A DNA stretch of 64,000 bases from NCBI GenBank assembly GCA_029204225.1, contig CM055107.1, positions 45,421,581-45,485,580 on the forward strand, written 5' to 3'. This document shows positions 1 through 64,000 of the stretch, in pieces. The notes under the pieces are model-generated. The model did no database searches, was not told the DNA's origin, and worked only from the letters and a program-made list of their open reading frames with translations. How positions within the stretch are numbered: the first letter of the stretch is position 1; every line of letters starts with the position of its first letter. This stretch comes from Diphasiastrum complanatum. Its lineage: Eukaryota; Streptophyta; Lycopodiopsida; Lycopodiales; Lycopodiaceae. The position numbers were made by a program, and so were the translations under genes.

Positions 1-884
1 GATAGGCCAAATTGGTCGAGTGCATACAGTCAGGTACATTAGAGCTCCAATCAGATTTCAAAAAGGTATAGTACTCATTTCGAATTCTTCCTGCTCAGTC
101 CTTGGACAGTCTTCTTTCGAAAGTTTTACTCCAAGTGCCATAGGAATTTCCTTTCCTTTGCATTCTAACATTGAATAGTCTGCTGGAAATTTTACAAGCA
201 TAACTATTCGGGGAAATTTTTATAGTTTCTATTGTTTTATTCCTAGCGATTTGTATTTTCTAGGAATTTCTTAGCCTCACCAAGGTCTGTTATTTCGAAC
301 TCTTGTCCTATAAGACCCTTGGTTTCTTTTATCATCTCTAAGTCATTACCAAACATTATAGTGTCATCAACAAATACAACTAAGATTAAGGAAATGTCAC
401 TTTCAGTCTTAATAAAGACATCATTGTCTGAAACTAATCTTCTAAAACCAATAGAGATTAAAAATTCAGACATTCTCTTATGCCAAGCTCTTGCGGCTTG
501 CTTTAACCCATAAATGCACTTCTTCAATTTACAGCACAAATCAGAAAATTCTTGGTTGTGAAAGCCTTCTGGTTGTCTCATATAGATCTCTTCATTGAGA
601 AATCCATGAAGGAATGCAGTCTTGATATCAATATAATGGACAAATAAAGAATGTGAAACAGCTAAAGCAAATAGGAGGCGAATGGTAGACTGTTTTACCA
701 TAGAGGAAAATGTCTCTTGGTAGTCTACTCCATATTTCTGATAATTCCCCTTGGCTACCAACCTGGCCTTGTATTGCTCAGTACTCCCATCCAGTTTCAG
801 CTTTAGTTTGTAGACCCATTTGCAGTCCACAATCTTTCTTCCTTCTCGTGGTTGCTCCAGTGTCCACGCTTCATTTTTATGCAT
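1..884 (-). pseudogene. Copia reverse transcriptase, 3' part of pol (broken, runs off left edge)
   Basis: Reverse transcriptase of a Ty1/copia retrotransposon. Reading the minus strand, 884-243 encodes the RT core: WVYKLKLKLDGS, the KARLVAKGN block, IDIKTAFLHG and the catalytic VFVDD box (copia consensus YVDD). It stops at 243, but the same coding sense continues in another frame to position 1 (GALMYLTVCTRP, the usual block between RT and RNase H), so a frameshift lies near 240. RNase H and the 3' LTR must be beyond the left edge. Upstream (885-1053) the link to integrase is also out of frame. It belongs with the gag, protease and integrase pieces up to 3123 and the primer site at 3424-3434. 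This is a dead copy; family assignment is firm, lineage is not. Confidence 0.9.
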
Positions 885-1053
885 TGAGTCAATTTTCTCC
901 TATATTGCCTTCCTCCATTCTTCTGATTCCTGACTTGCAATTGCTTCTGAGTAAGTTTCAGATTTTGTTGTCATGAGACATCGGTTCTCAACGCAGCTGT
1001 TTGCTGCGACTTTCTCAATAGCCTTCTGTCGGATTCTGATAGAGCGTCTTGGC

Positions 1054-1858
1054 TCAACTCTTTGGTTGTTTTAGATTGTACTGGTTGTTATGGGGACTGC
1101 AACTCCTGTCGATCGCTTGTTGATCTTCTTGATCACGTGGCCCTACAGAAGTCTGCTCTCCCTCTTCAGTCCAATCAGAGATGTAAGGATTCAAATCAAA
1201 GAATTGATAACCAGTCTGGTCTGCATCTTTCTGGAATGTCTGCTCATCAAACTTGACATCTCTGCTTACTTGCACCTTATTGGTTTCAGGATCATACAAT
1301 CTGTAGCTAGGTGAATTGATTGCATATCCCACGAATATCATGGGTCTTGATTTTTCATCAAGCTTGGATCTCTTTTCCTGAGGCACATGCATGTATGCCC
1401 TTGCAACCAAACACTCTAATATGCGACAAGCTGGGTTTGTCACCAGTCCAGGCTTCATAGGGTGTGACATCGCTTACAACAGCTGTCATGCTCCTATTCT
1501 ATAGATAGACGACTGTTAGTATAGCTTCTGCCCAAAATTTCTTTGACAGCTTCGCCTGCGCCATCATGCACCTTGCTACTTCCATCAGGGTCCAATTCTT
1601 TCTTTCTGCTACCCCGTTGTTTTGTGGTGTGTAAGGCATAGTGTATTGTCTTTCAATTCCTTCATGCCGGTAGAAGTTCTTGAATTCTGTACTGGTGTAT
1701 TCTCCACCATTATCGGATCTCAGAACTTTGATTTTTCTTCATGTCTATGTTTTAGCTAAACTTTTGAACTGTTTAAAAACTATAAACACATCATACTTTT
1801 TCTTCAAGAAGTAGACAAATGTCATGTGTGTGTAACCATTAATAAATGTAGTGAAGTA
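1054..1858 (-). pseudogene. Copia integrase core and C-terminal part (frameshifted)
   Basis: Integrase of the same minus-strand copia element. 1470-1054 reads as the part after the catalytic core (ARAYMHVPQEKRSKLDEKSR, then FVGYA and SPSYRLYDPE, the usual copia 'GY....GYR.Y.P' block). Between 1471 and 1858 the catalytic region is recognisable only in pieces in shifting frames: a block around the second Asp (LRSDNGGEY-like) near 1700 and the TPQQNGVAERK block near 1600-1640 that holds the catalytic Glu. Several frameshifts separate these pieces, so no functional integrase can be made. Upstream it joins the GAG-pre-integrase segment at 1859. Confidence 0.8.
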
Positions 1859-2317
1859 CTATGATCCGAATATAGATGGAACCTTCATAGGTCCACATAG
1901 ATCGCTATGTATTAGCTCAAGAACCTCCTTCGCCCGTACTCCTTCAAATTTGAATGGTTCATGGTGTTGCTTGCCCTTCAAACATGATTCACACATACTG
2001 ATCTTTCTGTCAGTCACATCCATGCCTTCTGCCATTTTGCTCCTTGACATTCTGTAGAGTGTGCTGATGCTGCAATGGCACATCCTCTTGTGCCACAGTT
2101 CATTCTTGTCTTCTTCATCTAAAGTGACAAGAACCTGATCAGTAGGATTTTGGACACTTGTTCGATACAAGTTGCCTTTTCTTTCAGTTGTCACTAGGAT
2201 CCGGTTGGTATCACAGTCCTTTATGTGACATTCGTTACTATTGAAAGTAACACTTAGTCCCATATCAATGATCTTTGCTACTGACAACTGATCACTTTTC
2301 AGTGTGGGAACATGCAT
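1859..2317 (-). pseudogene. Copia GAG-pre-integrase zinc-binding segment
   Basis: Open 152-codon stretch matching the copia GAG-pre-integrase domain: ELWHKRMCHCS with the two His, then CESCLKGKQ with the two Cys of an HHCC zinc site, followed by VLELIHSDLCGPM, where the Asp of HSD is the first catalytic residue of integrase. It overlaps the end of the gag/protease frame (2299-3123) and was one polyprotein with it before frameshifts. A 50-bp piece of this segment (1890-1939) is repeated inside the LTR at 3645-3694. Confidence 0.85.
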
Positions 2318-3123
2318 CCGTCTAAATCTTTATAGCCAGATGTGGTCTTCATACGTAGATTTCCTATCCCCATGACATGGTGCTTGCTATTGTCTCCCAT
2401 GATGACTTCTTTGTCTCTATTGGAGGTCTTGTAGTCTTTCAGGACTTTCCTTTTGCACGTGATGTGCGAGGTGGCTCCTGAGTCTATGACGATCTTTAGA
2501 TCTAAGTGTGCACTGTGCACATCTCTTGTTGTCATAGCTTGCTCTGGCTCTTTCTCTTGATGAAAAGATTCTGCAATATGTGTCTTGTCTTTGTTTTTGT
2601 TCTTGGGATTAAACCAGCAATCAAATGCTAAATGTCCCTTTTTCTTGCAATGAATGCAAATGTTGTTGAGATTTTTCCAACAATTTTTCTCCAAGTCGCC
2701 TTTCTTCTTGCAGTAGCTGCATACTACGGGTGGCTTTGAACTGCATTCATCTCTTATTGAAGATGTGCTTGGCTTATGCACTCTTCCTTTCTGTTTTCTT
2801 CTAACAATGGATGTTTGGTCCTCGTTGTCTTGAGAGTCAGTATGATCTCTCATGATGACTTCATCCTTCACAGATTTAACAACATCACTGAATGTCATGT
2901 TAGGAGTCCTCATGATTATTGACCTCAGGCTGTAGTAGGGAGATTGTAGAGTTCTTATAAAGTGTAAGAACTGCTGCTCTAGTGGGATCACATGAGTCTG
3001 ATTCGCAGCTGCCAATTGATCGAAGATGGCTTTCATCTTCCCAGCATGTTTGTCTAGATCACTGTCGTCCCACTTCATATTCAGAAGCTGATTGTTGAGA
3101 TGCAAGATCTCTACACTTGTCAT
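2299..3123 (-). pseudogene. Copia Gag C-terminal half with two CCHC knuckles, and protease start
   Basis: 274-codon open frame on the minus strand. The N-terminal part resembles copia Gag (WDDSDLDKHAGKMKAIFDQL). Around residues 135-172 are two zinc knuckles in series (CSYCKKKGDLEKNC, with Asp at the His position, and CIHCKKKGHLAFDC, a standard CX2CX4HX4C). The aspartic protease follows with IDSGATSHIT (catalytic DSG). The normal Gag N-terminus lies upstream in 3124-3420 but is broken; a region there still reads like Gag in another frame. Role in an intact element: capsid formation, RNA packaging and polyprotein cleavage. Confidence 0.88.
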
Positions 3124-3423
3124 TTGCTCATGTTTGGCCTGTAGTCTTTCTCACATTTCGTGGCTAGTCTCACAGTCCACGGTGGTCATTATGGTGTCTT
3201 CTGCAAGTGAACAGAGTGATGAGCGCCATTGCTCTATCGTTCTTCTTTCTCCATTCAACTGGATTTTGTTGTGGTTTGACTTCTCTTCCATCCAGTACGC
3301 TCCATAGGCCTTCTCCTCTGAGTAGCATCTTCATCTTGTGTTTCTAGACATCGTAGTTGCTGTCATCGAATACACTCACAACTATTTGTTGTAGGTTAGT
3401 TGTCATTTGATAGTATGCAGTTT

Positions 3424-3434
3424 TCTGATACCAC
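3424..3434 (-). other. Primer-binding site (initiator Met tRNA type)
   Basis: On the minus strand the sequence reads CA-G-TGGTATCAG, the usual copia primer site complementary to initiator tRNA-Met, next to the end of an LTR that begins (plus coordinates) with TGAAGTG at 3435. It sets the 5' side of the first copia element. Confidence 0.75.
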
Positions 3435-4200
3435 TGAAGTGAAACTGATTGTTTCGGTCTCAACTGCAGCTAACAATTTTTAGGATGTGGAAGCATGCAT
3501 TGTTGTGTTCTTTTTTAAAAGCAAAAAATGCGAAATATGCAAAGTATGCAAAACTTAGTGTATTTTACGCATCTAAGCACATTTTTGCAATTGTAGCATT
3601 TTTTGGGAAAGCGAAGAAAAAAACTTAGATCAACCGACAGTCGGTTCACATAGATCGCTATGTATTAGCTCAAGAACCTCCTTCGCCCGTACATCCAAGT
3701 GCACATTTTTTTGTGCACTTGGGCACGTTTTTAACTGTACTGGAAAAAATGCAAAAATGTCGAAGAGAGAGAATGCGAAATCTACGAAAAATGCAAAAAA
3801 TCCGACAAAACTTTCTACGCTAAGTTTTTGCACATCACAAATCTACAGCTAACTTTTGATTGCCAAGTCAATATGATCCATTCATCAGAACAACAGTGTA
3901 CACATAAACAATACTATCATTCATGCATACACAACAGGAAAACTAATAGGAAGATCTATTGCTTATCAGTGTGATAGCTTTTGTTTTCTATTCTATAGCT
4001 GTATCAGCTTCACTTCTATCTCACTCTCTCCTACTCTCTCTCTCTCTCTGATGCTATGCGTTGTGTTTGCACAGACTTATATTCTATCTTTACCTCTTCT
4101 TCTAAGCTTTTCTTGTAAAACTAATAGCTGCGTTTTAGCACCTGATTAGTTACGATTATCTGATTCTATTGTACTTGTGGATTGCACTTGCGGCCGCCTT
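3435..4200 (-). repeat. 5' LTR of the first copia element (outer end uncertain)
   Basis: Noncoding sequence starting TGAAGTG directly beside the primer site. It contains many A/T-flanked GCAAAAAATGCG-like motifs (3510-3610, 3700-3830) and a CT microsatellite near 4031-4050. The partner LTR lies outside the window, so the outer end cannot be fixed; about 4200 is a guess. A composite insertion of copied sequence sits at 3622-3694. Confidence 0.5.
3622..3694. repeat. Filler sequence built from two local copies
   Basis: 3622-3648 matches 6280-6306 over 27 bp with one mismatch, and 3645-3694 matches 1890-1939 (integrase region of the same element) over 50 bp with one mismatch. The two copies overlap at CGGTT. 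Such patchwork is typical of templated filler at a repaired break. It also creates a small open frame (3630-3833, minus) ending in copied integrase residues, which is not a gene. Confidence 0.8.
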
Positions 4201-4255
4201 TGCAAGATCTGATTCATCCCACGTGGAGGTATTTAGGGATGAAGAAAAGTGAAGT

Positions 4256-4958
4256 TCATTTTTCAACAGATCTATCAGCTATTCGTTGTTCGGTAATCTC
4301 CTCAACGGGACGTTCTTTTCTTCGTTCTTTTGTATTTTCTTGGTGGTTATCGAAATGATGATCCTCATCATCTGACTCTTCGTCCTCTTCCCTCATTGCA
4401 TCTAACATGGCTTGCTTCAGTTGACAACAATCATCAACAGGTTTAAGCTCACATCGAATTCTTTTTAGAAGACTATGAACCAAGTGATTAACATTTCAGT
4501 CAATCCTTCTTGACATTGACCGCGTAGACATTTTAATCGTTCAATATAGTCCCTTACTTTTTCTTTTTCTCTCATTTTGATTTGGCTTATTCACACAAAA
4601 GGACTATTTGATAGTCTATCATGTTTGAATTGTTTTATGAAAGCTTCTTTCAATACTTCCCAATCATTACGTTCATCTCGATTGAGATTAAAAAACCAAT
4701 CTCGAACGCCACCTAGCAAGGTCATAGAGAAGAGTTGAGCCATGCTTTCATGTGAAGAATCTCCATAAACTTCACAGGCATTCTCAAAGATTTGGATAAA
4801 CTGATGAGGGTCCATTCTACCATCAAATTTGGGTAGATCCAATTTGGGAGTCCTTCGTTCAAACGCAGGTGATCTTCGTCTAGGAGATAATCTAATAGGA
4901 CCATCATCATGTCTTCCAGCATAGTGATTATCTTTATTTCTTGGATCATGTATGACAA
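4256..4958 (-). pseudogene. Retrotransposon Gag remnant (Ty3/gypsy-type capsid domain)
   Basis: Two overlapping open frames. 4842-4591 carries a Retrotrans_gag-like capsid domain: LPKFDGRMDPHQFIQIFENA, then GGVRDWFFNLNRDERNDWE and LKEAFIKQFK, the 'A..W..L....I..W..L...F...F' pattern. 4483-4256 continues in another frame with an acidic stretch (MREEDEESDDED). No protease or polymerase follows. The neighbouring remnant at 6600-7497 has the same domain order and related sequence, so both come from one family, possibly a Gag-only, non-autonomous type. On the minus strand the LTR-like region 5290-6240 lies upstream. Confidence 0.75.
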
Positions 4959-5289
4959 ATTTTAATTGTGGTCTTGGCCGCTGAATTGATTCAGGCTGTT
5001 CATTTAGAAGGCGCGGATCAAAGAGATACCGTTATTCTAAATTATCAGTATCCATGGTAAGTAAGAAGTAGTATGATAATACTACTTGCCTACCGTTCCC
5101 TCAGAGAGAGTATTTGGGAAAAAGTGTTGGAAAAAGGTGAAAAAAAGTATCGGATAATGTGGGTTGTGAAAAGTGGAGTGTGAATCTAGTGGGTTGTGAA
5201 GTAGTCGGTTAATTGAAAAAAATGTGTTGCACAAACCAAAAATGATTAGAATGGAAAGCAAAAGAAATACAATTATGTAGATGGAAGCA

Positions 5290-6240
5290 AGGCGGCAACG
5301 ATACCAAATGTTGGCAGAAATATACTCCACTCCATATCCCGCCAACTGTTGAATACAAAGTTGTAATTGTACACACCTGGTTAATCAATATTTTGGATTT
5401 ACCGAAGACTCTATTCACTCACAAGCTACTGCTTAGAATCTACATTTCCAAATCAATCTTTCATTCACTCAAACTCAATCAACTGAAAGAATAGCTAATC
5501 CTAATACACTTCACATTCAACCGCACCTCCGTAAAACATGAAACATGGCAATCAAAATTGACAACTCATTCTAAGCATCCAGCTTTGTAACTCTAGCCTA
5601 TCATCACGAGTAATTCACATAAGTTCTACCTGCTTGACATTCATCAATGTATTACTACAATTACAAACAACAAATCTATAGTTTCAGTACTACAATCTTA
5701 TACAATAGATAAACTCCAATTCTCACTTGCAACACTCCTTGAATATTTTGGAAACTTCACAAACACTCATCCCAAATATGAACAACAAATGGTGCACAAA
5801 TCTAATAAGAAGTATTCCAAAGGTTCTCATTCCAATTAGAATCATTCTTACAATTCTATGCATCAATACACATCACATCTTCAACTCTGCTCAACACTAG
5901 TTTGATCATCAATACAACCAATCGGCTATCCTTCTCTGGATCGCTCAATATGGATCTTGACAAATCTCCAGCTCTACGCTCTCTTCACACTACTCAATTT
6001 CTCCGTGACCTTTCCTCCGTCCTCAACTATCAACAATAGAGGTCCCCTCCTCTCTTCATCAGTTTCACTTTTCTCTCTTCTCTCTTCCTAGCTCTTTTTT
6101 TTTTGCCCACCATTCAGTTTCTTGGATGTCGCTTTCTACAACCGGGTACAACTGAATGTGGTTTTTTTAACTCGAATATCTCTCAACTAACTAATTTGTC
6201 CTCAACTCATGGTCTTACACAACAAGATGCCATGGTTGGG
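5290..6240 (-). repeat. Probable LTR and primer-site region of the first gag remnant
   Basis: Reading the minus strand, CCAACA at about 5309-5314 is followed by TTTGGTATCGTTGCCG, which resembles plant LTR-element primer sites of the TGGYRYCGTTGCCG type. The sequence at higher coordinates would be the LTR; its far end is not defined. No coding capacity is seen. Its last third (6060-6240) is pyrimidine-rich. Confidence 0.4.
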
Positions 6241-6599
6241 TCATTAAGTTACATGTCTAGTTACTTTTAAGAACAACAGAAAACTTAGATCAACCGGCAG
6301 TCGGTTAACCCTGATATTGGTAGATAATCTACCAACAAGCAACAGATCAACGACATATGGCTCGTCCGAATCATACAATTGTTGTTGCTCAAGTTGGGGT
6401 GGTAGCTTGTGCTTTGATGCTATTAAGATTACATGGGCCACTTGTTTGTTAGCTGGCCTTGGTGGTGCAGATTAAGCCATGTATTGCTGATTCATTGGTG
6501 TTTCAAACCGTGGTGTCGCATTTGGTGCCCCTTGGTGATAAGGATAAGAGGTCTGGTACTGAATCCTCTTTTGTTGTATAATCCTGGGGTTGAATGGGC

Positions 6600-7497
6600 A
6601 AAACGTTGTTGCGTGTGATGACACATTGCACAAGTGGCAATACCGTTGTGTCAGTTTGAGATTCTATTTCAAAACTGGACACTCGTTGGCGGTATGGTTA
6701 TGGATACAAACTAGACACCATACATTCTCCCTTCGAGGATATTGTAGCTGGTTCTGATTAGGAACATTAGAATACGATGGTACAGAACCTTGTAAAGCCT
6801 TAAGTTTTTTATCAAACTGGGCCGTTAGTTGTTCCATCTACTATTTGTGTAGATTTGTCATTTGTTCCATTAGCAAATCTCTTGAAATACCGAAAGCATT
6901 GGAGGTTGATGTTATTGAGGGGTCAGATGATGGGCTGTTGGATAGGATTCATCATCTGAGCCTTTATCATCTTCTATAATAGCATCTTCCATGGCTTCCT
7001 GCAACGTGCAATACTGCTCCCGACATTTGAGTTCTCTTCTTATGCTTCATGGTAACTAATCCTTCAAGGAACCACATAATCACCACATGATCATGAGTCA
7101 GGGCTATGTTCCATTCGGATCGTAGATAACCCATTCGATATAATCTCAGACCCTTTCTTGCTTTCCCATCTTGACTTTGCTTAACAGGAGAAATGGATCT
7201 TCCAAGAACTTTCTTGGTTTAAAGCACGTAATAAGAGCCACTTATGCCTTCCCAAATAGAATTTTCTTTGGCCGATTGGTTGAAGAACCATTCTTGGGCT
7301 GCAGCTACTAGTGACATTGAAAATAGGTTCAATTTTTCCTCTGGGGTCTGTTCGCCATAGATCTCGCATGCTTGTTTGTGGATCTGGAGGAACCTCATCG
7401 GATCTCTTGATCCTTCATATTTTGGCATTTCAAGGTGAGGTGCCCTCCGAACTGCTTGCAAGGGTATGATAGGTACGGGTTGACCCATTGGATCCAT
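6600..7497 (-). pseudogene. Second Gag remnant with capsid domain and two zinc knuckles
   Basis: 7497-7219 encodes a capsid domain related to that at 4591-4842 (MPKYEGSRDPMRFLQIHKQA, then FSMSLVAAAQEWFFNQ). Further down, in other frames, is RRELKCREQYCTLQEAMEDA with an acidic SDDE block (about 7040-6920), then two zinc knuckles: CHLCNVSSHATTFC (about 6640-6600), a regular CX2CX4HX4C, and CLVCIHNHTANEC (about 6720-6680), one residue short between the second Cys and the His. The knuckle near 6700 is read first. Frames change at least twice, so this is decayed. No polymerase is seen. Confidence 0.7.
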
Positions 7498-7599
7498 TGA
7501 TGTTGGTCCTACTTGTGCTTCAATCTACGCGACTGCAACTCTTGGGAGGTTTGGTGCTTAATTTCCAACTCTTCTTGCTACTAATTGTCCTGATATCAG

Positions 7600-9750
7600 A
7601 TTCATTCATCAAGGAAGTCCAAGGTTGCTATATGTTGATGGATATGTGAAAAGAAATCTGGATATGTGAAGATCTAATTAGTTTCAAGGGCTATCAGTGT
7701 GATTTTGGTCTCTTTTCAGTGGTTTTTTCCTTGATTTCTCTCTACTCCTTGCTCTAATTGGCCTGATATTTTCACAATAGACATATCTGAGGCAGATCTT
7801 ACACTTGATCCTATCTGCAAGAGTTACTCATGTGAGGGTTGGCTGTGTGAGAGTTCTTTCAACTATTTCTCAAACAAAAACTCTGATTTCTCAAGATCTA
7901 CTAGGAAGTAAGTCTTGCATGCTTTACTGGAGCTGGATCTGATGTGGATTTGAATCTATGAAAAGTGGTGAGGGTTAACTCTCACAGATCTGGAATTTAT
8001 TGATGTATGATGATGTTTTTGACCACTTTTTGGCTTATAAATCAATCAATACTTCAAACTAACTCTCGCAAACTTGATCACTGAACAAATTTAGCATCTT
8101 ATACATTTGTCAAGGATAAAGCATGACAACAGGGTATTATTGGATCAGTGTCTTTATGATTGGACAACACCCAAACCATTGCTATATTGAGAGAGCTTTC
8201 CACATTTTTGAGCAAACTTTTGTGGTAAGTTTCAAAATGGGAAACCTGTAGCTCAACAATTCTTAGGAGTGATACAAGCTTCTATATTGTTGTGCATTCT
8301 GCCTCATACTACAAGGTGATCGCACACATCTAAAAAGATTTAAAAAAAAATGGAACAAAAAGTTCAAGATTTATTGGTTTGAGCCACATCTGAGGTCTGA
8401 GCAATCTACAACTAATTTGAATTGTCTTGTATCATTGATTCGACATGCTAGATTAGCAAGCATACAAGGTAAAATGTTAGCTTTTTGCTATCTCAACAAT
8501 TGCTCTAAAATTTTCAAATCCACATTAAAGCTTAATGTGCAAGCTTTTTTTTTTTTTTTTTAACTATAAGAGTTTTAAACTATTGTGCAAAAGCCTCACT
8601 ATCCAAAGTTGGCTCCTAAAGTGTATGATAGTGAGATTCTATTTACGATAATGAATTTGTCTCATACAAGACAGAATGTAGAGAAATTCAATTTTTTTTT
8701 TTGCATTAAAGTATACCAACCAATTGGCAACAAAATGTTCACCCTCATACTTGATAATGATTATCAATAAGTTTTCATGAAATTCAAGCAATATTTCATT
8801 AGCACTACCAATAAGTAGAAATAAGATTCAAGGGTATACTACTTCTTCGAAAATCACACTCACCTCTAAGCTTTACCAACTTAAAGTGCCCACTAGTGAG
8901 ACATAAAGAGTGGCGTTTGTGAACAATTGCATGCCCTCTCTTTCATGCCTTGGACATCAAGTCTCCTACCATGGTATTTGGAATGTTCACAGTCTTTCAA
9001 ATTTGTGGAAGATTAAGCACCCATTAACACTACAAAATTTTGGAAGTTTTTTGTCCACTCTAGTCTTTTCTTTATCTTAATATGCAAATGTCCTACTTAG
9101 AGATTGTTACTACGTGTAGCTTTGTTCTATTAGTTACAATCATGATGTTGACTTACACGAGCACTTTGTTTGTAGCTCCAAATGGATTTAGATCTCTCCT
9201 TCGAGATATGTTCTCCCTCTTTGGTTTTGGATTCAATATTCTGTTTATGGTCTGTTATGAACTCTAAATGTCATGTTCAAAAATGAGATCGTGGCTCCGT
9301 GAGACAATATGGCTATGAAAGCACTTGTTTTGCTCTATAGTGTAAATATGTGTGTAAGGGAAGCGTGGCTGATGGTTTGAAAAGAAAATTCATAATCTTG
9401 CACATGGTTTCACTGTGCTCCAAGCACAACACATAAAAACTTGAGCCCTAGATAGCATTATTTTGCATTTTCTAGGGCTTGTCAGGCTTTTTAGTTGTCA
9501 ATGCATTTTATAAAATCAACATGAAATGATGCATAATCTATAAGAGTCAATGCCTTCTTTTCTCACAAAGAAAGGTGTCATCATGTAGTACTTACATGTT
9601 ACCATTATTCATAGCTGAAATAAATTGTGGGGAATGAACAAGTGAAAACCCCTTTTCCCATACCTCTATGATTCAAAGTTGAAACATTGTCCTTGGTGAG
9701 GTATCTCCTTCCCATTTTTCTTTTTCTTGGGAGACCAACCAAACCAAGGG
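7600..9750. other. A+T-rich DNA with no gene seen
   Basis: Only short unconvincing open frames (60-70 codons, low complexity). Poly(T/A) runs lie near 8343-8350, 8548-8565 and 8693-8703. On the minus strand a weak primer-site-like TGATATCAGGAC occurs near 7590, next to the second gag remnant; I would not rely on it. Confidence 0.6.
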
Positions 9751-10890
9751 GTCAAAAAAGTACAGCAGAGTGTCGTGTTGTGCTGCAAAGTGACAAGGAA
9801 AAACTAATGGGATTGGGCATTAGGGAAGAAAGCCCAAGGGCCAAGATTAATTTGCATTGAATTTTTGGGGATCTTGACAGGAAAAAGAGACGGGCCCCAT
9901 ACTCCAGAGTCCTGACTCCTGAGTACTGAATCGATGCGCACGTCCGGGTCAACTACAGGGGGGAGGCATTTTCTTTTATGAAGAAAATTGGACGCAGCCG
10001 AAACCGCCTACGCCAGTCTCCCAATTTCGCACACCGCAGCTGCCATGCCAGCATATAAGCTAAAAATAATAATTTAATTTCTAATTCCATTATTTTGTTG
10101 CTCATTATTTTTGGCTGCAAGAGTTTCGTAGCTACTAGCGACTGCAGCAGGAGGGGTTGTCCGGTGCAGCTTCCCTCGGGAGGGGGCCGGCGAAGGCCTC
10201 GAATTTGCAAATGCAAGGATGGATCATGCATGTCACATTGTCAAAGGGTTGTTGAAAGGTTAAACAATAGAAAAGTGTTTACCTTTTACCTGGTCCTGAA
10301 AGGCAGCTTCTGAAATTAGCTTGAACTTTGAAAGATTTATCTAGAAAATGAAATCTCAGCTGAGACCCATAATTTTAAAAATCTGCTTCCCAAGTACAAT
10401 AATGTTATTATCTAGAACGCTAAAATTTAGTACAGTCTCATTTTGAGAGGTCGGTTGATGGAAAAGTCGAACAAGTTCTTCAGTGAGAAAAAGCGCCTGG
10501 AGGCTGGAACTAGTCCCCTCTCCACGAAAACCTGAGTCCTAAATTGCAATAGAGGAGTTATTTATTGATAATCACATGATACGTGACTGTTTCCTCTCAA
10601 ACCCGGGTCGGCCGTCCCGGATGCAGAAGAATAATGTATGTCCATAAAATCCTTCATTGTGCGCCCTTTGGGCTCCAGCCTCTGCTCATGGCCCCGAACT
10701 TTGGATAATGCTTGGAGAATACTTTGTTTACTTGACCTGAAACTTCATACTTTAGTTTTAGCAATTCAATCTATATTGTACATCACATTATGTTGAAAAG
10801 TTTCTTATTCTAATAGGAGTTTGATGGGTGAGAATCACAATGAGGGCTATGCCTTGGAAAGGCGTGAGTTTCTTGTTCTAATAGGAGTTT
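9751..10890. other. Mixed sequence with a G+C-richer patch, no gene seen
   Basis: 9900-10220 is more G+C-rich than its surroundings and has overlapping short open frames on both strands (9953-10231 minus, 10095-10313 plus) without recognisable motifs. A phrase 'CTAATAGGAGTTTGA' recurs at about 10812, 10878 and in part at 11068. Confidence 0.5.
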
Positions 10891-10897
10891 GAAAGGG

Positions 10898-11060
10898 GGC
10901 TCTCATTAGAGAGTGCACCGTGTGCTGCATAGGTCCCACACCATCCAAGGGGGCAAAAAAAATTTTTTTCCTTAGCCCCATTCATCACCATTGGATGGAG
11001 TGGGGCCAGCACTGCAGGTGTCACGTGCCCATGAGGTGCCCATGCAGTGCACTCCTTAAG
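10898..11060. repeat. Imperfect foldback (MITE-like)
   Basis: GGTCCCACACCATCCAAGG (about 10931-10949) is mirrored by CCATTGGATGGAGTGGGGCC (about 10990-11009), and GAGTGCAC near 10911 is mirrored by GTGCACTC near 11046-11053. The centre is an A/T run. This fits a small foldback element; no target duplication was established. Confidence 0.45.
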
Positions 11061-11177
11061 TATTCTAGAGTTTGATGGGTGAGAATCAACATAAGGGGGG
11101 CTTTGACTACGAAGGGAAGGGTGTCGGCCTGAGGCCAAAAGGGCTTGAGGAAGGGACCTTTTGCAACTTAATTTTTT

Positions 11178-11621
11178 GTTTTGATTTTTGTTTTGTTAAT
11201 TTTTTTCACACACACCTTCTTGGCAGAAGGTGTGTGTAAAACAAGGTAAATTTTTTTACATGCAACTTCTAGCAACAAGAAGTTGAAGGTAAAAAACTCT
11301 TTGCCATCTTTGTCCCACAGATTCTACTGTGGAAGGCTGAAGCCATCACCATTTTTTTTGTCAAAGAGTTGAAAATGATATTTTTTTTTTTTTTTTTTTT
11401 GTTTTGATTTTTGTTTTGTTAATTTTTTTCACACACACCTTCTTGGCAGAAGGTGTGTGTAAAACAAGGTAAATTTTTTTTACATGCAACTTCTAGCAAC
11501 AAGAAGTTGAAGGTAAAAAACTCTTTGCCATCTTTGTCCCACAGATTCTACTGTGGAAGGCTGAAGCCATCACCATTTTTTTTTTTTTTTTTTTTTTTTG
11601 TCAAAGAGTTGAAAATGATAT
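11178..11621. repeat. Tandem duplication, two copies of about 223 bp with internal hairpins
   Basis: Copy 1 is about 11178-11400 and copy 2 about 11401-11621; they are nearly identical apart from the length of poly(T) tracts. Each copy has two clear stem-loops: CACACACCTTCT..AGAAGGTGTGTG and CAACTTCT..AGAAGTTG, plus a shorter CACAG..CTGTG. No coding capacity. Confidence 0.85.
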
Positions 11622-11639
11622 TACATACATGAGTTATTC

Positions 11640-11993
11640 ATGGCTAAGGCCATGAGGGAAGGCTTGTGTCTAAAGTCGTTTCATTTAGGTGGAAGAGCAT
11701 CCAAAGTTTCTTTGGTCCCAGGTTCGAGCCTCCCCTTGGAAACCAAGAAGCATTTAGGTGGAAGATCATGAGGGGTTGGCTCAGTTTGTTAGCTTGACAT
11801 CCAAAGTTTCTTTGGTCTCAGGTTCGAGCCTCCCCTTGGAAACCAAGAAGCATTTAGGTGGAAGGCATGGAACTCATGGTTGAAGCCACAAGGAAAGGCT
11901 TGTTGGCTCAATTGGTTATCTTGACATCCAAAGTCTCTTTGGTCTCAAGTTCGAGCCTCCCCTTGGAAACCAAGAAGCATTTAGGTGGAAGGC
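11640..11993 (+). repeat. Cluster of three tRNA-derived SINE-head units
   Basis: Three tandem units of about 100-127 bp, each ending with a B-box-like GGTTCGAGCC (11721, 11821; AGTTCGAGCC at 11948) followed by TCCCCTTGGAAACCAAGAAG and CATTTAGGTGGAAG. Units 2 and 3 also carry an A-box-like TGGCTCAGTTTG / TGGCTCAATTGG about 45 nt upstream. This is the internal RNA polymerase III promoter layout of tRNA-related SINEs. The cloverleaf is not intact, so it is not a tRNA gene. Confidence 0.7.
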
Positions 11994-12686
11994 ACACGAC
12001 CAAGAGCTTTTCCCATGTGAAAACAAAGTAGATATTTTTATTTTTACAATTTTTGACATTCAAAATGTCAGTTGTCAGCATACAGTTCATAAAACTTAGA
12101 AATTTTTATTTCTACACTTTTGACATCTGTCAAATTGTACATACAGATTATAGAACTTTTTTAATCTGAAAGGTTGAGTAAAACTTGAGCATCCTTTTTC
12201 TCACAAGTTTGGCTATTGAAGGAAGCTACAAATCCTTTATTAAAACCAAGGATGTGGGTGGGACCCCTCTTTTCTCTTTCTTTTTGAAACCAAAGGCCAA
12301 AACATCCATAAAAAAATATAAAAGCCCATTCCTAAAGTTTAATATCCAAGACACAATTTCATGTGAAAGGCAAACCATTATAATGCCTTTACAACCATGC
12401 AAAGGTTAAAACCTTTTTACACTTTCTAATCAGGAGCAATCAAATTGAATGATATGTGACAGTTTTTCTGGAACATCACAACAGCACACCAAATGGCCTT
12501 CCAAATTGTAAGCCCCTCAAGACAGTGACATAAAAAAAAATGTGACATAAAAGACTTAATGGGTCAAAGTAAAGGGACAAAATACATAAGCTTTCAAAAA
12601 AACACCTACCATAGTTGATGTTTGGGCTTATAGTGGACAGGTGGCAGATTTTAATTGGATCTGACCACAATGTTTAAACTCATATT
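11994..12686. other. A+T-rich DNA with no gene seen
   Basis: Short open frames on both strands without motifs. Nothing else supported. Confidence 0.6.
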
Positions 12687-12718
12687 AGTTTGGGCCTTTC
12701 AATTGAAAGGCCCAAACT
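12687..12718. repeat. Perfect 32-bp palindrome
   Basis: AGTTTGGGCCTTTCAA followed by its exact reverse complement, with no spacer. It contains TTGGGCC/GGCCCAA, which resembles the site II (TCP-factor) element of plant promoters. It lies 1.8 kb upstream of the IDD start codon. Confidence 0.9.
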
Positions 12719-12760
12719 TTAATTATGCCCTTTAGCAGGCTTGAGCAAACCTACTACCTA

Positions 12761-12837
12761 GTAGCATGCAGCCTTCATGCACCGAGCCGCCTGCATCTCG
12801 CCGCAGGGCGGCTCGGTGCATGAAGGCTGCATGCTAC
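12761..12837. repeat. Perfect hairpin: 31-bp stem, 15-nt loop
   Basis: Left arm 12761-12791 and right arm 12807-12837 are exact reverse complements; the loop is 12792-12806. The stem is G+C-rich (GCATGCAGCC..GAGCCGCC) in A+T-rich DNA. It could be a young foldback element or an RNA hairpin source; the sequence alone does not decide. Confidence 0.9.
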
Positions 12838-14501
12838 AGCCGGTATCGGGCCTGCTCACGCCGGCTACCTAGTCCATTTCTTTCACAATAGGCCACTTAA
12901 AAAATTATCAAATCAACATTTTGTAGGGTTTCCGTGGGCGCTGTGAGGTATGGGACGTATCAGGGTCGTCAGCTTGCGCTGTGCGGTGGCTGTTCAGATT
13001 TGACGTGCATGCCCCCGTCACTGGTATTTTGAAGTTTATTTGTTGCACGTCAAAGTTTAATGGATTCCCACAAAACCGGCTTTCATTTCATTCATACCAG
13101 TCAGTTTGAAAAAGCAGGGCTGCCTGTCAAAATTCATTGCGCTGCTTATCTTTCCTCCTCAGGCTTGCTATTGCTACTGCTACCTAGGCTAGCCTCCAGT
13201 CTTCTCGACTCTCCAGGCTTCTCTCCCGTTTCTGTTCAGTCTTCTCTTCTTTCTTCCCTGTCTTTCTCTTTCTGTTTCTCCTCTCTCTCTCTCTCTCTCT
13301 CTCTTTTTGTAGTGTAGTGGTCCAGAGTCCAGACAAGTACCTTAACATTCTCATTGATCATCCTTCTAATTTGGATGTCGCGGTCGGTTGTTCCGTCTGT
13401 CCGGAGATCATAGATGGCTGGAGTGGCATGAATTCATTCTTGGTGAGCAGAAGGAAACGGATTTGGCATATATTCATTACACTCTTTGTCTCTTTACAAT
13501 TCTTGGGTTCTCTGAACGATCGTGGGTACAGACACACAGAGAGATCTACGTAATACGGAAAGCGATCCTCTGATTTATGTTTCTTTTTGGAGCTTTTGCG
13601 GTTTGCTTATTCTTAATTTGTTGTCTTTGCCAGTCTTTGGTCAAGCAGGCGGCTGCTCAAAATTTTAACTCTGAATATCAAGAGTAAGAAATATTAAGCT
13701 AATTTACTACTTGATCATGAAGCAGGCACAATCAACAGAATGAACACTCCACATCAGCCATAGCTCGATTGTATATCAGCTCTCTCTGTCGTTACTGATT
13801 AAGGTGTCTAGAATGCAGTTAGATCTTATATGTATAAGACGATTCGACTTTACTGTACTGCGTGATGTCTTAGGAGATGCGGATTGTACGGAGCAGGTCA
13901 GCCAGCGAGCATGAGAGTCCATAGAGCAGATGCTTACAGAAAAAGTCGAGTAGTTGATGAGATCTTCATGAACTTTATACTCGTGTAATTCCATTGAGCA
14001 AATTTGAGCACAAATTTACAGAAAGGCTTATGTCCGCTTTGCAGATTGGAGATGATCCTATTGTCTTCGAAGATGGCAATACTCCGCTTATGTGTTTCAA
14101 AACTAAATACCGATAGAGCACTCTTTGATATTTGTGGTACACCTCCATCAAACCAAGGATCGTGTTTTGAATTGACGGCCTTCTTCACTCCACCTAGAAG
14201 ACGTTTATTTTGTCTTCAAGAAACTTTTGAATTCAGCACTCCTTGGATCTTTAAACAAGCCGCTGCATGATTACTTCTGTACACGTCTCCGGATGAGGAA
14301 TGTAGAAGAACTTTTGCGATCAACTTTGTCTGTGAATGGTTGCTTGGTACTAATTTAGATATACCTTTGGAAACTGTGCATCTAAATGATTTAGATTGTC
14401 TCAGCCTTTTTCACTTTGCGCGTACGTTAATAGCTGGCTACATGTGAGCTACGTTAGGTATAAACGTAATCAAGTCTTATTTCAAGCGTTATCTTCCGAC
14501 C
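12838..14501 (+). promoter_or_regulatory. Upstream region of the IDD gene
   Basis: No supported protein-coding gene. It holds a (TC)12 tract at about 13281-13304, typical of plant 5' untranslated regions and promoters, and only small overlapping open frames. A leader exon and leader intron for the IDD transcript may lie here (for example a GTGAGC donor-like site at 13443), but I could not define them. The start ATG at 14502 has a good context (gaccATGcc). Confidence 0.45.
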
Positions 14502-17352
14502 ATGCCTCTCTCCGAAGCAACTTCCGCATCAGGTGAAGCCAGTGGTTCCTCTGAAAATCATGGCTCGCAACAGCATCAACATAGTTCAGCAACCTCCACT
14601 CGATCTGGTATCAATGTTGGTACTCAAATACCTGCTAAAAAGAAAAGGAATCTTCCAGGCACACCAGGTATTTTTGGATCTATGCTTACTACAACGATGC
14701 GAACACCGTTTTCTTGGTACTACTGTATTGTCGATAAGATTATTTGAATCTAAATTTGCGATTTTGTCCATTTTGATCAAAGCAAACACTTTGCGTTCTT
14801 GGTACTGTGCTAGCTTGTTACTGTTTGGAAATTCCAGAACCTGAACATGGTGAGAGCGAAGCTTGTACTTAAAAGGTGTCGACCTAAAATTCAAAAATAA
14901 TTTTGGCTTGCAGATCCTGACGCAGAGGTCATCGCTTTGTCTCCAAACACTTTGATGGCGACGAATCGGTTCGTCTGCGAAATATGTGGAAAAGGCTTTC
15001 AACGTGACCAAAATCTTCAGCTCCACAGGCGTGGTCATAATTTACCATGGAAACTACGGCAAAGGACGGGAAACGAACCTCGCAAAAGGGTTTATATCTG
15101 CCCAGAACTGTCTTGTGTTCATCATGATCCGTCTAGGGCCTTAGGAGACCTTACTGGCATCAAAAAGCACTTTTGTCGGAAGCATGGCGAGAAAAAATGG
15201 AAGTGCGACAAGTGCAACAAACGGTATGCTGTGCAATCGGATTGGAAGGCTCATTCAAAAACTTGTGGCACTCGAGAGTACCGCTGCGATTGTGGAACCC
15301 TATTTTCTAGGTGACTGTTTTGTTCAAACATCTTAACCATATTGCTAGTCCTAAATTGGTACACCAGAGTTCAGCAAGTTATATGTTTGCCAATCGACAA
15401 GAACAATCTCTATTAGCATTAACGTTGTAAGGACCTTGTTTTATTGGAAATGTTGCATGCATTTCGACTCTAGTAGCTCTAGCTTCAGAACTCAGAACCT
15501 CCTGGTTGGTTATTACCATTTGTTATCAGTCGCCTAAAGCAATGTGGAAGCGAATTGAGCAAGTTGCTTTAGTTATTTGCTAGATAGGAAATATTGCACT
15601 TGCCTAGCTTTAGAAATACACGATCCATTCAAGTATCCAGTAGGTTTTTGAAAGCGAAGTCAAAAGGTTTCTTTTGATGACTGCCGTTCTGCCGGACTTT
15701 CTTGTCAATCCCTACCTTCATTCTGAAAATATTTCGGTCATTCTAAGAAAAATTGAGCCTCCCCTTGGAAACCAACAAGCATTCTGAAGAAAATTGATCT
15801 GATTAGGAGCTGCTTACATTTTCTGTTTGTCACGTGGTTCTGCATTTCTTCCACAGGGGTTGGTGTATAGTCAACGCGATAATTATTGGATGCTAGTCTA
15901 CAGAATATGTTATACCATCTCTTGAGTTTTTCTATCATATCACCTGACCCCTACAATGGTTTTATGCAACGCAGGAGGGACAGCTTCATTACTCATCGAG
16001 CATTTTGTGACGCTTTGGCAGAGGAAAGTGCAAGAGTTTCAATAGCCAAACAAGGACCACAGGTTTTGTATGTACCTGAAGGTAATGCAGATGTTTGTTC
16101 TAGTAAGGGCTTGTTATCTTTGCATGGAGCAACTTCTTCTCCTCAAGTTTCCTATGCAGTCAGAAATGTTGCATCAGGTTTACATCCTGAGGTTTTAGGG
16201 ACAAATCTGGCTAAGGAATTCCCTCTGATGCCTTCGGCATGGGCTCAAGGAAGTGCTGATCAAGGATTAGGAGCACCTTCTGCAGGCCCAAGACTTTCGT
16301 TATGGTCAGGACCCATATCCGGATCATCTCTTCCAGCTGGTAGGCATTTGACAGACGATCCTGTGCTTTTAAGCCAGCTCAGTGCAAGGTCTCCTTTTCT
16401 GCAACCGCTTGCCAGATCACAAAATAAGGTGGGAATGGTGGGAGTGTGTGGGAATGTGTTAACATCAGGCTCAAGTTTCGGTGGTTTGCAAGGCTCAGGA
16501 TTTGATTTCCAAGGTTCGATTACTCATTCAGCTAGTGCTGGGCTCTCCCTTTCTGCAGCTGGATTTACAGGGCAATCTGCAGGTTCTTGTTCTTCTGTTT
16601 CAAATATTTTAAGCAAACAGACCTACACATCTACCAATTCACAGATGTCAGCAACAGCCTTGCTACAGAAAGCTGCACAGATGGGTGCAACTGCCAGCAC
16701 CTCTTCCTTGCTGAAGGGCTTTGGAATGGCAGGAACTGACGCCACTTCTTTTAGATTGGGAGCATTTTGGCAAGGCCCTCAACAAGAGCAAGGAAAATCA
16801 CCATCTCTGGGGAATACGCAAACTAGCTTGTCGCATCACGACCTGTTAGAGAATAGGGCAGGGAACGTAAATATTGAATCAGGAGTTAGTACCTCTTCGG
16901 GGCCATCCTCCCTTGCTGCTCAGTCCAAATCAGCTGAACAGGTAGGCAATCGTGACTCGACTGCATCAATGCCTGGCTATGCTGGTATGTTTGGAGGAGG
17001 TTTAAGCACGTTCCCCCCTATGTTCGGATCTTACACAGGCAACGGAGGTGGAGTACGATCATCAAGAAATAGCCATGCATCTATTCACATGTCTCCAGAA
17101 GATAACCTCCACACTGCGAATAGAAATTTTCAGGTCAATCTAGAGGCCAATGGCACTCCATTGTTGCCAGGACTTGTTGCTACTGTTTCCAAGGTTGAAG
17201 AGGGAGCTGATAGATTGACACGTGATTTTTTGGGTGTGAATGGAACTGTTGGACGAATGGGGAAGACACTGTCCCAAAGAGATCTTGCCAGTATCTCTTC
17301 AATAGGCTTACGACCGGATGCCAACTCTCTTGCCAATCATAGTGAGGAATAA
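14502..17352 (+). CDS. IDD: INDETERMINATE DOMAIN (IDD) C2H2/C2HC zinc-finger transcription factor
   Basis: Three exons: 14502-14667, 14914-15310 and 15975-17352, with GT..AG introns that keep the frame exactly (646 aa plus stop). A basic nuclear signal KKKR (46-49) precedes the ID domain: finger 1 C77/C80/H93/H97, finger 2 C118/C123/H141/H146, finger 3 C153/C156/H169/C173 and finger 4 C180/C182/H195/C199, i.e. two C2H2 plus two C2HC, the family hallmark. The C-terminal half is Ser/Gly-rich and keeps two short conserved blocks, MSATALLQKAAQMGA (from 412) and TRDFLGV (603-609). In characterised IDD proteins these contact GRAS proteins such as SHORT-ROOT, SCARECROW and DELLA. It should act in the nucleus as a DNA-binding regulator of development; the exact subfamily is not settled. 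The frame is intact and splice sites are canonical. Intron 2 carries a small SINE-related insertion (15739-15797). Confidence 0.96.
15739..15797 (+). repeat. SINE-tail fragment flanked by an 18-bp direct repeat, in IDD intron 2
   Basis: GCCTCCCCTTGGAAACCAA..AAG (15757-15779) matches the segment after the B box in the SINE cluster at 11.7-12.0 kb. It is flanked by CATTCTAAGAAAAATTGA (15739-15756) and CATTCTGAAGAAAATTGA (15780-15797), 15 of 18 identical, which look like a target-site duplication. Confidence 0.65.
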
Positions 17353-18318
17353 TTACATTGTATCCCTTGCTGCAGAAGGTGATACTGACTTCTGTTTGAT
17401 TTCTGAGAACCTCTACTGATTAGAGGTGCACAATTTTGGCTAGTAACATGGGTTGCATGTAAATTTGTTTGCATTGTCGGCTGTGAACATTTGTTCACTA
17501 GACCTAGCTGGTTAAAACGGTTGTGAATCGTTTTTTACTTGGGATCAGTTAATAACAAGTGCTGAGTGGGTAAGATATGTAACATAGCAAGCATGGACCA
17601 TGGTGGAGGGAAACGTTCTTTTCTCTTGAATGCTGACTGTGTGAGTAGGTCACCGATTGCACCTGTGAGATGATCACATTGTGCATGATTCTATAAAAGT
17701 ATCCGTTTCTGTACTTAACTTGTGATATTTCTTGGCTTCTTGCCATTATTTTTGCCTATCATTAAATCAGAAACATTCTCTGTTCAATTTCCTTCATACT
17801 AATTGATAATGCATGCTGGTAAATGCCAAAGAAAAAGAGTTTTAAGCCTGGTATGCAGCAAGTGCGATTCTCAAGCAGCAGTTGATGGTAGGGAGATGGT
17901 TCAGCATTTCAAAGGTGGACCTAAATGGCAGCATGAGCTATGGAGTTGTGTGTGAGGGAGAGATCAGAGATGCAGGCGTACACACTCTCATAAGTTTGCT
18001 TGCAAGTTTGTTAACATGTGAGTTTGATATTTGAGACGCTCTGGCAATGGCAATCAGCTTAACCACTCATTTAGCTCACACCCCGCATATCAAGAGCATA
18101 AAAGCTCATTTTGATTCTTGCTGCTGAAAAAATGTAGTACAATGATATAGCTGATGAATCTTTTGTGATTTATCCACTGATATAAACATATCGGACAGAA
18201 GTAATCACATTTGTTATCGGGAATATACTGTTGAACAGAAAGTCCGACTCTCAAATGTACTTGCATTAGTGTGCGCTACTTTTAGCCTTCATGGGTGAGT
18301 ACTACATGCATTTATGGC
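17353..18318 (+). other. 3' flank of the IDD gene, no other gene seen
   Basis: Holds the IDD 3' untranslated region. T-rich stretches and AATAACAAG / CATTAAATC motifs near 17549 and 17760 could be near a poly(A) site, but no clear AATAAA was found. No other feature supported. Confidence 0.5.
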
Positions 18319-18446
18319 AACAAATCTCTTTTATTGGAATGAAAGTCTAGGCAAACAGAGATGGAATTAAATCTAGTAGCACAACAAGTCTCTTTTATTT
18401 GAATGAAAGTCTAGGCAAACAGAGATGGAATTAAATCTAGTAGCAC
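18319..18446. repeat. Tandem duplication, 2 x 64 bp
   Basis: 18319-18382 is repeated at 18383-18446 with two differences (CAAATC/CAAGTC and TTGGAATG/TTTGAATG). Noncoding. Confidence 0.95.
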
Positions 18447-19079
18447 AACACTACTTAGAGAATTTGTGTAAATTTTGAAACTAGAACTTGTGGCAATGTA
18501 TGATTAGGACTTCACAAAAAACATGCTTATCATATAGACCACAATGGGACTAATATCAATCATGGAACTTTTCAAAATAAGCATGCTTTGGAAGGATGGC
18601 TTCAACTACACAAGCGCTATACTTAGAGCATGTGCACATGGACAACAAACACCTACTTTTTCCCTCTATCGTATGGAATTTGTCTCTATGGAAACTTCAA
18701 AAGTTTTTTTTGGTGAATACTGGCTTGCGAGGGCCCTTCTACCTCTTTGAAACCACTATTAACCAAAATAGCAACTAGGTCCTAGTCCCAATCTTCGTTC
18801 CATGTGGACATGCTCTTAGAGAGACTCTATACCTTTAGTAAAGGGAATCTGAATCAAGTGCAACACATTATAACCATTTTGAGCTTTTAGACCATTGCAT
18901 GCATAAAATTGCATCACGTCCTCTATTAACAAGCCATAAAAACATCAACAAATCATTTATTTTCTTCCTCCAATAGAGAATGAACAAGCATACATCAAGT
19001 ATTCTACTCCAATATAGAAGAGAAACCAACTATGAGAAGATAGTATTGACTCAAAAGCTTTCAAATGTGGAATATCTAT
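18447..19079. other. A+T-rich flank of element A, no gene seen
   Basis: Short motif-free open frames only. The last five bases (19075-19079, TCTAT) are one copy of the target duplication of element A. Confidence 0.6.
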
Positions 19080-19721
19080 TGTGAAGGATTTCAGATCATT
19101 CAAGATCCAATCTTTGTCCCTGATCTTTGGTTACAAAAGGAGCAAACAAACAATCTTGCCAATGTAGAAAAATCAGCATCTACATACAAAATGAGATGCA
19201 AACTTTAAGAGATACTGATCAAACATGAACCAAAACATAAAATATAGTTGTTTTCCATACAATTACAGTACCCTATTGTATTTCACACGTGTGAAACCGA
19301 AAATAGCAATAAATGATCATTCTACACATAGAATTGCAAGATAACATCATGAGAGTGCACCAACGAGTAGTAGAACCCAAAGAGAACCATGTATAATGAT
19401 GAAATGAGAGATAAAAGAGAGAATATGTGTCTCTCCACGAGTTTGCTCCTTTTATAATAGGTCCAAACCCTATTTGGCCACTTGGCTTTCTCTCCAAAAT
19501 GATAACCCTACTATTTTCTGGTCTAGATTTAAAGTACCCAACATTCAAATTTGAGTCTCTCTCAAACTCAACTACCAACTTTCCCACACTTTCAAAAAGT
19601 GTTTATTGAATGTATTTTAAACTAATATAACTTCAAAAAGTTTATCTCTAAGTCTAAAATGAGTTTTGGGCTCAATTGACAATTTACCAAAATATGACTA
19701 AACTTGTTAAAATCTCTCACA
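19080..19721 (-). repeat. 3' LTR of element A
   Basis: 642 bp; TGTGAAGG..TCTCACA in plus orientation. Contains the 16-bp palindrome TTTCACACGTGTGAAA at 19281-19296. The open frames inside it (19273-19587 and 19427-19609) are shared by both LTRs and are not genes. Confidence 0.93.
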
Positions 19722-21198
19722 CTCTCTCTTCAACTAGTTTTGGCATAGTTTTAACCATACTACTTTGATCCAACTTTAGAATGATCTTTATCCTAAGTAT
19801 AGATCTCCTTTCTAATGTTTTAAAGTAGTTTCCATAATTGATATAGAGAATAGTGTCCAAATTGGATGCTTCACTATTTCTTACATCAATTTTACACATC
19901 AAGATATAACTAGAACATGAAGAACCAAATAGAATGTGAATGAAATGATTCCTCCATGTTTCAAACTTTGAACTCTTTGAAAAATAACAGCAACCAAACA
20001 ATAAATGTGAGTGATCATCCAATGCTTGCTTGTATCCTCCAACTTTGTCCTTTCTTGATATGTCTCCACCATAAAACTCCATGAATGAGCCTCCATCTCC
20101 ATCTTGTCACAAGATATCATCAACACTTGATGACTTGGCCATGAATGAGTGACATAATGAACCTCCATTAGCTTCATTTCCATCAGCAAAACCAGCCAAG
20201 AATGCTAGTACAACTCCAACAATAAGATATTGCAAGACAATGTAGCTAGTTTGTCCATATCTTGACAATATGCACACATCCACATGAAATTGCTGAAGAA
20301 CAAGTAATGTAAACTTGAACAACACTTTTTTGCTGCTCCTTTGACCTTACTTGAGTCTGCAAACACCTGTAAAAATAGATCCATAACATCTTTGCCAAAT
20401 AACCTCCCTTTGATGCTCTTGATCACTAGCTCCAAATTGCCACCTTTCCTTTTGTGTTGTTGAAGCCCTTTGAGACCAACCTCTTGATCTTTCTCTTGAC
20501 CATCAAAGTCATTGAACAAACTTTATTTTTCAGATCCATTACTTGATTTTCCAGCATGAAAACCATGAGAACCAATATCGACTTGCATAGCATTATCTAC
20601 ACAAGAAGATTCTCCAGAACATGTGAGTAAAGCAAAGTGAGTCGCTTCCACTTGCTTACCTTTCTCTTGAACATCAAAGATATTAAAGATATAAATATCT
20701 TCAGGTCTGAACCTCTGGGAATACTCCCTCTCAAACATATGATCTAGATCCAACAAGATCTCATCAATGCTTGATCTCGAATTTTCACAAAGGTAAGGAA
20801 AGGGCTAACTTCTTTTGAATGGAGATGAAGGTTCTTCCTTGGAATATGTTGGAACATCAAAGATATCAAAGACATGAATATATTCTTGGAGTTTTTTTTT
20901 ATCTTTGTGCTAACTTGGCTAGGCTTGAGAATAATGATGGTGTTTCAATGGTCCTTCATGGCAAGTGCAAGCATGCAAAAGGTAAGGAAAGAGCTAGAAC
21001 AAGATCCGAACCTCTGGAAATACTCCTTCTCAAACATATGGTCTAGATCCAACAAGATCGCATCAATGCTTGATCTTGAATTTTCACAAAGCATCAATAT
21101 ATTCCAAGGAAGAACCTTCACCTCCATTGATGAAGTTAGCTCTTTCCTTATCTTTTGCATGCCATTGAAACACCATCATTATCCTCAAGACTAGACAA
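19722..21198 (-). other. Element A internal sequence that is not gag or pol, with inverted and direct duplications
   Basis: Minus-strand open frames (20519-20205, 20756-20523, 20082-19717) give plausible but unrecognised protein fragments, with none of the protease, integrase, RT or RNase H motifs expected just upstream of a 3' LTR. Near 21 kb the sequence is rearranged: 20706-20791 is repeated directly at 21005-21090, and 20819-20846 and 20908-20995 are repeated in inverted order at 21098-21125 and 21138-21204. It may be captured host or other repeat sequence. Confidence 0.5.
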
Positions 21199-21216
21199 GT
21201 TAGCAAAAAGTTACAA

Positions 21217-21335
21217 AATTGTGAAAAATTGCGAAGAAAATTACGAAAAATTACAGACAAAATTGCGGACAAAATTGCGAAAAATTTGCCATCACAACAA
21301 GAATTGCAAAAAAAAAAATTTGCAATTTTTTGGCT
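21217..21335. repeat. A/T-rich TTGCGAAAA array, left copy
   Basis: Repeated short blocks of the type AAATTGCGAAAAAATTAC. It matches in style the larger array at 29930-30466. Confidence 0.7.
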
Positions 21336-21934
21336 AGCGTCGATTATCGAAAGCCGAATTGCTTGCGCGTCGTGGTTTCTTTTCATTTCGATTTTTGATT
21401 TTTGAGTGCGAAGGAAAGGATATTTTTGCGCCTAGCGGTGATGATGCTCTCTATGACTCTTCTAATGATGCTTGATCCTTCTGATGCTTTTTTTGTCGCA
21501 GCCAAGCTCTCTACCTTTTCACCATAGCCAGGGCTTGGAGAAAAAGTGGAGCATTGGATAAAAAGGTGAGCACCATAGCCAACATTCAAAAGAGTTAAGA
21601 AAACACAATTGAAAACACCCGACCGGATCAATCACCACAACACAATGTCAAGTGCAACAAGAATTCAGAATTGCTCACTTCAAACTGTATATTCCAAAAC
21701 TACTTGTAATTACAAAGATGAGTTCCTTAAAAACACTCAAAGGGCTCGTAAAAGAAAGATGGCCCGATAACTCCAGAACTAAGCACACGTGGTGCCGTCA
21801 AAATAAGAAAGCACTGTATAAGTCGATCATTGCTATTTTAACTCTCTCCCTCAATGATCAACGTCACTTTTCATTTTAGAGTATACTCTATTCATGGAAC
21901 ATACCTCCATGATAGCATTACAAGTAAAGGCTTT

Positions 21935-22893
21935 TTACATAACTTGGTCTAAGCCAAGTTTGGCTCTAAAAGTTTCAAACTTTTCATTACTTAAAACTTT
22001 TGTAAATATATCAGCAACTTGTAACAACGTAGAACAATGTACAATACCTATGTCTTCATATTGTAATTTTTCACGCACAAAATGATATTTTACTTCAATA
22101 TGTTTTGTCCTTGCGTGAAAGATTGGTTTTTTAGCCAATTGTATTCCGCTTTGACTGTCACAGAAAATAACAGTGGGATTTACCTACTTCATGCCAATCT
22201 CACATAACAACTTACATAGCCAAATAGCTTCTTGGGTAGCAACAACGCTTTATATTCGGCTTCTATGGAAGAAAGAGAAATAGTATCTTGCTTCTTGCTA
22301 GACCATGAAAAATAGCCGCTACCAAAATTGAAGGTATAACCTGTTGTTGACTTTCTATCATCTATACTTCCAGCCCAATCAACGTCAACATAACCTTGCA
22401 ACTTAGGTAAAACACTTTGTCTTTTGTAGACTAGACCAAGGTTCGGTGTACCTTTTACATACCTCAAAGTCCTTTTTGCAGCTTTCCAATGGTTCATAGT
22501 GGGTGATGACATGAATTGGCTAATCAAACTTATAGCATAGCAGATATCAGGACGTGTAGTTGTAAGATATATTAAACTTCCAACTAGCTGACAAAATAGT
22601 GTAGCATCAACATGTGCACTATCATCAATACGAGATAATTTCTTCCCAGCTTCGCAACGGGTGATGGAAGGTTTGCACTCTGTCATGTGAAATCTCTCCA
22701 ATATCTCGCCTACATACTTGCTTTGACATAACCTGATATCACTGCTAGTTCGCCATACTTCGACACCCAAGAAATAGTGCATAAGATCTAAATCTGTCAT
22801 CTCAAATTGCTTGCACAAGTTGGCTTTGATAGAACGAGTAAGGTTCTCATCATTGCTAGTGATAATGATATCATCAACGTAAAGTACAATCAA
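21935..22893 (-). pseudogene. Element B: RT C-terminal half and RNase H (broken)
   Basis: 22893-22189 starts just at the RT catalytic box (LYVDDIIITS) and runs through SLIYLTTTRPDICYAIS and the RNase H start (DWAGSIDDRKSTTGY, then SSIEAEYKALL). The frame then breaks near 22240 and resumes at 22138-21935 with HIEVKYHFVREK and VADIFTKVLSNEKF, the usual copia C-terminus. Upstream it is in frame with the RT N-terminal half but separated by a TAG stop at 23047-23049. Confidence 0.9.
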
Positions 22894-23046
22894 GACAATG
22901 TTGTCATCATTTATAAGAACATAAAGATTTGGATCTGAATTTGTTCTTACAAATTTATGTGAAAGAAAGTAATTGTCAATGCATCCATACCATGCGCGTG
23001 GCGCTTGCTTAAGGCCATAAAGTGCTTTGTGTAGTTTACATACTTT

Positions 23047-24009
23047 CTATTCTTGCCCTTTTGCCATGAAGCCCTGTGGTTGGACCATGTAAACTTCTTC
23101 TTCTAAGTCACCATTCAAAAATGCAGACTTCACATCCATTTGATGGATTTTCCACCCAAAATGAGATGCTAAGGCAATGATAAGACGTAGCGTAGTCCAC
23201 TTAGCCACTAGAGCAAATGTCTCTTCATAGTCAATTCCTTTGGTTTGCTCATAACCCTTCACTACTAGGCATGCCTTATACTTTGCTATTGTGCCATCCG
23301 CATGAAACTTTGTTCTAAACACCCATTTGTTATCAATGGGTTTCTTTCCAAGTGGTAGATCAACCAACTCCCATGTATCATGTCTTTGGATGGATTCTAT
23401 CTCTTCTTCCATTGCCCTTTGCCACTCTTTGTGATCTTTTGCCTCATCAATGGTTGATGGCTCTCGACACTTCAAAATGTCAGTCATTAGGGCATAGTTC
23501 ACATGATAACGATCGGGAGACTTCCTTTCCCGTGTTGATTTTCTCACTTCACTTTGTGTGCTAGATCCTGTTTGATTTAGCTTTGCGTCCTTCATGATCT
23601 TTTCATACCATTTTGGTTTTGCAGCATCCAATTTATAAAGGCCACAGTTACTATCTCTATAACCCTTTGCCACCACTTTGTGGTTATGGTTCGTATCCTT
23701 CATAAGGCACCCATCCTTGACAAATTCAACTTTAAGATGTTGATTTGCCATTACACCAACAGAAAGCAAACTCTTTTTAAGTCTAGGAACATAAAGTACA
23801 TTAGAGATATTTTTAATTTTGCCATCAAAAAATTGCATAGGTACATTGCCCACACCCTGTATCTGGCATTCATCTCCATTGGCTTGAGTGACCTTATCCC
23901 CATCATGGATTAGTGAGAATTTTTCAAACCAATCACGTTTTCCGGTCCTATGCCTTGTGGCACCTAATTCTATGAACCATTTGGCACCATCATCAACTTG
24001 GGATGCCAA
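23047..24009 (-). pseudogene. Element B: mutated protease fused to RT N-terminal half, integrase missing
   Basis: 320-codon frame. It begins in the protease, where the catalytic motif reads FIELGATRH instead of the usual IDSGATRH, so the essential Asp is Glu and the Ser is Leu. After the start of the GAG-pre-integrase region (GLYKLDAAKP) it jumps straight to the linker before RT (RKSTRERKSPDRYHVNYAL): the HHCC site and the whole D,D35E integrase core are absent, with the frame kept. RT follows (WELVDLPLGKKPIDNKWVF, IDYEETFALVAKWTTLRL, MDVKSAFLNG). A TAG stop ends the frame. Confidence 0.9.
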
Positions 24010-24046
24010 TGCCGATGAGAAAACACTTGTCTCGTCATCTTCTCCA

Positions 24047-24880
24047 TCATCTTCGACAATGTTTCCTTGTTGAGTCTTTTTCCGCCTTTATGTCTGCTTT
24101 TTTCTTATAACACTCACGTGCCCAATGGCCCGGTTTGTGGCAATAGTAACATTTTTCTTTCTTCTTCTTTTTTTCTTTTGATGACGATTCTCCTTCGTCA
24201 TCATCATCCTTGGATTTCTTAGAAATCCTTTTCCATCCTTTCTGCTTGCCTTTAGCAAGCAAGGCTTGATCCTCCTGTGGGGTTTGTCTTGACTTCACCA
24301 CTTCGCGACGCTGCTCTTCTTGCAACATGATTCCGTGGAAGTCTTCAAAAGTAGGCAACCTCTCCCTCGAAGCAATGCCGCTCACAAACATCTGTAGCCC
24401 TTCTGAGACACCGCTCATCGTGGTATGTACCAATTCAATATCTCTGATTGGTTCTCCAATCGCCACAAGTTGATCTCTCAGCTCCTTTATCCTTGTGAAG
24501 AAGGATCCCACTGATTCATTTTCTTCCATCCTTATTGCGTTCAATCTCGACTTCAAGAACACGGCCCGAGTTGGATTGCAAGTTTGAAATTGCATTCTAA
24601 GAGCTTCCCAAGCTCCCCTAGCTGTCGTGGCATCACTTATATGAGTGATCACATGGTCTTTCACTGAAAGATTGATCAAGGATAATGCTCTCTGAGCCTT
24701 TTTATCAAAGGCCCTTATGTCAACTGGAGTGGTATTTGGTTGGACTTCAATACCTGCCACGATTTCCCACAACTCTTTTTCCATCAAAATGCTCTTCATT
24801 TTGAATTTCCAGATGTTGTAGTTAGAAGCCCCATCAAGTTTGCTTGCATTTCCCAAAATTGCCTCATTGATGTTTGCCAT
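24047..24880 (-). pseudogene. Element B: Gag with one CCHC knuckle
   Basis: 277-codon Gag. The N-terminal SKLDGASNYNIWKFKMKSIL is the usual copia Gag start; a UBN2-type capsid region follows (ALSLINLSVKDHVITHISD, then AWEALRMQFQ), then a Lys-rich stretch and one knuckle, CYYCHKPGHWAREC. It stops shortly after, about 40 bp before the protease frame, so one frameshift separates Gag from the rest. The ATG at 24880 is the natural Gag start. Confidence 0.9.
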
Positions 24881-26130
24881 CTCCGAACTGCTTAAAACTT
24901 CACCTGTAGGCTATAAAGTGCATGCTAGAGCCAACCGTGATGTCAGAAATGGATAATAACGACCTACAATTTTTAGCTTATCAGGCCACCCGCCGCTCTT
25001 TCACCAAATTGAAAGCCAAACTGCCGTCGTTTTCCAAAATGCTTCACTTCACCAACTCCCAGCTTCTTGCCCAGTGGAATGGTGAAATCACTTCTGGCGC
25101 ACTTCGAACACTTTGTCCACGGTAATCACTCTGTTTTGGTGTACCGTACTTGTAGGTACAGTCAGGGTGCTCTTCGTTTGGAGGCTATAGCCTTTCGTTT
25201 GGTCAAAATAGGGAGGTGAAAATAAGGGCAATTTGGGTTTTTGAACTGTTTCTTCAGTGTGAAGAAACTGCACCCTTCAAAGAATTGGGACCCAACAATT
25301 TTTTCAGTTTGAAGATTTTTAATGAAGTTGCAATGCACTTTGCACTTCATACCCCTTCAAACTTTTTCATTTCAATCCAACAGATCCTTTAGATCCAACG
25401 ACCCACCTGTTGTGAAATGACCATCGTCGATCTGTATGAATCAAGATCGGATGGCTGTCAACGCGTTTGTGCATTGATCAAAGGCCTTCGAAGCACTAAA
25501 CACTTCGGGCCGCTAGCTGATGATTAGGATTGAGCGCACGACAGCTCCCGTGACCTCTCCTCCTCCTCTCTCTTCCAGCGATGGAGTTTTCTCTCTCCTT
25601 CACGGGCTATGGCAGCTTCTCATGAATCGCACTAGTTGCCTTCCTCCTCCACGGCCAGTCGCGACCTCCCTACCGCTGAATTGCGTTACCAGGGCGCCCA
25701 TTCACAGCCTCTCACAGCTTTGAAAACGTCCTCCTACAAAGAGATATCTCAGATTTTGTCCCTTGAAACCCTAGCAATTTTGAAGAGAAGAATATATTGA
25801 GCTTTATTCAGGCTTTCCCTGAGCTTTTCTTTGCAGCTCCTAACTGACTGAGGTCGCCCTACTGTAGGTTATCTTCTGCTCCAAACCGCTCTTCAAACGG
25901 TATTCAATTGGATTCAAACCAATTACAAACGCCAAGCAACCCTTCAGAAGAATTTTTCAGCTTCAAACTTGCTTGCTTTTTTATTCAACCATAAATTCCC
26001 TGTCTCTGAATCCTTTTTACAGTTTTGAGTCGTTCCACAAATCTCCACAGACTCAGTTTTGTGCTTCCTAGCCAACAAACCGTCGTGAATTCGTAGCTTT
26101 CTGTTCTTGTCCGGTGATTCCAGCCACCAA
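24881..26130 (-). other. Element B leader (untranslated region between primer site and gag)
   Basis: About 1.25 kb between the primer site and the Gag start, without a supported gene. Short open frames only. Confidence 0.7.
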
Positions 26131-26383
26131 GGGCTCTGATACCAAGTTAAGAAAACACCCGACCGGATCAATCACCACAGCACAACGTCAAGTGCAACAA
26201 GAATTCAGAATTGCTCACTTCAAACTATATATTCCAAAACTACTTGTAAGTACAAAGATGAGTTCCTTAAAAACACTCAAAGGGCTCTTGAAAGAAAGAT
26301 GGCTCGATAACTCTAGAACTAAGCACACGTGGTGCCGTCGAAATAAGAAAGCACTATATAAGTCAATCATTGCTATTTTAACT

Positions 26384-27457
26384 AGGTTTATTTGTTTTTT
26401 TTTTAAACATTTGTGTTTATTGTTGTTTATGTCCTTTTGTCACAGCCAAAGCTCTTTACCTTCTCACTATAGCCAAGGCTTGAGCAAAAAGTTGAGCATT
26501 GGACACAAAGCTAAGCACCATAGCCAACATTCAAAAGTTTACTTGTTTTGCTTTGTTACATTTGTGTTTATTGTTGTTTATGTTCTTTTCTCTCTCTCAT
26601 TGACACTCTTTTGTTTTTTTTTCATCAGAGTTAAAGCTTTTCAAAAGCTTTCAAAAGCTTGAGGTAAAGCTATTTAAAAGCTTGTAAACCTTTTCAAAGA
26701 GAGCATAAGAAAGCTTCTCAAAAGGAATAAAGCTATTTAAAAGGGTGTAAATATTGGAGTAGGCTTGGAGTAAAGTAAGTTTTTTGAAAACCTTGATGAC
26801 TCTCTATCCTTTTATCTCTCTCATTGACACTCTTTTGTTTCCCTTTCATTAGAGTTAAAGTAGTTTGAGTAAAGCTTGGAGTCAAGCTTGCTCTTCCTCT
26901 CCCTCTTTGTCTCTGTCTCTGTCTCTCTCTCATTGACACTCTTTTTTCTCACTTTTATCACAATATCCTCAGTTTGGAGTAAAGTTTTTTGGGGTAAAGC
27001 TTTTGAAACAAAGTTTTTGGAGACAAGGTGAGAATTGTTTATTGTGAATCTTGTTTCTTTGTTTTGTTGAAATATTCTTGTTTTGTGTTGTTAAAATCTT
27101 GTTGCTTTGTTTGTGGGTATTTTCTTTCAATTGAAACTTTCTAAAATAATGTGAAGAGCATTTGCTACAGCTTGATAAATATAAACATTTTAAAATCATG
27201 AAAACAAGTAAGACAGTTGAAAAGGGCTTTAGTGTTTAGAGTTTAGATTAAAGGATTTATATAAAGGGTATACATGAGGACATGATATAAGAGATTTAGG
27301 GTAAAAGATTTAAATTAAAGATTTAGAAATCGTGGATTATCAAAGAGAAATTGAATAAAAAGAGAATAAAGCTTATGTTTAGGTTTGTGGTTATAGTTAA
27401 TTTTATGTTTTATGATCATCATTGTTATCTTAATCGTAGTTCATTTTTAATATGCAG
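26384..27457. repeat. Short imperfect repeats next to element B
   Basis: 26386-26440 and 26538-26592 are imperfect direct copies (about 152 bp apart), and 26445-26540 matches 21500-21592 on the other side of element B, so B inserted into a local repeat. TCTCTCATTGACACTCTTTT occurs three times (about 26592, 26816, 26926). No gene seen. Confidence 0.65.
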
Positions 27458-28240
27458 ATGTCTGACCCTCCATCTCTTGGGTCTCTGTCTCATGAAGAGT
27501 GTATGAACTGATTAAGTAGTGCACCTGCTAGGCAGAGAGAACAAATGGATGTTGTTCTTTAGCAGTATAGGTCCATGTTAAACTCTCCAGCGGCCTCACA
27601 GCAGGGTAGTCCTCAGAGGCCCCCCACTAGTGCACGTTCACATATACCATCACAGAGGCCCTCACCCGTACCATCATAGAGGCCCTCACCACATAGGTCC
27701 ACTCCTCAAACCTCTACACCTCGCGTTGCTAGGTCAGCACCATGTAAGAGTCATTTAGGTGGTTGTTTTTTTGCTTGTGGAGGTGACGATGATTTCGAGG
27801 AGCCTAAAAATAGAGATGACTCACCCGTGCATGACGCACCACCACCTGGTTACAACGCCCCACCTGCTAGAGCCGATCCGATAATATACTATGACATTGA
27901 TACGTCAGGGGATATAGTTGAGGATGTTAAGAGGAAGGAGGTCCTAGCTTATATGAGAGAGCTCTGTCATGGGGCATTTGATAGGAATATGTTCGGAGAC
28001 TGGAGGGCTGTCCCTATCACTGAGAAGCGTCGGGTCATAGATGATTTAAAGAGACGATTCCTTAATCCCCTTGAGCACACCTTCAACGATAAACTAATGA
28101 TAGATAAGATGTGCATGCTCATGTTGATGAAGGCCAAGTTGGATCTACATTATCCAACAATTGTACCAAAGGTGCAAATCGAGACAATTCGTCAAGCATT
28201 GCTGGTACTACTCTACTTTTATTTGAATCTTATATAGATC

Positions 28241-28313
<73 letters not shown>

Positions 28314-29390
28314 TTTGATGAGTTTTATTTCATATCACAAGCAAAATATGATTGCCAGTTTTCATCACAGTACTTCAAGGACAAATTGTCATCCAGTTTT
28401 TGTTCATTGAGACAGAGACTCAAGAACGACATTGATAAAGTAGAGGTAGAAAATTTAACGCCAAAATGTCCTGAGTGGATGGAAAAGGAGAGATGGCAGC
28501 TTGTACGTCAATACTTAAAAAGCAAAACTTTCCAAGTTGTATTCCACTTTTTTGTCTTATCTATGTATTTTGAAACTAAAATTTGACTTGAATGCTTGGG
28601 CATCTCTAGTTAGTGCATGATTTATTTATCTTACTACTGACTTATTATTCATTTGCTTGATGTGTGTACAATAATTTGCTTAGAAATTGAGTCAACAAAA
28701 CAAAATCAACAGATCAAAACAACAAAAGATGTCGACTGTTGGTCGAGCTGGATATGCGGGCATCGATATGACACTGGTGTGTGCGTATACAACAAAACTT
28801 GCATTTGTATACTCCGATATGCGAAACCTCGTTTTTCATGATGTCATTTATTCTTGTCTATTGTTGAGTGCCAAATTCCAGGCACAAGAAAAGAATACGG
28901 CTCCAACTGTTGCCGTGATCTATGTGGATGCTCATACTAGTAAAGGTTTTGGCAAACTAAATGTAGGCGAGTTGGATCTTGACCTGTGGCTGAGACTTTG
29001 AAAGTAACACCCAACACGAGATATAATAGCATATATTTTTTGAAATTATGGTCTAAATGCATTTAATTTTATAAAATATAATGATGAACATGTATATGAT
29101 TTTGCATCTAAATTTGATTAGCTATGTTTTTTTGTTTTTTTGTAGAAGAAGATTTTAATTAATTATATGTCAAGAACAAACCTCGACGACAAAGTAATGA
29201 AGATTTTAGAAGAAAATAGTTGGGGACGAAAGAGAATAAGAGGGCCTAAGTGTCTATAGAAAAGAGATACAGTATTCTTTCCAAGTAGATGAAATGAGAA
29301 AGGAGATAGAGAGACAAAGTGAAGAAATGGAAGAACTCCGAAAGACTGTACAGATGTAGATGAAGATGATGAAAAGTTTATCCTAGGTTA
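27458..29390 (+). pseudogene. CACTA-type transposon gene remnant (Transposase_24 / Ptta-En-Spm-like), multi-exon
   Basis: Split gene with recognisable exon pieces: 27458-28203 (after an ATATGCAG acceptor; Pro/Ser-rich N-terminus, then MRELCHGAFDRNMFGDWRAV), about 28373-28535 (PEWMEKERWQLVRQYLKSKT), 28689-28776 (LSQQNKINRSKQQKM, then GRAGYAGIDM) and about 28883-28990 (NTAPTVAVIYVDAHTSKGF), ending in a coiled-coil-like MRKEIERQSEEMEELRKTVQ near 29291-29360. The order 'W....W......Q..S..NK.NR.K....G..G' followed by 'TH.RK' and a coiled coil is that of the plant Ptta/En/Spm ORF. At least three in-frame stops in the first exon mark it as dead. No TNP2-type transposase is nearby. Confidence 0.6.
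28244..28310. repeat. Compound microsatellite (TG)n(GA)n
   Basis: About 19 TG units followed by 15 GA units, in an intron of the Transposase_24-like remnant. Confidence 0.97.
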
Positions 29391-29895
29391 GTTCGCTTTC
29401 TCATTTCTTCTTTCTCTCTCTCCATCTCTTTCTTTTGAAACTTGGTACGGTCCTAGCTATCTACATAAAGAGAGGGAGAAGGAGAGAGACAAATAGAGAG
29501 AATGAGAGAATGAGAAAGAGAGAGAGAGAATGAGATATATTTCTTATTTCAGTTTTGATCATGCATCATGTTGCTGTAGAGGAGGATCCAATGCTGCAAC
29601 AGTTGGGTTCAGCTCAGCCTTTATCTATAGTTAAAAAGAGTTAACCTCACTTCTTTCTAAGAGTCTAATTATTACACATATACTTTGAGACACAAGACAA
29701 TGCATGGGATGTCATACTCTAAATTGTGAAAGCCTTATAAAAAGTATGGACCTCATTAGAGAGATAGAGATAAGTTTTCTAACAATTTCATAATCTTTTT
29801 CGTATGTCATGTAGCGTGCAACTATAGAGAAGGATCCGACACCACAACGGTCATGTTTAGCTCAGCCGTTATTTGAGGTAAAGAACTTGCTATCG

Positions 29896-29921
29896 AGGTT
29901 TAGGGTTTAGGGTTTAGGGTT
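29896..29921 (+). repeat. Interstitial telomere-type repeats
   Basis: Three copies of TTTAGGG in tandem, the common plant telomere unit. Too short to imply a former chromosome end. Confidence 0.85.
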
Positions 29922-29929
29922 GGTGATAT

Positions 29930-30466
29930 TTTTTGTAATTTTAGCCAACAAATTACAGGTATTTATTGGCAATTTTTTTGACAAAAATTGCCAAAACAAT
30001 TGCGAAAATTCATTTTTGTAATTTTTTTTCAAAATAATGTATAAAAATTACGAAAAATAAATTCGCAATTTATATTTTATTTCGAATTTATTTTCAGCAA
30101 ATTTCTGACACTATTTTTAAAAAAAATTACGAAAATGAATTTCTGCAATTTTTTTCGCAATTTTTGAGCAGAAAATTGCAAAAAAATATCCACAATTTTT
30201 GCCACAACAATTGCAAAAATGAATTTCCGCAATTTTTTTGACAATTTTTGCCCAAAAATTCTGGCAAAAAATATCAGCCAAAGAAATTGCAAAAACAAAT
30301 TGTAAAAATAAATTCGCAATTATTATGCCAAAAAATTGTGGGTGGGTTTTCGCAATTTTTTTATAGTTAATTTAGCCATAAAAAGTGCGAAAAATTAGCC
30401 AAAAAAATTGCGGGACCGAAATTGCAAAAATTGTTTTCGCAATTTTTTTGACAAAAATGCTAACTT
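29930..30466. repeat. A/T-rich TTGCGAAAA array, right copy
   Basis: About 540 bp of degenerate direct and inverted blocks such as AATTGCGAAAA and TTTTTGCAATTTTTTTG. Apparent minus-strand open frames here (30077-30319) are low complexity and not genes. Confidence 0.8.
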
Positions 30467-30859
30467 ATCATTGAATGCTTTAACCCTCAAAACAAAGCTC
30501 TCTTCCTTCTTTTGCAAACTTTGAAAGATTTTCCTCCTAAGAGTAAGCACTCTTGATGTAGACTTGAATTCATAAAGCTTCTTCAAAGCTTCCCAAGCCT
30601 CCAAAGATTACATGCACTTACCAACTTCCTTGAGAAGCTCATTGGTAACATTTATCTTAATCATGTGTAGAGCTTTTTTAGCTCTCTTGTCATACCTCAC
30701 TTGATCTCCAGGTGTTTGAGGCCTCTCCTCCACACCTGCAACAATCTCCACCAACTCATTCATATCCAATAAGGACTCCATCCTCACTTTCCAAGTAGAA
30801 TAGCTGATTGAGGTAAGCCTATCATTGCCTTCCAACATGAATTCACCACTTGTAGCCAT
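30395..30859 (-). pseudogene. Element A: Gag N-terminal fragment
   Basis: 30859-30608 begins MATSGEFMLEGNDRLTSISY and continues STWKVRMESLLDMNELVEIV, parallel to the Gag start of element C (LDTNERLNKTNYSIWKVRMES). A stop separates it from 30604-30395 (MEAWEALKKLYEFKS, then SFVLRVKAFNDKLAF), where the match to element C Gag ends because of the inserted segment at 30466. What should follow (capsid end, knuckle, protease, polymerase) is nowhere in element A. Confidence 0.88.
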
Positions 30860-31450
30860 GTTGTAATGACCTTATCTTCTTCTTTTAACTTGTTTTAATG
30901 CACAAGGCACTCTCTTGAATGTCAACAAATGGACTCAAAAAGATATCACAAAGATATGGAACCTCTCAAATCTCTTCTAGCACTTCTAACTAGAAAATCA
31001 ACACATAGAATAGTAAAATTTGATCAACTTATGATCTATCCTCATTCTAATGATTTTTGCCACTTCCTAAGATTGAAACACACTCAAATGAAGTTCAATA
31101 ACCTCACAAACTAGAGATCTAATCAAAATTAGGATTTTGACAAAATCGCAAAAAAATTGAATATCTCAAATTCTACCTGCAATTTTTAAAAACTTGATAT
31201 ATCATCTTGTAGCCTCTAATGAGACCTTCCTATGGCACCAAAAATCGTCTAATTTTAGTAAACCATGTGTGAAATCGGAATTGATCAAGTATATAAACCT
31301 ATATTGAGTTTTGACCTACAAAAGATCAATCCTACACATGCAAAAATGCTGATTTTTGAGTAGAAATCAATCTAACATGCTCTAGAATTGGTAACTCCTC
31401 CAAATCCTTGCTAAAGATGGCTGATCCTTTTATAACTTGAAACACAATAG
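30860..31450 (-). other. Element A leader (untranslated)
   Basis: Between Gag start and primer site; no gene. Occupies the same place as the 1.65-kb leader of element C. Confidence 0.7.
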
Positions 31451-31461
31451 CTCTGATACCA
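31451..31461 (-). other. Element A primer-binding site
   Basis: Minus strand TGGTATCAGAG directly abutting the LTR end (CTTCACA), complementary to initiator Met tRNA. Confidence 0.93.
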
Positions 31462-32103
31462 TGTGAAGGATTTCAGATCATTCAAGATTCAATCCATATC
31501 CCTGATCTTTGGCTACAAAAGAAACAAACCAACAATCCTGCCAATGTAGAAAACTCAGCATCTACATACAAAATGAGATGCAAACTCTAAGAGATACTGA
31601 TCAAACATAAACCAAAACATAGAATATAGTTGTTTTCCATACAATAATAATAACCTACTATATTTCACACGTGTGAAACCGAAAATAACAATAAATGATC
31701 ATTCTACACATAGAATTGCAAGATAACATCATGAGAGTGCACCAATGAGTAGTAAAACCCAAAGAGAACCATGTATAATGATGAAATGAGAGAGAGAAGA
31801 GAGAAGATGTGTCTCTCCACGAGTTTCCTCCTTTTATAACAGGTCCAAATCCTATTCGGCCTCTTGGCTTTCTCTCCAAAATAATAACCCTACTATTTTG
31901 GGTCCAAGATTCAAAGTACCCAACATTCAAATTTGAATCTCTCTCAAACTCGACTACCAACTTTTCCACACTTTCAAAAAGTGTTTATTGAATGTATTTT
32001 AAACTAATATAACTTCAAAAAGTTTATCTCTAAGTCTAAAATAAGTTTCAGCCTCAATTGACAATTTACCAAAATATGATTGAACTTGTTGAAATCTCTC
32101 ACA
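31462..32103 (-). repeat. 5' LTR of element A
   Basis: 642 bp, same length as the 3' copy. Carries TTTCACACGTGTGAAA at 31663-31678. Followed by the target duplication TCTAT at 32104-32108. Confidence 0.93.
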
Positions 32104-32929
32104 TCTATTAGGTTCTACTATTCTAGTGCAATGCCTATTTTTTATAGTTGAGAATGCTGACTCTCTCTCCTCTCTCTAGAGTTATTTGGCCTAGCTTATC
32201 CAAAACTTGACCTAAACTAGTCATGTTTTGCCAAAATTGCCAAGCTAAAAATGAACTTTTGTATGTACAAGTGACTAAATCAACTTGGAACCATATTTAA
32301 AATGACCATGTACATTGCTTTTTTACACTTGTGAAAAGACTCACAAGACTACATTCATTGACTTGAAAGAATGTTTCCTAGATGTTCTATTGTTTTATAT
32401 CAAAATGAACAAAACCACAATCTCTAGTATTCATTGGAAAAAACTCACAAGACTCATGCAAATTTACTCACAATATGGAAACTCATGTTCAAATCCTCTT
32501 AACTTAAACTGCTAAAAGAAAACTTGAAGTTGATCTAAATTTTACTTTTATGCTTTTTTCAAATTTGAAAATACAAATTCAAAAAGAACTATATAATGAA
32601 ATAAAAATACAAGCTTTATATTTTATAGAATTATATGTAAGATATGACTATTCCATCATATTATATGCAAAGAGTAGATCATTTCGTTTTTTTACCTTAT
32701 TTCCAATAGAATTCAAATAAGAAAGTTATGGTAAATCAAAGATTCATATCATACTAGCACAAGATGAACATTTGATAATGTGGCATGTCTCCACCATGTG
32801 AGGATTTACAATCTGGTAAAGAGAAAACTTGTCTATTCTTGTGTCATCACTAACTTTCTTATTAGAACTCGGATGGAGACGAAGTAAAAAAACAAATTGA
32901 TCTACTCTTTGCATAGGATCCGATGAATG
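32104..32929. other. A+T-rich DNA with no gene seen
   Basis: Begins with the second TCTAT of element A. Short motif-free frames only; the first part of the split LTR below may start in here but cannot be aligned. Confidence 0.55.
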
Positions 32930-33807
32930 GTCATATTTATATTTGTTATTTTTAGGTTCACACATGTGAAATACAGTAGGAAACTGTTTCTGTACGGACC
33001 ATAGTTTCTATTTATGTTTTGATTCATGTTAAACGATCAAGTTCTATTAGTGTTTGCATTCTATTTTGTGTATAGATGCTGATTTTTCTACATTAAACAT
33101 GATGACATTTGCTTTGGGACTTTGACCTAAAAAAGAGTAATCTTTTTTGGTGTTTTTTAATGGTCCTAGTTTTAGGCTAAAATCATGGATTCTTTTAAGA
33201 AATCTCAAAAACAATTTTAAAAAAAGCCAAAAAAAATACATATTTTGAATAAAGAGCTATGAGTTTTTTTTTTGCAAATTTCATAAAACCATCATAATTA
33301 TAATTGAAATAATAATTCAAGAGAACAAAAGATTTTTGAAACTCAAAATCCCATTGAAATACAAAACGACTTAAATTATATTCGCACAATCTCTTTTTTA
33401 AAGTACATTTGCTATAGCATTTTCACTGATGTCTCTCAATTCAGAACTTCTTAAAAAAAAGACCTTACACACTCTGCATTGTCAATATACCATATGGATT
33501 TCAGATGAAGGAATCATTAAATGATGATTTTCAAATTCACTGAAATTCATAGTTTCATGCAAGGGTTTCTTGAAATCACATCATCTCCTATTTGGAGAGT
33601 TGTTATTTTTCATTCCTCTTGGCAATCAACTTTAGTATAGAAAGTTTTATTAACTTTTTATAACGCGAAAATAGAAAATGTTGTGTGGTAAATCTTTAAG
33701 TTCGTGAATTATTAATTCGTATTTTAATTCAAAGTTTTATTCTAATTTTAGTATAAGCAACAATGTTAACCTAAACAATTTGAAATTTTTTATTTATTTT
33801 AGTTATA

Positions 33808-34471
33808 ATGTTTCTTTTCAAGTACAAGCCCAATGTCAAAAACTCGGGAGGAGCGCAACTTTACAATAAAATAGAATATATAACCATTGATTATTATTCT
33901 TTGGACGACAAGTGCTCGTTTCATTACAACACCTCCAGATTAACAAGTTTTGGCAACTTGTTCAAATATTCAATCGTGACGAAAAAACTTAAAAAATTAA
34001 TGATGGGTTCCTTGGTTTGTCCCTACCAAAAGCCACAACAATTAATTAATCATTTAATTGATATTTTTTTCTCACCCAACTGATTGGGTTTTGGACTTAT
34101 TTAGCGGTAGCGGCACCACGAGCGCATGTATTATTCAGAAAGGTAGGCATGTTGCTCCAGTAGATTTAGATGCTAATTTAGTTGATTTTGTAAAAATAAA
34201 AATGAAATCTCTTTCGGTTTTGTCAGATGAACTAGCTGAGGTAGGAAAGAATTCAAACAACGAGGACTTAGTGATTCCCTTGTCCAAAGAACCCCAATCT
34301 CCTGCTAGCGGAAAAGTGGGTGATATAGAGGAGTTTGCTAATGTCCTAGTTCAGGACTATAATGTGATTACAGTTGTCAAAGGAATTGTGGAAGAGGTGC
34401 CAATTGATACTACAGTGACTCCTCAAGAAAAAGAGAAAGATGTAAATGATCTTGATGAATTCTGGGAGTAA
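33808..34471 (+). pseudogene. N4-cytosine/N6-adenine DNA methyltransferase-like C-terminal fragment (frameshifted)
   Basis: Two overlapping frames, 33808-34083 and 34058-34471, joined by a frameshift in a T-rich run near 34065. The first ends CPYQKPQQLINHLID and the second continues DWVLDLFSGSGTTSACIIQK, then GRHVAPVDLDANLVDFVKIK. QKP followed by VLDLFSGSGTT is the motif X / motif I (S-adenosylmethionine site) block of the N6_N4_Mtase superfamily, in the order where the catalytic (D/S)PP(Y/W) motif comes earlier. That motif is not found, so the fragment lacks its N-terminal half. An acceptor-like TTTATTTTAG precedes the first frame. The C-terminal tail (about 80 aa) is acidic and unrecognised. 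No activity is expected from this copy. Confidence 0.65.
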
Positions 34472-35114
34472 TAAATTCTCTTTTGTTTCAAAAAACAATT
34501 GCATTTATATTTTTTAAAATATTGTGTATTGAAATCTTTTTGATTAATTTAATGTTTCTAAATTTGGTTGTATTAAAAAGATAGATTTAGCATTTTTTTA
34601 GTTATTTGAATATTAGCAAAACTAAAATTACAACGAGCTGTCAAGTTTTAAATATTTTAATTTTTCATTGTATTTCTATATACGTTTTTGGAAATAATTT
34701 CATTTGCAATCATTTAATGTTTAAATATAAGAAAAGTTTTAATTACTGATTTAAATTTTGGTCATAATTTAAAAAATATTTTTCTTGATACAAGAATTAT
34801 TATTTTTAAAATTTACAAAAAAAAATTAAAAGCTTTTGTTTTAAATAAGCAAAAAATTTTATTTTAGTTATTCTAGTGGTTGTGTCTAATGATTTTATTT
34901 TGAATAGTATTATTATTTCATATAAGCTAATTTGCAGTTATTAATAAAAATCTATTAACAAATTTTAGTAGCTTGATTAATTTTCTTGCAAAATATAATA
35001 TTTTTTTAATATTACAATATCTTTATGAGGTATTTTTGATATGGATAATTTTTTAAAAAAAAATTAAAAAAAAAGATCTCTATGTCATTTCTTTTTTTTT
35101 TTTATCATCGTGTT
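34472..35114. other. Extremely A+T-rich tail of the insertion
   Basis: Runs of A and T with no open frame of note. Ends in a T tract and TATCATCGTGTT. Confidence 0.7.
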
Positions 35115-35200
35115 ATTGGCAAGATTGGTGGAGTAACTTGTTTTATAACCAATGATCCTTTATGAATTTGGATTATCAATGATCTAAATTCTTTCACATG

Positions 35201-35990
35201 GTATCAGAGCTTGTGTTTCAGGTTATGAAGGAGAAAATTGTATCCATCAATGATTTGGTGAAGATATCAAGGCTAGAGCATGCTAGAGAGGAAATCGAGT
35301 TTCTTGAATTTGTAGATTGGATCTTTTGTAGATCAAAACCCTATATAGGTTTGTAACTTGATCAATTTCGATTTTTGGATTCACATGTTGGATTTGGCCA
35401 ATTTTTGGATCATTGGATTAGCCTAAGTGGTGGCTAATAGATTGCATATCAAATTTTTAGCATTTGAACGTAGACCTTGAAATATTCATTTTTTTTGTGA
35501 TTTTGTCAATTTTTGAATTTCAATTGGATCTCTAGATAGTGAGATTATTGGACTTCATTTGAGTGTGTTTCAATCTAGGAAGTGGCAAAAGTCATTAGAT
35601 TGAGGGTAGATCATAGGTTGATCAAGATTTTATGATTCTATATGTTGAATTGCTTGGTAGAAGTATTAGAAGTGAATTGAGTAGTTTCAAATCTTTGTGA
35701 TTTCTCTTTGAAATTTTTTTTTGTTTTTCAAAGAAGTGTCTTGTGCATTGAAACAGGTTGAAAGAGAAGATCAGGTCATTGTTATATGGCAACATCAAGT
35801 GGAGTCATGTTGAAATCCAATGATAGGCTTACCTCAAGTAACTACTCATTGTGAAAAGAGAAGATGGAATCACTTCTTGAGATGAATGATGTTTTGGATA
35901 TTGTTGTAGGTCTGGAGGAGAGGACAACAACACAACAAGAATAATTGAGTTATGATAAGAGGGCCAGAAGGACTCTTGACATGTTCCAAT
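35201..35990 (+). pseudogene. A-family copia primer site, leader and Gag relic
   Basis: TGGTATCAGAGC at about 35200-35211 follows an LTR end (TTTCACA). After a leader, 35786 starts MATSSGVMLKSNDRLTSSNYS, then a stop replaces the conserved Trp (TTG TGA AAA), and the match goes on (MESLLEMNDVLDIVVGLEER, then a stop, then LSYDKRARRTLDM). It parallels Gag of element A. It breaks off near 35990, where rRNA-like sequence begins to be recognisable a little further on. Confidence 0.8.
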
Positions 35991-36099
35991 GTTGGAAAAC
36001 ACTTTTCTGAGGCTAGTAGTAGTATGTGAGGCACCTATAAGAGACTACAAGCGCATGCTATGGTAGGCCTTTGAGCACTTACATGCTCACAATATTGGT

Positions 36100-36990
36100 C
36101 ATTTCAACCTTGGCATCTGACCCGGCTTGAAACATAGACCAAGGAGTCTAGCATGTGTGCAAGATGGTGGGTGGCAAACCCATTGAGGTGTAAGGAAACT
36201 AACAGGCATGATTCTTCTTCATGGAAAATCTGAAGATGTCAACGAGAGTCCTAGGAAGTGTTGTCTTTGATTTTTAATTGTTTGCCCACTTTGAAATTGG
36301 ATTACCTGGAGAGAGCATCTAGTAGCTTTTAAATCACAACAAGTATTGTGGTGTTTAGTGCACTCTCAACGGCCCTTGAAAATTTGGAGGAGCAACTATT
36401 GAGCAGGCCCGTTCATATTCACAACTGCATCTGGTCTCCAAGCTGAACATGCATTAGTCGATAGAACAATGTAGGTAAGGGAAGTCATCAAAACTAATCC
36501 GTAACTTTGACAAAAGTGTTGGCTCTGAAGGTTGGGCCTAAGAATTTGCGGCTTGACTCTACATGCTATTGGTAGTTTGCCTAATAAGTTGCTTTCTTGT
36601 CAAGCGCAAACCGTCTTGTGTTAATTTGAAGCTAGAGGTGTCAAAGAAGTTGTCACATGGATAAATGGCTTGTGATAGCCAAGCATCCATAGCGACATTG
36701 CTTTATAATCTTTCGATGTTGGCTCTTTCTATCATTATAAGGCAGAATTCACCAAGTGTGGGATTGTTCACCCACAAATAGGGAACGTGGGCTAGCTTTA
36801 GACCATTGCGAGACAAGCTAATTTTACCCTACTATTGCTAGGTGCCACAATAGTAATTCAACTTAGTATTAGGAGAACCATTGATTTACATAATGGGTCA
36901 TTGTGCTTGGTTGAAAAGCTAGTGGCATCAAGCTACCATGTGTAGGATTATGACTGAACGTCTTTAAGTTAGAATCCATGCTAGACATGG
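36100..36990 (+). rRNA. Decayed fragment of cytoplasmic-type 25S rRNA (pseudogene)
   Basis: Several blocks follow the order of plant 25S rRNA: GACCCGGCTTGAAACATAGACC with CAAGGAGTCTAGCATGTGTG (36118-36160), GGTCTCCAAGCTGAACATGC with CGATAGAACAATGTAGGTAA (36435-36480), ATGGATAAATGGCTTGTGATAGC (36657-36679), GCAGAATTCACCAAGTGTGG and ATTGTTCACCCACAAATAGGG (36744-36783), GCAATAG-like CACAATAGTAATTCAACTTAG (36846-36867) and GGTTGAAAAGCTAGTGGCA (36909-36927). Segments between them are missing or scrambled, and many changes are C to T or G to A. It is a eukaryotic large-subunit type, not plastid or mitochondrial. A minus-strand frame at 36869-37093 is its antisense shadow. Confidence 0.88.
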
Positions 36991-38260
36991 CACTTTCTAC
37001 CTCCTTGCTTGTTACCCAACTAATATTAGGGATGCCTTGTGCATACCCAAGAGCATGTGTTGAGAGCTCATTCTCACCAGAGGAAGAAGCCATGCCCGAG
37101 CACTTTGGAGTTCAATTCCAAGCAATGAGAGAAATGAATCCTTTGCAAACAACTTAAATATGGGATGGGATAATGGAGTACAACAAAAAGATATATTGTG
37201 AGACTAAGCAATGCAAAGGATTTGAAGTTCGAACAAGATGAATAGTAGTACAAGTTTTTGAAAGTCTGGAAAGCACCTTGAGGAACCTGACTTGGTTTTG
37301 GAGGTATATTTATTTGCTTAGTACTGGTCCTTATCATACACAATTTTTTTTTAAAGGACTAATGCTTGTATACTTTTTCTCTCTTGTAGAATAATACATT
37401 GGTGTCAAACTCTTACACAATTGATAATATTATCAACCAGATAAGAAACATACATTTTGGATCATATTTGCCATTAGACAAAGATCTATTTGATGATCTT
37501 ATTGATGATGTCACTAGTCACTACACACCAAGTAATGTAGAGGTTATGCCTAGTTATATGCCTCATACAGATCCCACTCACTCCAATGCAACTCATGGAT
37601 TCTATTCATCCCACTATGTCACCACACATAGACTATATCCGTTTCACAACACCTCATGCAAATACTATTATAAATTATATCCATCCCATGACATCACCAC
37701 ATGTATATATATATATCGTGTATCCCATCACACTCAATGTACACATTCTTCTATCTTATCTACTCCATTAAAAAAAAACATGACTTGGACGCATTTTGAC
37801 AAAATTTGAAACTGAACAAATTTTTTTACATATTGTCAACTTGTCTAAAAATGGTTTAAACTTGTTGACCAAGTCTCCCATTCCACCTCATCTACATGCA
37901 CTAGTTAAGCCATTTGATAGAAAGAAATATTCATGTTTGTTTGATAGGGTACCACTACCATAATGTAGGACATCATTTTCATATTGAGATAATCAAGCCC
38001 AATGAGCATTTTCCTAATGTTGGATTAGGTTTATTTTCCTTGACTAGCATTGATGTCCCTTTGAATAATGTTTCACACCATATGCAAGAACTCAATATAA
38101 TTAGGGTGATTGACGTGCTCTATGTCGCCACAATGGAGAACACAAATATATGTTTTAAATTCCAATGCTTGCTCTTTGAAAGAGAGGTGCATGCAAGGAA
38201 AAAACAAATTCAAAAGCACATCGTATGTTTGAAAAAACCAGATCCAATGATGACATAAAT
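36991..38260. other. A+T-rich DNA with unrecognised open frames
   Basis: Plus-strand frames 37399-37809 (136 codons, His/Tyr/Thr-rich and low complexity after residue 60) and 37914-38258 (114 codons) show no motif I recognise and no clear start context. They are likely chance frames or decayed repeats. Confidence 0.4.
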
Positions 38261-38264
38261 GGAT

Positions 38265-38690
38265 CCATGTCACACAAAATCAACAATGTAGAAAATCTCC
38301 ATTCTAGCATGCTAGTTTAGGTAAAATCATGAAAAATACACATTGAATGATAAAATCCAATTGCCTATTGTCCATGTCTATACTATAGTGATTGTACAAC
38401 AGTCCTCACACGTGTGAAACAATTCCGTAGGTCCAAATATGTCCTTGTCAATCACCTACTTGTTATAAATAGTAAGGGCACTATTTGTAGTCCTTATTGA
38501 TGTGAAGAAATAAACCTCTAAGTTGAAATCTAAGTTTGGCCTCCAAATTGCCAAATAGAACCAACGAAACTAGTTGACAATTTTCACACTCCCTCTTCAA
38601 CTAGCTTTAGCATAGTTTTGGCCACACTACTTTGATCTATCTTAAGAATGATCTCCATCCTAAGAATAGATCTTTTGTTGAGAATCTCCT
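38265..38690 (-). repeat. A-family LTR end, polypurine tract and adjoining internal fragment
   Basis: Contains TCACACGTGTGA at 38406-38417 and ends TTTTCACA at about 38597, followed by CTCCCTCTTCAACTAG (polypurine tract on the minus strand). 38598-38680 resembles the element A internal end at 19722-19820. The internal region then stops abruptly at another primer site (38691), so it is a recombined scrap. Confidence 0.6.
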
Positions 38691-39967
38691 TGCTCTAATA
38701 CCACTGATGAGCATAACAGATTAAGCACAACTGATATCCAGACACGACTTATTTCGCTCTGCTACCACTATTGGAATTTCCACAAAAACAAAACCAAATG
38801 GAATTCAATTATGTCCTTGGGTCTACTGCCCTCTGTGATAGGATCTACAATCCTCCAAGGTGAGGACAAACACTACTGATCTACGTATAATTTACTTATG
38901 CATTCAACAAGGTAAAACCAGTGTGCGAAATAAGATTGTTCCAGTTGACTACAAACATACAACTATCAGGCAATTAAACATTCAATCATGTTCAAGACAA
39001 GAAAGTCATCTGCATGAACATCTACTACATTATTAGAGAATTTCTTAAGCATTTTTGTGACAGACCACACAATGTGTCAACACGAAAGAAACTCTGTCTT
39101 TCGCGAATCAAAACTTGTTGCGCTTACTAGCGGACTTCTTGAACGTTAGCTAACTACACAGTGGACTTCTTGCTTACATTGGTATATTAGCAATCTATTG
39201 CTTGCTTCTGCATAATCAATAATTACAATCTACATGTATGTAGAGAGGAGGACATGATTAGCAGATCATAAGATTACAAGAATGGCTGAGTAGGCACGTT
39301 CCAACGGTATCTTGTCAATCTCTAGAGGATGATGCCCTCTTGGTACTTCTGCGATCTCATCTGTCCTTTCACGTGTGGAGATCCATCGGAGATCAAGCCA
39401 AGCACCAAGAGGACTACCATCTCCACAGGCGATGGCGCGGCAAACTGAGCACTGTTAGAACATGCCTAGCCAACCATTCTTGTAATCATAGATCAGATTA
39501 AATCCTTTTTCTTTCCATCCATATAAGCAGTCTAAAGATGAGAGAATTGGTTGAGCATTAGATTGGTTGAATACCAATGTGAGCTAGGCACATAACTATC
39601 AGCCGATGTCCAAGAAGTCCGCTAGTAAGCGAGACGACCTCATATTATCCTTGAGAGACATAGCTTCTCTTACGACGACATGTTGGGTGGTTTTGTCATA
39701 CAACACTCAAGAAAAGAATTCACTGATAATATAGTAGATATTATGTAGATGGCTTTCTTATCTTGAATGATATCGAATGTTTTGATGTCTAATTGTTGTC
39801 TATACATGTTTAGCTATTTATTCTTTATTTTGCACACTGGTTCATCCTCGTTGAATGTTTAAGAGAATTATAATGTAGGTCAACAGTGTTTGTCTACACT
39901 TTGGAGGATTGTAGATCTGATCCAGCAAGCAGTAGCCGGCAGATAGAATCGACAGTGGTATCAAAGC
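38691..39967. repeat. Two LTRs of one copia family, head to head, each with its primer site
   Basis: Left LTR (minus orientation) begins TG at 38705 beside a primer site (minus TGGTATTAGAGC, 38692-38703). Right LTR (plus orientation) ends CA at 39954 beside TGGTATCAAAGC (39956-39967). The two are diverged inverted copies, for instance GATCTACAATCCTCCAA (38868) with TTGGAGGATTGTAGATC (39901), and CGCTTACTAGCGGACTTCTTG (about 39120) with its complement at about 39610. The symmetry centre is near 39330-39380. No gene inside. Confidence 0.8.
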
Positions 39968-40815
39968 TGCAGAGGTTCGTTGAAGAAAACAAACATGAAC
40001 TATTTTCTGTTTCTCTGCTTAAACCCTGCAAGCATTCTGCCCTTCTGTTTCATTCAGAACACCTTGTAGTTGTCCTTTAAAATGAACAGTTTAAATGTCT
40101 TATCTCACTTTTACTTTCCTTGATAGAGTGAGATAAGAGATTAAAATTATTTATTTTTATAAATCAACTCTATGTGTATGCACATTCGTCATAAATGTCA
40201 ATCATTTAGAAGACTAGGTTGGGCTTCCAAAAAAGATTGGGCAAAGGTGATACATGAGGCCAAGCATTCGAATCCCGATTGATTTAAACAACAATGGGAA
40301 GCAACCAAATCCCGGATTAATATCTTTTACAAGCCCATTTTGTAAGTTTTGATTTTTAGGATAATTTTATTAGTTAGATAGTTTTTCTTTGATTACTAAT
40401 AATTTTTTAGATCTAAGTCATTGGATTCATGTTTATGTAGGAAGAAGATTATGGGAGAAAATATTTGAATATTGAGTACAAGATTGGGTACCAACAAGGT
40501 TATAATGCTTTGGTTAACCATCTTGCTCACAACAAAGCATTTATCCTATGGTAAATTGTTGTTACATTTCATTTGCTTATAATATTTAGTAATGAATTTC
40601 ATTTTCTTTTCTTGTTTGATAATAAGTTTCTTTTACTTTGCTTATTTGCTAATGAATTTTATTGTGTTTTGTGATGTGTAGAAAACTTTGGCTTCTTATG
40701 TAGAGGAGGAGTTGGCGGAAGAAGAGGAAGGAGAAGCAGAAGGGGAGATGTTTGACAATGAGAGTGAAGGGCAAGCTTCCAAACAAGACTCAGATTCAGA
40801 TGATGACAACTAGGG
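39968..40815 (+). pseudogene. Unrecognised gene-like remnant with acidic C-terminus
   Basis: Three pieces look exonic: about 40209-40345 (GWASKKDWAKVIHEAKHSNP, one stop), 40441-40553 (EEDYGRKYLNIEYKIGYQQG, then YNALVNHLAHNKAF) and 40681-40813 (TLASYVEEELAEEEEGEAEG, acidic to a TAG stop). Introns would be A+T-rich with GTAAGTTT-like donor and TATGTAG/GATGTGTAG acceptors. I do not recognise the family. The segment just after the primer site (39968-40090) would be leader of the right-hand LTR element. Confidence 0.35.
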
Positions 40816-41640
40816 AGTTTTTAATAAGTTCCTTTATGATTTTGCTTTTACTTGGTTGATGTTTAACTTTGATGTAGCAAGTAGAAAGGAAGAGAATTTT
40901 GCTCCAAACCCTTTCTTAAGAAACAAAACAAAATGTAATTTTTTATTGGATCGGATTATATATTTATATATGATCTGGTTTCACCATCTATGTCTATTAA
41001 TGGCTAAAAGCATGTTTTGGTGGTTCTAAAAAAGAACCCATTTTCCATAGTACCTTTTGGTAGTATATGTCAATCTTTGTGGATTTTATTACTCACAATT
41101 TATATTTCCAATACAATACTTATGGTTATACATTTCTCACTTTTTGGAGGAAGTGATAGGTCTCACGAGTTAATGCAATGAAGGCGTCCTTGACAATCAT
41201 CAGCATACTCATCACATGGGCCTACTTTATCTAATTTGAATTTGGATAATAAATGCTTTGCCCTCCAAATAATCAATTTAGTGCTATCCTTGCTTTCTGC
41301 TATCAGTGAACATATCGTTGCTATCTGCTATGCTCAGTTCACATTGCTATCTTGCTTTTTGCTACCAGTTCTTCTACTATCTTGCTTTCTGCTATCAGTG
41401 AACATATCATTTGCTATGATCAGTTCACATTGCTATCAGTTCATCTACTATCTTGTTTTCTGATATCTTGCTTTCCACTATGATTGCTTTCTGCTATCAA
41501 TTCATTCCAATTTGCTTTCTTGCTTTCTTGCTTTTTTCTCGGTTCATTGCTATCGTTCATTTATGCTCTCAAAACATTTCTATTGTTGCATTCTACTATC
41601 CTTTCTTTCTATTGTCGTGGCTTTCTCGACCATCTTTCGT
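40816..41640. repeat. A+T-rich DNA with a CTATCTTGCTTTCTGCTATCAG minisatellite-like patch
   Basis: 41275-41610 repeats CTATC, TTGCTTTCTGCTATCAG and TTCACATTGCTATC in irregular order, possibly the promoter side of the gene starting at 41646. The open frames across it are repeat-encoded. Confidence 0.6.
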
Positions 41641-41929
41641 AAAAGATGAAGACACCTACAGGGAGGAAGTGCAAAGTTGCCTCTAAGGCCAGCCTCTAAG
41701 GCCAATGATGAAAATTCTGAGACATCAAGCACACCTCTCAGCATGCATAAACGACCACGGACCAACTACCATGATGGATCACCAGCTAGGACGGGTGTCA
41801 TGGATCAATCCGAGACCACACATTCACAGCTCGACGAATCGTTTGAGAGGATGGATGCTGCAGTCGGCGATCGTTCAAGCCACAAGAGAAAGAGTAAATT
41901 ACATTATAGGATTCTGTCTATAATGAATT

Positions 41930-42905
41930 TCGTTACTTTTAGCACTTTTAGTATTATGGTAGTAATTAGCTGCTTTTGGTCCTTAATTTACAACTATAGC
42001 TAGTTTTAGGTCTTAATCGACTATTTTAGTTGATTTTGGTACTTAATTTCGTACTTTAGCTGTTGTTGATACTTAACTTGGTACTTTAGCTACCTAAAGT
42101 ACTTAATTTGGTAATTTAGATATTGTGGTAGAAATTTGCTGCTTTTAGTACTTTAGCTGGATTTGGTACTAAACTGGTACTTTGTTACTTTCGGTACTTA
42201 ATTTAGTACTTTAGCTAATTTTGGTACTTAAGTAGTACTTTAGTTACTTTGGTACTTAATTTGGTAGTTCTGGTAGTAATTAGCTGCTTTTGGTATAAAT
42301 TTTGTACTTTGGTACTTTATCTAATTTTGGTACTTACTTACCTTGGTGCTTTCTTTGCTTTTAGGGTCTAGGGTGGTACTTTAGCTGCTTTTGGTACATT
42401 TGGTACTTGGTACCAAGTTGCTTTTGGTACTTGGTCTAGTACTTAATTTTGTATTTTGGTACTTTATCTGGTACTTACTTAACTTGATACTTTATTTGCT
42501 TTTGGTACTTAATTTAGTACTTTAGCTACCTTTGGTACTTAAGTAGTACTTAACTTGGTACTTTTTCTGATTTTGGTAGTTTTAGTAGTTTGGTATTATG
42601 GTACTAATTGGCTGCTTTTAGTTTTTAATTTAGTATTTTTGGTACTTTTTGGTGCTGTTGGTACTTTTGGTACTTTGGCTACTTTTGGTACTTTTGGTAC
42701 TTTTGATATTATGGTAGTAATCAGCTGCTTTTGGTTCTTAATTCAGTACTTATGGTACTTTAGTAATTTTGGTACTTAATTTATTACTTTAGCAGGTTTT
42801 TGTACATAACTTGGAATTTTAAAAAATTGCTTATGGTACTTAATTTGGAAGTATAGCTTCTTTTGGTACTTTATTTGGTTATTTGGTACTTTCTATGTGA
42901 GGATT
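41930..42905. repeat. GGTACTT repeat array filling intron 1
   Basis: About 1 kb of irregular repeats of TTTTGGTACTTAATTTGGTACTTTAGCT-type units (core GGTACTT, with ATTATGGTAGTAATTAGCTGC interludes). Open frames here are repeat-encoded. Confidence 0.92.
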
Positions 42906-43812
42906 TACAGTGAATAGTGTGTGTTATAATTAACACTCTGTTTCGTAGGAAAAAACAAAATGGCTGAGTACCCAATCTTGTGGAAGTTCTGCTACTCAGC
43001 CAAGGAACTTCATGAAGAATATGGCTTGATCCTAGAGGGCAAACTGGCAGAAGACCTACTAGACACTGATCTGCCAGACAGTCAGTGGGTTACGGTCTTC
43101 ATGCTGGGATACAAAAAAATGCTAAGATATATCTTAACCAACTGCATCCACAATTTGTGGATGAGTGTCATCTGCTCTTCCACAAGGTGCAGGCTTCTCC
43201 ATCCTACAACAAAATCACAACCAGATTCGCCAAATGCTATGCCTTTGAGCGCTACAAGGCTGCCAAATTGGACCCTGCCTATCACAAGATAGCATGGGCG
43301 AGATTTGACGAGAATGTAATTGCAATGTGCAGCAGCAAGAAGGACTGCCTACAGAAAAAGTTGTACTTGGAACAGGGCTAACAGGCCCTCTCAGAGTGGG
43401 CAACCAGGATTTGGAGACAAGAGAGAGTACTCCAGCAAGTTCGGAGGTGAGGACAGTATGTCCCATGTTGCTCTGTCCTCTCCAGGATATATGCCTGAGG
43501 TGGAGGCGATGAATCAGATAGTTGCAGAAAGATCAGGGTGGATGCTTGCAAGGCTGTCAGAATTGAAGGACAACATTCGAAAGAAAAAGGAAAAACTACT
43601 GGTCAAGCAAGGTGAAACACGGTCGTTTAAGTAATCAAGGACGAGATTCATGAGCTGGAAAAATGAGTGGTTGAGTTGCAGACACAGACTCCTCCCAATG
43701 AAGAGGAGATAAAAGAAGTGGATGATGAGCTCATTTTGACAAGACGGATGCTAAAAAAAGTTGAAGTGCAAACGGATGCCCAGTCCCTAAGAAGGGAGGC
43801 TGTAGAGGAGGA

Positions 43813-44326
43813 GGTAAATTTTTTGGTAGTCTTCCATTTTCTGTTTGGTACTTTTCATTCTTTTGAAGTTTATGAACACGTTGTGGTCGTTATAATTAAA
43901 CCTTTGGAGCTTTTAATAATTTTCATCTATTTTTTTGGTACTTTTATGGTGTTTTTGGTACTTTTTGTACTTTTGGATTATACTTTTATGATGTTTTTGG
44001 AACTTTTATGGTGTGTTGTTTTTTATACCCTAGATTTATACTTTTATGGTGTTTTTGGTACTTTTGGTACTCTGGATTCGTTTTTTTATATTGTTCGACA
44101 TTTTCTATACAATTTTTGGTGCTTTTAAGATTCTGTTTGGTACTTTTGGTACTTCTGGGTTCGTTTATTAGTATTGTTTGGCACTTTTATGCTTTGCTTG
44201 GTAGTTTTTTTTAAAATGCTTGATAGTTTTGAAGCTATTGTATAGCATATACAATGTTGGCTATTGTTTGGTACTGTTGTTTATTGTTTCGCTGCTATTT
44301 TGTAATAATTCGGATTTTCATTGTAG
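43813..44326. repeat. GGTACTT repeat array filling intron 2
   Basis: About 0.5 kb with the same GGTACTTTT core in the next intron of the same gene, plus a short echo after exon 3 (44690-44710). The 153-codon frame 43667-44128 reads through exon into this array and is not a separate gene. Confidence 0.9.
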
Positions 44327-44785
44327 AGGGAATACAAAAACCTGGAGTCAGATTGGAAGGATGCTCAAGGGCACACTGATTTTGTGAATCTCATGCAAGA
44401 GAGGATTAGCCGGGAGCACAGATTCACTTTGTTCCCGAGACCCCACGTGGTGGGTGGGGTAGACTATATCCACACCCTTGGGTTTTGCATTGCATGCGGC
44501 AAGTCATTGGACTCCACCTTTCTTTTCAGATCATTCAGTTTTGCTTGCGGACATTCTTGCCATCCATTATGTCTTGTTGTGACCATAACCACCAAAGACT
44601 TTTATGTGAACCCAGGGTGCAACAAGAAGATCCCCAAGGAGGCCAGGGCTTGGGCTCACAAGGGGCTTGAAAAGAGTAAGTTTTTTTTGGTGCTTATTGC
44701 TTTGGTACTCTTAAAGTATCCCAACAACGGTATTTGTTACTCTGGAGAACCCTACATTTAGACTTATAACACGTTTCAAAGTACC

Positions 44786-44987
44786 AGCTTTGGTTCTCTA
44801 TTCTTACATCGAAATCGGATATCACTATACCAGAAGCATGATACTCAACAAGGAGGTGAGTCTAAAATTTTGCAGAACCCAGTACATGGCAGTTGACATA
44901 TTTAAAAAGGAATTGAATCAAGAAGCACACAAGAATTTTTGTGCTATCTTGAATTTACAAATCAAGACATTCAAAGATCCAGATTAA
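44786..44987 (+). pseudogene. Copia RNase H C-terminal fragment
   Basis: Reads YIEIGYHYTRSMI, then FCRTQYMAVDIFKKELNQEA and HKNFCAILNLQIKTFKDPD before a TAA. This is the usual last segment of copia pol ('H I . . R Y H . . R . . . . . . . . A D I F T K . L'). It is followed at once by a G-rich polypurine tract and an LTR start. Everything upstream of it in the element is missing. Confidence 0.8.
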
Positions 44988-45480
44988 GGGGGGGGGTGTT
45001 GGATTTCTATTTTCTCCATCCCTATCTCTCTCTACTAATCTAGATCCATTCATTTTGCTATTGTAAATATTCTTACAATCTGTAGAAATGCAAGGAAAGA
45101 CGTGATAGTCTACATCGACATAACCGACATTGACTTTTCTTGACAAATTGTTTTGAGCCCGACTTCGACGTCCACATCATCGACTTCCTCGACATCGAAG
45201 TCTCCGATGTTTAATCAAAGACAAACTACGTCTTCGACTTTCACGTCATGTTGAAGTAGTTTTGATCTTCCTCTCTGTTATTACAGAGTTTTATTTCAGA
45301 AAGATCGCGACTCTATTCAGCATTCAAACTGTATTCTCTTCACGATTGCATGATTCCTATTCCAATAATTTGAGTTGTCGATGTCGTCTTGAATGCTCAT
45401 TTTCATTCATGTTCAGGGTGCTTCGTACTAGCGGATTAATCATTTATAGATTAAATCGTTTTATATGACTGGTAACACTG
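44988..45480 (+). repeat. Polypurine tract and LTR of a TGTTGGA copia family
   Basis: AAGGGGGGGGG (about 44987-44997) directly precedes TGTTGGATTTC (44998). The LTR interior has many CGACNTCGAC units (45110-45250). The 3' end is uncertain, perhaps near 45472 (GGTAACA). Its start resembles that of the sequence at 55861. Confidence 0.65.
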
Positions 45481-46425
45481 TTCGATTTTTTTGCTCTAAT
45501 CACTGCATGTGATACAACGCTTCCGCAAATCTAAACTCTGTAATCAAGGTAATTTGTGCATGGCTAGGGAATCGACTTAGTTGATCCAGCAACTTTGAAG
45601 TTGTGATCAGTAGGACAGACTTCAAAGAGTTCAAAGTCGGTCTAATTACTAAATCGATATCGAGGATTCCTTGTTGCTACATTTTGTTGCAACAGAAATT
45701 GAAGGTTGATCCACCTGTTGAATCCCAGCAAAAGACTCACTCTATCATTGTCGAGTGATAACATATTCTTGGAAAAAATTTTGACGCGTCTGAATACAAT
45801 GCCCTATGTTATTGGCTTTTAAAGAATAGAGTGTGAGAATAGTACTTTTCATGTTGAGTGTTCTATGTCTTTTAGTGTGAAAGTCTGTTTTTTTAAAATG
45901 AATTAGGTAACTTCTTGACAATAACTTACTGCTTCCTTTTGTTAGAAGTATTATAATAAATTAGATGATGAGGTGATAGGATAAGATGCAACATTAGAGA
46001 AGTTCCAAAATAAAAAAAGACCCTTTGTAAAAATACTTTTATTTTTTTTCTCTAGTTTCGACCGCCACCAGGCCCAATCAAAATGCACAGATTTGAAATC
46101 TACGTAACATAGTTCAAATTAACTGAGAAATAAAAATACAGTATAGAAATCTTTGAAATTTGTGTTCAGACAGCATGGACTTATCCCAATGGTTTCTTCT
46201 TCCTGTCCGACACGTGCTAATCTGCCCGACGTCAATACCTCAAGTTAAATTTACTTAACTATGCTAGTTAGTATAATAAAATTTGCTAACCGTACTAGTT
46301 ACTGTTATAGAAATATTGTATGTATAGTTACTTAAAATATGGGATACACAATAATTGTGACTATGGTGACATTCACATTAGATTAAATGTGATATGAAAA
46401 ATTGAAATTAAGTATCATATCAGAG
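45481..46425. other. No gene seen
   Basis: A+T-rich, no motif. A phrase AAATTTACTTAACTATGCTAGTTAG and related CTAACCGTACTAGTTACT occur near 46250-46310. Confidence 0.5.
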
Positions 46426-46429
46426 AGAT

Positions 46430-47690
46430 TTGGGCGCCCAAGCTTTGAAAATAACAATGGCAAAGAGACCCAGATCTACAGTCGAGTATGTGATTCTTTA
46501 CAATGAGAAAGATGAAGCTGATAACTGGAAGCCGACAAAATATATGAAGAATTCATGGGTGTTGCTGCATCCATCATCAAAGGGCAATTTTCGACAAAAG
46601 AAAAGAACAAAAATGACATACAAATCTTATTGAAAAGCAAAAATTCTGGAGTTTAAAACCACCTCGGGAGGTCATTCGATATCAGAAGGTTTAGTACAAC
46701 ATGTATATATGCATTCAGAAATCAAAGTACATGATATCAATCCTCATGATCATCGAATATGTAATTGTAAGTATATCAAAACATATGCACTCTACAACAA
46801 TCATAAGTGATTTTCTTTATTGATGCTCTTCATATTATGATTTAATTGCCTCAACATTGTTTTTTTCTTTCAGATTTATATCCATCATGCATAAGTGAAT
46901 GAGAGCCAGCACAATCACTTGTAGGAATATTGGACGTGATTCACTCTGATGTTGAAAAACTGCAATACAGAAGAAGAAGTCCAAAGGAACTTGCAGATTG
47001 TGGTATCTATTTTTATGAATCTTTATATACACCACAAACGGATGGAGGTTTTGGCAAGCTTGAAGCAATTCCATTGCCTAGTTTTCAGAGTGATGAGTGG
47101 CCTACTCTTGATAGTATTGTTTCTGAATCCTTGCGATGCAAGCTACTCATTGATATTATAAATGCTATGAAGATAAGCACAGGCTCAAAAATTGTTCACC
47201 TGAGTAGCTTTATCTCATTGCATATATTTGTTGAATTTTTCTCAAGTGCTAGTGTTCATAGGACACCAACTTTATTTGTTTGCAAGGATTTATCACATGA
47301 GACTTTGTCAGATCTCATGGATCAAGACTGGGATAGTAAAACAAATAATGACATAGAATGCAAGATTAAAAAGTCTTTAATGATCTTTCGTTATCATATC
47401 GAAAAGCAAATGCTCAGTCTCACATTTAGCTATCAGAGATACAAGAAAATTGAAGGTATGTGGCTACCACTGGATCAAGACTTTGAGCTAAATGGTCACA
47501 CAAACCGAATGGAGGTAAATGATTATCTACAATGAGGAATATTTGACTATGGTTGAGGTGGAAGAGCATTGGAAGCTTGATTTTGACTATGGTTGAGGTG
47601 GAAGAGCATTGTAATCTTGATTTTATCAGAACAGAGCTCGTGCTATTACAAACCAATCTACCAACATATTTCAGATTTATAATCAACGGA
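46430..47690 (+). pseudogene. Unrecognised gene-like segment with internal 40-bp duplication
   Basis: Two open frames look coding rather than random: 46430-46633 (67 codons; KRPRSTVEYVILYNEKDEAD) and 46930-47535 (201 codons; VIHSDVEKLQYRRRSPKELA, later GMWLPLDQDFELNGHTNRME). Between them is an intron-like A+T-rich stretch ending CTTTCAG (46873). Downstream, a 40-bp tandem duplication (47542-47621) breaks the continuation (MVEVEEHCNLDFIRTELVLL, then PTYFRFIINGRL). I recognise no domain. No promoter evidence. Confidence 0.35.
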
Positions 47691-47699
47691 AGACTCGTA

Positions 47700-48480
47700 A
47701 GTACTTTATGTTTAATGCCATCTCAAAATAGTACAAAATCATTGAAAATGACATAATTTACAATTGCACATTCATTAATATTTGTCATGTCACAGATGCA
47801 AAAAAGATAGGAGCTGATAATGTGCTGCAAAGATCTACCTACAACAATCACCATTGTGGAAGAACAATAGTTCAAATAAAGGTTAGTAAAAATCTATGTA
47901 TAGACTTTTTTATTCAATAAATGAAAGCCCAAGCTGGGCATCAATACACGTATTTTGTGCTCCCAAATTTATAAAATGGAGCAGCATATGATATACCAAT
48001 GTATATTTCTCTATGAATTCTATACATGTGCAATCTATTTCTGTTCTATGCTATCTGTATTGTTCTAATCTTTATTTAGTATAATTACATCATCTTTTGC
48101 ACCATCATCAACAACGGGAGGTTGAAGTCTTGCCCTGGCCCGTATGCTTAGGATAATTTCTTGTCTAAATTTGTACACCTGGCTTGATGTGTACTCATGA
48201 AGTGTAAACTGCAAGATAAACATTCATGTATTAGTAATGGCTAAAAACATCAACAAAATAGAAAACTAATCACGATTCCAAAAATAAGAATAGACAAAAT
48301 TAATTATCTTAGAAATATCAACATCTTTCTGAAGGATGAATCATTCAAAAATTATTTTGTATTATATAATGTGTACCACACCCACAGTTGATTGAATCAT
48401 TTTGCTGGGACGACTGCAAAAAAATTTAGCACACAAGAAATCAATTAAGAAACAGAATGAATTAGAATGAAACAAATACA
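47700..48480. other. No gene seen
   Basis: A+T-rich with short frames; nothing supported. Confidence 0.5.
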
Positions 48481-49262
48481 TTAGAATACTGATTTCAAAA
48501 TGTTGTTAAGAAAGACAAAATTTACCTCCAAACTAACGATCTGCCAGTCCACTGAATCGAGAACATATATTGGAATATGTTTACTTAAATATGGCAAGTA
48601 TATATCTACATCCTTATGCATATTGCTAGTCGAGTTCATCTTGACACAAAATCCTTTAACAATATTATTTATAGATCTCTTAATAGATATCAGGTTTAAA
48701 TTCCAATGGTCACTGCAAAATAAGATAGAAAGTCTATTAGCTGCAATTCTAAGAACTATTTCCATTGATAATGCCAATGATAAAGCATTAAACAACAAGA
48801 AGCATTTAACATATTTTACTTGGTATGATAAGACATGATTAGGTATTTTGTTGTTGGTGTGAATCCACTAGTCAGACACTATGACAATGTGTCGTTATTC
48901 TCCTTGAAGGCCTGAAGCAAAAAGTTACTGAACACCAGCAATTCATTGGATGAATCTCTTGCAATTTCATATTGTAGGAGTGTAATCCCAGACTCTATCA
49001 CAAGATCACTGATAGAAGCCCATCTATTTTTTAGATCCAACAATCAACAACTCTATAATCTATACTAAAGTCAAGTTCCTCTATTCTAAAACAAAATGGA
49101 ATATCAATTTTATCAACAACATCGGCTATGTCCTTCTCAAATTTAAGATAATCATCGGAATCTATATATGTATAAATATTTGAACGAGGAGGAGGTGGCT
49201 CAGCAGTATCTACAAGAATTACAGGAGTATCCAAAATCGATGTAGCTATATTTACAACCTTA
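48481..49262 (-). pseudogene. Unrecognised minus-strand coding remnants downstream of the H3-like segment
   Basis: 49234-49031 (DTPVILVDTAEPPPPRSNIY, then KFEKDIADVVDKIDIPFCFR) and 48798-48481 (HKDVDIYLPYLSKHIPIYVL, then DWQIVSLEVNF) look like exons of one minus-strand gene, with similar coding sense between them (WASISDLVIESGITLLQYEI, about 49025-48965). I could not assign a family. They follow the H3-like fold on the same strand and may belong to the same former gene. Confidence 0.35.
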
Positions 49263-49299
49263 TTTAGGGCAATGATTATCTATATTTGCATCCAGGTTA

Positions 49300-49800
49300 G
49301 GCTGCACAGAATCGGTGGTATTTACTCTCCTTAATTTCTTCGAGGCTCTCTTGGGGGCTATTTGCTTCCTAGGGTGCTTGGTAGGAAGATCAGTCCAATC
49401 TAGAGGAACAGGTCTGGGAGCAGTAGGCTATGTGTAACTTGCAAAATCTCTCTCTCATTCTCATCAGTAGTTGAAAGTCCTTAGGCATAATGGTGAGTCT
49501 CTTAGAATGAATAGCAAGCAAAAATGAATCTTCAAAAAAAAGGCTCATATAATACCCAACAACTTTCTGAAGGCACTGGAGAGCAGAGGGTCTGAATCTA
49601 ACAAGCTGATCGAGATCATTTCTAGTTATGTGATAGACGGCATGGTAGAATGAAACTTTGGGAATCAACAGAGCGGTTGATCTCTGATACTTACGAATAT
49701 CAGAGAGCCACCTGCTGCAATTGCACCTTCTAGATCTAGTCGGAGGTGTAATGGCAATCGTAGGGATTGAGGATGAGCCAACATAAAAGAAATCCTCTCG
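49300..49800 (-). pseudogene. Histone H3-like fold, followed by an H3-tail-like stretch
   Basis: Minus-strand frame from about 49800 to 49390. It reads WLSDIRKYQRSTALLIPKVS (H3 aN: IRKYQKSTELLIRKLPF), then VRFRPSALQCLQKVVGYYM (H3 a2: RFQSSAVMALQEA) and FEDSFLLAIHSKRLTIMPKD (H3 loop 2: [20 protein letters not shown]). The loop between aN and a2 is one residue longer than in canonical H3, a trait also seen in centromeric H3. After the core, in another frame (49387-49329), comes KHPRKQIAPKRASKK, which resembles the H3 tail block KAPRKQLATKAARKS. In a normal H3 the tail comes before the core. No in-frame ATG was found upstream (an ATG near 49820 is one frame off). It could be a decayed H3/CENH3 copy or an H3-fold domain of a mobile-element protein. 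Confidence 0.75.
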
Positions 49801-49829
49801 TTTGCTTTCTCCTATCCATAGAAGTATAC

Positions 49830-50670
49830 TGAGGGATATCGCACTTGTGCGTGACGACTAGGAAAGAAGGGAAGGATTCTGAAGCGTTCGCAGAGGAGCG
49901 ATATGTATAGAAAGAACGTACGGTATATCGGACCTATGCGAGCCAAATATCAGAGAGATCTCTGAATTTAGAAGAGAGGCGCACAAGTCCGATATGAGGA
50001 GACATATAAGCAAAAATATCGGACCTGTGCGCATGAAATGCAGTAGGCAGAATATCGATTACGAAGGTGGCACACAAGTGCAATATGCGGAGAGAAAAAA
50101 AAAGGAAAAAAAAAATCATTGGAGTTTGTGATTTTATATCGCAATTCGCACATGCGAAATAACGTCTTGTCGCACGTGCGGACTGTCAAGTCATCAAAAA
50201 GTGACATGTGGTGACAAGTCAGCGAATGATCATTCAACACATGTCAGGTTGTCATTTCATACATGTGAGATTGTACGGCGTAATGAGAGAACAACACGTG
50301 TTGTCCATCTAACTAATGAACATGAGACATGTGTCCTTGTGTCATTTCACACGTATCCAAGTGTCAGCTCACAAGTGCTAGTGCTTGCAAACCAATCGAA
50401 AACAAACACGTGTCTGTTGATCGTTGACCACACAAAATTCACTATAAAAGACACGAAATCTGATTAATTTTTTGTTTTTTTCTTTCTCGAATTTCACGGC
50501 ATATCGCTCTTGTGCGCGCACTTTGTTATACATTTTATTCCTCGATCCCTACTTGCGCACAAGTGCAATATTCATGTGCTACATGTCGTACATATCCCTC
50601 TTGTGCATGATCTTTACAGTTAGTTTTGTTTTGTTTTGTCTCCCTCGTGCATAGGTGCAATATCTGGTAT
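49830..50670. promoter_or_regulatory. Intergenic region packed with GCAC..GTGC palindromes and ACACGTGT motifs
   Basis: Lies between minus-strand and plus-strand gene remnants. About ten versions of ATATCGCACTTGTGCG occur in both orientations near 49836, 49924, 49984, 50017, 50071, 50137, 50169, 50500, 50554, 50592 and 50650. Between them (50200-50440) are ACATGTCA / ACACGTGTTGTC / CATTTCACACGTA motifs of G-box type. This looks like a divergent control region or transposon subterminal repeats. No gene inside. Confidence 0.55.
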
Positions 50671-50679
50671 AGTGCCATG

Positions 50680-52087
50680 GCCTCTTCCTCATGATCTACA
50701 TGAGATTTGGGCCTAAGTTCATTTTTTACTAAATTTGGGATTATTGAAAATCTAGAATACTTCCACAGTCTATTTAGACCATATTTACATGTTTTTAAAA
50801 CTGCACAACCTAATTCTGACATATTTTATGAATATTATGTTAGATTCAGGGATATACTCAGTAAGCCTATTATCTCCATAGGTTCACTCTCGTACATGCA
50901 TTATACTGATCTTGTTCATTTCTTCTCATCTTTCAGATAGAGATTAGATAGAATGTTCTCCAAATTGTTTAATCTTTTTAAAAGCAGTTCAATGTGTCCT
51001 TACTGTAACATCCTCTGTTCAGTCATCTATTAAGGATATCAGTCACTTCCTAATCAACCTCCCTAATAAGGATAGTGACTTTATTGATGTAAATATTGAT
51101 GTGCTCCGAGATTCTTTTATTGGCCAGAATACATCTGCTGATGAATCGATCCCTATAGATGAGTCTAAATGTCTTTTCAATTTGCTAGTATATTATATAA
51201 ATGCGATGTATATTCTACTACAGCTGATTTATGTCAGTTTTTTGACTATCGTGAAGATGAGGTGCTATGTTTATTATTTGGCACAATTTCTGAATTCTCC
51301 GACTTTGTATATTTTGAAACAAATGACTTGTTACTGGAACTGATTATGATGATGAGGAGGGACTTATGACCGGTGAAGAGTGCTTGACTAAGACTTTATT
51401 AAATATTGCTGAGCATGGATGAGGCAGACCATCCGATGAAAAATTCATGGCATTTCAATCCCAAATGGGCTTCCCTTGTCCATCATTAATGCATTTCACA
51501 AATGATTCTACTTCAGTAGGTGGTCATAATATTGATCATCCTGATCTGGTTGCTGATGATGATGAAGAATGTGTAAGTGTTTAAACTTTCTTGCATTAGA
51601 ATGTTCTTAACTACTAAATGTATTTTTTATAAACATATTTCTTATTGCAGGATGCTCTCATAATTGATGACTTTGCTGCGAGACGAGGTGGTTACAAACA
51701 ACATGCATCCTCGTTCCAGAGGGATAGTGGACTTGGCCACTATCTTAGGCATTTTCTGAAGAATGAGATCTATATTGCTCATTTGAATCTGAGCCCAGTT
51801 GGGGAGAGTCTGATAATGGCAGTTAAAGCTTTATCATTTTATCTAGGAGGACATAAATTTGTAAGACAAATAAGATCATTTCTATCAAAAGATCTTATGT
51901 TTTGAACATTCTAGATTTTACTGATGGGAATGTTCCTTTAAGGAGCTCCCATTATTCATTGTACTCTACCTATATTGAACTTAGTGAAAATAAGGATAAT
52001 GCACATCTATTAGATGCATACTCTAGCGGAGAATTTTTTCATGACAATACAGCCATAGAAGCTAACACACAAGCTGACAATGAATAA
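50680..52087 (+). pseudogene. Unrecognised plus-strand gene remnant
   Basis: Coding-like pieces in changing frames: about 50700-50940 (DLHEIW.., HSLFRPYLHVFKTAQPNSDI), 51000-51200 (SDFIDVNIDVLRDSFIGQNT), 51370-51570 (TGEECLTKTLLNIAEHG, stop, GRPSDEKFMAFQSQMGFPCP), 51651-51903 after a TTATTGCAG acceptor (DALIIDDFAARRGGYKQHAS, then GLGHYLRHFLKNEIYIAHLN and VKALSFYLGGHKFVRQIRSF) and 51902-52087 (NILDFTDGNVPLRSSHYSLY to a TAA). No family recognised. It faces away from the H3-like remnant. Confidence 0.4.
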
Positions 52088-52399
52088 TGGACACTTTGTA
52101 TTTTTTTATAATACAATCAATACATTTACATTGAGTATTTCTCCTCTCTCTTGTTCCATGAATTTGCATGCAATTCTGAACATGTCACACATTTACATTG
52201 AGTATTTTTCCTCTCTTGTTCAATGAATTTGCAAGCAATTCTGAACATGTCATGATTTGATGACAATGATGATTGAATGTCTTTTTATCATCTACTCATC
52301 AATCATCTAATTTTATCTCCCTGTATGAACTTGCATGCTTTTCTAAACTTGTTGTATTGTGTGGACTTTGTTATATGTCGAGTCTGAACTCTGCGGTAG

Positions 52400-54093
52400 A
52401 ACCACTGAAACATTGACAAATGTAGTTTCGTTTTTCATTGGTTCCTCCATGTTGTGTATTTTGATGAAATGTTGCTCATGCTTGCCAATGTGACTTCTCC
52501 ATCCCTTTTGATGACCAGACACTCAAGCTTCCATACGTGTTTGCAAAAAATGTTGTATGATCTCTTAGTATGTGCTGCAGATGTCAAAACCATAATGTCA
52601 ATCTTATGTTTGGATCTAAATATATATGAAAAATTGAAAGCAACTTAAAGAATTTATACTAACCATGTAATGAGTGATGTGATTTTCTCCCCATGCTTTT
52701 GATACTACATTAACAAACTCAACACAAATCCTTTGTATGGCTTTCTTATCAATATCATAGTATTTATCCTTTTTTTTAAATAGCAATCATACTATCAAGC
52801 TTCTTCCATACATCAACTTTAGTACTCTAGTTTTGTCGTCTTTCTCGAAATCCTGAGTGGTAGCAATAATATATGTCCAGAGATTGAGTGTTGGATATTA
52901 GAAGCCTTACCAGTATGATTTGATAGAGACGCTTTTGCTCCTCCTATGCTTGGCTTAGTTGGCATATTCCCATTCTAATATGAAAGCTTTTCATCTTTTT
53001 GAATTTTGACATGTCTCTTATGAAGTCCTGCTTTTGATAAAACATCTTCTAATCAAGAGATAGCTTCCTTTGTTGATGATGCTAGCTTAGTATTCCAAGC
53101 AGAAACTATATGAAGATAAATGATCTTTTCTATTAATCTAACTTCTGCATGAAGAGTGCAAACATGCACATTTTTCAAGGGGATAGGTAGCACAGGCTAC
53201 CAGTTTGGATCTGCATATTCTCTAGTAATTCTTGTACTCCTACTAACATCTTTTTCCATTTTCATGCAGTACAAACAAGGGTGTTTTGATGTAGCACCTT
53301 GAGAGACATTATACATACATTTCAATGTTTTCAAATCACCTGCTAAGTGCCATTCAACATTGAAGTCTCCAACTCCTGGAACATTGAGAAGTCCTCCATC
53401 CATATGGTCCTTGATGATCCTAGGATAAGATGTCCTTGAGAATATCCATGATAATATATCATGATCCTCCTTCAGCACCTATCCAAAGAATTAATCAAAC
53501 TTAGTTGACAAAGAATTAATACTATTCAATTAATGTGATGTAATAATGAGGCTAGTTACTTGAAACGCTGCCAACCACCATATATCATTTTCTGACTGGA
53601 CACTGAATCTGAAATCTTCTTGGTCCTCTGTTTGTGATAGTGCACCATTCATGAGAGTTATACTAACTCTCTCCATCTTTAGCCCTTTCACAATTTTTGA
53701 CTCATCTAACTTAAGTACTATGACTATTTTGTCATTCACCTTTTAAAAGGTTATATCATAGAATGTGAGGATGTATCTCAGCAAGTAATTTAGATCAACA
53801 AATAAGTTGTTTGATGAATAATAGGATATCGATCTTCCATCAGTTTCATACACCTCCTCAATATGAAATGGAGTTCCAGTGATCTTATGCAAACCTATGT
53901 TTAATGTATCTCTCTCTTTCTTCAAGTGATGTGTCCTAGGAATTGGGACTTTTCTAATTTGAACTTGCTGAAAAGCTTCTCTAATTAGTTTAAATATTGT
54001 TGCATATGCTTCCATGCTAATACTTACAAAATCACAAGCACCTTGAATTATAGTCTTATCTAAAAAAATTTGAATGTCCACCATCAAAGACAA
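52400..54093 (-). pseudogene. Transposase-like (RNase H-fold type) gene remnant, intron-containing
   Basis: Minus-strand pieces in order: 54093-53743 (ATIFKLIREAFQQVQIRKVP, then RTHHLKKERDTLNIGLHKIT), 53739-53560 (KIVIVLKLDESKIVKGLKME, then SVQSENDIWWLAAFQ), a canonical GT..AG intron (53559-53479), 53478-53200 (EDHDILSWIFSRTSYPRIIK, then EWHLAGDLKTLKCMYNVSQG and ATSKHPCLYCMK), about 53180-53070 (PIPLKNVHVCTLHAEVRLIE) and near 52540-52440 (VWSSKGMEKSHWQ.ATFHQN). The order 'K.D..K......VS.T', 'GDLK.L....G..GATS..PC..C', 'LH...R..E' and 'S..G.EK.H' recalls a group of uncharacterised transposase-like proteins seen in cnidarians and other eukaryotes. Several stops and frameshifts. Assignment rests on memory of these motifs. 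Confidence 0.5.
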
Positions 54094-54099
54094 TGTGCC

Positions 54100-55318
54100 A
54101 ATCTATATAAGTATCCATGTCTCTTGTCGAGTGCAAGGATCTTATTACTCCTATTGATAATTCTACATTAATCAGACTCAAACTCCACCTTATGACCTAA
54201 ATCTATAATTCTACTTATTGATAACACATTTATAGAGAGTTTAGAAACATACAAGACTTTTGACAATAGTTTGAATTGACCATGCTAAAATCTTAATCTT
54301 ACAATACCTTCACCTTCGATAGTGTGAGTACTATCATCACCAAGATGAACATACTTCTTTGTGTTGTAAGACGTATAGGATTGGAAAATCTCACAATGAT
54401 TGGTCATATGTTGAATAGCTCCAGAATCTAGAAACCATGAATCATCGAATTCGAATATTTGTCGTTGACCATAAAAGCACCGTCATCCATTTTGACTTCA
54501 GGGGATGCTGTAACTGTATTTGCTTGTTGGTCAGTTTTCTTGGCTGCATTCTTCGCTTTGAGAATTCGGCAATCCTAGATCTCATGGTTATTGTGGTTGC
54601 AATACCTGTAAAAAAGCTTCTTTTTCAACGAACGTGGATTTGATGATTGTTCTTGATTTTGAGTCTGTTTCTGATTTGATGTAGACTGCTTGGAGCTTTT
54701 TTGCTTCTGTCGTTTTGAGCCCTTGTTGACATATAGAGCATGAGATAAAGAGGTAGACAAAGTGTCTTGACTTCTTCGATTATCTTCTTGTAGCAACATA
54801 GTGATAACTCTAGTAAGAGATAAATCTGAGTGTGTTATGATGATCATCACTCAGTTCTTATATGTAGAGGATAGGCTTGAAAGCAATGTCATAATTGTGT
54901 CTTGATCGTGTATGACTGTTCCAACAACGGCCATCTGTTGCAAGAGATTCTTAAACTGGTTAATATGATTCTGAAGAGAATCATTATTTGACATCTTGAG
55001 TCCGAATAATTTCCTTCAAAGATGTAACTTATTAGTTACGTCTCTCACATCACATAGTGAGCTCAGGATGTCCCAGACTTCTTTCAAAAACTTAGCTTGA
55101 GTATCTGATATATTGAGGATAATAATCGCGAAAGCTTTACCATCCTTTGATTTTCATTTTGAGTCTTCTGCGTCATCTTCAGGTTTCACTTCGATACGTG
55201 TAACAACATCTCACAACTCGTTGGAGATTAGCAAGGTCTTCATCTTAAATTTCCATAAATGATAATTGGATCCATTCAGCTTGTCTACGATAAGATTGGC
55301 TTTAGTTTGAGAATCCAT
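54100..55318 (-). pseudogene. Copia Gag, zinc knuckle and protease remnant
   Basis: Starts at about 55318 with MDSQTKANLIVDKLNGSNYH followed by LWKFKMKTLL (Gag), broken by several stops. 54850-54575 covers the Gag end and a Gln/Lys/Ser-rich linker before the knuckle (YRYCNHNNHEI.DC, with Tyr for the first Cys). Then in another frame near 54450-54290 the protease WFLDSGAIQHMTNH with intact DSG. It breaks off near 54095, where the transposase-like remnant begins. Confidence 0.82.
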
Positions 55319-55379
55319 CTGGAACTTTAGACTATTGATAATTCAATCGTCGTTAAGAGAAAGATACAATGCTGTGGAA

Positions 55380-55860
55380 TCCAATTCTCTGATACCGAAA
55401 TAAATTGATTCGAACTGAAGAATAGTTTGATATCACGAAAGATATCAAGTATAAGAGCTTGCGTTCTGATATAGTATTAGGCCTTGAAGAAGAATCAATA
55501 CTTAAATACGATGTTGGAAAGAGGTGTATAAAAGATAGGTCAAATAAGATTTGAATAAAAATAACTCAAACGACAAGAAAGAAAACTTATCATGCATAGT
55601 AGAATAAACTATCTTTCTCTTTCTTCATGCATGACTACGCCTATCAATTTTGAACAAAACAATAGTGATTGAAATCACGTTCAATCTTATAGTAACTAAC
55701 TATGAAATCATTAGTACTACAACAATTACGTAGCCAAACATTAAAGCATTGAATTATCAGACAAATAATCAGTCGCAAAAAATTATAAAAATGCATACAT
55801 TCTGAGATGAAGCTGAATGGGATAAGAAGATAGTATTGATTCAGTATAAAAGCAAAATAG
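55380..55860 (-). repeat. Primer site and probable LTR of the preceding copia remnant
   Basis: Minus GGTATCAGAGAATTGG at about 55383-55398 is a primer-site relic. The noncoding sequence beyond it should be the 5' LTR, but neither end is clear. No gene. Confidence 0.5.
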
Positions 55861-56727
55861 TGTTGGATTATTCTCTGTCCTACTAATCGACTAATCGGGT
55901 TTTAATCTTCATCCAACTATTTATCCAGTTCTGCGAATTTTCTCATGTCTTTATACAGTCTAAAGAATTACAAGTGTTTTTACACAATCTGCAAAAATAC
56001 ACGGAGTTTGACAACAGTGTCATATTTTCTCTCTCTACAAACCCGACAGTGTCGCATGTCAGGAATCTCGTGTAAAAAGACAGTGTCGGCTTTTTCGCAT
56101 TTTTTGCTTGTTAGGAATTACGTGTAAAAATGCAGTGTCATCTTTTTTGCATTTTTTGCCTATAAGGAATTACGTGCAAAAATGCAGTGTCGTCTTTTTT
56201 GCATATTTTGCCTGTCAAAAATTACGAGTAAAAATACAGTGTCACATTTTTCGCCTGTGACGGTTTACATTCATTTATGCAAAATGATAGTTTACATTCA
56301 TTTATGACTGTTTACGGCCAATTGTCATCGCTTATCAACAAGCAACTTCTGAGAAGAACTGGATGAATGTCAATGGACACCAGCCAACTGGCAATCACAT
56401 TTGATAACCTAATTACTTAGTATAAATCAATTGTTCATACATCTCATTATCAGTAGAATGATCAATCAACATTGTGGATTGTGAAGGAGTTGAGTGTTAT
56501 TACACGACGCTTCCTACGCTCTCATCAAGCAGATCATTCACAATAAAAAAAGTATTGTTGTTAGCTCTCTATCAAGCTTTCAAGCTTGAACTCTCTTGAG
56601 CATTCTAGATCAGTTTTATAGATATTTATTTTAGAGTTGCTATTGCGCTAATGCTTATTAGCAAAGTTTCTTATTTCAAACTTATTCTCAGTTACTCAGA
56701 GATAGCTTTAGAGTGCACGGTTTCTAT
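55861..56727 (+). repeat. LTR-like sequence starting TGTTGGAT, with a 4 x 52-bp tandem repeat
   Basis: Begins TGTTGGATTATTCTC, like the LTR at 44998. 56061-56268 holds four 52-bp units (starts 56061, 56113, 56165, 56217) with core ACGTGTAAAAATGCAGTGTC followed by TTTTTTGCATTTTTTGCCT. It is interrupted by element C at 56728 and probably resumes after 63740. No gene. Confidence 0.6.
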
Positions 56728-57409
56728 TGTTAAAAATTCACAATTCTAGCTTGACTAGTTTTGGTCATATGACTTGTAAATAGTTAGATGGTCATGATGT
56801 GGCTTGTCACACGTGCCAAATATCATAGGATTCCATTCATAAGGATGTTCTCAAGTAGACCTAAGTGTTGGAACCTTTGGAATGAGTCCAAATTATGCTT
56901 AGATACAAGGGAGAAAAAATAGGAGCTATTTTTGGTAATTTTTGCATTGTTGAGGGATCTCCAAGATTCCAACCCTAACTTGGTAGGGATGAAAGATCCA
57001 CCAAAATTAGCATTAGGGATAGGTTTAGGGCTACTCATACCTGTCCAAAACCGTGATGGATCATGTATATATAGGTGATGATATCTCACCAAAATCAATC
57101 AAGCAATTTCATGTTTTTTCTCTCATAATGGTGCAATTGCTCTCTATGTTCATAATTGTTTGAGTACTTGTGATTACTAATGATTATAGGATTGAATGTA
57201 GGTCTGGTGTACAATACTCAGACTGTGGGGGGCCGTAATTTCACACGTGTGAAGCCTTCTTCAAGGATTTGGGCCATTTAGTGAGGTTCAAGCATAGATT
57301 TTTGATGGATTTTGATGGTTCAACTCGTGATAATCTTATGAAATCATAATCTATTGTTTCCCTCATCATTTCAAGTGTTTTAGGATCCTTATTTGCTGTA
57401 ATTTTTACA
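56728..57409 (+). repeat. 5' LTR of element C
   Basis: 682 bp. Promoter elements seen: TATATATA at about 57066-57073 and the palindrome TTCACACGTGTGAA at 57240-57253. The minus-strand frame 56823-57098 is duplicated in the 3' LTR and is not a gene. Confidence 0.96.
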
Positions 57410-57421
57410 TGGTATCAGAGC
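57410..57421 (+). other. Element C primer-binding site
   Basis: TGGTATCAGAGC directly after the LTR end TTTTTACA; initiator Met tRNA type. Confidence 0.97.
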
Positions 57422-59074
57422 CTAAAGGTTGAAATGAGCTAAATCCTTGGTTTTCATTCAATTTGATCACAATTTTTGATCTAAATCTTGTGTAGATTGG
57501 ATCTTAGCATCTAGTATTGATTCTAGAACTCAAAGTGAGTCAAATACATTGGAGATTGGTGTTGTGTGACTTCATTTGCAGGTGTTTATGATAAATTTTA
57601 CAGTTTTTAGGACAATAATGATTGTACTTTACAATCATAGAGAGTTATTGGTTGCTTAATCAATGAATCTATCAAGTTCTACACATTAGATCTTGATCTA
57701 GATTCACTACACTTGGATTTAAGCAAGAGCAATGGATCAACACATCATTTTTTAGTGAGAGCGGCTTCACACGTGTGGAGTACTGTCCACTGTACGGCCT
57801 GCACCTGAAACAACAAGTACAATGATACTAGATAGCAATCATGCATAAAAATCACAAGACAAATGACTAGAAATCTCACAAAAGTGTAGAGTGCAAAAGT
57901 CTCATCAATTTTCTTAGCAAAATGATGATCCTTTTATGGATCAAGTACATCCATGAGTCTGGTACAGTCCAGCAGGCCTTCACACGTGTGAAGAGTGCCA
58001 CATCACTCATATCTATCCATTTGATCCATCCTTGATCCTTATCCAATAGTTGACCTTCTAGAATATGACTAAAATCCAAAAAGCTAGTCTCCTAGAATAT
58101 AGGAATATTCCCTACAAAATAGGATCTAAGGAAAATGGTCAACTCTTATCTTCTAGTACTCTATACACACATGTGAACATCCACTTGCCATGTGGGAGCA
58201 TTTACTCATGCACATGCAAGGAAAAGCTAATTTGTAGGTGACTAGTCAACTTGACTAAAAACTAGTCAATTCATGTTCACACTAACTAGAATGATACAAA
58301 ATCAATTTGGATATATACAAACATGAAAAGTACATCCTTTCACACATGGGAACATGCTCCACACGTGTGAAATCATATCATCAACATATCAATATTTACA
58401 TGAACCAATGTCAAGTGAGAAGTGACAATTTTCAACAGTTTAGGTGTCTAAAACCAGAGGCAAAGTTGAATTCAATTCACATTACCAAGATAGCAAGTTT
58501 TGCTTGCTCCAAGCATTGATTTCTAAGCGAGTTTTGGAGGTGATTTCATAGAGGAGGCTTTTTAGCATTCAAGGAGAGGGAATATCAGAGTTTTGGGGAC
58601 TCTTCAAGGCTGTTCTAAGGTTTAGTATGCACCTCCTAAAGTGATTTAGGTTCAGTCCAACCATTGCTTGACTTATGCACCAAATTAGATCAATTTTTCA
58701 TCAATTTTGATCATTTTTTGCTTGTGATTGGATAGTAGATTGTGTTGCATCCTCATTAAGTTCCATTTAGCTCTTTTACAAGTGATTTTGGAAGTATATT
58801 AGGTTGCTGAAATTCACTCTTGATCAGATCATTTGGAAGCTTTAATGTTCTTTATAGAAAGTGGGGCAATTCTACTAGTATTGTCTACTTCAATCAAGCA
58901 AGTGCATTGTTTCTAGTATTCTATGATTTGATTTTGTTAGAGATCATTCTTAGATCTTTATAGGAAGTCTATTACTAATATTTTCAGGTCCCTAAGAAGT
59001 GGGATAAGGTAGACCTTCAATCAAATCAATAGAAGTAACCTTCATTTGTGTCAAGTCCTTGATTAGGAGACTAG
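57422..59074 (+). other. Element C leader
   Basis: 1.65-kb untranslated leader before the Gag ATG. It has three more CACACGTGTG motifs: 57767-57776 (in TTCACACGTGTGGAG), 57978-57993 (CTTCACACGTGTGAAG, a perfect 16-bp palindrome) and 58360-58369. No gene. Confidence 0.8.
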
Positions 59075-62000
59075 ATGGCATCTATAAATGCATATCTTTT
59101 GGATACTAATGAAAGGCTCAACAAAACTAACTATTCCATATGGAAAGTTAGAATGGAATCTATCATGATCATGCAAGATCTGATGGAAATTGTAAATGGT
59201 AAGGAGGGTGAACCTATTCATCCTCAAGAAAAAGCCAAATACATCAAGAGGTGCAATGTTGCACTACATTGCATAAAAATGAATGTTGCAAATGAACTCT
59301 TAAGAGAGGTAGGAGATTGCACTTCAGCTCAAGATGCTTGGGAGACTTTGCAAAAGGTCTATGAATCCAAGAACCAAACTAGAATGTTAGCTTTGAAGAA
59401 TCAAATCTATAGAAGCTATCAAAAGAAAGGAGAGAGTGCACATACTTTTGTCCTAAGAGTAAAGGAATTGAACAAAGAGCTAGCCTTTATAGGTGACCCT
59501 ATCAAGGATGAAGAGCTTGTTCAACTCATATTGAATGTACTAAGCTTTGAATTTGACAATTTGGTTCAGGGATATGCAATTATGGGTAAGCTACCTATAC
59601 TTGAAGAACTCCAAGGCACACTCATGGCCGAGGAATCAAGAAGGAGCCAAATGCAAGAGAGGATGGATAGGCTTTCCATACAAGGTGGAGATGACCAAGA
59701 TCTCTTCACCAAAGGCAAAGGCAAGTCCAAAGGCAAAGGATCAACATTCAAGAAGTCTACAAAGCTTGAGGATCAAGAAGGACCCCCAAAGGCATCTCCA
59801 TCAACCATCAAAGTCAAGAAGGACAAATCAAAGGTGAAGTGCTACTATTGTAGCAAGATGGGGCATTATGCCTCGGAATGCTTCAAGAGGAAGCAAGATC
59901 AAAGCCAAGCCAACATGAGCAAAGAGGAGGAGGAGGAGAGTTCACATGAGGACTCTCTCATGATGTCCATATTTTCTTCAACAAGCTTCAAAGGAGAAGA
60001 TCCTTGGTGGATTGACTCGGGTGCTAGTTCACACATGACTAGTAAAAGGGAGTTTTTCTCTTCTCTCTTATCTTATGATGGACCTATAAAGTCTATCTAT
60101 ACAGCAAATGATGAAGCTTGTAAGATTGAAGGAGTTGGTAGCATTCCCCTTTGCTTAGGATCTTCCAAAAAGATCAACATAGAAGGTGTTTTGTACATTC
60201 CTACAATAACAAAGAATCTACTAAGTGTTGGCCAAATGGTAGACAATGGTTTCAATGTTGACTTTGCTTCAAATGAATGTTTCATCAAGAAGAAGGGTAA
60301 GATAGTGGCTAAGGGCACTAGACTTGGCAAAATTTATAAGTTGGATGCATTTGTGGATACTAATGTTGTCATGTTGGCCGAGAAGAGCAAGATATCTACT
60401 TTTACTTTATGGCACAAAAGACTTGGACATGTCAACTCGGGTTACATGGAGGCTATGATCAAGGAGGAGTATGCTTTAGGCCTACCAAGGTCTATTGGGA
60501 AGGAAGACAAGGTTTGTGAAGCTTGTGCCTTATCCAAGGCACATAAGAAGGTGTTTCCTAACTCCATCACAAAGTCATCTCATCCTCTTGAACTCATACA
60601 CTCGGATGTGCACATTGCTAGCACCAAATCTAATGGAGGTTCATCCATGTTTTTAACCTTCATTGATGACTACTCAAGATATTGTTGGGTGTTCTTACTT
60701 TCCTTCAAGTCTCAAGTATTTGATACTTTTGTAAAGTTCAAGTTGTTTGTGGAAAAGCATCATAATCATAGCATCAAGATTCTTAGAAGTGACAATGGTG
60801 GAGAATTCATCTCCAATGAGTTCAAGGCCTTTTGTGAGGAGGAAGGGATCAAGAAAGAGACTTCTTGTCCTTACAATCCTCAACAAAATGGAGTTGCTGA
60901 AAGAAGGAATAGAACATTATGTGAATGTTCTAAGGCTTTAAGATTAGATGCTTGTTTGCCCAAATCCTTTTGGGGTGAGTCTCTTGTATGTGCAAACTAC
61001 TTGATGAATAGGGTGTCTTGCAAAGCAATTGAAGGCAAAACTCCTTATGAGATGTTGTATGGAAAGAAACCCAATCTTAATCACTTGAAAGTTTTTGGGT
61101 GTATATGTTATGTGCATGTGCCATTGGAAACAAGAACCAAGGAGGATCCATCTTCCACAAGAGGGATCATGCTTGGATATGCAAGCTCAAGCAAGGGCTA
61201 CAAAGTCTATCTCCCATCCTTGAGCAAATTTGTTGTTTCAAGGGATGTCATCTTTGATGAACATCATATGCATATGCTTGAAGAAGGCTCAAGTGCTCCA
61301 ACAATCAAGAAGAAGATGGCCGAGGAGCAAGATCTTGGTTTTGAGGAGGAGCTCATGGAGGAGCAAGCGCCAAACCCACCTATCACACCAAGGAGATCTT
61401 CAAGGGCAAAAGTGGAGCCATCAAGGCTCACATATCAAGGCAAAGGAAAGCAAGTTGAGGGTATCTCATCCACTTCTTATGATTTATCTAGTTTTGAGGA
61501 ACCGTCTATTGTTGAAGATGCATTGAACTCCAAAGAATGGTATAAAGCTATGTTGGATGAGTATGATGCCTTGATTGAGAATGAAACTTGGTTGCTTGTT
61601 GAGAGACCTCAAAGGAATGTAATAGGATGCAAGTGGGTCTTCAAGCTTAAGTTGAATGCAAATGGGAGTGTTAACAAACATAAAGCAAGATTAGTTGCAA
61701 AAGGTTATGCTCAAGAGAGAGGGATAGACTATGAGGAAACTTTTGCACCCGTGGCCAAGATGGTCACAATAAGGCTAATCATTGCACTTGCATCACATTT
61801 TGGATGGATTCTATGTCAAATGGATGTCTCTAATGCTTTCTTGAATGGTTTTTTGGAAGAAGATATCTATATGGAGCAGCCACAAGGGTTCATCAAGCAT
61901 GGAATGGAGAACAAAGTATGCCATCTCCAAAGAAGCATCTATGGCTTGAAGCAAGCCTCGAGATCTTGGAATTCAAGACTACATTGCTATCTTATTTCAC

Positions 62001-63039
62001 TTTCTTTTGTTCAAAGTGAATATGATCCCACTCTTTACATTAAGTTTGATGATGTTGGTATTGTACTTTTACTCATTTATGTAGATGACATCATCATTAG
62101 TGGAAATAGTGTTGATGGTATTGAAAAAATCAAGATAGATCTATCCTTAGAGTTCAAGATGGTAGATCTAGGGTGTCTTCACTTCATCTTAGACATAGAA
62201 GTACTTAGAGGGTCTGATTTTATCTTTATAAGTCAAGTAAACTATGCTCAAAGTCTTTTGAAGAATTTTAAGATGGAAGTATGCAAAAGTGTTGACACAC
62301 CAATGGAGCAAGATGTAAAAGTGCCAAATGAAGATGATGAAAGATCCTTCATGGACATCACTTTGTTTAGGCAACTTATAGGTTCCTTAATGTGGATCAC
62401 TATAACTAGACCAGATCTTAGCTTTAGTGTATGTAGGTTGAGCCAATCCATGCAAAAGCCATTGAATATCCATTGGAAAAAGGCTAAGAGGATTCTAAGA
62501 TACATCTCGGGTACATTGGATTTTGGGATTCTATATAGAGGAGATGTGATTAACCTTCATGCATTTAGTAATTCAGATTTTGCAGGGGACAAGAGGGATA
62601 GGAAATCAACAAGTGCCTATTCAACTTTCATAGGAGAAGGTGTGGTTTCATGGCTTTCAAAAAAGCAAGAAACTATATCTCTATCTTCAACCGAGGCCGA
62701 GTACAAAGCTTTGACAACCACTACAAAGGAGGTACTTTGGATCAAGAGATTATTGGTGGAACTAAAGTGGATTCAGAGGAGGCACCAATCATCTACAATG
62801 ACAATATATCAGCCCAACACCTTGCATCTAACCCAATCTTCCATGCAAGATCTAAGCACATTGAGATATGCCATCACTTTGTGAGAGAAATGGTGCAAGC
62901 CAAGGAGATTGCTTTGGAGCATGTTCCAAGAAATGAATGTGTAGCTGATCTACTTACTAAACCACTTCAAAAGACACCTTTTATGAAGTTCAGATCATCA
63001 CTTGGAGTGATTAGTAAAGCAATGATTGAACCAAGCTAG
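59075..63039 (+). CDS. Copia Gag-Pol polyprotein of element C (one frameshift in RNase H)
   Basis: Single frame from ATG 59075: Gag (UBN2-type; NYSIWKVRMESIMIMQDLME at the start), CCHC knuckle CYYCSKMGHYASEC (256-269), protease DSGA (314-317), HHCC pre-integrase (from His447), integrase with D511, D573, E609 (exact 35-residue DD35E spacing; LRSDNGGEF and QQNGVAERRN), RT with the YVDD box at 1002-1005, and RNase H (DRKSTSAYS, SSTEAEYKAL). The first frame runs to a stop at 62884, but near 62764 the sense passes to the next frame (VDSEEAPIIYNDN) and ends at 63039 with VADLLTKPLQKTPF. Loss of one A in GAACTAAAGTGG explains it. All catalytic residues are present, so the copy was recently active; whether it can act now depends on that frameshift. 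Confidence 0.96.
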
Positions 63040-63042
63040 ATA

Positions 63043-63053
63043 GTGAGGAGGAG
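63043..63053 (+). other. Element C polypurine tract
   Basis: GTGAGGAGGAG immediately before the 3' LTR; plus-strand priming site. Confidence 0.93.
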
Positions 63054-63735
63054 TGTTAAAAATTCACAATTCTAGCTTGACTAGTTTTGGTCATATGACT
63101 TGTAAATAGTTAGATGGTCATGATGTGGCTTGTCACACGTGCCAAATATCATAGGATTCCATTCATAAGGATGTTCTCAAGTAGACCTAAGTGTTGGAAC
63201 CTTTGGAATGAGTCCAAATTATGCTTAGATACAAGGGAGAAAAAATAGGAGCTATTTTTGGTAATTTTTGCATTGTTGAGGGATCTCCAAGATTCCAACC
63301 CTAACTTGGTAGGGATGAAAGATCCACCAAAATTAGCATTAGGGATAGGTTTAGGGCTACTCATACCTGCCCAAAACCGTGATGGATCATGTATATATAG
63401 GTGATGATATCTCACCAAAATCAATCAAGCAATTTCATGTTTTTTCTCTCATAATGGTGCAATTGCTCTCTATGTTCATAATTGTTCGAGTACTTGTGAT
63501 TACTAATGATTATAGGATTGAATGTAGGTCTGGTGTACAATACTCAGACTGTGGGAGGCCGTAATTTCACACGTGTGAAGCCTTCTTCAAGGATTTGGGC
63601 CATTTAGTGAGGTTCAAGCATAGATTTTTGATGGATTTTGATGGTTCAACTTGTGATAATCTTATGAAATCATAATCTATTGTTTCCCTCATCATTTCAA
63701 GTGTTTTAGGATCCTTATTTGCTGTAATTTTTACA
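63054..63735 (+). repeat. 3' LTR of element C
   Basis: 682 bp, same length as the 5' LTR. TTCACACGTGTGAA at 63566-63579. Confidence 0.96.
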
Positions 63736-63740
63736 TCTAT

Positions 63741-64000
63741 CCGCTATTGTCTTGCACTCATTAGCATCTGATCTTGTTTTTCTAAATCAATACTATTTCC
63801 TTATTGCATTCAGTTTGTGTCAGAATGCATGCATCTTTGTATTGCTTTTGTAACTGATAAAAATTGTTTGAGAATTTAATACTTTATGTTTGGCTATGTA
63901 ATCACTTAGTATCTAGCAAAAGTTAGTTGCTAAAGATTGGACGTAATTTCCATCACTACTACTTTATTCATTTTGTTATAGGCGTAGTCATGCATTGGAA
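63741..64000 (+). other. Flank of element C, probable continuation of the interrupted LTR-like sequence
   Basis: Begins right after TCTAT (63736-63740). No gene; it should be contiguous with 56722 in the empty site. Confidence 0.5.

Follow-up and report, generated by a model that had tools for sequence, protein, structure and literature searches.

The locus

The window, meaning the whole stretch of 64,000 nucleotides of Diphasiastrum complanatum that was analysed, contains a truncated transposon copy in which a broken gene for a histone H3 variant lies between two genes called A and B, with a transposase-like gene beyond B. The features are the following.

45992-54091, no strand assigned: truncated copy of the family 1 transposon, left end intact, about 1.3 kb missing on the right
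45992-46026, plus strand: left terminal inverted repeat CATTAGAGAAGTTCC..., two mismatches against the 15-bp family start
46430-47738, plus strand: gene A, broken, with a homologue in family 2 (32% over 254 amino acids)
48819-49819, minus strand: gene of the H3 variant, interrupted by frameshifts, with its start codon at 49819-49817 and its C-terminus encoded up to 48819
48819-49270, minus strand: new domain at the C-terminus of the H3 protein, split over two frames in the window copy
49335-49379, minus strand: basic linker block KHPRKQIAPKRASKK, off-frame relative to the core in the window, in frame in intact copies
49444-49716, minus strand: H3 core (alpha-N to alpha-3), open, identified by Pfam and PDB matches
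49836-50663, no strand assigned: divergent H3/B promoter; its palindromic sites resemble CGCACAAGTGCGATAT, alternate in orientation and were identified by count against shuffles
50620-52084, plus strand: gene B, broken; part of it has a homologue in family 2 (29% over 105 amino acids)
52814-54090, minus strand: transposase-like gene, 5' part missing, exons with VLKLDE and HLAGDLKTLKCM...CLYC

The H3 core lies in a minus-strand frame of 155 amino acids (49390-49857). A first-pass annotation, made from the letters alone, had described minus-strand sequence matching alpha-N, alpha-2 and loop 2 of H3, and the peptides it quoted are contained in this frame, which matches the Pfam Histone profile PF00125 with E=1.2e-18 (68 bits, cut-off 26.4). 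In the PDB, 176 distinct sequences were matched at E<=0.01; H3 chains lead the list at about 1e-17, and nearly all of the 60 matches listed are named histone H3. Taken together, the Pfam and PDB matches place the H3 fold of the window far beyond chance, so that the profile search proposed as a check returned significant H3 similarity and not the absence of it. The same annotation had noticed a loop one residue longer than in canonical H3, and the HMMER alignment locates the extra residue in loop 1. Its H3-tail-like block downstream was also recovered, as KHPRKQIAPKRASKK at 49379-49335 in another minus-strand frame. Frameshifts hit the window gene in the tail, 3' of the core and again in the C-terminal region. 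The core of an intact copy (L006) matches PF00125 with E=2.4e-25, and a Pfam scan of the C-terminal domain of an intact copy returned no family above cut-off.

Architecture of the H3 protein

In intact copies of family 1, core and basic block are read in one frame of about 330-340 codons. Core followed by block is therefore the normal gene order, and the window copy changes frame through decay. The protein consists of a short H3-like tail, the H3 core, a basic linker and a new C-terminal domain of about 120 residues; the open frames of L006, L009, L010, L054-L061 and L072 start with MDRRKQTRRDFF... and continue through the core and a linker resembling TK(R/H)PRKQ..APKRAPKK to this domain. Many of the 150 scored genome matches to the window protein have stops inside the match. 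Two explanations had been offered beforehand for the unusual order, namely a tandem pair of H3 or CENH3-like copies reduced to one core and one tail, or a longer protein, perhaps from a mobile element, with an H3 fold as one of its parts. The genome was searched for other copies with the core before the tail-like block, as had been suggested, and the order recurs in the family copies that were read. The one-frame copies of about 330-340 codons and their place in an element with terminal inverted repeats bear out the second explanation, and the first gives way to intact copies with one core followed by one block. A single exception with two cores was seen on contig C558 (L093, 21000-24800), where a local tandem duplication of 639 bp at 96% puts two H3 cores into one element; both of its copies keep the order of tail, core and block.

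How closely the block resembles an H3 tail was assessed by shuffling, with a canonical H3 tail sequence entered by hand and a likeness, to the K14-K27 part, that had been noticed before testing. Of 3000 shuffles, 4 matched or beat the score of the 55-residue window frame. The corresponding numbers were 12 and 42 of 3000 for two intact family 1 copies and 305 of 3000 for the homologous stretch in family 3, which is not significant. The tail resemblance of the block is modest and strongest in the window copy; the tail-like character first described stands for the window and does not extend to family 3, and the linker with the block is the least constrained part of the gene (dN/dS 0.63). On account of the latter two results, the idea that the block is a relic of a displaced H3 tail is only weakly supported by the sequence. 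We read the block as a basic linker that may act as a nuclear signal. An AlphaFold model of the full H3 protein was poor (pLDDT 34.4) and was set aside. The core alone reached a pLDDT of 59.4, and its best Foldseek matches were nucleosome H3 chains at a TM-score of about 0.42.

The transposon and its copies

The family 1 element is about 9.4 kb long and bounded by terminal inverted repeats (TIRs) of 35 bp. Its left end at 45992 is sharp: among 43 matching rows, the window, its 99% duplicate and three short internal matches were set aside, and 37 of the 38 long rows left start at query positions 1989-1994 (at most three bases off) and the other at 2015. On the right side, all five other copies read continue beyond the position equivalent to 54091, which was accordingly rejected as the right end of the element. 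In other copies the right end is the left end inverted; a Helitron reading, considered for the CTAA-like end, was dropped after this inverted right end had emerged.

The genome search covered 1.74 Gb in 5176 contigs. The histone profile yielded 6325 and the window protein 6606 rough first-look candidates. For each query 150 were scored, and all 150 scored matches to the window protein had E<=3.4e-54. Among the matches listed, copies are present on all 23 large contigs. The exact 35-bp TIR occurs at 1138 places (576 forward and 562 reverse) and a 36-bp pattern from the core, with up to three mismatches and segmental duplicates included, at 686 places (336 + 350); the control gave 0 for both. 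Contig C1 holds 84 of the 100 TIR places listed, many of them at 65.0-66.7 and 95.0-100.6 Mb, and this clustering means that part of the count of 1138 is probably due to segmental amplification. Some pairs within these clusters lie 28-33 kb apart and perhaps mark a large amplified unit.

Both TIRs are present in five of the copies read (C1:20.72, C1:48.37, C2:29.74, C16:3.67 and C7:9.31 Mb). An intact right TIR was found in one copy (on C16) of a set of five and in one (on C7) of a set of eight, and three pairs came from the first 100 TIR places. Four of the elements measure 8.1, 9.5, 9.4 and 9.3 kb. The flanking DNA differs between copies, and in its TIRs and dispersal the unit matches a TIR DNA transposon. 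A 3-bp target-site duplication (TCA) was seen in one of the five (C1:48.37 Mb) and none in the other four; an 8-bp duplication was present in none of the five. This pattern argues against insertion in a plain CACTA- or hAT-like manner. Separately, the 10 kb around the window element (44629-54631) are repeated in inverted orientation at C16:30617300-30627299 with 99.5% identity, which reflects either a segmental duplication of recent date or the assembly.

The gene order is displayed in full by the C2:29.74 Mb copy (L051-L053), with TIR, A (+), H3 (-), B (+), transposase-like gene (-) and TIR, several of its frames being broken. Pfam and PDB searches with gene A gave no match of note. A BAH-like fold suspected for this gene was not upheld, as nothing convincing appeared in Pfam up to E=10 or in PDB profiles. 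The transposase-like gene has no match among Pfam or PDB profiles, and Pfam scans of the frames of the element returned no hAT family. Its VLKLDE and HLAGDLKTLKCM...CLYC stretches resemble RNase-H-like transposases, and we infer its role as transposase from its place in a TIR element.

Selection on the genes

The H3 gene is under purifying selection, strongest on the core. In 12 family 1 copies picked for long open frames (the frameshifted L073 and the end of L058 left out), pooled dN/dS with bootstrap over codons was 0.17 (0.10-0.27) for the core, 0.39 (0.20-0.85) for the tail, 0.63 (0.39-1.00) for the linker with the basic block and 0.34 (0.22-0.56) for the C-terminal domain. With the frameshifted stretches kept (13 copies), the values were 0.18, 0.39, 0.66 and 0.39. 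Synonymous divergence in the 12 copies was 0.39 in the core and 0.18-0.24 elsewhere. Including broken copies, with two to 14 loci each and two places represented twice, dN/dS was 0.25 for the core, 0.61 and 0.38 for gene A, 0.35 and 0.33 for gene B, and 0.51 and 0.63 for the transposase-like exons. The core of family 2 gave 0.39 (11 copies).

With these results, we regard it as very probable that the locus belongs to a TIR transposon that encodes a selected H3 variant. Two simpler origins were rejected, namely an ordinary processed H3 pseudogene, in view of hundreds of copies, the core dN/dS of 0.17 and a separate group in the tree (86/89), and capture of H3 by a retrotransposon, as Copia and Gypsy elements are nested or neighbouring and the H3 unit itself has TIRs.

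Related families and ancestry

Three further families in the genome carry H3-like genes. Family 2 (L011-L013, L062-L067, L070 and L071) was found at 94 + 100 places, with 0 in the control. In its protein a poly-proline stretch precedes the H3 core, and the C-terminus lies shortly behind the core; N-termini were seen in two copies as MARTKQTARDPR (L011) and MARTKQTARGPR (L012). Family 3 (L068, single copy) starts with MARTESTARAT... and has a core and a C-terminal extension, and family 4 (L069, single copy) has a divergent core. DNA similarity between families 1 and 2 is absent in the two family 2 copies compared. Their proteins are related, with 32% identity over 254 residues for A (E=1.5e-32), 29.5% over 105 for B (E=6e-9) and 48% over 97 for H3, and the order A-H3-B is common to both. 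In L011, L012 and L013, compared with L053, both H3 and B have the opposite orientation with respect to A, which no single inversion accounts for. TIRs and a transposase-like gene were not found in the family 2 stretches read, which are broken by retrotransposons.

All N-tails read in families 1-3 lack the K9 of canonical H3. The 15 family 1 copies with an open tail frame (two same-place duplicates dropped) all have D in its place; two family 2 tails have D and G, and the family 3 tail has A. Families 1 and 2 retain K4 but family 3 does not, which means that its retention is not general. The family 1 tail has about 36 residues and does not present the canonical H3 arrangement of K4, K9, K14-K27 and K36. 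In the alignment, families 1 and 2 have kept H113, R116, D123 and the loop-2 KRVT, which we take to be H3 tetramer and DNA-contact residues. The H3.3 exons of the host are of plant type and, like a telomere-like GGTTTAG repeat, point to a plant. Compared with the canonical H3 and H3.3 of the host (L074-L076), the transposon H3s share the core fold and the loop-2 KRVTIMPKD, and families 1 and 2 also the K4 context of the tail; they differ by lacking K9 and the rest of the tail, by the longer loop 1 in family 1 and by the C-terminal extension in families 1 and 3.

Centromeric H3 has a longer loop 1, and the long loop had been read as a hint of CENH3. However, the extra residue is confined to family 1 and missing from families 2, 3 and 4, so that the long loop does not show a CENH3 origin. 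The tree was built from 18 rows with 108 columns, and the 13 transposon rows in it group together (86/89, branch not starred). The best tree places them with CENH3 and not with H3 at 90/26, and with the rows held with H3 the p-AU was 0.077; four of the five reference rows were entered by hand. The phylogeny asked for at the outset groups the transposon rows and does not separate H3 from CENH3 ancestry. No exon of host CENH3 was recognised among the 150 scored genome matches, which are H3 genes and transposon copies as far as could be judged.

Promoter site array

Between the starts of H3 and B, about 0.85 kb contain nine matches to CGCACAAGTGCGATAT with at most three mismatches, where 0.31 are expected and 0 of 100 shuffles reach nine; elsewhere in the 64-kb window no site passes this threshold. 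A weaker tenth site lies at 50647-50663. The steps of the array are about 55 and 36 bp (period 91), with six sites beside H3 and three or four beside B. The promoter of L053 has nine sites with the same steps (expected 0.04), and that of L016 has repeats at a spacing of 88-92 bp. By analogy to the VANC targets in the available parts of PMC5735166, we read the array as candidate binding sites of a regulator. No CGCACAAGTGCGATAT-like sites were found in the family 2 copy L013. A second repeated motif, around ACACGTGTG, lies in the middle of the H3/B promoter (L053:4005-4193, L016:4245-4466).

Possible role of the H3 variant

Transposon proteins are known that remove DNA methylation or counter silencing. 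Our main reading, tentative with a probability of roughly 0.45, is that the transposon brings its own H3, which would form nucleosomes on the element that lack K9 methylation and would be guided there by the array. The variant would pair with H4 of the host and be incorporated into nucleosomes on the transposon's own DNA. Its short tail would be unable to carry methylation of H3K9 (or of K27 in the tail), and as a consequence the element would remain expressible. A partner encoded by the transposon (A, B or the C-terminal domain) might bring the variant to its place via the palindromic array. One-frame copies, the TIRs and complete copies, the core dN/dS, the kept contact residues, the absence of K9 and the site array were counted in favour; the loss of K4 in family 3, the poor structure models, the lack of sites in L013 and the assignment of the transposase by position count against it. 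In addition, the loss of K9 could simply reflect the loss of the tail. The wider picture, in which an H3 was long kept and diversified in a transposon lineage with an unrecognised type of transposase and forms private K9-less nucleosomes steered by a partner via the array, seems rather unlikely to hold in all its parts.

The main rival of this nucleosomal reading is a structural role in transposition, in which the H3 fold, alone or together with H4, would wrap DNA or dimerise as part of the machinery. The C-terminal domain fused to it, which is under selection (dN/dS 0.34), the retention of the core despite the short tail and the co-occurrence of H3 with A and B in two families fit such a role, which is conceivable and on balance doubtful, since the residues for H3-H3' and H3-H4 contacts are kept and would be superfluous for mere DNA binding. 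A CENH3-derived protein that steers insertion to centromeres, or that hijacks centromeres or H3 chaperones, is improbable. The best tree with CENH3 (90/26, weak), the p-AU of 0.077 with H3, both with reference rows mostly entered by hand, and the longer loop 1 of family 1 point to it, whereas the canonical loop length of families 2-4 and the presence of copies on all 23 large contigs, among the matches listed, do not.

That a host H3 was captured and is passively decaying, similar to the RIP-inactivated copies of Pseudocercospora, would agree with the many broken copies, that of the window included; with a core dN/dS of 0.17 and persistence across families that share no DNA similarity, we give this little credence. 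Histones are carried by some large DNA viruses, and several orphan genes in one unit could likewise suggest an endogenous DNA virus in place of a transposon. However, the unit of about 9.4 kb has TIRs and lies in different flanks, two single-protein IMG/VR scans, which reach close relatives only, found no relative, and Pfam scans of the tested frames gave no viral domain above cut-off, so that a virus is very improbable; in L053, the single complete copy inspected, no capsid, polymerase or packaging gene was recognised. The chance that a tandem pair of ordinary H3 or CENH3 genes left one core and one tail is next to nil. The different frames of core and block in the window would suit it and C558 illustrates that local duplication of an H3 part can occur, but alignment to intact copies, with core and block in one frame, refutes it for the window copy, and both C558 copies keep the order of tail, core and block.

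Relation to known systems

DNA transposons that carry H3 are already known in fungi (PMC3538342, PMC6710886), and we compare them as far as the available parts of these reports go. In Pyrenophora tritici-repentis, a hAT transposon of about 5.6 kb with near-identical copies carries the H3-like gene H3L, with 10 long-form copies in the reference genome (PMC3538342). Both are TIR DNA transposons with an H3-like gene and a further reading frame beside the transposase, whereas the element described here has a putative transposase that fits no recognised family, divergent copies that number in the hundreds, several families and a selected, much altered H3 with a C-terminal domain. In Pseudocercospora fijiensis and relatives, an H3-carrying hAT element of about 9.5 kb with TIRs and 8-bp target duplications is associated with 784 H3-like copies, and all extra H3 copies are inactivated by RIP (PMC6710886). 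The size (about 9.4-9.5 kb), the TIRs and the hundreds of H3-like copies agree; unlike there, open copies exist here, the core is under selection and five complete copies have no 8-bp duplication. Among the open-licence PubMed Central matches listed, judged by titles and abstracts, there was no H3-carrying DNA transposon of a plant and only the fungal cases appeared.

A candidate functional parallel is the VANDAL transposon of Arabidopsis, whose anti-silencing protein VANC acts in a sequence-specific manner and causes loss of DNA methylation, and whose targets often form tandem repeats within the transposon (PMC5735166). Anti-silencing and repeated sites would be common to both, with targeting and effect here being putative; in the available parts of that report the system works without a histone, whereas here a histone variant would be employed. 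Fungal DNA transposons that encode TET/JBP dioxygenases, with a proposed escape from silencing (PMC12730594, as far as available), also carry a chromatin-related gene, there for a methylcytosine enzyme and here for a histone variant. If the H3 variant is kept by selection, a selfish element itself supplies building blocks of chromatin, and it becomes a testable question whether a K9-less H3 at a locus protects this locus from heterochromatin.

Other features of the window

Beyond the transposon, a Copia element occupies 56728-63736, with direct repeats of 683 bp (56728-57410 and 63054-63736) at 99.4% and a gag-pol frame of 1269 codons between them (59075-62884); it is seemingly young. Long degenerate tandem repeats with a GGTACTTT-like unit lie at 41345-44065, and a 224-bp tandem repeat (1.8 copies, 99%) at 11172-11583. 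A telomere-like GGTTTAG repeat was also noted.
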